Assembly: GCA_963693285.1 (NCBI GenBank)
Contig: OY848923.1
Coordinates: 6,838,920 to 6,902,919 of the forward strand
Reading direction: 5' to 3'
Origin: Xestospongia muta
Lineage: Eukaryota > Porifera > Demospongiae > Haplosclerida > Petrosiidae
Length of the DNA: 64,000 bases
The translations under genes and the position numbers were made by a program. How positions within the stretch are numbered: the first letter of the stretch is position 1; every line of letters starts with the position of its first letter. The notes beneath the pieces are model-generated. The model did no database searches. It was not told where the DNA came from and saw only the letters and a program-made list of their open reading frames with translations. Of the stretch, positions 1-64,000 are shown one piece after another.

Positions 1-265
1 ATAGTAATTGTGTGGTGCTCTTCTATAGGGAAATAACAAGGTGCGTTGTTATTAATGAAGACAAATATGTCAGAATGAAGTCTTTAGCACAGGGTTGTAC
101 CAACTATTAAAAATTAAGGAGTAAAGTTTGTGTACACTTAAACACTACATATGTCATACTTGTCTAATCTGTTTGTTAAATTGCTTAGTTTGAGCTTGTT
201 ATCTGATGGCACAAAATGACAAGACAAACGAACTGCAATAAACTTCATTGATCCTACAAAGGAAA
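1..265 (-). pseudogene. S-family fragment: copy of the last two exons of the 10.2-14.5 kb S gene
   Basis: Bases 1-305 are a close copy of about 10,330-10,640, so the window opens inside a duplicated end of an S-family gene. The copy holds the equivalents of the B exon (about 170-265) and the C exon (1-103), in the same order on the minus strand. Small deletions shift the frame in both: the C-exon copy reads into a stop after about 30 residues while the next frame still encodes the A-P-C-Y-F-P run of the parent. I read it as a decayed duplicate truncated by the window edge; an assembly error in one copy is the alternative. Confidence 0.6.
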
Positions 266-342
266 TTGTTAAAAAGTACATTAGTAATATCACTCATATG
301 ATTATATATATAATTACAATCGGAAGGACAACTTCAAATAAA

Positions 343-1080
343 TGTTTATTAACTGGTACTACCTACAGAGAATCAACCAGGAAAGACATTGAGTACATCC
401 AACATAACTACACTTGATATTAATGTATGTGGAATAAATATAACACATGAAGAAATACATCAAGCTATAGCCACTTACCTTGGACCAGAATACAAGTGAA
501 TTGTCTGAATTATAAATGTATGTATCCTACCAGGCTAGATGTGATAGAATCAATCCGAGATCATGATTGGATAAAGGGTATTTGATTAGTCAGGAAGTAA
601 CTCTTACATCAAATGGAACTGATTATGTAGTTCCTGAAGGAACTAGGTTCAATTTGTATCTGTCTGATGGTCAGTTCATATAGCATAAATAATATTTATA
701 TATTATATTTTGTACTATTGCTATAAATGATGAGACTCAGGAGATATGTTAGTTTATGTTACTACAGAAAATGTTAAATTGAGTTATACACATGTAGAGG
801 ATGTCCATACTTTTATAGCTAATTTTTCACCCTTTATTTTACAAAATGGTAAAAGTTTGCAATTTTTAACTATTTCAACTGACTTGCTTGCTACAAACCT
901 ATTATGTAGATTAATATAATTTATACAACAACCAATTTGAATACTCAATTGTTTCTATGCTGAGAGCACTACAACAGTTCTAATCCTTCTCATTACTCTT
1001 AAAATTGAAAGTAAACAGCATTAACTGACTTCTATCATAAACGTATTAATATATACCAATGAATTTGTTTCTTCAAGATG
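343..1080 (+). repeat. Direct segmental duplication, copy 1 (copy 2 at about 1,985-2,740)
   Basis: Reading the two stretches side by side shows long shared runs, for example around the S-family fragments and around the later run containing ACTGACTTCTATCA. It is a tandem direct duplication of about 0.7 kb with the intervening 0.9 kb unique. It explains why two nearly identical S relics occur in the first 2.4 kb. Confidence 0.6.
391..680 (+). pseudogene. S-family C exon and terminal A-type exon, decayed
   Basis: The plus strand encodes a C-type exon (about 391-500) with the pattern L-D-I-N-V ... I-T-H-E-E-I, ending Y-L-G-P-E-Y-K and a TGA stop. It is followed by an A-type exon (about 577-680) with L-I-S-Q and V-V-P-E-G-T-R-F-N-L, ending in a stop. 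Both are recognisable from the intact S genes on the other strand. No start exon or joining frame could be built, so this looks like a remnant. The same pair is repeated at about 2,033-2,337. Confidence 0.5.
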
Positions 1081-1279
1081 TGTTACATGCAAATATATAT
1101 ATCCATGTTTTTATTTTTATTTTTACAGAATGAGACCCAGTCCGTTCTTGGCAGTGTATTTGATATGCTATTTCATAATACTAGAGACCTTGCATTTTAA
1201 CACTGATACTATTGGTAACTGTCTAAAACAGATATATCATCAGAGAAGAAACTATATCATTGAATGTTTTTCCACATAC

Positions 1280-1430
1280 TATTGACTTATCAGCTGATAT
1301 CTCAGAAACCAATTGTTTGTCATGTGTATGAGATAGAATCTATTCCTCAAACTATCTCACCTTCTGGCACAAAACTGATTGGACTTAATTGTTTCTTTAT
1401 TTCTAAAAAAGTTAATGTTAAATTAATTAA
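1280..1430 (+). pseudogene. Isolated S-family A-type exon relic
   Basis: An open stretch encodes L-I-S-Q followed 20 residues later by I-S-P-S-G-T-K-L-I-G-L, matching the A exon pattern of the S family (L-I-S-Q then Y-x-V/I-P-A-G-T-K/R-F). No flanking B or C exon in a compatible phase was found. Probably a relic of the same decayed plus-strand copies on either side. Confidence 0.35.
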
Positions 1431-2032
1431 ACGTTATATTAATAATTTAAAAATTATTCTTGTCTTTTTTGCCAAACCTGTTTTGGTAACAATGAAATCA
1501 TCAGCATACAAATATTTGAGATAATTTAAATTTATATTTGAATTAGTTTGTTAATTTATCAATGTTCATTTATTTTACATATAATACATGATAAGTTACT
1601 GAGATGTAGTAAGCATCACAAAATATTTCATTATAGTAATATACTACTAGTATTAGTGTAATGGCATTATAGTGATATACTATTGACAGTACATAGTACT
1701 AGTGTAATAGTTTAATGTCTCGTATAAAGTAATACTGTTTCAATTGTCATAGTAGAAGTAATACCATTTTAATTGCTCTAATTACTACAGAATTGTACCA
1801 TTTGTGTACTTTAACAAATGACTACTCAATATATTTCTATTTATAAAAAGAAACTCACCTAATTCTGGTAGCTGTAACTTATTCCAATTTGGTACTGTGA
1901 GACTTTGATGTGCAAAAACATCTCAAATATTCAACTTGGACAGGATAACCAGGTACTTGAAGTCATGCAAACATATAGATCAAATACAGAACAATTGGTA
2001 CTATAGAGAATCAAATAGGAAAGACATTGAGT

Positions 2033-2337
2033 ACATCCAACATAATTACACTTGATATTAATGTATGTGGAATAAATATAACACATGAAGAAATACATCA
2101 AGCTATAGCCACTTACCTTGGACTAGAATACAAGTGAATTGTCTCAATAAGTATATAGTATACATGTATGTATCCTACCAGACTAGATATGATGGAACCT
2201 AAGCAAGATCATAATTGTACAATGGGCATTTTGATAACTTCAGAGGTAATTCTTACATCAAATAGAACTGATTAAGTAGTCTCTGAAGGAACAGGTTTCA
2301 TTCTATATTTGTCCAATGGTGAGTTCATATAGCATCA
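2033..2337 (+). pseudogene. Second copy of the decayed S-family C/A exon pair
   Basis: This repeats the fragment at 391-680 with scattered substitutions. The C exon again encodes L-D-I-N-V and I-T-H-E-E-I; the A exon has an in-frame TAA just before the P-A-G-T-like motif and an altered V-S-E-G-T-G-F. The duplication extends further downstream on both sides of the pair. Confidence 0.5.
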
Positions 2338-2799
2338 ATAATTTTTATATATTTTGTATTATCTCTATAGATGATGAGAGTCAGGAGAAGCGTTCTCAAG
2401 ATTATGTTACAACTAAAGATGTTTAATTGAGTTATACATATGCAGAGGATGTCCATATCTTGATAGCTAATGTTTCATCCTTTATTTTACAAAATGGTAA
2501 TGGTTTGCAATTTTTAAATATTTCAACTAGCATGCACACTTTAAGTATAAAGCTAATATCTAGACTAATATAATTTGTACAACAACGACTTTAAGTACTC
2601 AGTTGCTTCTATACTGAGAGATCCACAACTGTAAATGTCAGTATTCCTTCTCATGACATTTTGATGTGGTAATTGAAAAAAAACAGCATTAACTGACTTC
2701 TATCACACATGTACATATATCTCTTCAAGATGTGTTAGATGAAACTTCTGTACAATGTCAAGTTATCAGTAACTAATAATAAACTACAATTTACCTCTT

Positions 2800-3085
2800 C
2801 TAGAACATGACGTATCTTGTCTGAATCCAGTTTGGTTGTACCATCAGTAAAGGAACAGGTCATATAGACAGTGATGAGTTTTGTGCTAGTGGTAGGTTCC
2901 CAGTCATTCTCTATAACAGTGGTATTAACATAATATATATATTATGTATTACACGTGACACTTATTACCACTGGCACAGTACTACCATCAACACAAAGCA
3001 ATCTACCTTTAAATTTAACATCAACATTATCAGAAACAGCTTCAATTTTAGATGGTCCAACATTTTGGGAAGTCTTGTTACTCAT
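2800..3085 (-). pseudogene. Partial S-family gene (A and B exons only)
   Basis: An ATG at 3,083-3,085 opens M-S-N-K-T-S-Q and runs through F-K-G-R-L and a V-P-V-V strand resembling the A exon. About 100 bp further, 2,800-2,910 encodes a B-type exon with L-I-T-V-Y-M-T-C, ending I-R-H-V-L-E-E before a GTAAAT donor. No C exon was found downstream on this strand. It is either a truncated gene or an extra module of the neighbouring S gene. Confidence 0.4.
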
Positions 3086-3238
3086 ATTAGTTACATATAT
3101 TATGTCAACAAAAGACCGAAGATAATAGCTTTGATACAACTATCTCTGTGGCTGTTCAGGCAGTTATTTATTCTATTTATTGACTGCTCAGAATGTTATT
3201 TATAATTTATCATGTGTGTGTTTCAATTCCCAATAGAT

Positions 3239-3321
3239 TACTGTCACATCTGCTATGATTATAGTAATTATGATAATCAATATTACAACACAATCGTGAA
3301 ATCATAGCAGATATGACAGTA
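3239..3321. repeat. Inverted repeat, 22-bp arms
   Basis: Arms at 3,239-3,260 and 3,300-3,321 match at 21 of 22 positions and enclose a 39-nt loop. It could be the footprint of a small non-autonomous element or a stem-loop; nothing else supports either. Confidence 0.6.
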
Positions 3322-3571
3322 GAGTAGTTGTAGTTAGCCATTTCCTTTATAGGCTATTTATATTTAGTATAATATATAAACAGCTCAAAGTAATAACAAA
3401 CTAATCACATCAATTAATAGAAACTAAAAGTTCCAACTTGACATCATTACAATGCAACACTAGAAGGAAGATAAATAATTTATTATAAAGGTTATCAATA
3501 TTGAAAAAAATATTTATTACTAATATACATTAAAACTAACACACACAACCTTTATATAAATCATAGGAGAC

Positions 3572-5465
3572 TTACATATAATTCCTTCCTAGGTGTTCCT
3601 GCAAAAATATAGCAATGTCCTGATTATTGGTTTCAGGAATGTTACGAACCAGGACACTGAGCCCAACAGAAGAGGCTGGAGTAGAACCTTCTGGATAATA
3701 ATCATGATCCCAACGATTAAAATTAGTAAATGTAAACACACTGACATAAGAGTTAAACGGCTGATACTCTTGTAGATGCTATAAAAATGATTTCAATATA
3801 ACAAATATAAAACATGACCTCTTCCATATACCTCCCGAATTTGTGTATTGATGTTACTTGCATGAAGATTCTTATCATCAATTTCAAAACAACAAATTAG
3901 CCGTATGGCAATGGACTTATTTGTATCTGTGAAGAACAAGATAGCAAAATGTGTTAATATCAACTCAGTGTTCTAACATTAAAACATATAGTGTAATGAA
4001 TTTAAGCAGATATTAACCAGAAAATGCTATTGTATAAAGAAAGAATTTATATGTATTGAAAAACCTTTAATACATGCAAGAACCCTCATGTCTTGAGTTA
4101 CATAATTGATCATATAAGTAGGTAAAGGCACAAGGTTAGCACAAAAGGTTTTAGTAATATTAATAATTATCATATGTCTCACCTTTCAAATCTACATTTT
4201 GAGTTAAGTTGTAGACATAGGTACCACTATCAGATATGCGATGAAAAGTGGCTTCCCATTGCGTTATGAAGGACATGATACTGCCTTTATTAAAGAAAAT
4301 TTGTAGGAAATAGAATTCATGATTCCATTACAGACCTGGTTGATAGGCTTGAAATACAGTTCCTGTTGGAACAACTGTAAGGCCATTTGAAAAATCCAAT
4401 TCTGTAACGTCTCCGATAAAGTGTTTAACATGATTTTTGCGTAGACTGATAAAGAAAAGTCAAAAAATTTATTTAATTTTTTAAACATTAACATACATAT
4501 CCAGCAAACAATCACTTTTATTTTCAATACTCACATGTAGCTAGAACCAAGATGTTTACTTACAGCATCGTAGATATCTTGGTATGTTACTTGACTCTCA
4601 CCAATAATACTAATATTGATGTCAACAGTTTTTTTACCAGATGGCAGGTTATTTGGGACATCACCTTGCTCCACAATTGCTTTAAAATGTTCATCCTTGA
4701 AAGCCTATAGAATTAAAGCATGCAAGAAATCATTGCAATTAATTTTTGCCTTAGTTGCTAAGTCTTATGTAGTCTATATATATAGCTTATATGTATCATG
4801 AGTACTCATGAAAACTTGGCAGTATAGCAGTAGTGTTGGCCTCAGACCTATATGCAAAAGTCTGGATTTGTATGTAGGTCTGGGACTGAGACTAAAGTTC
4901 AACACTATATTAGTAAGTCCACCAAATTATCTATAGGGTTTTTAGAATTAGTTTTACCTTTTTTCACTGATTAGCCTTAGATTGAACCTGGCAACATCAT
5001 TTAAGGTTTTCAGCCTGTTTTGAAATGTGGCAAAGTTTGTGATGAGGCTTAAAATAACATGTAAGTCTATATATTCAGCGACTTTAATTTATGGCAAAAA
5101 CATGATTGATGTGCAACCTATGTAATAATTGGTATATGCATTGTGTTTTTCTATGAGCAGAATGTCTGGCTTCAAGAGCTATAGTAAAAACTGTACTTTA
5201 TATGAATTTACCTTTTGTAAAGCTTTCAAAAGAGAAGATTGTTCAGCTTCAACATCACATTTGAAGTGACAGTCTATATCCACAACAATAACTAAACAAA
5301 GAGTAATAGCTACAAACCAATGCATTATGTATAATCTGTACCTTTACCGGATGAAACTAGCACAAACTTGGTCCCAGCTGGTACTGTATATTTCCCTGAA
5401 CCAGTATTGAGTATATTTAATGTGTTTAGACAGATCAGATGTTGTACGTCTTTGTTTTCTGCCAT
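3572..5465 (-). CDS. Two-module S-family protein (unknown function), 7 exons
   Basis: I do not recognise this family. Proposed exons on the minus strand: 5348-5465, 5212-5291, 4535-4704, 4336-4445, 4183-4284, 3832-3926 and 3572-3778; phases agree at every junction and give 293 residues from ATG M-A-E-N-K. Order is A-B-C then A-A2-B-C. A exons carry Y-T-V-P-A-G-T-K-F and V-V-P-T-G-T-V-F; B exons carry a beta strand and L-L-K-A-L-Q-K; C exons carry V-D-I-N-I-S-I-I-G, a helix and L-G-S-S-Y-M or L-G-R-N-Y-M. There is no signal peptide or membrane segment, so it is probably cytosolic. Each C exon ends in A-T-G-T-G-A-G or A-T-G-T-A-A-G, where the splice donor overlaps an in-frame stop; I ended the gene at such a stop. 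One donor (GTCTGT) is weak. Tandem repeats lie immediately upstream. Confidence 0.6.
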
Positions 5466-5574
5466 ACTGATTGTTGCACTGTCTACTAAAATTAGTACAT
5501 TGCTACACTGCCTTATATATAAAGCAGTCACTGCATTATATATATATATAGAGAGAGAGAGAGTGAGTGGGCAT

Positions 5575-5965
5575 AATTACCTTATAAGGTCATGTGGGTA
5601 ATGAACAATCAACACTTTCTTAATTAGTCAAAAGAACCAGGCACCTGTTCATGTGGGCAATGGACACACAACACTTGTTATAATTGGTCTCACAGAAGAT
5701 CTAGAACATAATTAGACAAAGAACCAGACACCTATTCATGTGGGCAATGGACACACAACACTTGTTATAATTAGTCTCACAGAAGATCTAGAACATAATT
5801 AGACAACAGAACCAGGCACCTGTTCATGTGGGCAATGGACACACAACACTTGTTATAATTAGTCTTACAGAAGATCTAGAACATAATTAGATAACAGAGC
5901 CAGGCATTCATGTCAGCAATGGACAATTGTTATAATTAGTCTATAGAACATTCTAAAACATTTCA
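5575..5965. repeat. Tandem repeat, unit about 87-88 bp, about 4 copies
   Basis: Units beginning CACCTGTTCATGTGGGC start at 5,642, 5,729 and 5,817, with decayed copies before (about 5,580) and after (about 5,905). Each contains CAATGGACACACAACACTTG and AGAAGATCTAGAACATAATT. Part of the unit recurs near 6,075-6,110. No coding potential was seen. Confidence 0.75.
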
Positions 5966-6243
5966 TGTTACGTGATATATAAATAGAATAACTGAGTTTG
6001 AAACAGATATATAATACTTTGTTAGTTTTTGTTATTGTGGATCAAGTCATTTTGTTACATACACACATATATATAGTGAGTGGGCAATGACTACCTTATA
6101 AGATATTCGTGGTCCACTTTATACTGTGTGATGAGGCTCACTATATATCGTGCTTTCTATATTATCTACCAGATTCTCATGTAAACCACGGAAATAATTG
6201 GTTGTTTCAACTGATTATGGTTTAACATCAATGATAATTTTTT

Positions 6244-6300
6244 TGTCATCTTTCTCTGCACATGATCACACCGTGTGATTATGTGCAGAGAAAGATGACA
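6244..6300. repeat. Near-perfect 57-bp palindrome
   Basis: Outer arms 6,244-6,263 and 6,281-6,300 are perfect 20-bp inverted repeats, and the inner 17 bases continue as an imperfect palindrome (GATCACAC / GTGTGATT). It lies in non-coding DNA about 0.6 kb from a transposase relic. Confidence 0.8.
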
Positions 6301-6870
6301 ATTATTTCTTTTTACATTTGTATTTTCATTCTAACATGCAATGATTCTGAATGAAAAGATAAACAAAAAAAAATTATCATAACTTTCTAATAACTTGACC
6401 AAATTCAAAATGTCAAAGTCAGGTGGTCTCCTGACGACCATCCGTTTCTTTTGATGTCATCTTTATATGAATACGAGTCTTATACGACACCCACAAGAAC
6501 AAGATTTGTTGTAGTTTCCATAAGCAAAGTACAGGAGATGCCATTGACCACGAGAAATATGATCTTGTGAATTTCGTTAATCAATAAATGGCTACCGCTT
6601 GTAGAGAGAAACCAGTACAGTAAGTCGGTAAGAAATACATTCTAAGTGTAAAAGTTCAATGAATCATATAGATGGGTAAAATAAATTGAATATAACTATT
6701 GTGTATGAGAATGAATGCAAATAGAAGTATTACTAAAATCAGACTTCGATAACAGAAAAATTATCTTGATCAAAATCTTTAATAAACCTCAGTTAAGTTA
6801 TGCCTTAGATCAGTACATATTGTTTGTGTAAGTTCTGTTATTTTTTGTAATGCTTCATCTATTAACTATC

Positions 6871-7362
6871 TCATCTTTGTCCATCATACATGTCTTTGTC
6901 AGTGTCATTGTTATCATCATCATCACTGTCATCTTCTCCAAGTTCAATTATAAAATCTTCTATTGTATCCTCAACAAGTCCATCTTTTTTAAAGTAATCT
7001 TTTCTATGTCCACAACATGTCTACAAAAATTCCTCCACATGTCAATCGTTGTGTATGTAAACCCATCAGGTGTAAGCCATTTAACAGGAGTCAGTAATTT
7101 ACCTTCTCCAGAAATATATTCATTATGAATGTTACACACACTTCTTATTGATACACCTGTAGGCTATGCTGTACGTTCTAGATTCTCTCTCTCTTAATTG
7201 AGCTTCCTTTTTTCTTTCTCAAAGAACTGCTTTACTTTTTCAATAACATATTTGGTTTGTGATGTCAATGTAACTTCCTTCCCAGGTTTCTTAGCTACCT
7301 TATGTATATATAGGTTGTGGCTCTTGATTAATGGAGGAAGATGAGCTGCTTCCTTGATCCAT
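6871..7362 (-). pseudogene. Internally deleted transposase relic (HTH N-terminus joined to acidic C-terminus)
   Basis: Read on the minus strand from an ATG at 7,362 there is a Ser-rich start, then V-I-E-K-V-K-Q-F-F-E-K-E-K and a helix-turn-helix-like A-T/P-T-G-V-S-I-R-S-V region. Farther on come M-W-R-N-F-C-R-H-V and an acidic tail ending in many Asp. This order resembles N- and C-terminal pieces of IS630/DDE-type transposases common in invertebrate genomes, with the catalytic core missing. Several stops and frame changes interrupt it. The family label is from memory of the pattern and is tentative. Confidence 0.45.
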
Positions 7363-7694
7363 TGCTAGCTAAACTATTGCAAATTTTATTAATAATTTTT
7401 ATAACTTAATGTAGATATAATTCTAACTTACAGAGTTGCCAAGGATTTTTTTTGTTACAAGAAAGGAAATGAAAGATACTCTATACGCACAACCACAGAC
7501 GTGGTTTTATTTACGTGTGTAACTTCAAAGAATATCACACACCACAAACATTTCACTATGATAGTGTGGTATGTGTTATGTATACTACTTACACCCACAA
7601 GGCAACTAATTTCCGGCGGCAAGGTGAACAAGAACAGACTTTAGTAGCAGGGAAGATTAACGATAATACATACCAGGCGTGTATTAGAATCATC

Positions 7695-9961
7695 ATGAAA
7701 TCTTTACAGTCGAATCTTCAGTTCAAGAGAACATTAGGAATTCAGCTTGTGAACATTGAACCTGGTCTTAGTGATCACCAATTACACTCTCTCAAACTGG
7801 CTTGCTTCCTCCTGGATATACCAAGACAACAACTAGAGAATGCTGACACATTTATAGACCTCTATCAACTGATAGAACATAAGATGCCTCAACATGCACC
7901 CTCACTGGTATATCAAATGCTTATTCTTGTTGGATTTCCTAAACCACTTTTACAAGGCTTGCTGCCATTTGTTGAAATGAAGATTCGTTTAGAGAAAAAC
8001 CTGGTTATGGATTTAACTTTGACATTGTCATATATACTAGGAGATATATCAGAAAAAAGTTATCAAAAATTTAAAGAACTAGCTCGACTTATGTTTCTTC
8101 CAGAATATCATACATCTCGAATCTTGTCATGCTCACATCTTTTAGAATTGTTACAAGATAAGAATGTTCTTACTCCACAAAATCTTATTTATATGTTTGC
8201 ATGCCTTGAAGCAGCTGGATGTCCTCTACAAGTTGAATATCTTAGAGAATTTTGTGTTCGTCAAAGTCTCCCAATACCAGATTGGAGTGAATTACAGTTA
8301 CCAGAATTAGGTGAATTTTATTATTATTTATTACTATTTAATTGCACTGTTTCATTATATAATATGTTGGTTAAAATTTGGCTGGCATGTAGCTAATTGT
8401 CAGAACTATGGAAATTCTATTAATCATCTCATTAGTTAGATGTAACTTTTTAATTGATGTTAGTTCAGATGCATATTTAATAGATCTGCATGTCACTATC
8501 ATATTGATAGCTCTCCATAACACACACACCATTTTTAATAAGTCATTTGTTAAGCAATCACATAATGTTAATGATACTTTGTAAGTATGCAACATAAGCA
8601 ACACAACAAAACATTAACCAATCTCTTTAACAATGATACTACAACTTCACATTGTGATGAAATTAGTTATGTCCTATTCATACATGCATATAATGACTTC
8701 ATTATATTTATTCAGTATAGTACAACCACATGTCTCTTATATAAATTATTGGTCAAATATGCTACTGTGATCTCAGTTCATTTTTATTGTTTGTTCATTA
8801 AATAGGTGCTGATTATGGAGATGATACTGTTGATATAGATGGTGCTAGAATTGACAGATTTATTCTTGAAGTCATGGCAAAACGTCAAAGATGTAAGTCT
8901 GTGAATTATCAGAATTTTGATGCATAGCACTCCATCATTTTGTAGGTCGTTTTTGTACAGTGAAATGTACTGTGTGTTCTATACTATTAGTAGTCTTACC
9001 ACTGCTTTTAACAATCCTCTTTATTAGTTGTTTTGGAGTCTTTTATATTGGTTTGAAAGATATTTCTTTACATTCAGTTCGGAACATCGGAAGTAATACT
9101 TCAGTAATTATTGAACCTAACTGTTACAAGTCTTTTTGGACAAAAAAGCTTATTATCAGTAACACAAAAGGATATAGTAAAGATCCTGTGACAGTTACCT
9201 TTTATAAGACAAATGTGAATACCCTTCACTTAATAGCAAAACAATTGAAAGGGAGAAACGAGACATATAATCCAAATGGTGCTACTTATCGCAAACATAT
9301 GAACTATTTAGTTGATGCCCCAATTTATTCAGCTGGTAATAGTACACTTACTTATACCTTCAGTTTCAAAGCTGATATTAACTTTACTACTTGTCCTCTT
9401 GAACTACATATGTTTGAAGACTATCAGAAATATTGTCACTATCTATTACATCCTTATGATCAACATAATGGTCCTATTTCTAGTCCAAATTGTACTCTTA
9501 ATTCAGTGAATTCTACACTTCAAAGCCACATTGTAAACTTTCATCTCCATCCAAATACCTTCTACTACTTTGCTGTAGGGTTAACACAAGGTTTATATGT
9601 AAATATAACAATTGGTGGAAAGTTAGAAGAGTTTCAAGTCTCTGATCTGACTCCAGAAAAATGTGCCCTGAACATTGACACACCTTCCTGTACTATCCCA
9701 ATTGCTTATTCGAGTTTAAGTTTTGCACAAGACTCTATCTGTCTACTTGCTCAATCTAACAGCAACAATCAAAACAATGTTACAGTAGATGTCACTCTGG
9801 CCAACTGGAATGGTGGTAGTGTCACTTGTCTTTCATTTAGTGCTGCGACTGGTTTTATTACAGTATGTATCATTTTAATGCTAGTTCTATTTATAGTCTG
9901 GCATATAAGAAAAGAGTCAGCTGTTATTTCTCAATATACTGACTTGTTGACCGGTGATTAG
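7695..9961 (+). CDS. Receptor D1: tandem DED, two-pass membrane protein, 3 exons
   Basis: Exons 7695-8310, 8806-8892 and 8961-9961 give 567 residues with consistent phases; an alternative acceptor for exon 3 at 8,946 adds five residues. Residues about 10-205 form two death-effector-like domains: the first has L-S-D-H-Q-L-H-S-L-K-L-A-C, L-E-N-A and D-L-Y-Q-L-I-E, the second F-K-E-L-A-R and H-L-L-E-L-L. Exon 2 encodes a short linker ending basic. Membrane segments lie near 238-262 and 525-549. The ectodomain has many N-x-S/T sites, C-P-L-E-L-H-M-F-E-D and L-T-P-E-K-C-A-L-N. The tail contains Y-T-D-L-L, a YxxPhi sorting motif. DEDs join homotypic complexes in caspase-8-type signalling, so it is presumably a membrane platform for such assembly. 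I chose ATG 7,695 because a longer frame upstream starts only with GTG; an acceptor-like TTTACAG just inside could mean a missed upstream exon. Confidence 0.8.
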
Positions 9962-10194
9962 GTTATTTTTTAAATAGTTTGTGAATATTAACAAAGTGTA
10001 TATACTATGAAACTTTTAATTTGATAAATGGTTTACATAAAAACAAAGACACAAGACTTAAGTAATTTAATAGCTTATTAATCAACTATCAAATATTTTT
10101 TTAAAAACTTAACCATGTGCCAACTTCACCATCAGACAAAACTATAAAAGTGAACAACACGTATTACTACATAAATAATACATTGTCATTGTAC

Positions 10195-13100
10195 TCACAT
10201 GTATTCAAAACCAAGACAATGTTGTAGCTGTTCTATCATGCTCTGTTGTGTAATACCAGTAATTCCAATCACCATTACACGAGCTCCAACAAGTTTAAAA
10301 TCAATTGTAGTAGTAATATCACTTTCATCATCAATAGTGGTGTGATGCTCTTCCATTGGGAAATAACATGGTGCATCGTTACTGATGAAGACAAATACAT
10401 GAGAATTGAAGTCCTTAGCGCAGGGTTGTACCAACTATTAAAAATTAAGGAGTGAAGTTTGTGTACACTTAAACATTTTACTTGTCATACTTGTCTAATC
10501 TGTTTGTTAAGTTTGCTTGGTTTGAGCTTGTTATCTGATGGCACAAAATGACAAGACAAACGAACTGCAATAGACTTTGTTGATCCTACAAAGGAAATTG
10601 TTAAAGGGTACTTTAGTAATATCACTCATACGATTATACTGAAGCAGTTCAAAGTATAAAAATAAAACTTTGTATTTATTAAGTTTCTAATTAATGGCTC
10701 ATGTTTTTGATCCTCAGTAAATGAACTAAACACAATATACATTATATAGTTGTTTATACCATCATCTTTACTTACTTGTTACATGAAGATCTTTGCATAA
10801 CGAATAGAGTCCGTTAGCTTGTTTAATAAGTTTAGAAGAGGACTTGGCAGTGAATGTAAACACTTTACTTTCAGACGATGGCTCATCTTTAGTTGGTCAC
10901 ATATTAGAAAGAGAGAATATGTAATTCATCATTAACGTAGACATCAAAGTGTAAGAGTGAAAATTTAACCACTTGTCATTATTTCTAATGCTCAAAGATA
11001 AGTCTAGCATTTAGTGACCTTGCCTTTTACAGTATAACAATCATACAAGCTATGTAACACAAGCATGTCAAGTAAAATAACACAGAATATATAAAAGATA
11101 ACAAATTCAAATCAGCTATTTACCATGTAAATGAAGTTCAAGTAGAGTTCCTTGTGAGATGGTATAGCCGTTACCACAATCTGTTAAGTTAGATCGCTCA
11201 ACAATGATTTTTCCAACTAGACACTTCTCTTGTTTAACAGATTTAGTCTCACATATACTAATGAACAGTAATAGTTTACAAGTTACATAATACCGTGGCA
11301 TTCAAAAGAGTTCAGCCACCCACGCAGAAGTTTTATTATTTGAGTTTATTTAAATTAACTACAGCTACATGTGTAGTGTTTCTGTGCTGTTAGAGCTATT
11401 TTTGAAGAGAAAACTTAACACAGGGTTTGGAGTCTGTTACAGTTACATTAGATGTTAGAGAAACTTTATGGTAAGTAAGTATATAAGTAACCTCTGTATT
11501 TTAAACTAGGGATGTTTATTATTGTATTTTATGGCAAAAACCAAAAAAATAGCTTTTGTAAGTAAAGATATCTAGTACTTAGTGTGGCCACCCCTCGCTT
11601 TGATAACAACTTCAAATATTCATGGCATTAACGAGACCAGGTTTTGTATTATCTCTGTTGGTATATTCTCCCAAAGATCATATAGGGTGTCCCATAATTG
11701 AGAGAGAGAGAGTTGTTGGCAATTTCTCTAGTTTCCTCTCTAAATAGTCATATAAGATTTCTATTGGGTTTAAGTCTGGAGATTGTGCTGGCCATGTAGT
11801 ACAATTAACATCATTTTCGTCCATCCAATTTGTTATTAGATGAGTCTTGTGGCATTTTCTAGTATTTCTAAATACTGAAATCTATCCGTCTTGCCTTTGA
11901 CTTGTACCTTTTCATTGCCACAGATGCATCCCCACACCATCACACTACATGCTTTACTGTGCCCTATATACACTCCTCATTAAATTCTTCTGATAGTCTA
12001 TGTCATATGTACGTTCAACCATCACTATCGAAGAGATTAAACTTGGACTCCTCAGACCATACAACTTTCTTCCATGTATCCTCTGTCCAGTCCGTGACCC
12101 TTTGCCTATTGGAAACGTTGTTGTTCATGTCTCAGCAATAACAGTGGTTTTCTTCTCAATATTCTACCATATCTAATCCAGCATCTATCAGTCTTCATTT
12201 AACTGTACTTGAAGCCATCACGTTATCTTTCTCCTTACATATATTTTTCAGAAGAGGTGCTGTTAGTTTACGATTTCTGATTGACTTTAAAATGAGACTT
12301 CTATCTTCTCATTTGAAGACAATTTAGGACATCCAGGTCGTGGTTCATCAGTTACTGACTTATTTTTCTTGTATTTTTGATGATATCATTTATCGTACTC
12401 TTTTTTTCATTGTTTTGATATAGCACTAGATAGCAGTTTAAGCTAGTCTAGCTAACTAGACCCTCCTCCTTTTTGATAAGCTGATGGGCGGAAGAGGGTC
12501 TAGAAGCGAACTAGGGTTACTGCCTCATTTAGAATAAGTGGAATGTGAGGCAGTACCACAATCTTTACATAATGGTTATAAACTGTTATTATAATTGCCA
12601 CGTGAAGTTATACTCTAAAAATGACTCGTGATTGCCTAAAGGATGAGCAGAGAAATGCCATCTTCTAATGAGTGTCATCATTTTTTTGCATTAGTTACTT
12701 CACCATTGCTAGTTCTAATGGAAGATCATTGAAAAGCATTTAATGAAAAAGGTGTTGTTGTTGCGTATGTGGGAACAAACTCTGTCATCTCCCCTGAAAT
12801 TGTTTGTACCTCCTACTTTTATATGTATACTATGTTTTAGCCCAAGAGGACAAGGAAGATGATAACAACAGTGATATTAATTGATATGTTTTGATTTTTG
12901 ACAATTAAGTGATTTAAAAAAATTGTTCATACGGTATATCTAATAACTTGTTAGTTCTTTTCATTGTCTAGTAAGCAACTTGTAAATCCTATGATATTTG
13001 TATTTGTGTTTCTTGAAAGAACGACCTCTCAAAGTGTTTATAGCCAGCAAGGTAAAACAACCTGGAATTTTCTCAAAAACATTTCATTGACAAATTTATT

Positions 13101-14485
13101 TAGTACAGCAATAAGATATCCCTAGGTTTCAGTTATATATTAGCTTGGCATAACACCTTCCAAATTTGTAAGGACTACAAACACAGATAAAAGAACTCAG
13201 GGTCACATGGCAATTATAATAACAGTTTATAACTACTACGTAAACATTGCGGTACTATCCCAAATTCGACCCATTCCAATAGGACAGTATACCCAGTTTG
13301 GTTCTAGACTCTCCTCTGCCTGTCAGCTTATCAAAAAGGAGGAGAGTCTAGTTAGCTAGATTACGTTTAAGTTTGTGCTATAATTAGACCTCTCTGAAAT
13401 TCACTGGTGGGTTTTCCACAGGGCATGTTGTGATCAGCTATTTTCTAATTGTTTTCAGCTACTTGTCTGCAAGTCAAGGAGTTTAAAAGGCTTATAACGA
13501 CAGCTCTATTTGCTATTATGTCGAGAGCTTATGATACACATAACTGAGCAGCTGTAAGATGTTTTGTTAAGTACTGTGCATTGTCTAAGTAAATAAGTTT
13601 AAGTACTATTTTTAATGAGAAACACGTGGGCAGCCAAACTCTTTTGAGCGCCACTGTATAATTATCACTATTACACTTACATGTAGCCCTGTTCATCAAG
13701 GTAGTCATCAATGATTTGGCGGACTTTTTGGTGGGTAATGTTAGCCACGCCTATGATACTGACGCCCACATCAATTAATTTAGTAGTTGCTTGCTTAGTA
13801 TTAGTTGGATGACAAGTAATGTCCACCTCAAATAGAACAGTATGAGATTGCAATTCCTATTAAAGTAAAGCACGTTAATAATATAGTATACTGTCATTTT
13901 ATGAATCTGTTTATCTTGTTATTAAATACCTGCTGTACAATCAACATAATTGACAATATCAGTCTGTCTATTTGTTTACTTATCTGTCACATACGAACAT
14001 CTTAATTATTTACAATGAAACTATTTCCTTATCAAGTATATAAGCTATACCAAAAAGATAACCAACTTGAACCCAATTAAACCTTATATAAATTCCAATT
14101 ACAAGTATATGCCAAACCACACATAATATAACACTATATATAACATTACCTGTTTTAAGGTTTCAATGATGTCATCCTTTAGTTTACCTTCACACGACAC
14201 CAGACAATAGCAATTCAAATAAATGTAAATCACTAGATAAACAAACACATAATTCACACGTTACACCTCAGTAGCAGCTACGTCAGTCACAACAGATGAT
14301 AATCTATAACTACATGTATAAATGCGGAAGCGCTCCACGTTTGTCTCACCTGGTGTTTCTCCTTTTAACTTGAATCTTGTCCCAGCTGGAATCTCATAGT
14401 GATCGGATGCTTTGTAGATAACTTTGGCCGTTTTCTGACTTATCATTTTTCCTTTAAAACTATCTTTGTCACTATAAGAGGCCAT
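10195..14485 (-). CDS. Two-module S-family protein (unknown function), 7 exons
   Basis: Exons 14350-14485, 14150-14232, 13681-13856, 11124-11257, 10776-10886, 10491-10585 and 10195-10434 splice in consistent phase to 324 residues from ATG M-A-S-Y-S. The order A-B-C, A-A2-B-C is identical to the gene at 3.6-5.5 kb. Motifs: M-I-S-Q and Y-E-I-P-A-G-T-R-F-K-L in exon 1; C-E-G-K-L-K-D-D-I-I-E-T-L in B; I-D-V-G-V-S-I-I-G ... I-T-H-Q-K-V in C. A Tc1 element carrying a second transposon sits in intron 3 and is not in the coding sequence. The last exon ends L-G-F-E-Y-M then TGA, where TGAG also forms a GTGAGT donor; splicing there would add only a few residues. It is head-to-head with receptor D2 and tail-to-tail with D1 (234 bp between stops). 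Function unknown; probably cytosolic. Confidence 0.65.
11575..13426 (-). pseudogene. Tc1 transposase, broken
   Basis: Reading inward from 13,426, the frame starts M-P-C-G-K-P-T-S-E-F-Q-R-G-L-I-I and is cut at 13,381 by a nested element; it resumes at 12,418. Later segments include V-V-W-S-E-E-S-K-F-N-L-F, V-M-V-W-G-C-I, W-P-A-Q-S-P-D-L-N-P-I-E and a C-terminal A-R-G-G-H-T-K. These are hallmark stretches of Tc1 transposases, including the second and third catalytic regions; the usual W-S-D-E reads W-S-E-E here. Frameshifts and stops occur between segments, so it is inactive. Confidence 0.8.
12421..13380. mobile_element. Nested non-autonomous transposon with about 180-bp terminal inverted repeats
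   Basis: The ends TAGCAC...GTGCTA are flanked by TA at 12,419-12,420 and 13,381-13,382. The terminal inverted repeats extend roughly 180 bp with mismatches; shared blocks include CTAGCTAACTAGA, CTCCTCCTTTTTGATAAGCTGA and TTATAAACTGTTATTATAATTGCCA. The centre has no convincing protein. It is a MITE-like element inserted in the Tc1 transposase gene. Confidence 0.85.
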
Positions 14486-14914
14486 CTCTCTCAGAATTAC
14501 CGGGTAATTAGGAAGGGCGTGGTTGTATTAAAAATAACAAGGAGGAGGGGCTAGCTCTAACACAATATACCAGACTAGACTAACACAATATACCAATTTT
14601 AATGACTATAAAACTACTGCTACATGAGATAGAACAAGTTAGTATTTTAGTCCATGCCAATAGAGTGGATATTTGACTGCTGCTGTGATTTGTAAGCCTG
14701 GTTTAAAATTCTCTTCAGTATTCATATTGTATTATATTGTAAATACTTTGATATGATCATTGTGTATCGAGTGTTTTCTTGTCAATTTTTATAATCTTCA
14801 CTTTATATCGTTCGTGTTCTTTTCTATTTAAATCAATAAATAAAATTATAATAATTGTTATAACTATGAATAATTAAATACCACTTCCTTCCTTGCAAGA
14901 CTTGGAGAAATGAC

Positions 14915-16885
14915 GTGCAGACTTCTACTGCATGCTTCGAATTGAATCAAAATCAATTATGTCAGATAGAATCCTCACAGTCAAATTCTGATATAAAGAG
15001 AGCATTAGGAATCCAGCTTGTTAACATTGAACCTGGTCTTAGTGATCACCAATTACACTCTCTCAAACTGGCTTGCTTCCTCCTGGATATACCAAGACAA
15101 CAACTAGAGAATGCTGACACATTTATTGACCTCTATCAATTGATAGAACACAAGATGCCTCAACATGCACCCTCACTGATCTATCAGATGCTTATTCTTG
15201 TTGGATTTCCTAAACCACTTTTAAGAGGTTTGCTACCATTTGTTAACATGGAGATTCATTTGGAACAAAATCAGATAATGGATTTAACTTTGACTCTATC
15301 ATTTATATTGGAGGAAATCTCAGAAAAGAACTATCGAAAATTTAAAGAATTTGCTCGATTAGCATTTCTTCCTGAGTATCATAAATCTCGAATCTTGACA
15401 CCCTCACATCTTTTAGAACTGTTACAAGATAAGAATGTTCTTACTCCACAGTATCCTATTTATATGTTTGCATGGCTTGAAGCAGCTGGTTGTCCTCTAC
15501 AAGTTGAATATCTTCGAGAATTTTGTGCTCATCAAAGTATTGCAGTGCCAAATTCGAGTGAAGTGTTATTACCAGAATTAGGTGGGTTTAATTTATGTGT
15601 AATGTGGTAGCATAATAATTACAGCATCTTTACCATAATTTTATCAGGTTACATTATGGAAGTTTTGGCTTGCTAACTAAGGTTGTTACTACTTGGCTTC
15701 TTAACCACTGTTTTCATAATAATATCTTCAGTCAATGACTATATGGCCAGAACAATACATGTTGGTTTATTAATATAGGTAATGATTTTGATGCTAATTA
15801 TGTTGAAATGGATGGTACCAGAATCAACAGATTTATCTTTGAAGTTATAAGAAAACATCAAAGATGTGAGTAAATTTGTGCAAATTTTATTTTACAAAAA
15901 TATATTTGTAAGTCTCTTCTGTACAGTAAAATGCACCATATGTTCTGTATTGTTAGTGATCATACCACTGCTTTTAACAATCCTCTCTATTAGTGGTTTT
16001 GCTGTTTTTTATAATGGTCTACAGCACATTTCTCTACATTCAGTTCATGATATTGGAGGAAATACGTCAATGAACATAGAACCCAACTGCTACAGCTCTT
16101 TTTGGACTAAAGAAGTTACCATTAGTAACATTAAAGGATACAAAGATGACCTAACAACAATAGTGACCTTTTACAAGACAAAAAAGAGTACACTACACAA
16201 GAGAGCCAAGCAACTAAATGCAAAAACATTTACTTACAATCCAAATTACGTAACTTATCGTACATCTATGAACTATTTCTTATGTGATATACCAATCTAT
16301 TCAGATGGTAATGGTACACTTAACTATACATTCCTTGCCAGAGCTGATGTTAATTTTACTATTTGTCCTCTTGAACTACATATATTTGATGACTATCAGA
16401 AGTATCATCAATTTCTATTACATCCTTATGATCATCATAATGGTCCTATTTCTAGTAAAAATTGTACTCTTGCTTCAGTGAATGGTACGTTTCAAAAGTA
16501 CATTACCAGTTTTCATCTCCGTCCAAATACCTTCTACTACTTTGCTGTTGCGTTTACAGGCACTTTGTATGTCAATATAACAATTACAGGAATATTAGAG
16601 GAATTCCAAGTCTCTGGTTTGACTCCAGAAAAATGTTTCATAAATTCTGACCCTCTTACTAGATCCTGCTCATTTTCAGTGGCTACTTCTACTGTCAGTT
16701 TAACACAAGATTATATCTGCCTTCTTGCTCATTCTAACAATATAAATCGAGGAAATGTTACAGTGGATGTCACTCTGGCCAAGTGGAATACTGGTAGTGT
16801 CATTTGTATTTTGTTCAGCATTGTAACTTGTTTTGTTATGATATGTATCATTTTCTCTTTAATCCTGTTTATAACGAGTTTATAA
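14915..16885 (+). CDS. Receptor D2: tandem DED, two-pass membrane protein, tail lost; 5-prime end unresolved
   Basis: Exons about 14,915-15,581, 15,779-15,865 and 15,927-16,885 match D1 in structure and phase. The DED exon is closely similar to D1 (I-E-P-G-L-S-D-H-Q-L-H-S-L-K, L-E-N-A-D-T-F-I-D-L). No in-frame ATG precedes it: the frame opens with GTG at 14,915. A TCCTCACAG acceptor ends at 14,980, so an upstream start exon is likely. Membrane segment 1 follows K-C-T-I-C-S; the ectodomain keeps C-P-L-E-L-H-I-F-D-D and the L-T-P-E-K-C motif. The protein stops (I-T-S-L) just after segment 2. The usual tail (K-K-E-S-A ... D-L-T-G-D) survives out of frame at about 16,895-16,941, so a small insertion removed it. 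An intact copy of this tail lies at 19.57-19.67 kb. Confidence 0.7.
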
Positions 16886-17965
16886 CCTGTTTAAAAAGGA
16901 GTCTGCAATGATCGCTGATTGCAATGACTTGACAGGTGATTAAATTTTTTATTTCTTTTCGATATTTATAAAGAGAAAGATTATGAACATATGGTATTTA
17001 TGAACTTAGACTACTCATACAATGGTTGGAGAAGAACTAAGGAAATATGATTCATGTATTATACAATTCAATTATAGTAGTGTAATAGATGTTAGAGTTT
17101 TATCATTGCTCCAAAACTATGAGAACTATAAAATCATTACAGCCCTTTAGTAGTTACAATATATCAATTAGCTAGATGTGGCAAACGTTTATACCAGCAC
17201 TTTATTAATAAGGAATATTATATATGCATAAATATATATATACTCCAACCAATACTAAAGTGTGAATAGACACACATATATAGTCAAGTTAAGAGACAGT
17301 GAATATATTTCAAGTACATGGGTAGTTATGATGATTCAGACCAGCTGTAGGTTTCTTGACCACAACACAAGTAAAGAAACATACCACAGTGTGTGATAAG
17401 GCTTTTTTCTAGAAAGGTCTTCATTGTACACACTCAATACACAACACAGTATGTGTGTAAATTATAATGTCAGTCATTACAAATACTAAAGTTACTAATT
17501 GTTATCTTCATTAACAGTCGATCATTAACAGATTTTCTATCACTTTATAAATGTCTTATTTATCAACAAACATATCATTATTAACCAAACAAAGGTAAAA
17601 CTAATATGACTAACTAGTCTATATGACATAAATTAAGTTTAAATACAAAATGATCAACATTAAAAAAAATTTAAACTAATAACTAACAAAACATAACAAT
17701 TACTGATATCACATCCACCAACTTATTGTTAGGGAGTAAGTAACGTATGATATCATTTATCACCAATAAAAGGCTACCTAACCACATAGTGTATTTCATG
17801 ACTCTATATCGTTTAAAATGAGCATCAGCTAAATATTTTAATCATCCATTAATTAGTCATTGTAATATGACATAAATTAAGTTTAAATACAAAATGATCA
17901 ACATTAGAAAACATTAAAAAATAATAACTAACAAAAAGATAACAAGTACTGATAAAGATGCTAAT
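16836..17965. repeat. Segmental duplication, copy 1 (copy 2 at 19,566-20,636)
   Basis: From the last membrane segment of D2 to the 3-prime end of D3, this 1.1 kb is repeated in direct orientation at 19,566-20,636. Shared blocks include ACACAGTATGTGTGTAAATT and the TAAAATGAGCATCAGCTAAA region with single-base differences. The stretch itself has no gene. Confidence 0.75.
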
Positions 17966-19102
17966 CATCCATTAATAAGTCACTGTAATGAGAAACAGTA
18001 GCAGTCTCCTTTTTAATGCGCCATATTATAAACATGATTAAAGCTAAAACAATACACAAAGTAATAATAATAGATACAATACTAAATGAAAGACACGTGA
18101 CACTACCAGCATTCCATTTGGACAGAGTGACATCCACTGTAACACTTCCTCGATTTTCGTCACTGAATTGTGCAAGAAGACAGAGATAGCCCTGTGCATA
18201 GCTAACACTTGAATGACCAATTGGGAAAATGCATGAAGGTGTGCTAGAATTTAGGACACATTTCTCTGGAGTCAGATCAGACACTTGAAACACCTCTATA
18301 TTTCCTGAAATTGTTATATTAATATATAGATTTTTTGTAAGCCCTACAGCAAAGTAATAGAAAGTATTTGGAAGAAGATGAAAGTTGGCAATGACCTTTT
18401 GAAGTGTGGAATTCACTGAATTAAGAGTACAATTCGAACTAGAAATAGGACCATTACGTTGATCAAAAGGATGTAGTAGATAATGTTGATATTCCTGATA
18501 GCTATTAAACATGTGTAGTTCAAGAGGACAAATAGTAAAATTAATATCAGCTCTGAAAGTGAAGGTATAAGTAAGTGTACTATTACCAGCTGAATAAATT
18601 GGGGCATCAACTAAGAAATAGTTCATAGATGTACGATAAGTTATAAAACTTGGGTTGTAATAAAACATTCTTTTTCTTAGTCGTTTTGTTGTATAACGAA
18701 GAGTATCCTTCCTTGTTTTATAAAAGGTCACTGTTGCTGGCTTATTTTGAATTCCATATTCTTTAGCATTACTAATGATAACTTCTTTAATCCAAAGTGT
18801 GTTATAACAATTGGGTTCTATAATCACTGATGTATTACCTCCAATATCATGAACTGAATGTAAAGAAGTGTGTTGTAGACTATTGTAAAAAACAACAAAA
18901 CCACTAATAGAGAGGATTGTTATAAGCAGTGGTATGACTACCAATAGTATAGAACATACCGTGCATTTCACTGTACAGAAAAGACCTACAAAATTGTGGA
19001 CCAGTATATACAAAGCTAGTATTAATGTACTTACTTACCTCTTCTCCGTTTTGTCGCGACATTCAAAATAAATCTGTCAATTATAGTACTGTCTGTCTCC
19101 AT
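17961..19102 (-). CDS. Receptor D3: two-pass membrane protein without DED, 2 exons
   Basis: Exons 19039-19102 and 17961-18970 give 357 residues with matching phase. The first exon is homologous to D1 exon 2 (I-D-R-F-I-L followed by a basic K-R-R-R) but starts with its own ATG (M-E-T-D-S), so the DED exon is absent. Membrane segment 1 follows K-C-T-V-C-S. The ectodomain is close to D1, with C-P-L-E-L-H-M-F-N-S and L-T-P-E-K-C-V-L-N and many N-x-S/T sites. After segment 2 the tail has Y-S-D-L-L, a YxxPhi sorting motif. It faces D2 tail-to-tail. With the ectodomain but no death fold it could act as a decoy or regulatory partner; that is inference. A missed far-upstream DED exon would refute the DED-less reading. 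Confidence 0.75.
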
Positions 19103-19352
19103 TTCAGTATAAGTTTTAACGTACCCACCTCAGCCTCAGCAAAGCTCCGTAAATTGTATGTAACATTCCGGAACATAAACCACAGACAGATACGTTAACG
19201 AGTCACGAGACCTACGTGTATATCCTATAGAGTTTGCTCGAAAACAGTGTGTAATCTTACGTGGCCAGACATATATACAGGAAAATACTTTTCTCATACT
19301 GATGATCCAAGTGATACATTAAATTTGACATTATATATAATGCTTAAAAATT

Positions 19353-19357
<5 letters not shown>

Positions 19358-19429
<72 letters not shown>
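19358..19429. repeat. (TA)n microsatellite
   Basis: About 36 uninterrupted TA dinucleotides between the D3 start and the duplicated D2 tail. Confidence 0.95.
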
Positions 19430-19433
<4 letters not shown>

Positions 19434-19565
19434 CTTATGGAAGTTTCTAGAAGCCAATAACTTTAAAAAACTGTAAATCTACTATTTTATAATAAATTCA
19501 ATATATAAACCAATTTTTTTTCATTTTATTTATTTTAATGCTAATTACCATTAATAAGTCAGAAT

Positions 19566-19668
19566 AAGATATGTATCATTTTCTCTTTAATCCTGTTTAT
19601 AACGATGCATATTAAAAAGGAGTCTGCAATGATCACTCGTTGCAATGACTTGACAGATGATTAATTTT
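19566..19668 (+). pseudogene. Orphan copy of the D2 C-terminal membrane segment and tail
   Basis: An open frame encodes I-C-I-I-F-S-L-I-L-F-I-T-M-H-I-K-K-E-S and ends C-N-D-L-T-D-D then stop. It is the undamaged version of the tail that D2 has lost to a frameshift. Nothing upstream encodes the rest of a receptor; the adjoining sequence is the TA repeat and AT-rich DNA. Confidence 0.7.
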
Positions 19669-20559
19669 TTTATTTCTTTTCAATATTTATAAAGAGAAAG
19701 ATTATGAACATATGCTATTTATGAGCTTAGACTACTCATACAATGGTTGGAGAAGACCTAAGGAAATATGATCCATGTATTAAACAATTCAGTTATAGTA
19801 GTGTAATAAATATTAAAGTTTTATCAATGTTCCAATACTATGAAAACTAAGCATTATTATCAGTACTCCAGTATTTTTACGTTGTTATATTGATGAGTGT
19901 GGTGTGACAATCATTTATACCAGGACTTTTATTGATAAGATTGTATATTCATAAATATATATATATATATATACTCCAACCAATACTAAAGTGTGAATAG
20001 ACACACATATATAGTCAGGTTAAGAGACAGTACATGGGTAGTTATGATGATTCAGACCAGCTATAGGTTTCTTGACCACAACACAAGTAAAGAAACATAC
20101 CACAGTGTGTGATAAGGCTTTTTTCTAGAAAGGTCTTCATTGTACACACTCAATACACAACACAGTATGTGTGTAAATTATAATGTCAGTCATTACAAAT
20201 ACTAAAGTCACTAATTGTTATCTTCATTAACAGTCCATCATTAACATATTTTCTATCACTTTATAAATGTCTTATTTATCAACAAACATATCATTATTAA
20301 CCAAACAAAGGCAAGTTAATATGACTAACTAGTCTATATGACATAAATTAAGTTTAAATATAAAATGATCAACATTAGAAAACATTAAAATTAATAACTA
20401 ACAAAACATAACAATTACTGATATCACATCCACCGACTTATTGTTAGGAAGTAAGTAATGCATGATATGATTTATCACCAATAAAAGGCTACCTAACCAC
20501 ATAGTGTATTTCATGACTCTATATCGTTCAAAATGAGCATCAGCTAAATATTTTAATCA

Positions 20560-20985
20560 TCCATTAATTAGTCACTGTAATGAGAAACAACAGCAGTCTC
20601 CTTTTTGATGCGCCATATTATAAATACATTTTTTCAGGTTTCTCACTGACCTATATATAAATGAAAAAAATAAGTAGTGCCAATTAACTTTTTGAGGAGC
20701 TATATGTAAGTGTGTAGGGATACCTGAGATGATCAGTTCAACTTCTGAAGAGGCCGACTATACACGTCTGCTACTCTGGCATTACTGACCCTTGACATAA
20801 TAGACAGATTATATTTAAGATCTACTGTGGTGACATTAATGAGAGAATAAAGATAAAAAAAGTGACATAAATAATATAATATAACATAAGTTTTAACACA
20901 CCCAAGTCAGCCTTAGCAAGGCTCTGTAAGTTGTACATAACATTCTGGAACGACCTACATGTATATCGTATAAGTTTTTTCAATA
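20560..20985 (-). pseudogene. Collapsed copy of D3 (3-prime tail and 5-prime flank only)
   Basis: Bases 20,560-20,636 match the tail-coding end of D3, and 20,885-20,985 match the DNA upstream of the D3 start (19,105-19,240). The roughly 1 kb gene body between them is missing and replaced by about 250 bp of unrelated sequence. It marks the far end of the D2/D3 duplication. Confidence 0.55.
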
Positions 20986-21870
20986 AAAGTATGTTTTCTT
21001 ATACAACCAAAATCAGGAACCCAAACCAACTGAAAACATCTCACTGACGCTCGATTCTAAGAGATGTCTCATGGTACTCAACTCAAAGCAACGTGTTTTG
21101 TTGATTCTAAAACAAAAAAATAACAACTAACCACAAAATCTTGCAAAGTACAAAAGTGTAGAGCTATATATTAATATCAACTATAATTATTATATTATAG
21201 GATGCTAATCATATGTCAATTAATATTATCTCCAAAAGGAAATCATTATCAAATGATTAATTCTGCTCCATATACATTCCTGATCTTGCACGCTAAAATT
21301 ATAGGAAGAGTTAATAAAGGTGATTCAATTATACACTTCATGAGAGATGTTGCCATAAGAATGTAGTGTCTAAAGCTTCTATGGAAATACGTCATATTTG
21401 TGAATTTAAATACAACTAATTCTTACAAGTTAAAAGCACATTATTTTATAACCTTAAGACATGACTGTCATCTCAAATGAGAACAGCATCCTATTCAGTT
21501 TTGAAAGAAAATACTATTGAAGAAGCCTCTGTGATAAAGAAATATTTTATGTAGCAGTTGATTCCATCCATCTTCTCATCTATCCATTAATCTATCCACC
21601 AAACATTATTGCAAACATAATATATATACTTTGACAATAGAATGAAAGTATTGTTCCTTGAGGAATTGTGTAATCAGATTTTAGGTCTACTCATTTAGCA
21701 AAATCATTCCGACCAAGTCTTAAGCTTCATTACCATTTCCAGGGGATTCATGTAGACTGTTCATATCAAAGAAAGCCACCAATTATAAATTATAAAACAT
21801 ACATACAAAGACACACATCTGTATACATATACAGATATATAACTACTATTTTAAATTCTAGTTCACATGT
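20986..21870. other. Gene-poor AT-rich interval
   Basis: No open frame with family similarity, no splice-linked exon series and no terminal repeats were seen. Confidence 0.5.
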
Positions 21871-21874
21871 ACGT

Positions 21875-23480
21875 TGAGCCAAGATGCGTACCAATAACAT
21901 CATGAACCTGTTCACGAGTTATGTTGTTGTCTCCAAAGATAATAACATTAACATCAACAGTTGAATCAGATGGTGTATCTTCCTAATTTACTTGACATTG
22001 CTCCACAATTACTCAAACAAAAAAATCCTTAAATTGCTATACATGTAGTTAAATAAAAACCACATATTTAAATTACATTAATGTCATGTACAGTAATACT
22101 TTTGATGTACCACATGTGTTATAAACTAAATCCCAAGTAAAATTAGACAAGACATGTGTTATTCACTTAAACATTACCATACACAACAGGTGTTCAGTTA
22201 GCTTTCTACTATTGGCATACATCAATAAACCACAGAGTTGATAGATAATTGAAGGCATGTTTTGGGTTTTAACTATGATGGAGTCAAAATTACATAAACA
22301 AAAGTAACCATAGGAAACATACCATTATTAATAATGGAAATAATAATATATTTATTCATTTTAAATAAATGAAAGCACAAAGTGATACCTTAAAATGACA
22401 TTAAAGTGAGATTTTGACTTATTATATCAAGTATATATGTATTAATAAAATGGAGCTTTTGTTGTTTTGCAACATGTACAACTTGTTAAAGATAATTTAT
22501 CTTAGGCATAGGAAGCATACCAAGATTAGGGGGGCTTTGACAAAATTTGTATATTGTGTTAATGGTGCACACAAAATTTTTTAAAAAATATTAATGTTCA
22601 TAAACACACCGATTAGCGTTAGGGTGTATGATATGAATATTATTATCAGGCAAAACTTTGGGGGATCCACCCCCAAAGCCCCCCCCCCCCCCCCAGTTCC
22701 TATGTCTATCTAATAAATCATTCTTTTGAAAAAGATTTTAATATTTGCTTGCTGACAAACAGAGAGATGGACAAAAGCAATTACTAACCCATTATCTTTG
22801 CTTTATAATGTGGGACAGTTAGTATTTTACTAGTCTTTTGGTGTTATAAAAGTAGACATTAATTTTGTCCTTGAAACAGTATGATAAGATCAAGTTTACG
22901 TATAGTCATACAACAAAATGGAATAGAGAGATAACCTTAATCTATATAATTATATGTAATATTAAGTTACCACTGTCAATATGATGAGTCACAGAGATAG
23001 ACATGTTTGCTTAGTACATTATATAGTTTTCTTAGTTAGGAAAAATTTAACTGGTGTTTTATTAAGCCCACAAGACATGGAAGTTAAACATTCAGTTTAG
23101 CTATAAAGTAGTACAGTCATGTTGTGGATTTTTCTGCATATTTGTTAATATAATTATTATCAACCAACTTTTCAGTGCTGAGACAATGATATAATACCTT
23201 TTTCAGAGCTTCAAGAAGAGAAGATTGTTGATCATCAATACTTACCTTGTGGTAGCAAATGATACGAACGAAATAGCTAATGAATGAAAGCATTAAGTCA
23301 CTGTCAATGTAATAAGACATATTGAAATACATACCTTTAATAATGAACTTAAATTTGGTACCAGCTGGTATTCTATACCTTCTAGAAGCATTTTACTCTA
23401 GTTTTAAATTTCCCTCACTTATCAGATTTCCTTCTCTTTTATTATAAGCATCACTATACTCTGCAATATTGTTGTCTTCT
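21875..23480 (-). pseudogene. Decayed S-family gene (A, B, C exons)
   Basis: Three exon relics lie in the order expected for a minus-strand S gene. A (about 23,338-23,470) encodes Y-R-I-P-A-G-T-K-F-K-F but has in-frame stops before it. B (about 23,190-23,270) encodes Q-S-S-L-L-E-A-L-K-K before a donor. C (about 21,878-21,985) encodes V-D-V-N-V-I-I-F-G, I-T-R-E-Q-V and L-G-S-T-Y-M, but its upstream part has stops. A related decayed copy lies at 39.4-40.4 kb. It sits downstream of receptor E1 on the same strand. Confidence 0.6.
22679..22694. repeat. Poly-C tract
   Basis: Sixteen consecutive C in an AT-rich intergenic region, likely unstable in sequencing. Confidence 0.9.
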
Positions 23481-24386
23481 AAGCACTATAGTTTACAACA
23501 AGTCCTAAAACAGTCCATCAACCCCAAAAACCACATCATTCATACAAGGTGAGGTCTACTAAATTATGTTTTGATAAGAACAGAGACAGGAATATGTGGT
23601 GCCTCCTGTTTCTAACCATTACTTGATACAGTCTATTTGTGATGCTCACAGTATAACTAAATTATAAGGATTGAACTTTGCCATAAGGATGACAAGAAAC
23701 TGATGGATATATTAGAATGGAAAGGAACAGAAATATTATATATATAAATACAGCTGGAAATATATATAAGATGCAATAATACCAATAATAACAACATTAG
23801 ACACTTAATTGCTTTGTAGCTAACTAAAGTAAGTCTAGTCATGTCACATAAGATCATGTAGTCATCATACCAGTAGAAGTTGTGAAAGTATATCAATTTA
23901 ACCAATAATAATAAAATATTTCAAATATGATAATGTTGACCTAAGTGTTAGCTATAGCTGTGGTAAGAAAACTGAACATATGATTTTAAATGATTGATAA
24001 AGGCTAGCTATCAGCCAAAGCACTTGCGATAAAGAAGTTGAGATGGTTATGGTTTGCAGTGTTATCGCCGCTATCTTCAGTCATTGAATATATAAATAAT
24101 ATATAACAAAATGGACATACGGACATACATAATACATAGACATACCATACTTAATTATTTAAAACAATTTTAAACACATTTTGTTGTGTCATTTAGATAT
24201 TATAATGAATAAACAAAAAAATACAAAATATTTAGTTAAAAAACAAGGCAATGTACCAGAGTGTTGTTAAGGTACAAATAAGTGACAAGAAGACCAACAA
24301 GACATATAAACACATTAAAATAAAAGTCAAAATTTATTGCATGTATAATATCGGAGCTATTAGCCTTGTAAATGGATTCTAATTTA

Positions 24387-27153
24387 TTAATTCAAGTTAG
24401 CTTTATAACGCTTAAAACAAAAAAGAATAATGATTGCCATTATAAATAAAGAAATGACAGACAACACAAGAAGTGCAAACAGTACAATACCTCCAAAAGT
24501 CTTTACAAAATCATTAGTATTGAATTGAATGTGAGTCAAATTTTTTACAGTAAACATTTTTATAGACTGCTCACTTTGTACCTGAGCTAGGAAGCAATTC
24601 TTCAAACCATTTGATGGACTTAATTTTAGAGAACACTCAAAAGAATTAGAATGATTGAGTTGGCAGACTGACTGTAAACTGGTAGCATTGTAGAAGTTTT
24701 CCTGTGCAACCCTTTCATACGTAAACCAGCTGACAGAACGTTTTACGTCTTCAATGACAACAAAAATATAGGAAGGCTTTGACATCTCTAAAGACGTCAG
24801 ATCAAAACGATCGCTTTTATGCTTCATATAAATCTCCTTTAAAGCATTGTCTTCTCTACCTTCTAAATAAACTTGACAAGCTTCTGGGCTATCATAAGCA
24901 GAGACTCGAACTTGTGTTTCTCCTGGCACAAATGACGATAATGTGATTTGAAAATCTATAAATGCAGATCCAGAATTGACAAGATACAAATACTGTTCAA
25001 GAACACACTTGTTAATATAATAAGAACAATTGTAGAAGAATTGTTTAGTTGTTTGTAAAGGTATTAATTGAGGGTACTTGTTAGATAACGAATGACGTAG
25101 AGGTTGTTGTCGTGTTTGAATAATCTTATATAGTACATTTGGATGTACCATGAAGATTAAAGCAGTTGTTTGTGATGTTATATGGCCACCACTAAAGGTG
25201 AATTTAATGTTGCCATTAAACAGCCATTTAGGTTTACATGTCAAAAGTACAGTGTCGTTATTAACAGCTAGCTCTTGTCCTGAGCTACTTAAAGGATGAG
25301 AAGCTAAGACATAGATATGTCCAATGACAGAAAGAAAGATTAATACACAGCATACAATTAGCATTGTCATACATGTCCAAAACTTTCCTAAAGTAAGAAA
25401 AACAAAAAGGACATTATCACATTGTTTATTAAACTATTATTGACAAAACTTGTGTAATAACAAAATTCTAATTTATTAATATCATCTTAATATTATATTG
25501 ATTATATTATTGTTGTCGTAATGGACTAAAGATTTGATAGCTTCAAGAACTGAAACATACACAGAAGCTATGCAACTGTTCTAAGAGATTTAATTGAGTT
25601 AAAAACTTTTATAAATCATGTCCAATTTAAACCGTTCAAAGTAGTTTAAATTTAAAATGCTCAAGGTATTTAAATCAAAATTATATTTAGTAGTGATATG
25701 CACTGGCAGTTACTTCCTGTAATTTAATTTTCGTTTGTCATTTTTAAAGTTCACACAGCAATAGAATAAAAGTTTATGAACTAGTAAGACCTGTAGGTCA
25801 AGAAGTATAGTTCTCTCTGAATGTTAACAGTCTTTCTGAGCACCAAACTAAGAAATACTTTATAAACATCTAACCTGATGAATGTATAACCACAAAGGGA
25901 AAAACAGCATTCTATTTACATAGTGTAGTAGTATATGCACATGTCTATATGGAAGGTGTTACTATAGCAACAATAATATTCATTGTTGTTGGTCACACTG
26001 AGTAATTCATTGCTAATAAATTAAAAGTAAGTACCACAATTTCCTTAGCAACCAAGATGCTATATCCTGTGCTTGCCCACACATGTCCATAACTTAAATG
26101 ACAATATACAGGACTGTATAACTGTATTTCCTTTGGTTATATATTTATTTTACTACATCAGTTACATGGTAACAGTATTATACATAAATAATCTTACCAA
26201 ATCTACTACATCTTATAGTGCAACATTTAGTAGAGAGCTCTGAATCTGTCTGACAGGATGAGTGAGATTTAATTAACGGAGTTGTCTCACTAACTATACT
26301 ACCAGCTTTGTCTTGTAATGACAATGTTTTGGGTGTAGAACATTCTTGGTGAGGATCAAGTAATCCAAATGGTAATGTATCTGTATCGGAAAGAGGACTT
26401 ATAGGAGCTAGACTCGCTGACTCTAGAAAAAATAAACATTAAAATGAAGATCCTGACATGATTTAAGAGAGTGTAATATATTTTAAACTGGACAAGAGTA
26501 CAATAAATTTGCAAATAAAACTGTTATAACAATGCCAGTATTACGTTTACTAGTATCGTTGCTGTAGTGGAATGTTTGAATAAGCAAATATGATCAGCAA
26601 AGCAAATAATAAACATAGCACTTGTACTCTTGTATGTATAATTAATATTTAATAAGTTTACAATATGCATAGTGTGGTGGCCAATTGTGGCTTAGACAAA
26701 TATCTGATGACTTCAGTAAATAAATAATTATATTTATGCTTAATAACTATATATAATTCTAAAGTAATTATAAGCATTGGTACTTACTATCTGCGTACTC
26801 TCCACATGGTGTGTAAAATCTGCGAACAGGAGGCAATGTACTCCATGTATCTCCAGACATAGAAGCAGCTGTATGAATAATAGATATGTACACATTAGTT
26901 GAGATATATACATATACAGAATACTTCAAAGTACACTTATTCAAATTGTTATTAACTTAACATGAAAAAAATGTTATTATCGTGTGCTATATATCTAAAA
27001 ATTGTATATTATCAATCTGATTATGTATATAATATATATAGTACACACACATACATAAGACTCCCAAATCTCCTTACAATTAGGTTCCTCATGATAGACA
27101 GCTGGAAAGCTTTGACCTGGAACGAGTTCAGTCCCAGAGATGGGAGTAGCCAT
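24387..27153 (-). CDS. Receptor E1: two-pass membrane protein with Ser/Thr-rich cytosolic N-terminus, 4 exons
   Basis: Exons 27078-27153, 26788-26868, 26198-26422 and 24387-25387 are all phase-1 linked and give 460 residues from ATG M-A-T-P-I-S-G. Residues 1-127 are cytosolic and low in complexity, with E-T-T-P-L-I, an acidic-dileucine signal (ExxxLI). Membrane segments lie near 131-153 and 422-449. The ectodomain has C-S-Y-Y-I-N-K-C-V-L-E-Q-Y, a pair of cysteines shared with E2 and E3, and the Y-D-S ... Y-L-E variant of the cluster motif. The tail is ten residues. No death fold is present. The start lies 207 bp from the stop of E2, with the CACC-type element AGGTGTGGCT at 27,258-27,267. Likely a partner or regulator of the DED receptors; that role is inferred from gene neighbourhood only. 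Confidence 0.78.
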
Positions 27154-27360
27154 TGCCTAAATTGGCGATCTAACTAACGATAGAAAAAAATAAAACAAGC
27201 AAGGGCAGGGTATTCCCCTAATATTAGAGACCATTCAATTTACTATTTCAAAAATGAAGGTGTGGCTACTAAATTGTAACAGACAATATCCATAATACAA
27301 AAATAAACTAATATAATAAATACGACAGCAATTAATAAGTGGACACTACAAACACATGCT

Positions 27361-28940
27361 TTACATGTGTGCAGCACGCTGCATATAATTATTATTTTCT
27401 GCTATGTCATGAATATTATTTCTATACTTAAGCTTAAGGTAAATGCAAATAGCAAGGACAAAGAATACAAACAATAGTACAAGTGTAAAGGCAGATAAAG
27501 ATAATATACCCAAAACAGTCAATGGTAGAAAATTTGTTTTGTACACTACATACACTTGATCTTGTGGCCCAGGAACCGTTAACAGTTTTCTGCCTTGTGC
27601 TTGTGCCAAAAAACATGATGACATTGTATCCAAGCTATCATCACTGCTTGACATAGTGTTAAGAACACAACTCGAGCTCCCCTCAAGTCTGCATGCTGGA
27701 AACAACTTGCTAGCATTAAAAAATGTCCTCAGTTCATCTTTCGCAATAGTGAATGACGTTGCTAAGCCTTCCACTTTTTCAATCACAAAGAAGTAATATG
27801 AAGCTTCCTTCACCATATCAGCAGATGAAAAAACAAACTTCCAATTTTTCGATTTAACTTTCATTGCTTTTATAGTTTTGTAGTTATTCTGTCCTTTAAG
27901 AAAGTTTGTATAACTTATCACATCATCAAAAGCGAGCACACGAGTTATAACATTAGGAGGAGCTTGAGATAAAGTGATATTGTATGCGATGAAGGCAACA
28001 GTACTTTTAGTTGAATACCAGTACACATCCAATATGCATTTGTTGACATACAACGAACAAGAATTGAAGGACAATTCAATTGCTTGTTGTACTTTAGGAC
28101 GAGATGATTTTAGTGGTTTATCATATGAAATGTATAAAAGATACATCTCTTCACATGGAAACTGATATATATTAGTCGTCATATTAATAGCAAGGTCATC
28201 AGCAGTAGCATTTCGTTGAAAAAATATTACTTTATCATACAATAATCCACTAGAATTAGCTCTAAGATAGATAAAATCATTTCTCACTGCTAAATCTTCA
28301 CCTCGGTGTTTGATAGACATAATGATGTCAACTACTAATGGGACACATGAAATAATCAACAAAATTAAAGACACTACAAGAGTAGCATATAAACCCCTCT
28401 TACAATTCAAGACTTTTTGCTGATGAGGATTGTGATCTAAAAAACTCTTATGTTATTTAATTCAATCAATCAAAGTATACCTTCTCTTTGTTCTGAGCTT
28501 GATAATGAAGATATTGATAAATTAATTGATCCATCTTGATCAGAGGGCAAATCTCTCTGGTCATCAGCATTGGTTGCATTCTGGTCAGTTTGTTCTAACA
28601 ATGGAGTAGCCTCATTATCCACAACTTCATGATTGTTATCTGTATCATGCTCTGCTGCTAAAGACGATTCTTGTCCATTTGTTTGAAGGCTTGGTCTTTC
28701 ATTTGGTAGTGTAGGTGCAGGCTGAGAAAGCATTGATGTATTGTCTTCATGTTCTGATAGTTGACTTGCTGGTTCAACATCATCTGCAAATTATTTATTA
28801 ATGTAGTAACTCAATAATAATATACATACTTGGAGGAACGTTAAAAGGGCGGGTCTCCTGTATGGGAGTAACTCTTCCTAAAAAATAATCAGCTTTAATA
28901 GACTTTAGTTACCTCACTTACCTGTCACCCCGTTTGCCAT
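27361..28940 (-). CDS. Receptor E2: two-pass membrane protein with acidic Ser-rich cytosolic N-terminus, 4 exons
   Basis: Exons 28922-28940, 28830-28877, 28481-28783 and 27361-28436 are all phase-1 linked and give 481 residues from ATG M-A-N-G-V-T. The first coding exon is only 19 nt. Residues 1-130 are rich in Asp, Glu, Asn and Ser and contain N-E-A-T-P-L-L-E, an ExxxLL sorting signal. Membrane segments lie near 135-158 and 428-454. The ectodomain has C-S-L-Y-V-N-K-C-I-L-D-V-Y and F-D-D-V-I-S-Y, homologous to E1 and E3. The tail of about 27 residues ends Q-R-A-A-H-M. It is head-to-head with the DED/ZU5/DD/CARD gene F1, start codons 85 bp apart, suggesting shared control. Confidence 0.8.
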
Positions 28941-29025
28941 CGAAAGACAATTTAATTATGAGCCACACCTTTATTAATGGGCGTAACTAATGGTTATTAT
29001 TTTGCAACCAAATTGCTTTGTAATC
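28941..29025. promoter_or_regulatory. Compact bidirectional promoter of E2 and F1
   Basis: Only 85 bp separate the E2 start (minus) and the F1 start (plus, 29,026), or 49 bp if F1 starts at 28,990. It contains AGCCACACCT at 28,961-28,970, the exact reverse complement of the element upstream of E1 and E3. CCACACC is the core of CACC boxes bound by KLF/Sp-type factors in animals; binding here is inference. No TATA box was obvious. Confidence 0.55.
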
Positions 29026-32000
29026 ATGGCTGTTGAAGGTAGTAGCGAGTCTCGTCTAACTAACATGTCAATGAAATTGGTGTTCTTAAACAGCAGTTTA
29101 GATGATCGCCAACTCTCCACCTTAAAGTTAGCTTGTAAAGCTCTTAACGTATCTCGACAAGAGCTAGACAATGCTAACATGTTCACGGACGTTTATCGAC
29201 TCATCGAACAAAGTTGTCCACAAAAAGCTCTTTCGCTTGTACTACAAATTCTTGTAAGAATCGGTGTCTCGGAGGCTCTTTTACAAAGTCTAAAGAGTGA
29301 AGTTCAAGAAGAAACACGTCTTGAGGACAACTTACTAATGGATCTTATATTAACAGTGGCAAGTATCTTTAGAAACTTGTCTGACGAACAATTTCAATCT
29401 CTTAAAGAGATTGCTCGAAGAACCTACTTTATACAGCATCATACGACTAAAATCAAGTCACGTAATCACCTTTTGGAGATGATGCTAGACGATAGCAGAC
29501 TTACCCCTCAAGATTTTGGGTTCTTGTTCGCTTGGTTAGAAGTGATTGAGTGCTCTGCTCAGCATGTACTACTAAAACAATACTGCCAACGTCAGGGGAT
29601 TGTAGAGCCAGACTGGGGAGGGCTAGTACCACCATTAAAAGGTTAAACTCGTAACATATTAGCACTATGTTGAAATTTATATTTTCTCAATCACAGAACA
29701 ACTTGAAGGCAGGATTGTGATTCCAATTCAAACATCAAGTGATCCAACGACAACAGGAACAAGACCTCGTAGTTTAAGCAATACATCGGGTAGTTTGCCC
29801 ACATCTACTAACATGCCTCACACCTGTTCTCAGACTGGTACATCTAGCAGTTTTACTTCAACTGGTATTCCTTCAGGTATATATAACTAGCTAGTTAGAG
29901 AGGACTTGAAGCCAACCATAGTATGACATAGCATGATATGACCATGCTATGAACATGTGATTGTGATTTTAATTGGTGCTGTTAAAGCACTTTTTTATTG
30001 AAATCAATGTGTACTTTGTTCAATTAGCTATTGCTTGTTAGTTGTTTTAATTGCTTGTACTCTGACCTTGATCATCACATGTTTTACATGTGATGATAAA
30101 AATACAGTTGTCATATGACTTTTACACATGTTAATCACATGACTGCTTAATTTGTAATTTATAATACACTAACAACAGACTCTAAAACATTCAAGAGCTA
30201 TCAACTTCTTATTTTGCTTAATTTCAGTTAGTTTATTTGGCATGATAGCCAAAGTACTTATATCATACTCACATTACTTTTTGAAACATAGTTTAGCCTA
30301 CTTTTTGTTACCAATGTTATTATATTAAGTATTATACTCTTTGATTATACATAATACTACACTATAAGATATATTGTAATATTCAATATCATTATACATA
30401 CATTAGGTGGAAGTGCTAATACTCCCTCTCGAAGTAGACAAAGATTGTCTCAATCATCAAATCACCCTCTGCACCAAGTACATCACTTTAATGCAGAGAG
30501 GAGTCCAGAAGGTACATCCATTTATTGTTTAATCTATAATATAATATTTTTGACCCATACTGTGTCAATTGTCTTAGTGGGATTCAAAAAACCCACAAGA
30601 AGACTGCCAAGCCTTATTGCTTTACCATCTAAGTTGACACTCAAGAAAGCTTAATTCAGGATAGACATATATATAGTTGATGTATCTCAGAAGTTAAGAT
30701 CCTTTATATAATGAATATCCTCCTCATATACTACAACTTGATAAATGAGAGTGCAAAAGAAAGATTAAATATTGTATGTTTTCTAAATTAAGAACTATTC
30801 AGTTTGACATTCTGATAAAATGGTTCAAATATACAATAATTATCACAATTTTGTTGATTTTTAGGTGACCCTCTAATCACTATAGTGACTGATGCTGTAC
30901 CTTCAACAGAAGAAGGTAATAATAAGTTTATAATAATATCTTTGTTGATGTTTTGTTTAATTTCATACTTTGTATTATTTATTGTATAGATGAAACTGGC
31001 ACAGTAGTTGTTGCTAAAAAAGTGTCTACAATCCCTAACATAGTCACATCCTCTCAAGCAAGAGGTACAACATTTCTCATAATCTAATAGTCTCTAATCT
31101 TTACTAATTGTAGGTAATGGGACTACAGGCCCACCATCTGGTACTCAGTTTCCTATGGAAGAAGGGGAAGTAGAAAGGGATGCTCCTTATTATGATGACA
31201 ATGAACGTGAGAGATTATTGCCTTTACCTGACAAAAGGCCTGTAGTACCATACTATGGACAACCTCGTGTTTCTGGAATGATAAACTCTATTTATGAGGA
31301 CGAGAACTTAACAGTTCACTCAAATCCTCATTTACAAACTCCCAGAAGACGCAGAAGTAAGTAGACAGGCTTTCTTGAAATAGTTACTAAAGTAGTTTCT
31401 TCATGACTTTCCTACATGCATTGCTGTATAGTATACTCTAAATCAGTTACAAACAATGGAACTACCAATTTGGAAATCCACAAGCCTAACAAAGCCCTCA
31501 TGTATGTACATATTATCTAACCTCTACTATTAGACTCTTGATCATATACATAACAAAATATACAAAGAACATCTATAAACAATAGTGAAGTTTCTGCACC
31601 ATATCCTGTAGCTACTTAACAATGTAAATGAAATGTTAATTTCTATTTCATTATATTGTTAAAATTTAATCTTGGTTTGTTTTTACACATCGTCATACAG
31701 CACGTCAATATTCACCATTGTCAGAAAGACAACGTAAAAATGTTCCTTACATCAAATGTAAGTTTATTATATGGACAGATGCTATATATAATGTGATTAC
31801 CTATAACTACATATAATTACGTATTATAAAATATCAAATAATGCTTTATAGTTTATTAGCTATGTCTATTAAGATAACATCTATAATAAATTTGCGTTCA
31901 TATAAACGTATGAAATACATTTATACATATTTCAGGTTGCGTGGCTATATTAATATTAATGTTAATATTGATGCTAATTGAGATGGCTCTTCTTTTAACA

Positions 32001-35000
32001 TCTTTCATTCTCCACTTTTACCACCAACTCACTGCACATGGGCGCATAGCGAGGGTACTGTAGTCTGTCAGTGCGTGTGTGTGTGTTTGGTACTGCACAA
32101 ATGGCTTTGAACTGCTTTAACTTGGCCAACATGACTGGTAGCAACTAAACTATAGTGGACGATAGCAAAACTTCTGCACTTCTTAAGAATACTGCTAAAA
32201 GGAGTGTCAAATAAACAAAAAACTTTAAAAGTCTGAAAAACTTTTGAAAAAAAGCACAGCTTTCAGTGAAGACTCGAGAATTCAATTAAAACCTCCTGCA
32301 TACAGCTTATGACATTTTCCAACTTTTTAAAGAGAGAATTTTTACAAAAATACTTCTTTGGAAAGTTATGACAGTTTTATTAACTTTTGGCAGTTATCTT
32401 TGTCAATACATTGAATGTGAACGAAAAATACTAGCACCATAGCTGTCATTGGAGAATCACTAACTTTTGGAAAGTATTGGACCTTTTGTTAATTAGAGTG
32501 CAAAGTACCCAGTAAAACAGCAATGCTTTTTTCCCTTTGATTGAAGAGAAATGCTGAGTCATCAATAATCATCTTGCGCATCACATGAGATATCTCTTGT
32601 CTGTATTCTGTGGTAGTGCTTTATTGTCAATTACTTTGCAAATTGGCCAGTAAGTTGACTATTGTCAGAGTAAAGCTGAGCCATTAATGATTTACCATAC
32701 CTTTGAGCTTGTAGAATGTTAAATGTACATGCACTCTACAATATAGATCAACACTACGCACCACAGCGAGGTTAAGCACTTTAGTGCATTTTTCATTAGC
32801 CATGTTAAATTGTATCTATAATGGTATGATATCTATAATAAATTTGTGTTCATATAACTTATGAAGTTACATTTATGTATATTTCAGGTTGTGCTATGAC
32901 ATTAATATTAACATCATTGTTGCTAATTGGAATAGCTCTTGGTACGACTACCATTCTCCACTTTTCCCACCAACCTCAGTCTACTGGTGATTTAGTGATG
33001 CTTACAAAGAGTATATACAATCGACCAATGCTAGTTACCTCAAGCAGTTTTACATCAGCTACATCTATTAATTTTACATTACTAAATCCTGGCACAAAAT
33101 CAGCTGCTCTTTACCAAACACCATGCAACAACTTAACTCTTTTAACAAACAGATCATTACCACCTCATCGTATTACACAACTAACTCCAGATTCATTTAT
33201 TCGTGAAGAATACAACTATGATGTTGGTACAGATGTACCTATTAATCTAGCACCAGGTTCAAGTCTCACTTATGTTATGAATGCTACTTCTTCCTTATCT
33301 GATCCAGGATGCTTTAGTCTTTATCTCTTTGACTCTTATAGTGCCTATGACTCGTTCCTAGGTTCTAATAACAATACTGTTAATAACTATGTTGCTCGAT
33401 CAGATTGTGTAAATGTCAGTACTTCAGGACTACCAGCTCAAACAGTAATAGTTTTTAATATCACTGATAAACAGGCTAATTATTATGTTGGTGTTGAGAC
33501 TCCTGGTCACATTACCTTTGATGCTAATGTATCAGTTGTACAAACATATTATGATACAAGTGAGTTAAAATTGCAGTGCTCTCATCGCCTTTCTTCCAGC
33601 ATACCTTCCTGTGTGATTAACCGATGTGATCACAGTATTCTTAACAATATTTTCTGTTTTGACATCAAGAAAGATGGCACCTGTTTTCTTATTGATTCTA
33701 CAAGTACAGTTGATGTGACCTACCAAACTGAGATGGCCTTTTTTAATGGCTATTCTTCATACACATTCTTTGCTGCATTTGCTCTTGCTCTGTTGCTGTT
33801 GCTAGCAGTTCCAAGTAGCTGTTTATTAATAAGATATCGCTATTGGTTGTGTAGGAGGGTTAAAAAAGGTACTGGCCACATTGAAATTTGTGAGAGTAAC
33901 ATTGATGATAGACGTGGCATATCAAGAGTTAGAGCAAAAAGATTGCAATATGAAGCAAAATTTGAAACAACTTATAGTGAAGGTAAGACTTAACATTATT
34001 AGTCTGAAATTTTGAAAAACTGGTAACTGGTTATAGAGCATCCAACTAGCTCTGTTCAATGTGATGTAGAAGGAATACTGCCAATATCACCAGTAACTTC
34101 AAATCAAGGTAAGACTTATATTAATCACCCTCTCTGTGTATTATATGCACTTAAATGGAAATTATGTTAAGTTCATGTCAGTGTAGGTCACACAGGAACT
34201 ATTTTCACTCGTAACTTATACCAGCTATAGAATGTATGCAATGATTGCTTTTTGACTGAATAATGTAACATTACACTGTTATTATTTATGTGTTACATAT
34301 TATCAGACATGACCATATATGGGAGTTTAAGTTATTAGTATAATTAAATATACTATGAATATAATATATAGTTATTTGCAAATAGTGATATCTTATCACA
34401 TATAATTGTATGCGCCTTCCTCCTTTAAGAGGCTAGTGGCTCCTGTTTATTTGCTACAATAAAGACTAATATATACTATATGTTTACTATCTACTAATAT
34501 ATATACTGCATGTTTTATACTAAGTTTTGTCAAACCATTTTAGAACATTTAGGAGTAACAATATATATTTCACGTAGAAACAATAACCAATATATTTGGT
34601 TACTCTAGTCTAATTCTTTATATTGTTATTGAATGCATATTTCATTATGAATGTATCAAGAATGTATTGCATAAAAAATTATATTGTTCGATTATACATG
34701 CACAGATAATGATCAATTTATGTATACCTATATATATATATACAGATCGGTTCTTAAGCAGAGATAGTATATTATTACAATCTGAAAGTTTACCCTCAGG
34801 TAATTACATATATATGTCAAAGGATTTTATGAGCTACTCATAATATACAGATAATGAAGGTCATGCATTGCCTAAAAGCATTTTACCTCAAGGTATATAA
34901 CGCAGCAATAGTATATTCAAGTTCTATTCAGTTATAGGCAGAGGTGTAGATAATTCATTTCCTTCAACCAGTCCATCTTTAGGTAATACTTATAACAGCT

Positions 35001-38000
35001 ACATAGTTTGTATTTTGACCTCCCATCCATTATTTTTAAAATATGCATATTTAGTTATATTAGAACCTTATGAGGACGATGATGTGTACCCTCTTCTTCC
35101 AACAGGTATATGCATTATTGTATTTAGTTTATAATAAAATGAACTTAATTTGCAGCTATATTTGAAAACTTGACTAAGTTAGAAGTCACTGCTACTGGTT
35201 TAGTACATCATTGCAGTCAATATGGTGTTACTCTAATCATTCCAGAAGGAGCTGTAAAATATTCAGCTACTGTCTGGTTCAGTGTATGCTTAATAAGCAG
35301 CAAATTCAGATTTGCAGATGATTCTATCCCTGTCTCTCCTATTGTGTGGACACACATCAACTGTCAGTTAATGAAATCAGCAGAATTATATATACCTCAT
35401 CACATTGATGCATGCAGTATGAAGGCACCTAATAAAAAACTATTTCCTCTGACAGCAGATGATGAATCTTTTGAAAGAGAGAAAGTCTTTGTTTTTAAAA
35501 GAAACAACAAATGCCTAATGACCATTGAATCTACATTGGTGAAAATAGTCACTTCTCATTTTTGTTGTAACTGCATTGCTACCAAAGGCCACATGTACAG
35601 TGAGATACCGAAGAGATATATAATAGCTGTAGCTCAAAAATGGGAATATAATGATCTTCTATATGAAGATATATGTTTTTTATATCAACAGCCTGGTTGC
35701 ATCAAGGTTAGCTCTATATGTAGATTACTCTAAATTAATGATATCTGTAAATATAGACATTAAAAGAACAATGTCAGATAAGAGGTTACACTCTGTCTCC
35801 CTATAAACGTGTGACTTTCACAGAAAGTGGCCGTGTTAATCTCTTTCTTGATCCTGAAACTATATCTGGTTGGAATTGGTCACATTATGGCTTCAATTGT
35901 GATTATGTAAGTGTAAGTAATGTTTACTGATCATGATAGAGAAATTGCTGCTGAAGTAATCGTTGTGCTCTCAAATGACTTTTAAATTCCCATTATACAA
36001 GCTTTATAAGCAATTTAGGCCATTATTAGAGTCATAACTGAACATGACTTCACATGGCATTAATTTTGTTAAATTTTTGATAATATAATACTAATAGAGA
36101 TCTTCTGTAAACCTGTTGGTTATACTGTTGGTTTGAATAGAGTATTTGTCCATGTACAAACCACTTCAATGGAATAAAGATTAATCAACATAATGAAAAA
36201 ACTACAATAAATATATAAATGTAGTGATGTTAATGCCAAAAACCACAGAAAGTAATAGAGGTACTAGTACTTATTATGGAAATAATAATATAGTGTAATC
36301 TGTAAGATTTTTTGTAAAGCCATATCCTTTAATTTATATAAAATGATATCTATCATAATTATTATATTAAAACAGATATCAGAGGAAGATATTGACTACT
36401 TCAAGATAATGAATTGTGAAGGTGGAAACGTAACACCTGATAATGAAGAGACCCTTCATCTATTGGAAGAAGGTCTTACCTATCCTCCTCGTTTCCAGCT
36501 GCAATTTAAAAGTGAACCAGATGGCTATGTCAGCACTCAAAATGTGAAAGTTAAATTTAATGGTATTGATCCCCCAACTACATTTTCTATCATTCTTCAA
36601 AAATCAGGTATATATAAACTTATTAATTGTATCAAACTACATCAAATCAACAGGCAGTAGTGGGTTGTCCTTGACTCCTCCTCCTTCATTCAAATCATCC
36701 CCCAACCAATTAGTGACCAATGGTACTAGTAGTGATCTTTCAATAGGTATGAACTTGTGAATCAAAAAATAATATACAAAACATTTCTCAGACACAGATC
36801 CTTTCTTTGGAGAGATACTTTATATCATAACAAGTAAAGATCATTTGAAGGAAAAGTGGTGGTACATTGGATTTGAACTTGGTCTAACTGTGAATGAACT
36901 TAGTGCTATTCAGATAATCTCCCATGACTCTCTCCAATGTATTAGGGAAGTACTAAAGAAGTGGAGAGTTAGCACATCTAGAGGATCATGGAAACCCTTA
37001 ATGGATGCCCTACATAAGCTAAAATTCGCTGAGATTGCAGATCGTATTAAGTACCATTTGGTACGCTTGACTTCTTCACAGGAAGGTATTTACTATAATC
37101 TTAGCAAAGAGTAGCTTGGAATACAAATTCAAGACTTGAGTATCTCTGCATCTTCTTATTTTATATTAATTCTTATACTAAGCATAGATATCAAGCAAGA
37201 ATCTCAATTAAAAATGTGTTATAAATTTAACATTTACAAAATTTTGTTGAAAAATAAAAATTAGTGATGGTGGGAATATGGATATGTGATAAGTGTTACT
37301 ATATAAATAGATCATTCTTTATCTCTTTGTTCATCGTTATAGGTCAACCACAAAATACAAGTGAGGAAATATCTCAGAATCTACAACCATGTCTAGGTAA
37401 ACATTGGCACAATACACTGTGTGGTATCTGCACTATAATATAGATCCTTATTTAAGCAATGACAGTATGGAAGCACCACACAGTCATTTTATCAGTATAT
37501 TGCTATTTGCCATACTAGAGTTTCAATCTTTGCATGATTCTAAGTACAAAACAGAAATATCTTGTTTCACCATTAGATTTGTTCCAGGGCTACATTCATA
37601 TATTGAGTAAGGCAATTGGATCAGAAGCCAACTTTTATAGAGTCATTGATATGTTGTTTGCTAAAAATTTGATTACTGAATCTGAATATCTTGATGTTAC
37701 CACAACACCTAGGTCAATGTACGAAAAAGGCAGTAAAGTTGTACATGAACTGCATGGACTAATACGATCCAGTGAAAAACCTAAACAGACATTACTTGAG
37801 ATTTGTGATGTACTACAAGATTCTGATGATGAGACAATAAAAAAATCTGCCAAAAAAATTAGGTATCAACTGAATCAAGACCTACCTGAACAACCTTTAG
37901 TTAAAGATGAGTTGGAATCACATCAGTCCATTGGTAAGCATAACAATCCATTTTATTAATACAATCGAATAATAATTTAGACCAAGTTTGGGCTGACCCT

Positions 38001-38742
38001 ACTAACCTTTGTGGTGCTAGCGATCATCACCTCTGTAATGCTACCAGTCTGAATGCAGATAAATCTATCACATCACAAACTCAAAATGGTGTGGCAGGCA
38101 TTAAAGGTTATATTATCAATTCTAAATATATAGAAGGGAATGGTTACAAAGTTGTATGAACTGATATTTGTACCACTATCTCTACATATCATAATTTTAT
38201 CGGAACATATCTGAAATATGTTTTCCCAGCCATGCTAATTCAAGGCAAGGCACTCTTTCATCTGACAGTACTTTTATGGAAATTGTTTTTGCTTTGATTC
38301 AAAATCCTTTAACACTATTAATAATTTATATCATCTCAGCTATTCTCATAATTACCTCCACATTTTATTATCTCAACCAAGTATTTCTAATCTTGTAGAT
38401 TTTACACTTTTTGGCCCACCATGTTCACATTCAGGTAATTCTTAACCAACACATATGCATATACAATATTTCAAACCTGTTTTATAGATAAAGACAATTT
38501 ATTATCAAATAATATCAATTAAGTCTTCTTTCTCAAGTATTTCTTGTCATATGATATGTTCATATATATACATGTTTATTGTAAAATAAGACAAACTTTA
38601 TTAGTACAAAAATGCATCATGCAGGAAGCTGTTTTCCTTAGCAATCAATATATTCATATTTTTGGGGTTTTACATTTTCATACTTATAAGATGAACCTCA
38701 ATGTAATGTCTTTCTTATTCATTTATAGGTGACAATTTATAA
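29026..38742 (+). CDS. Receptor F1: tandem DED, two membrane segments, ectodomain, ZU5, UPA-like, death domain, CARD-like; 23 exons
   Basis: Exons: 29026-29641, 29697-29876, 30407-30511, 30865-30915, 30990-31064, 31114-31356, 31701-31757, 32888-33982, 34037-34108, 34746-34799, 34851-34892, 34938-34982, 35055-35105, 35156-35706, 35757-35906, 36376-36607, 36654-36746, 36792-37085, 37343-37396, 37577-37933, 37981-38106, 38399-38434, 38729-38742; 1530 residues, frame kept throughout. Residues 10-205 are two DED-like domains (L-D-D-R-Q-L-S-T-L-K-L-A-C; H-L-L-E-M-M). A Ser/Thr linker holds E-R-E-R-L-L. Membrane segments lie near 444-468 and 737-760. ZU5 is at about 905-1050 (Y-G-V-T-L-I-I-P-E-G-A-V; S-P-I-V), then a UPA-like stretch to 1206. 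The death domain is at 1237-1335 (F-E-L-G-L-T-V-N-E-L; L-K-K-W) and the CARD-like domain at 1353-1460. Known families (UNC5, PIDD) place ZU5-UPA before a DD. DED plus ZU5/DD/CARD on two cytosolic faces of one membrane protein is unusual. The last exons (38.4-38.7 kb) are least certain. Confidence 0.75.
31936..32063 (+). other. Alternative terminal membrane exon of F1
   Basis: A TTTCAG acceptor precedes a 128-nt stretch in the right phase to follow exon 7. It encodes C-V-A-I-L-I-L-M-L-I-L-M-L-I-E-M-A-L-L-L and stops at TAG after A-R-V-L. It is a duplicate of the start of exon 8 (32,888), and about 80 bp of flanking intron is duplicated too. Use of this exon would give tandem DED on a single membrane anchor without ectodomain, ZU5, DD or CARD. 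It may instead be an unused relic. Confidence 0.5.
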
Positions 38743-39026
38743 GGTGCAGATTCTCCTGTTAAAGGTTATGTTACTTTTTTTCTAAGCTAATAACTTGCAA
38801 GAATAATACATTTACATTTTAATTGTAGGTTCTTAATCTCTGATATGCAGCAAGATTAATACCACACTAATAAACAAATCAGAAAATCAATAACTATCTA
38901 ATATTAGAATAAATATATTTTTTACAATTATATCATTTCACAAAATATACATTTTGAAATATATCTTTTGGAGAAAGCAAGTCGAATGTATATTATCACT
39001 TTGACAGTAAATTAAAGCAGATAAGT

Positions 39027-39032
39027 TCTCTC

Positions 39033-39067
<35 letters not shown>
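39027..39067. repeat. (CT)n microsatellite
   Basis: About 40 bp of CT dinucleotides with one interruption, in the gap between F1 and block 2. Confidence 0.9.
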
Positions 39068-39069
39068 TG

Positions 39070-39350
39070 AAGAGAAGTCTTGAAGAGTTGAAGAGGATAG
39101 GTCTTTCATTGGGTGTTGCAGGTGAAGGTTGAGAAATCATTAACGTATTGTCTTCATGTTCTAACTCTAATGGTTTACTTGCTGGTTCAACATCATCTGC
39201 AAATTAATTATGAATATAATAAGTCAATTATATACATATATACTTGGACAGTAAGGGAGCGCAGATGGGTCTCCTATATGGAATAATGCTTCCTAAAAAT
39301 AATCAGTTTAATATGTAACTTAGAGTTTATTACCTATAAATTCATTTGTC
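39070..39350 (-). pseudogene. Relic of an E2-type N-terminal exon
   Basis: On the minus strand, 39,100-39,198 resembles the E2 region at 28,680-28,785 (matching ATTGTCTTCATGTTCT and GCTGGTTCAACATCATCTGC in plus-strand terms). The downstream block near 39,243-39,295 resembles E2 exon 2. No membrane or ectodomain exon follows, so this is a broken copy of the front of E2. Confidence 0.5.
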
Positions 39351-39359
39351 ATAGAAAAA

Positions 39360-40440
39360 CAGGTGTTCAGTTACCTTTCAACTATTAGCATGCATCAATA
39401 AACCACAGAGTTGACAGATAATTAAAGGCATGTTTTGGGTTTTAGCTATGATCGTGTCATACATATATAAACAAGAAAGACCATAGGATACATGCCTCAT
39501 GCTGCTATTAATCAATGGAAGAATTTTAATAATAATTATTTGCTATAAAGATTGGCAAACAAATTGTAACACAAAGTGATATCTTATAACAGTTAAGAGA
39601 ACATTTTGGCCTGTATAGAGTATACAGACATTACTAAACTTGTATTATTGTTGTTTTCGCAACATGTACAACTCATGAAAGATAATAAATTGTCCTTTTG
39701 AAAAGGATTTCAATATTTGTTTGCTGACAGACAGACAGATGAACAAAACCAATTGCTAACCGCACTATGCTTGCTTTATAGCATGTGGGAATTAATGTTT
39801 TGTTAGTCTTTTATTGTTGTGAAAGGTAGACATTTGTCCTTGAAACAGTATGATAACATAAACCAGTTTACCACTCATGTATAGGGACACAACAAACCAG
39901 AATAAGGCTAGTTAATATTAAGTTACCACTGCCCACATGATGAGTCACAGAGATAGACATGTTTGCTTAGTACATTATATAGTTTAGTATCCTTAAGAAA
40001 AATCTCAATTGGTGTTTTATTAAGCCCACAAACCATTCAGTTTAGCTATATAGGCTATAAAGTAGTACAGTCATGTTATGGATTTTTCTGCATATTTGTT
40101 AATATAATTATTATCAACCAACTGTTCAGTGCTGAGGTAATGATATACCTTTTTCAGAGCTTCAAGAAAAGAAGATTATTAAACATTAACACTTATCTTG
40201 TGGTAGTAAATGATACAAACAAAAATAGCTAATGAATGAAAGTATTAAATCACTGTCAATGTAATAAGACATAATGAAATACATACCTTTAGTGTTGAAC
40301 TATATTTGGTGCCAGCTGGTATAGTATACTTTCTAGGAGCATTGTACTCTAGCTTCAATATTCTCCCACTTATCAGATTTCCTTCTCTTTATTATTATAT
40401 TCTGCCATATTGTTGTCTTCTAAATACTAGTTCACAAGTT
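39360..40440 (-). pseudogene. Decayed S-family gene, second copy
   Basis: This matches the relic at 22.19-23.48 kb base by base with scattered changes, for example the shared run AACCACAGAGTTGA. The A exon (about 40,288-40,400) is open and encodes Y-T-I-P-A-G-T-K-Y; the B exon (about 40,150-40,200) has stops before F-L-E-A-L-K-K; no C exon was found. Similarity continues to about 40.83 kb. Like its twin it lies downstream of an E-type receptor. Confidence 0.6.
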
Positions 40441-40974
40441 TACAGCAAGTCCTAGAACAGTCCACTAACCCTAGAAACCACATCATTCATACCAGGTAAG
40501 GTTTACTTATAGTATGTTTTGGTAAGAACAGAGACAGGAATATGTGGTGCCTCCTATTTCTCATCACTACTTGAGTACAGTCTATTTGTAATGTTCACAG
40601 GATAACTAAACTCTGTATCACTGGACTATGCTATATGGATGACAAGAAACTGATGGAAATATTAGAATGGAACAAACAGAAATATAATTGTATATAGGAG
40701 AAGCATATCAGTTACAATAATACTAATAATAACAATATTAAACCATTATTAATTAAGCCATTTGCTTTGTAACTTACTGAGCTAAGTCTAGTTATATTTC
40801 ACATAAATTCATGTTGTCATTAAAATGTTTACTTTAACTAGAGCAGAGCTGCCTAACAAACTAAACTGAGTTGTAAACAAATTCCTAAAGTATTAATTAG
40901 AGTTAGTTATTAATAATACTTTCCATGCAAAAGTGCTAGCATTCATATTGTATGCATACATCATCTCCAAATTT

Positions 40975-41005
40975 CCTCACTGCTGCCACATTTGCAGCAG
41001 TGAGG
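40975..41005. repeat. Perfect 12-bp stem with 7-nt loop
   Basis: CCTCACTGCTGC at 40,975-40,986 is exactly complementary to 40,994-41,005, and pairing continues a few bases outward through A/T pairs. No terminator or RNA-gene role can be assigned. Confidence 0.7.
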
Positions 41006-41844
41006 AATATTAACTATATTAACTATTAATAATATTATTAATATTAATATATTCATATGAAAGCACTAACTACTGGGGTAAGGCTTCACATCACCACTAT
41101 TCATGTTCATGGTATGGTTACTACTAGTATGTTTTGATAAGAACAATAATATAGTATTTCTCCCTCTTCATGATCATAATTGTTCTGTTCTATTGTATAC
41201 AATACTAACGATATAAATTATCAATGGACTAAGTAATTGATTAGAATAGAAACAAACAAATTAATATAACATATACAGCATAAGTTAATTAGATTCAATA
41301 ATACTAACAATAAAATCACATCCTTTATTATGTTATTTGTTTGCATATGAAATTAATATGATATATAAATAAGGCATGTATAATTTCAAAATCATAAATT
41401 CTGTTTTGGCATTCCAAAACTGGGAAGACATTACTTTAAACTAGTTGGGGTGCCTTATAACAGCTGCATGCAAAGAGAGTGAGGATGACATCATGGAGGT
41501 GTGACTAAAAAGCAGCAGCTTGTTGAACACAATAGAGGCAATTAAAAAATTAGTGCAAATGACAAAAAAAAACAAAAAAACATTGAATTGATAAGATTGA
41601 AGCAGCAGCAACAATAATGAATATAAAGAAATATATACCTGACATTCATAAAAAAAATGCTAAAGATAACTTAGCAAAATAAACAATAATACACATAAAG
41701 TATTAAAAACAACATAAAGATATAAATGATTTTGAAACATACGTTAAAATATGTGCGTCAAAATGTAATTATTTCATTGATTTTTTATGCACATCAATTT
41801 ACAATATAAAACAAATACATTTTTGACATGTAATACACACCTAG

Positions 41845-44842
41845 TCATGTGACCATAGCTTCAGGTTTTTTTAGCATTTTTTTATACTTGACACAGCAAC
41901 AAATCACACCAGCAATACTGAAAAAACAAAAAACTATAAGTAGACCAGATAAAAGGAAAAAAAGGATACCAGCAATAGATGACTCAAAATCTTTTGTGCT
42001 ATGATCAATAAAGATAAGGTTTTTATTTGAAGGTGATTTGGAATATTCTTCTACTTGGACTTGAGTGAGGAAGCAGCGTTTTGATAGCTTCATTGTTAGT
42101 GTGCATTGGTAGGAGTTGAAATTATTCAATTGACACACTGGCTGTAAAGAGCTAGCATCATAATAGGTCACTAGTCCATCAGTTTCATATGTAAATGATG
42201 TGACAGTGCTCTTAACATCTTCAATAACAGTAAAAATATATGAAGACTTTGTTATTTCCTGAGATGTCAAATCAAAACGATATTCTTTTGAAGTTAAAAA
42301 CTTCTCTTTCAGGGGACTATATTCACTACCTTCTAGATATGAATTAAATGAGTCCAAATTATCAAAAACAGATATTCGAACTTGTGTTTCTTCTTTCACA
42401 AATGAGGATAAAGTAATCATAAAACTTATATAGGCAGATCCAGAATTGACAAAATATAAGTACTGTTCGAGAATGCAAATGCGAGGATAATCAGAGCAAT
42501 TGGCAAAGAATTGTTCGGTCTTTTCTAAACGTATTAAACCAGTATAATTACTCGACAACGGCAAATGCAGAACCTGTGCTCGTGTGCGTATTATTTGATA
42601 TAGTTTCTCACGAGGTACCATGAAGATTAATGCAACCATGTCTGGTGTTATTTGACTGTTAGTATTATTATGAATGAAAAATAGGATTTTATGAAAAAAC
42701 AAATTTGATTTACATGTCAGCAAAATAGTGTTGTTACCAACAGCCAATTCACGTCCCGAACTACTTAATGGATTTTCCAAGGGAAATATAATACACACTA
42801 CAGCAACCAAAATGAAAATGATAATGATAATTATCATTGATGCGATGAGAATCTTGCAAGCTAAAGAGACAAATTGTACATAAATAATTTACTTTCAGCA
42901 ATACACATATAATAAATTATGATAATCGTATTACTTGAAATCTGACATTTTATAAGATTAAAACCAGTACAATATTGATAGTATAAAATAAACCATTGCA
43001 ATCTTAAAGTATGGTCGGCTATGTTTAATTGTTGTGTGAAGTAAATGAATTCACATATTGTAATTGTGTATAATAGTCAAATAAGTCTTATGTCATAGTC
43101 ATATACATGATAACTGGTTAAAACAGTCTTATGACAATTTTGTGTGCCATGCAGAAATTTTAGAAAGGCATAAATGTTTCTTTCCACTATAGTAAATTTC
43201 CTTACTTGTTTTGCTGTGGATACAATAACATCTAGTAGTATTTCGTGTTGAAAGTAGTTGAGATCTCTCATCATCATCATTAATACATGTGTTAGTGGAA
43301 CCATTTTCTTGGAGAGGAGTTATTGTACCTATGATATTTTCATTTTCTGAAACAGGGCTGACTGTTGGACTCCCAGGTACTATTGGAAAGAAAGCATAAA
43401 ATGTTATTTTGCTATACTTGTAAATATTAACTATAATCAATTTATTTAGTGATTGCTTGAGAGGAGGAGCTTTCATTTTCAGTTTAGATAAAAGACCCTT
43501 CATGTCAACTTTTACAAAATTGTACCTTTCTACTCTATTTAAATTAAGATTATATCTATGAAAACAGTAATCATTACCTATTGGTGCATGACTATATGTC
43601 AGGTCCAATAAAGTAAAGAGAATACATACTTAATATATAATATGGTATAGTGATCATATATATATATATGTAATTTCTATCTAATGTTTTTCCAAAAACG
43701 TGTGCATTTGTCCATATAAACACTATGTTACACAATATCAATATATCACAATACCTGTTGATGACTCTCCCGTTTGTGAATTAAAACCTTTCATTGTTGG
43801 AGGACGTGAACACCATGTTGTTCTTTCAGAATGACCAACACCAGCTATTAATTAATTAAGGTAAAAATATGTCATCTATTATATGAAAATGTAATTATTT
43901 ATGTCAATGAAAGGCATGCTCATCACTACTATAATAACTAATGCATACCACATGCATAGCAAGATCATAACAAATGCATAGCATGTGCTTAAAACATGGC
44001 TTCAATTATATTCAATGTCTAATATGCACACATTCAGCATATCTCAAAGTGGCTATGGTATTATATCCTTCCTCTAAACTGTAAACATGTAATGTATATT
44101 TGTAAATAAATTGAGATTGAAATGACAATAAAAATAATATAACAATCTTATTTCAAACATTGTGTTAATAGAAACATGTGTCTGAAGATAGTAACTCCTC
44201 ACAGGCTGCTGAGGCTTACTCTAAATATATATCATTGTTTTGCTATATACATGTACTATGACTACAATCAAGCTAGTACTAATACTAACAGCAATCTAAA
44301 TGCAACACAAAAACTTCAATATTTTACAAAACTTTTATGAGGTAAATTATAAAGTCATCTCAGGACACACAAATACATTTTTCAATATGGAAGACTTAGA
44401 AAGCTAAGGCTTTGCTATGTCTATGTGATATAAACACATATATGCAACTTGTATGTTAATCTAATTTCATCACCAGGTTAACATTGTATTATAATTGACC
44501 TGTCAGTGTGGGCTTATTTGCTTCATTTGGTACCATCAGTAGATCTAGCTAGGCACATACAAAAAATGAAAAATTCAGGCTCAGGCAAAGGACTGTGCAG
44601 CAGGCTAGGTGAAAACATTGCTATTTTTACCAATACCCTCATATCCTTAGGCTTTAAGAATACACATTAACACAATAAAGGCAAACTATACTGTACATGT
44701 AGATTGCACTAACAATAACTATTTGTTAACTGTGAAAATTTATTTATAGTAAAATAACGATTGTCTTACAATCACTTTCGTTCTGTTGAGCTAACAGCGG
44801 CCCTTGACCATGAACAAGTAGAGCGTTTGGCAAAGATGCCAT
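41845..44842 (-). CDS. Receptor E3: two-pass membrane protein, E1 paralogue, 4 exons
   Basis: Exons 44770-44842, 43755-43844, 43206-43379 and 41845-42860, all phase 1, give 450 residues from ATG M-A-S-L-P. The exon plan is that of E1. The 112-residue cytosolic part contains D-D-E-R-S-Q-L-L, an ExxxLL sorting signal. Membrane segments lie near 117-137 and 410-433. The ectodomain shares with E1 the P-L-S-S-S-G-x-E-L-A-V entry, E-Q-Y-L-Y-x-V-N-S-G-S-A and the F-D-N ... Y-L-E motif; N-x-S/T sites are frequent. The tail ends E-A-M-V-T. No death fold. It is head-to-head with F2 (104 bp between start codons), repeating the E2/F1 arrangement. Confidence 0.8.
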
Positions 44843-44946
44843 TTCTAAAAATTGACACAGCAGATCAAATTACAAAGGTGTGGCTAACCCAACCCATTCT
44901 TTATTTTAAACAAATTAACGTCAGCATCTATGTGGAGAGTCATGAG
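44843..44946. promoter_or_regulatory. Compact bidirectional promoter of E3 and F2
   Basis: These 104 bp separate the two ATGs. AGGTGTGGCT at 44,876-44,885 is identical to the element upstream of E1 and, inverted, to the one between E2 and F1. AACGTCAG lies at about 44,920. No clear TATA box. Confidence 0.5.
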
Positions 44947-47411
44947 ATGACTTCTGAACAAGATTACCTCCATCGCATGACATTTGGTTCGCAATTAGTG
45001 TTCTTAAACAACAGTCTTGATGATTATCAACTGTCCACCTTTAAACTAGCTTGTTCGTCTCTAAATATTTCCCGACAAGAGCTAGATAATGCGAAGTTGT
45101 TTACTGATATTTATCAACTTGTCGAACAAAGATTTGAACGCCCACAAGATGCTCTTTCGCTGGTGGTACAAATCCTAGAGAGAATTGGTGTGTCTGAAGG
45201 TCTTCTGCAAAACCTAAAACGTAACGTTGAACAAGAAGTTTGTCTTGAAAATAATTTGCTGATGGACCTAATTCTAACAGTGGCAGCTATCTTTAAAAAT
45301 CTACCGAATGACAAGTTTGATTCTCTCAAAGAGATTGCTCGAAGAACCTACTTTATACAATATAATTCTGCTAATATCAAGTCACGTAACCACCTTCTCC
45401 AGATGATGTTGGATGATAACAAGCTTACTCCCACAAATTTTGGGTTTCTCTATGCTTGGTTGGAAGTAGTTGAGTGCTCTGCTCAACACGAACTACTGAG
45501 ACAATACTGCAAGCGTCAGGGTATTGTAGAGCCAGACTGGGAAGGGTTAGTACCACCACTAAAAGGTTAGACCAAAATCACATTGACATACATAAGCTTC
45601 ACACTTCCTAGACCAACTAGATGGGAGAATTGTGATTCCAACTCAGACATCAAGTGAACCCACAGCCCAATCTCATACTTGTACAGAAGCTGGTACATCT
45701 GGAAGTTTACCCACATCAACAAACACGCCTCGTACTTGTTCTGAGATAGGTACATCTGGCAGTTTTACTTCAAGTGGTAATCCTTCAGTACTATAATGTA
45801 GCTAAATCTACGAAAGATAAAGCTGATGTAATACTTAATGGCATGGGCATGCTATGGTCATGTGTTCTTGATTGGGATTAATATGTTTACTTTACTACTC
45901 ACTCAATTAGTTGCTTGTACTCTGACATTGATCATCACCTGTTATACATGTGTAATTGTCACCTGACTATTACATGTGGTAGTCCCATGACTGCTTAATT
46001 TGCAATTTATAATACACTAGCACACGCTATGACATTTATACTTTTCAACCTGTAATATTTATTTCATGTGTATATAAGACAAAACCATCTATTATACTCA
46101 AATGACTTTTTGGAAGACAGCAAGCTTGTCTCATGTATTAATCAACAATATTACCATCCATTATATTAAGCAAAGTTATATAATGCTACTAATATAATAA
46201 TATATAGTTATATAATGCTAATGGATTCATTGTAATATTTTGTGTTGTTATGCATACATTAGGTGGTGCTAATACTCCTTCTCAAAGAAGACAAAGATTG
46301 TCTCATTCATTAAATCACCCTCTGCACCAAGTACATCATTTTAATGCAGAGAGGAGTCCAGAAGGTACATTGATTTTATTGTTCAGAGTTTTGTTGTATT
46401 CACATTTTGACCTATACAACGTAAGTATAGTGTTTGGGAAAAGAAATTGGCTTAGTGGGATTCAAAGCCCACAAGAAGACTACCAAGTCCCATTATCTAA
46501 ACTGACACTCATTGTAACACAAGAAGGTTATATGATTCATGATAGGCATATATAGAGTTGATGCATCTCAGAACTTAAGTCCTTTATTAAATGTTGTATG
46601 TTTTCTAAATTAAGAAATATTTTGTCTAATGTTCTGATAAAATGGTTCAAATATACAATAATTATCACAATTTTTGTTGATTTTTAGGTGACCTTCCAAT
46701 CACTGGAATGACTAATGCTATACCTTCAACAGAAGAAGGTAATAATAAGTTTATAATAATATCTTTGTTGATGTTTTGTTTAATATTATACTTTGTATTA
46801 TTTATTGTATAGATGAAACTGGCACAGTAGTTGTTGCTAAAAAAGTGTCTACAATCCCTAACATGGTCACATCCTCTCAAGCAAGAGGTACAACATTTCT
46901 CATAATCTAATAGTCTCTAATCTTTACTAATTGTAGGTAATGGGACTACAGACCCACCATCTGGTACTCAGTTTCCTATGGAGGAAGGGGAAGTAGAAAG
47001 GGATGCTCCTCATTATGATGACAACGAACGTGAGAGATTATTGCCTTCACCTGACAAAAGGCCTACAGTACCATACTATGGACAACCCCACGTGTCTGGA
47101 ACGATAAACTCCACTTATGAGGACGAGAACTTAACAGTTCACTCAAATCCTTACTTACAAACTCCCCAAAGACGTGCAAGTAAGTAGACAAGCTTTCTTA
47201 TAATAGTTACTAAAATAGTTTCTTCATGACTTTCCAACATACATTGCTATAGAATACTCTAAATCAGTTACAACCATTAGGAACTATCCAATTTGGAAAT
47301 CCATAAGCCTAGTAAAGCCCTTGTGTATGCCAACTTGGGCTTCAGTGACAGCTCTTGGATTTCTAAATCATGTAGTTTTCTAAATCTCAGAAATTCAGGA
47401 ACCCATAGTCT

Positions 47412-47458
<47 letters not shown>

Positions 47459-48533
47459 AGCTGATGCTACTATGTAAACCTGCCAACTTGTGATGTTTAC
47501 AAGAACTGCTGAGAGTGCAGGCTAACTTTAAATACTTGTTAGGACAATAGGGGACATTTACTAATAAATTTTATTTTCTTTAGAGTTTATTGTGAACTGG
47601 AGGTATGCCACATGTATTATATGTCTAATGATTTTTTTCGTTACATTTGGCACTCCATCATTTTATCTTCTACATTCCTACAATACTCCAAAGAAAGCCT
47701 GCACTATTGAATACATTGGTGCATATACTTCAGTGATCATCAACAACTGTTTTGATCCATTCTCTATTAAAAGTGTCAATGTTAGCAAAGGGTCGAACAC
47801 ACAATACGACAGTTCAATTTATTTGGTTCAGCATGAGAAGATTCATTACTCACAAGAAAGCTTGAGAAATCGATCATGGAATTACGAAGAATCATCAGAT
47901 ATAAGAATTGGAGCTAATTATTATGACGGCGATGATCCCATCTACACAGCAGGTCCTGGCATTTTATCCTATACTGTAGATGCAATTGCAGATACAACCA
48001 TCAAACAATGTCCAATGCAGCTATATTTGTATAATGATTATACAGCTTTTCGTGGTTTTCGTGGTGAAGGTATTGGTCCAGTTTTTAGCAATATAAGTTC
48101 TTCAGGTTGTCTTTCAGTAAGTGAAACACTTCAGCAACACTTTGTCTACTTCCATCTTTATGACTCTGGTTTTTATTTTGTCGGGTTAGCTGTAAGAGGT
48201 GGAGTGTCTGTTAACATTACCATGTCAGCTCAAGTTACGATATTTAATGTTTCCAAACTAACCCCAGAGAGGTGTGGCTTGAACTCGCAACACGATTCTT
48301 GTTTCTTTGAAATCGCCAAGTCCAAAGTACCGTCATCTCATGATTCTACGTGTCTACTAATGTCCTCGACCAACAGTCAATACCAAAATATCACACTTTG
48401 TGAAGAATACGTTAGTTGGAATGTTGTTCATGTACCAATTGTTAGTGGCTTAGGATGTTTTACTGTTGCTGTGTTTTTTGTCTTAGTCCTTGTTATTTCT
48501 TATGTGATATGTGTATATTATAGAAGAAGGTAA
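44947..48533 (+). CDS. Receptor F2: tandem DED, two-pass membrane protein, 7 exons
   Basis: Exons 44947-45565, 45612-45776, 46263-46364, 46688-46738, 46813-46887, 46937-47179 and 47584-48533 splice in phase to 734 residues. Start ATG 44,947 (M-T-S-E-Q-D) is the nearest before the DEDs; the frame is open further upstream but only from TTG, with one earlier ATG. Residues 10-206 are two DED-like domains closest to F1 (F-L-N-N-S-L-D-D-Y-Q-L-S; I-V-E-P-D-W). Exons 2-6 match F1 exons 2-6 in length, including E-R-E-R-L-L. Then F2 departs: it lacks F1 exon 7, and its ectodomain (Q-C-P-M-Q-L-Y-L-Y-N-D; L-T-P-E-R-C-G-L-N) is closer to D1. Membrane segments lie near 424-448 and 703-730. The protein ends Y-Y-R-R-R, with no ZU5, DD or CARD, and a different gene follows at once. 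Confidence 0.8.
47414..47456. repeat. (GT)n microsatellite in F2 intron 6
   Basis: About 21 GT dinucleotides, absent at the corresponding position of F1. Confidence 0.95.
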
Positions 48534-48792
48534 ATCTTATGTTAAGATTTTTTAATCTACTATTCTTAATATTAATTGTTTTAATAAATCTTTTATTTTT
48601 TAAAGAGTTTAAGATGTATTTTATAGAAGATAAATCTTATGTTAAGATTTTCTAATCTACCATGCTTAAAATTGTTTCGATTAAATCTTTTATTTATTAA
48701 AGTTAAAGATGATGTCATAATGACATCACTATTAAGATAACGCATTACTCAGCAGTTTAGTCAGCATAATTTGACGTTCCTGCTTAGTGAGC

Positions 48793-49812
48793 ATGGCAAC
48801 TGCTAAGAAGTATCTTGCTTTTGTTATTCTCTTGATAAGTATTACAGGAATTCTTTTTATAATCAGCCTTGGTCTTTTCATATACTTTATACATTCTTCC
48901 ACTCTCAATGGAGTTATTATCGTAAATGCAGACACAGTTGTACCTTTTGAAAGAGACGGTTTTAATACTCTATTTACAAAAGACTTGACTGTAGTAAGTA
49001 ATATCGACCATAATGATCATTATCCTCTTAATATATCATTCTACAAAAGTCCTTGTAATAAAATATCAAAAACAATGGACTTTCTTAATCCTGTGTCTCG
49101 TTCTGTCTCGCCAGCCTTCAATCTACGTCTACCGTTCAATTACCGATACGGTGATCGACCACTCTATGCAGTAGGTGATAACAGCAAATTGATCTACACA
49201 ACTATAGCTAGTACAGATCATAACATTTCTGACTGTCCATTGAAACTGTACCTGTTCACAGACGAAGAGAAATATAAACAGTTCAAATACCCAGACTCTC
49301 CTGAGACTGGTTATGTTGCTAGTTCAAAATGTTTGCCAGTGGGGACAAACTCATCAGCAATAGCAACAACAACTTTCAAGTTGGTTTCCGATTCACAAAA
49401 CTATGTTGCTGTATATGTACAAGGAGGAGTAACAGTCACCATCAATATTACAGGGAGCATACTCAAATATTCCCTGAAGAGTCTTAAAAGAGAACCTTGT
49501 TTCCTTCACAATCAACAAAATTATTGTGTCATTTCTATTTCTGAGTCAACAATAGCCACTTCGTCCATCAAGTCCTGTGTTCTTTTCTATTCTCCCCACA
49601 ACAATGGTTTTGTCAACTTCACAACATCCTCAACCCAGATACATAATATAGGCTCAGTTATTACTATTATTGTCTCTGGACTTGTCTTTATATGTTTGTT
49701 ATTCGTTTTGTTTCCAATCAGTCTTTACTACATAGTAATGATTGTGTATAGTAGACGGTCTGAATATGAGAGGCTTTCTGATGTTGAAAGAAAAACACTA
49801 ATTAATTATTAA
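48793..49812 (+). CDS. Receptor G: single-exon two-pass membrane protein
   Basis: One uninterrupted frame of 339 residues from ATG M-A-T-A-K-K; only about six residues precede membrane segment 1 (7-32), so there is almost no N-terminal cytosolic part. The ectodomain belongs to the cluster family: N-Y-R-Y-G-D-R-P-L-Y, C-P-L-K-L-Y-L-F-T-D and R-E-P-C-F-L. It has paired cysteines and several N-x-S/T sites. Segment 2 is near 288-315. The 25-residue tail contains Y-E-R-L (YxxPhi) and E-R-K-T-L-I (ExxxLI), both sorting signals. It follows F2 by 259 bp on the same strand and is tail-to-tail with the lipid-anchored S gene. A single exon in a cluster of split genes hints at retroposition or intron loss. 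Confidence 0.82.
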   Translation: MATAKKYLAFVILLISITGILFIISLGLFIYFIHSSTLNGVIIVNADTVVPFERDGFNTLFTKDLTVVSNIDHNDHYPLNISFYKSPCNKISKTMDFLNPVSRSVSPAFNLRLPFNYRYGDRPLYAVGDNSKLIYTTIASTDHNISDCPLKLYLFTDEEKYKQFKYPDSPETGYVASSKCLPVGTNSSAIATTTFKLVSDSQNYVAVYVQGGVTVTINITGSILKYSLKSLKREPCFLHNQQNYCVISISESTIATSSIKSCVLFYSPHNNGFVNFTTSSTQIHNIGSVITIIVSGLVFICLLFVLFPISLYYIVMIVYSRRSEYERLSDVERKTLINY

Positions 49813-50062
49813 ACATTTTGTTATTTAATTAATTAATTTAATAATTGTTACATTCATATTCAATGATTTTTGGTGTCAGACTCGACACATTTATTGTATC
49901 AATAATTAAATTAAAAGAACTAATGAATTATCAAAAATTAAAATGCTCTTAACATTCACCAACACTATTCTGACTTATTTGTCTCTTTGCCTGAATTGTC
50001 AATAACTTGTATGCTGTAAATAAGAGAAAACACAATTATTTAAAACAGTGTTCTTAAAACTC
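49813..50062. other. Short convergent intergenic stretch
   Basis: AT-rich spacer between two stop codons; nothing further was seen. Confidence 0.6.
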
Positions 50063-50692
50063 TTACAAGTAATGGTCTTTGTCCCATTCTTCCTCTAATG
50101 CAGCTCGTAAACTATCCACATAACTTCCTGACCAGCCACTCCCACTTTCTTCGTTTACAGTAACTTTAACAACTGATTTAAGTGTGTTGGTATCATCACA
50201 TAATCTTTTACAATATCCCTCTTCTTTGTGGACGTAGACTTGTGAAAGTAGACCAGTATTCTAAGAACAATAGAACAATGTTATAAAGTTTATAAAGGAT
50301 GTTCTAAATAAGCTATATAATCCTATGTCAGTTCATTATGTGTTATTCCAACTGTGAATGGAGAATACCCTACACAATGGATGGTATCTAAGGTATGGCC
50401 CAAATTTGGTTGGCTGTTTATACTACAATATATATTATGTATTATATTCTTTCAAGTAGTTAATAGATAAAATGCTTACTTCTTTTAATGCTATGATAAT
50501 TTTGTCAAAGTTCAAACCAGCTTCTTCTCCTTCCTCTTCAATACTAGCTCCACCTGTTGTTGGTTGACTGGTATCCCAATAACAAACATTTAACAACACA
50601 GCAGGTGGTACACCTGGTGAATCCCCTAAGATCGGTTGCTCATCTTCAAAATCTGATCTCTTTTCATGAGGCCCTCTACAACAATTCCCCAT
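50063..50692 (-). CDS. Lipid-anchored single-module S-family protein, 2 exons
   Basis: Exons 50480-50692 and 50063-50260 join in phase 0 to 136 residues. The protein begins M-G-N-C-C: Gly2 is a candidate N-myristoylation site and the two Cys candidate palmitoylation sites, as in Src-family or Galpha N-termini. D-E-Q-P-I-L is an acidic-dileucine-like signal. The rest follows the S module: a strand plus helix (F-D-K-I-I-I-A-L-K-E) in exon 1, then V-V-K-V-T-V-N, S-Y-V-D-S-L-R-A-A-L and H-Y-L in exon 2. The stop TAA stands exactly where multi-module S genes have their donor (TTGTAAGA here). It lies between receptors G and E4, so a soluble-looking family has a member tied to the same membranes. 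Function unknown. Confidence 0.7.
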
Positions 50693-50873
50693 GTCAAAAT
50701 TTGAACTAGCAAAGGGGTGTTGTTATATGAGCCTTTAATGATTTTATTCATTGTTATCAAAACACCCATTTGTAAAGATTCCCCTGATATAGTAGTCAAC
50801 ACACTATGTCAACATTGAAAGTCCCACAAGAGATATTGTTAACAAAACTTATTAATAAAATATAAAATACATT

Positions 50874-51949
50874 CTAGTTAATTGGTATATATCCATCCCT
50901 TTTTCTTTTCAACACCAAAAAAACAAAAGTGATAACAAAAAATACTAAGACTAATAAAGCAATGACAGCTCCTAGTATAGAAGCTAAAACAATTATAAAA
51001 GATCTGCTTTTGAAAGATACCTGAACATGATTGATTTTCGATTGAAAATTGTGATTAGGTTTTGCATAAGCTAATAAAACCATTTCTTCACTACGAGGAA
51101 ATGTTGATGAACTTGTTTGTAAATCACACACATTAGAATTATCAATGACACAAGTAGAATAATCTGTGAGATAATCATTGATGTCTACTATATTCTCAGT
51201 AGCTATCACATTGTAAGAGAAAAGAGTACTTGCCTCAGGTGCTAACAGGACGGCATAATAGTAAGAGTCTTCTTTTGCTTCAAAAGTGATGTTAGTACAT
51301 ATGGTGATATTTTCTCCACCAATTTGTATCTCTTGTTTTAGTACTGGTGGATCTAAAACACTGTATTCCATGTAATTTACGTAGCTTTCTTCATTATCAA
51401 AAATATATAGATATGTTGAAGCTATACTTTGAGCATTGCCTAAGCAAATTTTATACTTCAAGGTTGAGCCATGAAGTAAATATACATACATTTCATTAAT
51501 AATTGGTAAATTGTCTACGATTGTTGATCCATTCCAAGAGTGTTGCTCTATTTTTGTTTTGTATGTCAATTGCTTAACTGGAATTAAACTTAATGTTATA
51601 TGATGATTACTATCACCATGATTTATTTGCTCATTGATTGATATCGTTTTAACTGAAGCAATGTCAACATTAACTAAAACTACAGTATCATCCTCTGCAA
51701 CTACTGTCTCAAATGTTGATGGTGTCTTATGAGCTGTTACTTCGTAAGTCACTAAGAAACCTACCATACCAAGAACACAAACTAACAATAAAATCCCAAT
51801 TGCTACTATTGTAAAAAAGAAGAGACGTTTTCCTGAATTTACTAGCTTGGAAGGATATCCTATAAACTTAATGAAGTAAACGTTGTTATATACTTTCTAA
51901 ACTGACCATTTGTTGCCTTTTCTTTGACTGTTAATTCTTTCTTCTCCAT
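50874..51949 (-). CDS. Receptor E4: two-pass membrane protein with minimal N-terminus, 2 exons
   Basis: Exons 51907-51949 and 50874-51859 give 342 residues in frame from ATG M-E-K-K-E-L. The N-terminus is about 24 residues and basic. Membrane segments lie near 25-48 and 305-330. The ectodomain keeps the family motif as L-Y-I-F-D-N-E-E-S-Y-V-N-Y, with cysteine pairs and N-x-S/T sites. The tail K-R-K-R-D-G-Y-I-P-I-N contains Y-I-P-I (YxxPhi). The donor of exon 1 is GTCAGT. An open frame continues upstream without an ATG. A CCCCACCC box lies about 60-70 bp upstream and may also serve the decayed plus-strand receptor at 52.05 kb. Confidence 0.75.
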
Positions 51950-52049
51950 TTTTCGTCTTCCCAGACTCTCACTCGCATCAAGTGTGCGTCTGGGGGCTAG
52001 TCTAGCCCAAGCAGCCCCACCCACCAAATGGAAGGACACTGGACAGTGC

Positions 52050-53230
52050 AAAAGACAATGGCCTTCAAGTGTATGTATGAATTTTGTATTTGTATTATAT
52101 TTGTATTTTGTATTTGTATTATTATTTCTATCTTTTTCATTTAGTCCTTATATTCAATCAATCTATAAAAGCTGTAAGGGTCGTAATCGTATCAAAACTG
52201 ATGACAATACTAGTGATTCAGTTGCAACAATTGACATAGTTAGCTCATTACATTTGTAAATTGCAGAAGATGAGCATAATGAGCGTACGCTGTCAGTCAT
52301 CATCAAGCCCTTTACGAGAACCATCTCAATACATAAATAATTCATCACATGCACACAGGATTGAACAAGATGATAATAATTCATTAACTGTTAGTGAAGT
52401 TGGTAACAGACAGAAATTAAGTAAATATTTACACAACAAAATACTGCTATTCTTTTATTATATTACATATTAACAGAAAAAAAGATTTTCCCAAGATATG
52501 TTGTCACATTTCTAATGATCATGATGAATATTATTTATTTTGATATTTATCATTCTTAGTGGCACAAAATTGATGATAAAGTCAGTTTTACCAACAATCT
52601 ACTAATTCTATGGAAATTGAAATGTTAATTTGCCTGTTTCAGCTTTAATAAGCTTGTCACATAATGAATATTCATATCAATACCACACTTAACTGAATCA
52701 GCTGTTGCTTATGTATGTCCTGTTAAACCTCCTGAGTGGATAGATTATTTATCATAATTTACAGTACCTAAACATTTGAACACTCTCACTATAATTACAA
52801 CTATTATGGTTCTAATCAGCCTATTTATTTGCTTTCTAACTCAAAATTGTTAAATGATCTTATCATATCAGCTGATATATATATATATATATATATATAT
52901 ACTGTTTCTACACATTATAGATTGATACTAGAGTCACTGTTTCTAGACCTGATCAATAGTTCATATGTACTATAACACAACTGGAATGTGTACCACTAAC
53001 AAGTGAACCTCTGTAATCAGATAATCCATCATGTACATTGACTATGTGTAGTAGTAATTTGATCTGCAACAAACCAATATCTTATAGTAAAAAATACTAA
53101 TAATGTCAAGGTGACATATACTTCTGTAAGTTCTAATATTCTTCAACAAAATGGTGTCCTTGGCTTCTCTTTTTTTCTACTAATGTTTTTGTGGCTCTTT
53201 TAGATTTTGTCTTTATACTATAGATCAGTA
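52050..53230 (+). pseudogene. Decayed receptor copy P1
   Basis: An ATG at about 52,059 (M-A-F-K) precedes a donor. A later open stretch (52,270-52,425) encodes a Ser-rich cytosolic-type segment ending before GTAAAT; then comes a region resembling membrane segment 1 and the early ectodomain, with many stops. The same order with fewer lesions occurs in P2 at 55.7 kb. I read it as a dead member of the receptor family. Confidence 0.5.
52875..52901. repeat. (TA)n microsatellite
   Basis: About 13 TA dinucleotides within P1. Confidence 0.9.
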
Positions 53231-53934
53231 ATAGCTTCTCTCTTGTGTTAATTTAGATATAAATGCCACAATAAATATTAAAAACTATTGAAAGATTTAT
53301 ACCCTAATTATTATAACTTTGTTAAAAATGTAGCGAAACTTGTATTGATTTATTTTATAGTTTATAATAGAGAAGAGTGAATAGTGTGAATATTTATGTT
53401 TGGTTAATAGATTCATAGTCTACACTTGACCTCTATGAGTATTCACAGAAATACACTAGGGAGATTTTGAAATTTGTATTGTTGGGCTATTATAATAATA
53501 TCATTATATACACCTCCACATACCACTAATATTACGTACATTAAATATGTAGTCACAATTTCCCCTTATCACAGCAGTTTCATCAGAACTGATAGTCTCA
53601 GTCAGCACTTAATCTTGGGTACATAACTTTTACTAACAATTACTATCACTATGAGATGGCTATATATATGATATAGACATCATATGGATTGTGACATTTG
53701 CAGCTGAATGGACATGCTTTGACTGAAAGATAACTTCACTAGTCAAGTTTTATGTTAATACAAATATACTCTAATTACTGTCCTTCTGTTTTGGAAAGTT
53801 CAATATATAACATTTATTAACACTTGCACACACTCATTTCAAACTTTATTTATTAGGTATTACAGTTATATAAAATTATGAAAAAGGTACTCCAACACAA
53901 TTGCATAAAGATTAAACTTGTAATTGTGTGATCA

Positions 53935-54719
53935 TTAACGAGGAAAGGGTGGATCTTTTGAAGATGGAATGATAACTGGAGCAGGTCCAGTATACTGAGA
54001 AATTTTACAATCTGCTGAAAAAGATATGCTACAGTGATGAAATTATTTCAGTCATTTCTCTCAAAATACTCAATATACATACTTGAATTGTTTGAACATT
54101 CCTTCAAAACTGGAACGAACTGCACGGATAATTGCATTGAGATCATCAACTCCAGGATTGCATTCGTGTACGTTCAAATCCAATTTAATAATAGGTTTTT
54201 GGGAAGAATCTTGCTCAAAATCTTTTTTAATTGTCAAATTGAAGTAATAACCTGGCTACAATATACATACACAAATATTACAATATTAATGTGACATCAT
54301 ATTTGTTCCCTTACTTGTTCCCTTAGCAATTTTTGGGTTAGATCTGAAAGCAAAGTGTCCAAAGGTGATGGTGTAACATCTGGGTAAGAGATGATCACAT
54401 CTACAGGCCCTGAATGGATCTGCCCAGAGCATTTAATAAGCATAGATAATTTCACTTGGGAAATTTGAACTTCCCAATTGTGGAAATGTATTTTCTCAAT
54501 CTCAACAATGACTTCCTCTTTAGATTTTAGTACACAGACTCCTTTTTCAGTGTCACTTGCAGGTTTAAACCATATTTTTGTAAGATCTTCCTTTCTTATA
54601 TATACTAGCTTTACTTGCTAAATACTCCTTAACTTTTCAACATTTTTTATTTTCTTTCCAATGCTAGAAATGAAAATTGCCCTTCCTTTCTTCACTGGTT
54701 CAGTTCCCCCGCTTGCCAT
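53935..54719 (-). pseudogene. Frameshifted copy of the 59-kb single-module S gene (Q1)
   Basis: Three exon equivalents (about 54,317-54,719, 54,085-54,255 and 53,935-54,015) match the intact gene at 58,957-59,743. Near 54,635 one A is missing compared with that gene, shifting the frame into a stop in exon 1. The rest (I-W-F-K-P-A, V-D-V-I-I-S-Y, V-D-D-L-N-A-I-I-R-A-V-R-S-S-F) remains readable. Initiation downstream or a sequence error are alternatives. Confidence 0.65.
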
Positions 54720-55660
54720 AATTCATTAACAAAATCTTCATATATGCAACTCTTTCTAAAAAGAGCCTATAATAGATTACAGTGACCACTGACATCTGAA
54801 ATATTTCAGAATTCAGTAAGACAAATGTGTAGTATTGTAAACTTAATATGTCCTTACTCTTTATGACAATAAAGAGGCAGGAATCACTAATATGTCCTCA
54901 GAGATCATAATAAGAGCTGTTTTTAATACATGTATAACTTGAATAACTATCATTTTGAAGGCTTATATTGTGGATGTAATATTTTAGATATATAAGATCA
55001 TGCAGTTAAATACTTTCAGCTGTTATTAGACTATTTTATGAGAAAAAATATTTACTTTCAAAAAGTACAGAAAATAGGCACTGTGACATAATTCTTCACT
55101 TTTATGTAAATATAAACAGTGACCATTTATTAAATATCTGTTAAGTTTTAACAAAAAAAATTAAAAACATAATGTTTCATGCAAAACAATCACTAGCTTT
55201 TACTCTTAAAACAATATTTTTGGCCTAATAATCATAAACTTGTTGCTACATATGGTAATTGTTTCTACAGTGATATACAGATGCATATATATATGTCATA
55301 ACTAAATTAATCTTGCATCTTCAGTAAATCTATAATTATAAGTAATTTTCAAATTTCATATTAATAAATAATAAATTAAATCTTCCATTGATTTCAAGTG
55401 AATTGTAAACCATTACACAAACCATATAACATCATTCATGATTTAATTAAATATACAAAGGAAATTCAATAGTTCATTGCTAGACTATTTTATGTTTATT
55501 CATAACAGATCTAGACTACACAGCATTTATTATTATGATCTTTAACACATTATCACATGTTTCAGCTGAGGTGTAGTATGCCATACTAGATATATTTTAT
55601 AAGTCTAAGGATAAAAATAAAATTTAAAATGCAACCATATAAATCTACATATATTATACA
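54720..55660. repeat. Duplicated AT-rich flank (copy at about 59,840-60,600)
   Basis: Shared runs include ATAAAGAGGCAGGAATCACTA and TTTCAGCTGTTATTAGACTA. It shows that the 52.0-55.65 kb unit was duplicated as a whole, including non-coding DNA. No gene. Confidence 0.6.
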
Positions 55661-55689
55661 TAGCCCCTCCCACTAAAGGACGCAACACT

Positions 55690-56960
55690 ATGGCCTTCAA
55701 GGTGTGTGTATGAAATATATATTTGCATTGCAATATTCTCTGTTTTCATGTTGACCTTATATTCAGTTGACCTACAGAAGCTGTAAAAGATCCTACTTGT
55801 ATCAAAACTGATGACAGTACTACTAGTGATTCAGGTACAACAATTAAGATTATATTTGTATATTGTACAAGATGAGCATACACATTGTTAATTGCTAATA
55901 GCTGGCAGTCATCATCAAGCCTTTTACAAAGATCATCTTCATATTTAAATAGTTCATGACATGCACACAGGAATGAAGAGGATCACAGTAATTCTTTAAC
56001 TGTTAGTGAACTTGGTAACAGACAGAAGTCAAGTATTTACACTACAAATGCTACAAATATTGTAATTCATTTATTATATTACATACTAGCAGAAAAAAGA
56101 TTCTCTCAAAATGTTTCATCACATTTGTAATGATACCAATTATTTTGATATTTGTTATTGTTGTTGACACAATGTTAATGATAAAGTCAGTTTCACCTTT
56201 ACAAGAATCTACTAATTCTATAGATATTGGAGATGATAATTTGCCTGTTTTAGTTTTCATACCAATGTCACATTATGTATATTCACTCACAATAATGCTA
56301 TCAAATACAGACAATGAATTAACAGTGTCTATCTATGTCCAGTGAAACCTACCGAGAGGACAGATTATTTATCAAAAGTTACTTTACCTAAACTTTCTAG
56401 ATGTTCTCATTATAATTACAACTATTATGGTGCTGATCAGCCTATTTACTTGCTTTAAAACTCAAGGTTGTTATATGATTTTATCATATTAGCTGATGCT
56501 GTTTCTACATGTTGCACTCTACCTATTAAATAATAGTACTAACAACACAACTTCAAATTTTCAAATCACCGCAGACATATATACCATCTTGTTTTAACAT
56601 CAATAAATTAAACACTGACTATAATGATATGGCCATTTAATATCACTGAATCTTCTCTTTAATATATTGCTATAGAGATTGATGCTAGAGTCACTGTTAC
56701 TAGCAATATATCAGTACTTTGTATGTACTATAACACAGCTGGATTGTATATCCCTAATGAGTGTAGTGAACTGTCATCATGCAGATAATCCATCATGTAC
56801 ATTGACTGTGTGTAGTAGTAATTTGATCTGCAACAAACCAATTTCATGACTTGGTGGAACCAACCTATATTGTTAAGATGATGTATGGTGTCCTTAGCTT
56901 CCCACTTTTGTTTTTATAGCTCTTAGAATTTGTGACCCTGGTCTTTTCATCTTTATATTA
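55690..56960 (+). pseudogene. Decayed receptor copy P2
   Basis: M-A-F-K at 55,691 is followed by a donor. A stretch near 56,105-56,345 encodes a membrane segment (I-P-I-I-L-I-F-V-I-V-V) and the start of an ectodomain. A frame change then leads to Y-N-Y-N-Y-Y-G-A-D-Q-P-I-Y, matching the receptor pattern Y-x-Y-G-D-x-P-x-Y/I seen in G and F1. Further on, around 56,690-56,780, come V-T-V-T-S-N-I-S and C-x-E-x-S. Several stops and frameshifts separate these pieces. Confidence 0.55.
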
Positions 56961-57154
56961 CAGTAATAGTTTCTCAATTGTGTTTTTATACATATGAAAC
57001 CAAGGAAGCCACAAGACACAAAAACTATCAATAGATAATTTACGTTCTTAATGTTAACTTTTCAGAAAGGAAGTGAAATTTGTAATGATTAATTATTATA
57101 ATTTTATAAAAGAAATTATGGAATATATCATTTTCAAAGATATATGATCCATAT

Positions 57155-57379
57155 ATATAATCAACACCTAACCTTATATCAATATTCATAGTAATACACC
57201 TATAATCAACACCTGACCTTATATCAATATTCATAGTAATACACCTATAATCAACACCTGACCTTATATCAATATTCATAGTAATACACCTATAATCAAC
57301 ACCTGACCTTATATCAATATTCATAGTAATACACCTATAATCAACACCTGACCTTATATCAATATTCATAGTAATACAC
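57155..57379. repeat. 45-bp minisatellite, 5 copies
   Basis: The unit contains CACCTATAATCAACACCTGA and CTTATATCAATATTCATAGT. Because 45 is divisible by three it creates an artificial repeated open frame. The corresponding place in the older unit (about 53,405-53,455) has one copy only, so expansion followed the duplication. Confidence 0.9.
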
Positions 57380-57719
57380 TAGGGACATTTTGAAACTTGC
57401 ATTGTATATAATATTATGTGTATATAATATTGTTAAAATATTATATACACATTTCCTCATACCACTAATATTTGATATATTTAAATGTGTACATATGGTC
57501 GGTCACAATTTCCACTTATTACAGCAGTTTCATCAGAACTGATAGTCTTTCTCAGTACTTACTCTTGGGTACATGACTTTTTAGCCAAAAATCTATCACT
57601 ACAAGATGGCTATTACAATATATGTCATATACATTTTGCTGATCTGAATCCATCAATAACTTTTAATTTAAAATGTATGGTTTGTTTTATCCTATATCCA
57701 TTGCCAATTATATGAAATA

Positions 57720-58950
57720 AAATTATCATAATATTGTTGTTTTTATCTGGTAAATAATAACACACACTATTAGATCAATATGTCACTATTGTGTGTGTAA
57801 AATTATACATTATACATATAAAAGTTATATAATCTCTGTTCATAGTTTCAGAGTGTTGGTATGATATATTTATTCTTTATTATGGACTTCAATTATACAT
57901 ATAGATGATAGTCATTGAACATTAAACCATGGAAATAATTTGGAAATTTAACAGACCAACAGTGCACTTCAAAGTTGCCTTATCTGTGTGTCTATGAATT
58001 GACAAAAATATTACGCTACTGCATGATGTAATGACTTTGTACAACATCAATGAATCTACATATGCATAGTAAATGTTCATATTAATTCTGTTTTAAAGTT
58101 ATGCATTAACCATATGCTTATTTAGATCAACATGTTGTCACATATTTGGACAAAAATGTACTGAAAGTTTAGTTGTTGATCTTATTTTTTCTGCTACGAC
58201 TAAGAAGAGCTGTTACTACAAAATAGGGCTTTTATCCTGCTTAAATCATTTTATTAAACAACCTCTGAATACGTTCTATATTCTAATTCTTGTCAATTGT
58301 TCATTTATTACAACATACACATAATAAATTATCTTGTTTTATGTCACACATATTATGCATATAATTATATATGATGTCATGAGTTCAATCATCTTTCTCA
58401 ATTCTATGATGAAATTGTTGTTTACTAAATAACCTTATGTAATTTTATCTTGTTGATCACCTCAAAACAAAGGTAAATCTTGTCCAAATCTTAACACTTA
58501 TATCCTTAGATAAAATGATGAGTGTATAAATGAAAGTAGCAATTATTGCTACATATCTCTCAGGTAATTTTATAAGAGTGCACTTTGAACTTTTTACTTA
58601 AATCAATATAAAATGACGTTCATAGATTACACCTGCTTCAATAATTGTAACTAGCATTGCTGGACAGTTAAAACAAAATCATGAATTAATTAATCTGTGT
58701 AATCTATGACAGCACATTTTCACACCAACATTTCCATCTGAATGATAAAGTTTTGACTGAAATACAACCTCACTAGTCAAGTTTTACATTAATAGAAAAA
58801 ATAGTATATTTTCTGTTCTTCTGTTTTTGCATAAAATTCTGTATACAACATTTGTATAGCATTATGCAGACATTTTAAAGGTTTATGTAGATATTACATT
58901 ATAAAAAGGGGAAATGTAACACAATTGTGTAATGATTAAATATATAATTG
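57720..58950. other. Gene-free AT-rich interval
   Basis: No exon series, family motif or transposon end was recognised. The right part matches about 53,690-53,930 in the older unit. Confidence 0.5.
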
Positions 58951-58956
58951 TGTGAG

Positions 58957-59743
58957 TCATTGTCTAGGAAGGGGTGGATCCTTTGAAGATGGAATGACAA
59001 CTGGGTGTGGCCCATGGTATTGCGGAATTTCACAATCTGCAGTAAAATATATGCTGCAAGAATGAAATTATTTTAATCATATCTCTCATAATACTCAATA
59101 TTATACCTAATTTTTTTTCCATATGTTTGTTCAAAACTGGAACGAACTGCACGGATAATTGCATTAAGATCATCAACTCCAGGGTTGCATTTTTGTATTT
59201 TCAAATCCAATTTAATAATAGGTGTTTGGGAAGGAGCTTGCTCAAAGTCTTTTTTAATTGTCAAATTGAAATAATAACCTCGCTACAATATATATACACA
59301 GATATTACAATATTAATGTGACATCATTTTTGTTCCCTTACTTCTTCTATTAGCAGATTTTGAGTTAGAGCTAAAAGCAATTTGTCACAAGGTGGTGGTA
59401 TAACTTTTGAGTAAGTGATGATGACATCTACAGGCTCTGTATGGATCTGCCCAGAGCATTTAATAAGCATAGATAATTCCAATTGAAAAAATTGAACTTC
59501 CCAATTGTGGAAATGTATTTTCTCAATCTCAACAATGACTTCCTCTTTAGATTTTAGTACACAGACTCCTTTTTGGGTGTCAATTGCAGGTTTAAACCAT
59601 ATTACTGTAAGATCTTCTTCTTCTACACTAGCTTTACTTGCTAAATGTCCCTTAACTTTTTCAGCATTTTTCATTTTCTTTCCAATGTTAGAAATGAAAA
59701 TTCCCCTTACTTTCTTCACTGTTCCCCCACTAGCGCTTGCCAT
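58957..59743 (-). CDS. Single-module S-family protein (Q2), 3 exons
   Basis: Exons 59342-59743, 59107-59282 and 58957-59053 give 224 residues with consistent phases from ATG M-A-S-A-S-G-G. An upstream open stretch starts only with TTG. The N-terminal exon is lysine-rich and beta-like (I-F-I-S-N-I-G-K-K; W-F-K-P-A-I-D; V-D-V-I-I-T-Y), ending with a helix L-L-L-A-L-T-Q-N as in S-family B exons. Exon 2 has I-I-K-L-D-L-K-I-Q then V-D-D-L-N-A-I-I-R-A-V and Y-G-K-K, the strand-plus-helix pattern of C exons. Exon 3 is a Pro-rich tail ending L-P-R-Q. No signal peptide or membrane segment. Placement in the S family is by secondary-structure pattern and short motifs, hence moderate confidence. Function unknown. 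Confidence 0.65.
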
Positions 59744-60599
59744 TATTTTCTTCAACTCTGATGTTTCTTCAATATTGTACAATTTGCTGCATCATGATAT
59801 GTTATATATATGTCATGTGAAAAGTATGTAAATGAATAATTCATTAACAAATTCTTCATGTATACAACTCTATTTAAAGAGCCTATAATGAATCACAGTG
59901 ACCAGTAACATCTACTTCAGAATTCAGAAAGACAGATGTGTAGTATTGTAAACTTAATACATCCTTACTCTTTATGACAATAAAGAGGCAGGAATCACTA
60001 CTATATCCTCAGAGATCATAATAAGAGCTGTTTTAAATGCACGTATAATTTGAACAACTATCATTTTAAGGGCTTATATTCTTATTGTGCATGTAATATT
60101 TTAGATACATAAGGTCATGCATTTAAATACTTTCAGCTGTTATTAGACTATTTATGAGAAAAAAAAATTCCTTTCAAAAAGTATAGAAAGTGGACACTGT
60201 GACATAATTGTAAAAGTAAACGGTGATCATTTATTAAATATCTGGTAGGTTTTAACAAAAAATTGAAAACATAATGTTACATGCAAAGCAATCACTTTTA
60301 CTCTTAAAACAATAATTTTGGCCTAATAATCATAAAGTTGTAAATACATATGGAAATTGTTACAAACCATATAACATCATTCATGATTTAATTAAATACA
60401 CAATATTGCATTGCTGGACTATTAATATTGCTGTTATTTTTATTCATAACATATCTAGTCTACACAGCATTAATTATGATGATCTTTAACACATTGTCAC
60501 ATTTTTCAGCTGAGATGAAATACCATACTAGATACATTTTTAAAGTGTAAGCATAAAAAATAAATTCAAAATCCAACCATATAAATGTACATATAGGAC

Positions 60600-61800
60600 T
60601 GCATTGCAGATAAATTAGTTCTTATCTACAAACATTTTTGATTAGAATGAGTCCTTATATTGGTAGTCACATGACTATTTATCTGGTTAGTTCTATATAA
60701 AGTTTATATAATATGATATTAACATATATCACATGCATGATCTGTCTCTACATGTACACATACTATATAATCTTTTCATTATGCACTAGCATATATATAT
60801 ACATTGTATATTTTCTTATGGTATTTTTGTGTTTATTTTGTTTATTCATTAGAGTGATTTTTATTTTAATATTGCAAACATTATATGTTTGCTTATTTCT
60901 TAGAAAAAAGATTCAAAGATTCATTTACATGACCTTTAAGTCAACAGTCATATGCAGTAATACACTAGGGAAATGCTAGACTGTTTAAATAGTTATCATC
61001 ATGTTTCCAATTATAACCATGTTTCCAATTATAACCATGTTTCCAAGCTATAATCCATGCATTATATCATCTCACACCATTAAAATAAGAACATCAATTT
61101 TATGGAACATAATGTATTCAGTATATTATTAATATACAAATTGTTAAACCAGTGTACTACAAAATTATTTACTTAATATTAATCTATTTTTCAAATATGG
61201 TGTACTGCTATCTTAATTAATGCTTTTTTAGCGTTGCACTTATAATTATTACTGCTATAATGACAACATTTATTTTTAGAATAGTTTTTTCAAACTTTTA
61301 CTAATTTTTCAGCACAAAAAGGTATACTAAGTTGTTTTAAGTTAACTTGTTAAGTGATTTAGTTAACGATATATGTCTCACATATTAACATATTATATGT
61401 CTCATATATTAACAATTTCAATTTGTATACATTTTTTGTATTATTATTTTCTAGGAATTATGAATTCGTGTATATTGCCCAGTTGTTGTACTTGGACCAT
61501 TTTAAATGTATATATGAAATGATGTTGTGCTGTACACATGTAAATACAAATTTAGGTTAAATGATCTTTAAGTTTATTTTAACAACCATAATTTGACACA
61601 TAATTATTTTAAAATTCTGTTATCCATTTGATATTATACGTGTATGTACCTCATTCACATAACATCAAAGTTATATATTTAAAAGGTATGGATCATTGTA
61701 AGTATACCTGTAGCAAAAATTTATTTTATTCATGTGTATACGTATGTAATTGCAATTGATATGCAAGCACGTAGAAGCATAAAGGTTATGCAGTGAGAGG
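60600..61800. other. Gene-free interval with three short tandem units
   Basis: ATGTTTCCAATTATAACC is repeated near 61,000-61,045. The hydrophobic open frame at about 60.7-61.0 kb is AT-driven and has no family similarity. Confidence 0.5.
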
Positions 61801-61842
61801 AGCTGAATGATGTGATAACCGTTATCCGCCATTTTGAGTGGC

Positions 61843-62225
61843 AAAAGGAAAACATAAAAGCTGTTGTGCTGTAGGTTGTACTAATCGTTACACAGAAGGC
61901 TTTCCACAAGGTGTGATCACGTTTATATCTAAAGGATGGGGAGGTAGGATTTCAGATGTACATCTGACAGAAAACTGGTATTTTGGAGAACCTACTACCA
62001 GGTGATATAGTTTTGGCAGATAGGGGTTTTAATATACATGATAGTGCTGGCCTTTACTGTGCTGTAGTGAAACTACCTCCTTTTATTCGAGGAAAAAAAC
62101 AGCTGAGCAAAGCTGATGTGGATTTCTCTTGTCAACTATCTCATGTCTGTATTGATGTCGAAAGAGTAATTGGCCTAGTCAGGCAAAAATATACTATCTT
62201 ACAGTCAACACTTCATTATGTGTAA
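61843..62225 (+). pseudogene. THAP-type zinc finger fused to DDE transposase core, broken
   Basis: A frame starting at a former ATG now GTG gives [17 protein letters not shown], the opening of a THAP C2CH finger. It runs straight into [16 protein letters not shown], characteristic of a DDE_Tnp_4 (Harbinger-like) core, so the middle is deleted. A frameshift near 61,980 leads to [13 protein letters not shown] and [10 protein letters not shown], holding later catalytic-region residues. Inactive. Confidence 0.75.
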
Positions 62226-62384
62226 TGAGGAGGAAGACACTAGCACTGTAAATAAAGTAGTTGTTGTTTGTTGTGTATTGTGCAATTCCTGTAAATCAGT
62301 TGTTTCATTTAATTAAATTAATGCATGTTATCAAACGACAGTAATCTTTAAAATAATAATTATTATTTAAACAACATCCTAGTG

Positions 62385-63435
62385 CCTTTTTTTTGGTTTT
62401 CTCTGACAATCAGAACAGTACCATTTACCCTTTGGAATTGTGGTAATCTAAAGGCATGTTGTGTGAAACCATTGTATACAACAATCATTATTGTCACAAC
62501 AGATCATTAATTCCCCATATTCCTCTTTCCTGCAGTAGCACCATAATATCTCCACATGCACATTCTTCAACTTGTTCGTCTCCTGTTGATGAGATTGATG
62601 CTACTGGCTCCCTAGAGTACCACTTGCCCAATAGCTCCAGAAGAACACCAAGCTTTATAAACTGCTTGCATTTCTCTAAAGCTATAGTGATAAATGGTTC
62701 ATCTAGATATAGCTGCTGTATTACAAGGGCATCCTGTGTCCATACTACAAAGTCACAATAATGAGCATGGCAAAACTTCTGTTGTGCCTGAACTTGAAAG
62801 TAATAAGCATGGTACACATTCAATTCAGTGTGAACTCCCCATCACCTCTATTTATTAGGCAAAAAGAGGAGTCATTTGTTGTTTCAAGAAATGATTTTGT
62901 TACGGCATGAATATGGACGTTTCATCTCCAGAACACCCTCGCCACAACATTCACTTTGACTTTGCCATCAGGTGATGCACCCATGAATGGGTATGCTACA
63001 TCTACTGCTAATCCACTTTTCGAAATGGTGAGTGTTTCACGCATCCAATTGCAAAGTAGGTACCAGGAGAGGCTGGTATTGGAAAGACATTAATGTTTTC
63101 AACCCAACCATTAACATAGAAGTTATATGTATCTAGGCTTTTGTAGGACTTAAGACTCTCACCAATATAGACACTAGGAGTTTCAATAAGAAAGTTATAA
63201 ATATTGGGATACTCGACTTGTGGCCAATCGTACCAGACCACATAGATTTCCTGTCCATGATTATACATCAAGTATGGATCCTCTAATGCACCGAGCTTCT
63301 CCATCTTCTCCCTGTAGCGTTGCTTGGCAGTGTCATCCAACTCGTGGTAGTACGAGGAATACATTGGTGTCTCCTGTTGCATAGTACCTGGCTAATCTGG
63401 CTTCAGGTGCTGCCACTCTTGTATATGAACGTGCT
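62385..63435 (-). pseudogene. YqaJ-type exonuclease with C-terminal PHD finger, broken
   Basis: From the right: Y-R-E-K-M-E-K-L-G, then Y-P-N-I-Y-N-F-L-I-E-T and S-L-K-S-Y-K-S-L-D, a conserved front part of YqaJ-type proteins in invertebrate mobile elements. Then M-G-A-S-P-D-G and, one frame over, C-C-G-E-G-V-L-E-M-K-R-P-Y (the YqaJ nuclease core), Y-Y-F-Q-V-Q-A-Q and C-D-F-V-V-W-T. Last, after another frameshift, a PHD finger end (I-Q-W-F-H-T-T-C-L, P-K-G-K-W-Y-C) with an in-frame TAG. Dead element gene. Confidence 0.75.
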
Positions 63436-63488
63436 TTTGCCACTCAAGATGGCGCCCTAGCAACAGTTGCTTTTTTATTACGTTTCGC

Positions 63489-63515
63489 GACGTCAGTGCG
63501 TAAGCTCTATAAATA
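63489..63515 (+). promoter_or_regulatory. Probable core promoter of the last gene (CRE-like site and TATA box)
   Basis: GACGTCA at 63,489-63,495 is a cAMP-response-element-like core, and TATAAATA at 63,508-63,515 lies about 47 bp before the ATG at 63,562. It is the clearest TATA box I noticed in the window. Confidence 0.5.
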
Positions 63516-63561
63516 TACAGAGCACACATACCAAGTAAGCAAAAAATCTTAAAAGTGCATT

Positions 63562-63628
63562 ATGGAAAATGTGCCTAGTGACAGCTCTGCTTCAAGTGAA
63601 ACGGATCTTTTATTAAACGGATCTCAAG
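63562..63628 (+). CDS. First exon of a further gene, running off the window
   Basis: The ATG at 63,562 opens M-E-N-V-P-S-D-S-S and reaches E-T-D-L-L-L-N-G-S-Q before a GTAAGA donor; phase 1 at the exon end, as in the E receptors. The short Ser/Glu-rich start with an ExxxLL signal looks like the cytosolic N-termini of E1-E3, so it may begin another receptor. The remaining exons are outside the window or not recognised before 64,000. Confidence 0.45.
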
Positions 63629-64000
63629 GTAAGAAGACAATCTAGCTGTACAGACTCAGATTTGAGATCAAAATAAGTAATCATAAGTTAACAACTCTTG
63701 GTATATATGTATGCAAAATTTATCAAATTAAATCAAATCATGATTGTTTGAGAGAGAGAGAGAGAGCCATTTGCAAGAAATTCTCTTATTTATCGCTATA
63801 CTTCAGCCTCCCAACGATTGTATATAGAGTACGTGATGTTGGAGATCAAAACATAGATAGTTCTGCTCTTTTATTTACCTCCTTTTCAGCTGCGTTCTTA
63901 CTTGAAACAATTCAAGTGTAATTTATGCTCAGATTCATTCTATTATAACAAATAATAATAATAACAATAATAATAATGCTTGAAATATTGCCTTAAAGAA

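Follow-up and report, generated by a model that had tools for sequence, protein, structure and literature searches.

Does a single gene of this sponge join a tandem death-effector domain (tDED) and a ZU5-UPA-like-DD-CARD-like module on the two ends of one membrane receptor, or do two neighboring genes merely adjoin? We studied this question in a window of 64,000 nucleotides (C7:6838920-6902919) and in the genome around it (158 Mb, 28 contigs). On balance, we favor one chimeric gene for a two-pass receptor, with a cytosolic tDED end and a cytosolic end comprising ZU5, a UPA-like stretch, a death domain (DD), and a CARD-like domain. Judging from the DNA, both halves quite probably belong to one transcript.

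Gene Structure and Membrane Topology

The chimeric gene, rebuilt by hand, occupies positions 29026-38742 of the plus strand and has 23 exons encoding 1532 residues and a stop codon, with no internal stops. All 22 introns have a GT donor and an AG acceptor; the introns after exons 14 and 15 are in phase 0 and the remaining 20 in phase 1. The initial annotation, with 23 exons, about 1530 residues, and consistent phase, thus gave the right size and a nearly right phase. Exon 1 (29026-29641, residues 1-205) carries the start codon and the tDED. Exons 2-7 (29697-31757, residues 206-442) are short phase-1 exons of a cytosolic linker with a basic juxtamembrane end, and exon 8 (32888-33982, residues 443-807) encodes the first membrane segment (TM1), the ectodomain, TM2, and a basic juxtamembrane tail. 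Further short phase-1 linker exons, 9-13 (34037-35105, residues 808-895), contain no Met. They are followed by ZU5 in exon 14 (35156-35706), the stretch at the UPA position in exons 15-16 (35757-36607), the DD in exon 18 (36792-37085), the CARD-like death fold in exon 20 (37577-37933), and a C-terminal tail in exons 21-23 (37981-38742).

Trained on other genes in the window, a codon score gives positive values for 21 of the 23 exons; the exceptions are exon 10 and the last exon, which has four codons and is uncertain. Compared with 43 intron decoys, exon 9 lies at the 91st percentile, exons 11 and 12 at the 98th, exon 13 at the 100th, and exon 10 at the 67th, all flattered because the decoys were drawn from the introns that also supplied the background. 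This leaves exon 10 and the last exon unconfirmed, and exons 9-13 form the weakest section of the model.

The two-pass topology with an ectodomain is corroborated. By hydropathy, the protein has two hydrophobic segments (residues 438-468 and 730-760), and 8 of its 21 N-glycosylation sequons lie within the ectodomain, at a density of 2.99 per 100 residues vs 1.07 elsewhere. Both features are as expected if the protein crosses the membrane twice and has its two ends in the cytosol. Exon 8 matches the ectodomain profile at 3.1e-93, but it is itself a seed of that profile. As copies from the window seeded the ectodomain profile and domains of the chimeric gene seeded the other profiles, E-values of these sequences against their own profiles are not independent. 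The closest long copy of the ectodomain is at C7:7001280 (59% identity), and the gene next to the chimeric one, described below, is not listed by tblastn with the ectodomain. The ectodomain exon has no Pfam match above the cut-off, TNFR included, and with its two membrane segments the protein departs from the single-pass UNC5 type with Ig and thrombospondin domains.

One gene might also have two outputs, by default a short tDED two-pass protein and less often a long one that includes ZU5-UPA-DD-CARD, selected by splicing or polyadenylation. We consider this somewhat unlikely as the main reading. With 20 of 22 introns in phase 1, modules can be skipped in frame, and read-through past the donor of exon 8 meets a stop within a few codons. 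At 31879-32028 (plus strand), the intron end and the start of exon 8 are partly duplicated (78% over 154 columns with 32831-32974), and this copy could provide TM1 for a third, membrane-anchored tDED form. However, the reading frame of this duplicate stops soon after the membrane segment, and the exon has possibly just decayed; a decayed or alternative TM exon are both possible readings.

The Tandem-DED Receptor Family

Two death-effector-like domains had been proposed at the N-terminus, and both profiles and the predicted fold support a tandem DED. In hhalign, the receptor tDED aligns with that of the tDED caspases of the same genome at 90.6% over 153 columns, vs 4.7% for the DD and 0.3% for the CARD control. 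The copy in the chimeric gene has DED matches below the Pfam cut-off and is not among the matches of the whole-genome Pfam DED search. The PDB profile search with the DED alignment gave no relevant match at a useful E-value, and Foldseek gave no E < 0.001 for either predicted model. Because the whole-genome Pfam searches list neither the DEDs nor the CARD-like domain of the chimeric gene, we regard these domains as divergent.

A genome search with the DED exon gave 14 matches, 12 full-length and two partial; the latter are taken for one broken copy. A TM-ectodomain-TM exon lies downstream on the same strand at 11 of the 12 full-length places, some of them cut at the locus end; the single exception is on contig C3. 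All 11 places fall within C7:6.744-6.884 Mb, a cluster of 140 kb. Inspection by eye showed that the tDED donor and the TM acceptor are both in phase 1 and less than 1 kb apart in six of seven paralogs. In the seventh (15005-16885, plus strand) the acceptor has changed and no longer fits phase 1, and the frame ends at TM2, so that this tDED two-pass copy is possibly degenerate. Given the downstream exons and the phase-1 joints, the tandem-DED two-pass receptors form a genuine family of at least 11 members.

The gene next to the chimeric one (44947-48533, plus strand) has a tandem DED and the same linker exons, another ectodomain, and a stop directly after TM2; another paralog (7731-9961, plus strand) has a short tail. 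Besides the chimeric gene, the window has four two-pass genes on the plus strand, one lacking a DED, and all four have short tails. On the minus strand, a two-pass receptor gene without DED (27361-28940; ORF, ectodomain profile 4.3e-97, itself a seed) stands head-to-head with the chimeric gene. A possible ATG of this gene, read by eye, and the ATG of the chimeric gene stand some 85 bp apart (28938-29026), and a shared promoter is possible. More generally, receptors with and without DED are interleaved on both strands across C7:6736501-6902919 (the window and loci L003-L008, L066, and L067).

The tDED may in principle be a brake, as in c-FLIP and the viral FLIPs, capping caspase-8-like DED filaments at the membrane. 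None of the nine receptor DED copies contains the RxDL motif; both tDED caspases of the genome contain it once, in DED2. A caspase domain is missing from the chimeric gene: none of the 106 Peptidase_C14 matches of the genome is on C7, and none was seen in the pieces scanned. By fold similarity an activator and an inhibitor look alike, and a C-terminal DD-CARD platform would be odd in a pure inhibitor; we rate a brake as rather unlikely.

The ZU5-UPA-like-DD Module and Its Probable Joint to the Receptor

The proposed ZU5 domain is recognized by Pfam in 15 of 15 copies (best 9e-5), the copy of the chimeric gene itself scoring 0.012-0.085, below the cut-off. The PDB profile search with the ZU5 alignment yielded no relevant match at a useful E-value (ZO-1 at E 0.43). 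A single ZU5-UPA-DD profile retrieved mostly death domains from the PDB, with ZU5 aligned solely in ZO-1 (E 1.9), and NCBIfam gave no match. The UPA-like reading of the next stretch is not confirmed at the sequence level: it has no Pfam or PDB match, and the name reflects its position alone. The stretch itself is conserved, recurring behind ZU5 at 27 of the 29 other ZU5 loci.

For the DD, the earlier assignment is backed by Pfam Death at 24.3 bits vs a cut-off of 22.6, and the death-domain profile matches the THO complex, FADD, PIDD, and ankyrin in the PDB. The domain that follows was called CARD-like, and its predicted structure agrees: it is a six-helix death fold nearest to CARDs, structure ranks 1-6 all being CARD-bearing entries. 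The subtype is not certain, as PYD and FADD chains lie within 1 Z of the top ranks. At the sequence level, neither Pfam nor the PDB links the exon to death folds; Pfam CARD matches none of the seven CARD-like copies, and the chimeric gene is absent from the 15 CARD matches of the genome. This CARD-like family, missed by Pfam CARD in the seven copies tested, is widely expanded, with 106 places genome-wide. With 14 DED, 44 ZU5, and 106 CARD-like matches in the same genome, the observation of these domains is more than chance.

The 44 ZU5 matches are those listed after scoring of the best candidates; 31 are nearly full-length, two of these with a stop. The ZU5-UPA-DD module is a second, widely shuffled family. 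Among the matches listed, the chimeric gene is the only one inside the DED cluster and the only one found to join the tandem-DED and ZU5 families. Upstream DNA, read further at ten ZU5 loci, revealed varied contexts. Pfam identifies FN3 exons at L011 and L026. Further death domains precede ZU5 at L029 (below the cut-off) and L035, and a long ORF at L038 contains a P-loop recognized by eye. L016 fitted no clear type. At L010, L012, and L024, exons that look receptor-like were read by eye as Ig/FN3 and have no Pfam support.

Another context is provided by L023 (C7:7075306), a two-pass gene with the order TM-ectodomain-TM-linker-ZU5-UPA-DD. Here one ORF of 392 codons covers the end of the ectodomain, TM2, and a linker that, over its last 66 residues, shares 67% identity with the L011 linker directly before ZU5. 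Thus, the two-pass part and ZU5 lie in one gene at L023. Its ectodomain has an apparent frame change in the assembly, and no DED is present in the 6.6 kb upstream.

These observations bear on the reading as two adjacent genes, one for a tDED product ending after exon 6 or 8 and the other for a separate ZU5-UPA-DD-CARD protein. This reading draws on the ten other tDED two-pass receptors of the cluster that have no ZU5 match, on homology to the neighbor gene that stops at 31506 in intron 6, on the poor coding score of exon 10, and on ZU5 modules that stand behind death-domain exons with no membrane segment visible (L029 and L035). Possible in-frame starts for a split exist at Met446 in TM1 and at an ATG that lies 37 nt upstream of exon 10. 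However, the model lacks any Met from residue 808 to mid-ZU5, exons 9 and 11-13 rank high even if the background flatters them, exon 8 can splice directly to exon 14 in phase, and the same joint lies in one ORF at L023. Since the window is 68% A+T and polyadenylation-signal and promoter motifs abound in it, we did not take such motifs as evidence for a split. Two separate genes are, in our estimate, unlikely. A single transcript is probable because of the uninterrupted phase, the coding scores at the joint, the Met-free segment, and L023. The fusion has one example, as the other tDED two-pass genes lack ZU5.

ZU5 contains an H-F-C motif (35557-35565 in the chimeric gene, its Cys being residue 1032). 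Of 30 loci, two with stops were left out; F-C is present in all 28 remaining copies, as H-F-C in 26 and as D-F-C in two. The motif seems to sit near the position of PIDD-type HF/S self-cleavage. A weak Pfam FIIND match occurs in 4 of 15 ZU5 copies, that of the chimeric gene not among them, and ends 17-30 residues before H-F-C; hence the placement near the PIDD/CARD8 cleavage site is an extrapolation. According to a passage in PMC3210808, autoproteolysis of this kind can be initiated by Ser, Thr, or Cys. HF/C self-cleavage of ZU5 with Cys as the nucleophile would be a testable lead, and a structural or metal-binding role of the HFCxNC motif is an equally good explanation.

Probable Origin by Exon Shuffling

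The segment 29075-31506 aligns with 44993-47329 of the neighbor gene at 70% identity, rising to 92% over the last 0.74 kb (30764-31506), and the alignment ends inside intron 6. The CARD-like exon belongs to a block of 459 bp that recurs with 89.5% identity at C7:6983311, where it adjoins a gene with a Pfam ZU5 match. The shared exons 1-6, the ectodomain whose closest relative is elsewhere, the copied CARD block, and the phase-1 introns are marks of exon shuffling. By this comparison of sequences, the chimera was apparently built by phase-1 exon shuffling between two receptor families, its C-terminal module probably deriving from the separate, UNC5-like one. Pairwise omega values, given without a significance test, are 0.20 for the tDED vs the neighbor gene, 0.42 for ZU5 vs L023, and 0.64 for the ectodomain vs C7:7001280, the order that faster change in the extracellular than in the intracellular parts of a receptor would produce. 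The CARD comparison was left out of this series, as a stop codon had shifted its codon pairing.

Several other duplications were observed. The CARD-block copy itself (L060, C7:6983311-6983768) is an isolated, recent CARD-like exon with an in-frame TGA beside the ZU5 gene, as if shuffling were caught early; an adjacent exon read by eye as a DD has no Pfam match. Just past the 3' end of the chimeric gene, 39094-39313 is a 78% copy of part of the 5' end of the minus-strand gene (28687-28900), so that direct repeats flank the chimeric gene. A long duplication at 52134-60595, with blocks 75-85% identical, contains another gene, and 57156-57379 is a nearly perfect tandem repeat.

Possible Signaling Mechanism

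Candidate partners are encoded in the same genome. Two loci on contig C6, near 585 and 570 kb, have two DEDs each, followed within about 1.7 kb on the same strand by a caspase domain, and on C8 a CARD lies 1 kb before a caspase domain. By sequence, tandem-DED caspases and a likely CARD caspase are present in the genome. Next to a tandem-DED caspase gene, a single 475-codon ORF (L068, C6:580964-582247) has four Pfam DED matches. A Bcl-2 protein of this genome was also recovered, the best 60 of its 207 PDB matches being Bcl-2 family proteins.

In view of the tDED caspases and the CARD close to a caspase domain, it is plausible that clustering of the receptor could nucleate several death-fold assemblies, but the absence of RxDL from the receptor DEDs counts against it. 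Ligand binding by the fast-evolving ectodomain would cluster receptors, and the clustered tDEDs could seed DED polymerization and recruit tDED caspases directly, a FADD-like adaptor being unneeded. ZU5-UPA may keep DD-CARD closed until clustering or HF/C self-cleavage, and the freed DD-CARD would recruit DD and CARD partners. The output might be cell death or inflammation-like signaling upon contact with microbes or non-kin cells. The complete scheme, in which the receptor couples two death-fold polymerization systems, FADD-free seeding by the tDED and release of DD-CARD by a Cys-dependent, self-cleaving ZU5-UPA, is speculative and we consider it doubtful as a whole.

ZU5-UPA-DD units of UNC5 and ankyrins have roles in adhesion and guidance. 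A scaffold for non-death signaling, such as adhesion or kin recognition, would agree with these roles and with a fast-evolving, clustered ectodomain family but is quite improbable, given that DEDs, in the available text of PMC4558505, are associated chiefly with the control of caspase-8 and its partner proteins.

If our reading of a death-fold receptor is true, a receptor family bearing tDEDs would connect the membrane to caspases without need of an adaptor and could reveal the early wiring of the death-inducing complex (DISC); if transcripts confirm the chimera, death assemblies of two kinds could be launched from a single receptor with no adaptor in between. In the Amphimedon basal DISC (receptor, FADD, CASP8), DAmFRET results described in part of PMC13012725 indicate that the adaptor is supersaturable and that the receptor and effector are not. 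The cluster shows exon shuffling producing new death-fold receptors, which is relevant to diversification of innate immunity and allorecognition in sessile animals.

Comparison with Known Systems

The initial annotation had also stated that three death-fold types on both ends of a two-pass receptor have no known counterpart. Profiles and predicted folds support the combination, and neither it nor a tandem DED on a membrane receptor was found among the top matches of an open-access full-text search. The claim needs qualification: the tDED two-pass architecture is not a one-off, the ZU5-UPA-DD part belongs to a second family, UPA is assigned by position, and a single gene is probable. A whole-protein homology search, in a collection apparently poor in animal proteins, gave 7349 word-sharing candidates, none at E 1e-3. 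Odd death-fold combinations are in general expected in sponges, given the 357 TRADD-N proteins of Amphimedon, most types with one to three death-like domains (from the available part of PMC8195603). The list of DED proteins in the accessible text of PMC4558505 contains no membrane receptor, and ZU5 appears only with NACHT in the excerpts of PMC12909245 and PMC8260672.

The chimeric receptor shares the tandem DED fold with caspase-8, caspase-10, c-FLIP, and the viral FLIPs; unlike the caspase-8/c-FLIP type, it carries the tDED on a membrane receptor rather than on a caspase or pseudo-caspase, and RxDL is absent. It resembles UNC5 (TM-ZU5-UPA-DD) as a membrane protein in which ZU5, a UPA-sized stretch, and a death domain follow one another in the cytosol, but it is two-pass, with an unrelated ectodomain, an additional CARD-like domain, and a tDED at the other end; the sister ZU5 genes with FN3 exons, L011 and L026, look closer to UNC5. 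L023 repeats the series from TM1 to DD and differs by the lack of a DED in the 6.6 kb upstream and the apparent frame change in its ectodomain. PIDD, NLRP1, and CARD8, with autoproteolytic ZU5-UPA/FIIND, likewise place a DD or CARD behind ZU5, whereas the chimeric protein is a membrane receptor with Cys in place of Ser (HF-C nearby vs HF/S or SF/S). In vertebrate death receptors, the DD recruits FADD, and the DED of FADD recruits caspase-8. Like Fas and TNFR1, the chimeric protein is a membrane protein with a cytosolic DD; unlike them, it has no TNFR match and would itself carry the DED effector platform, without FADD.
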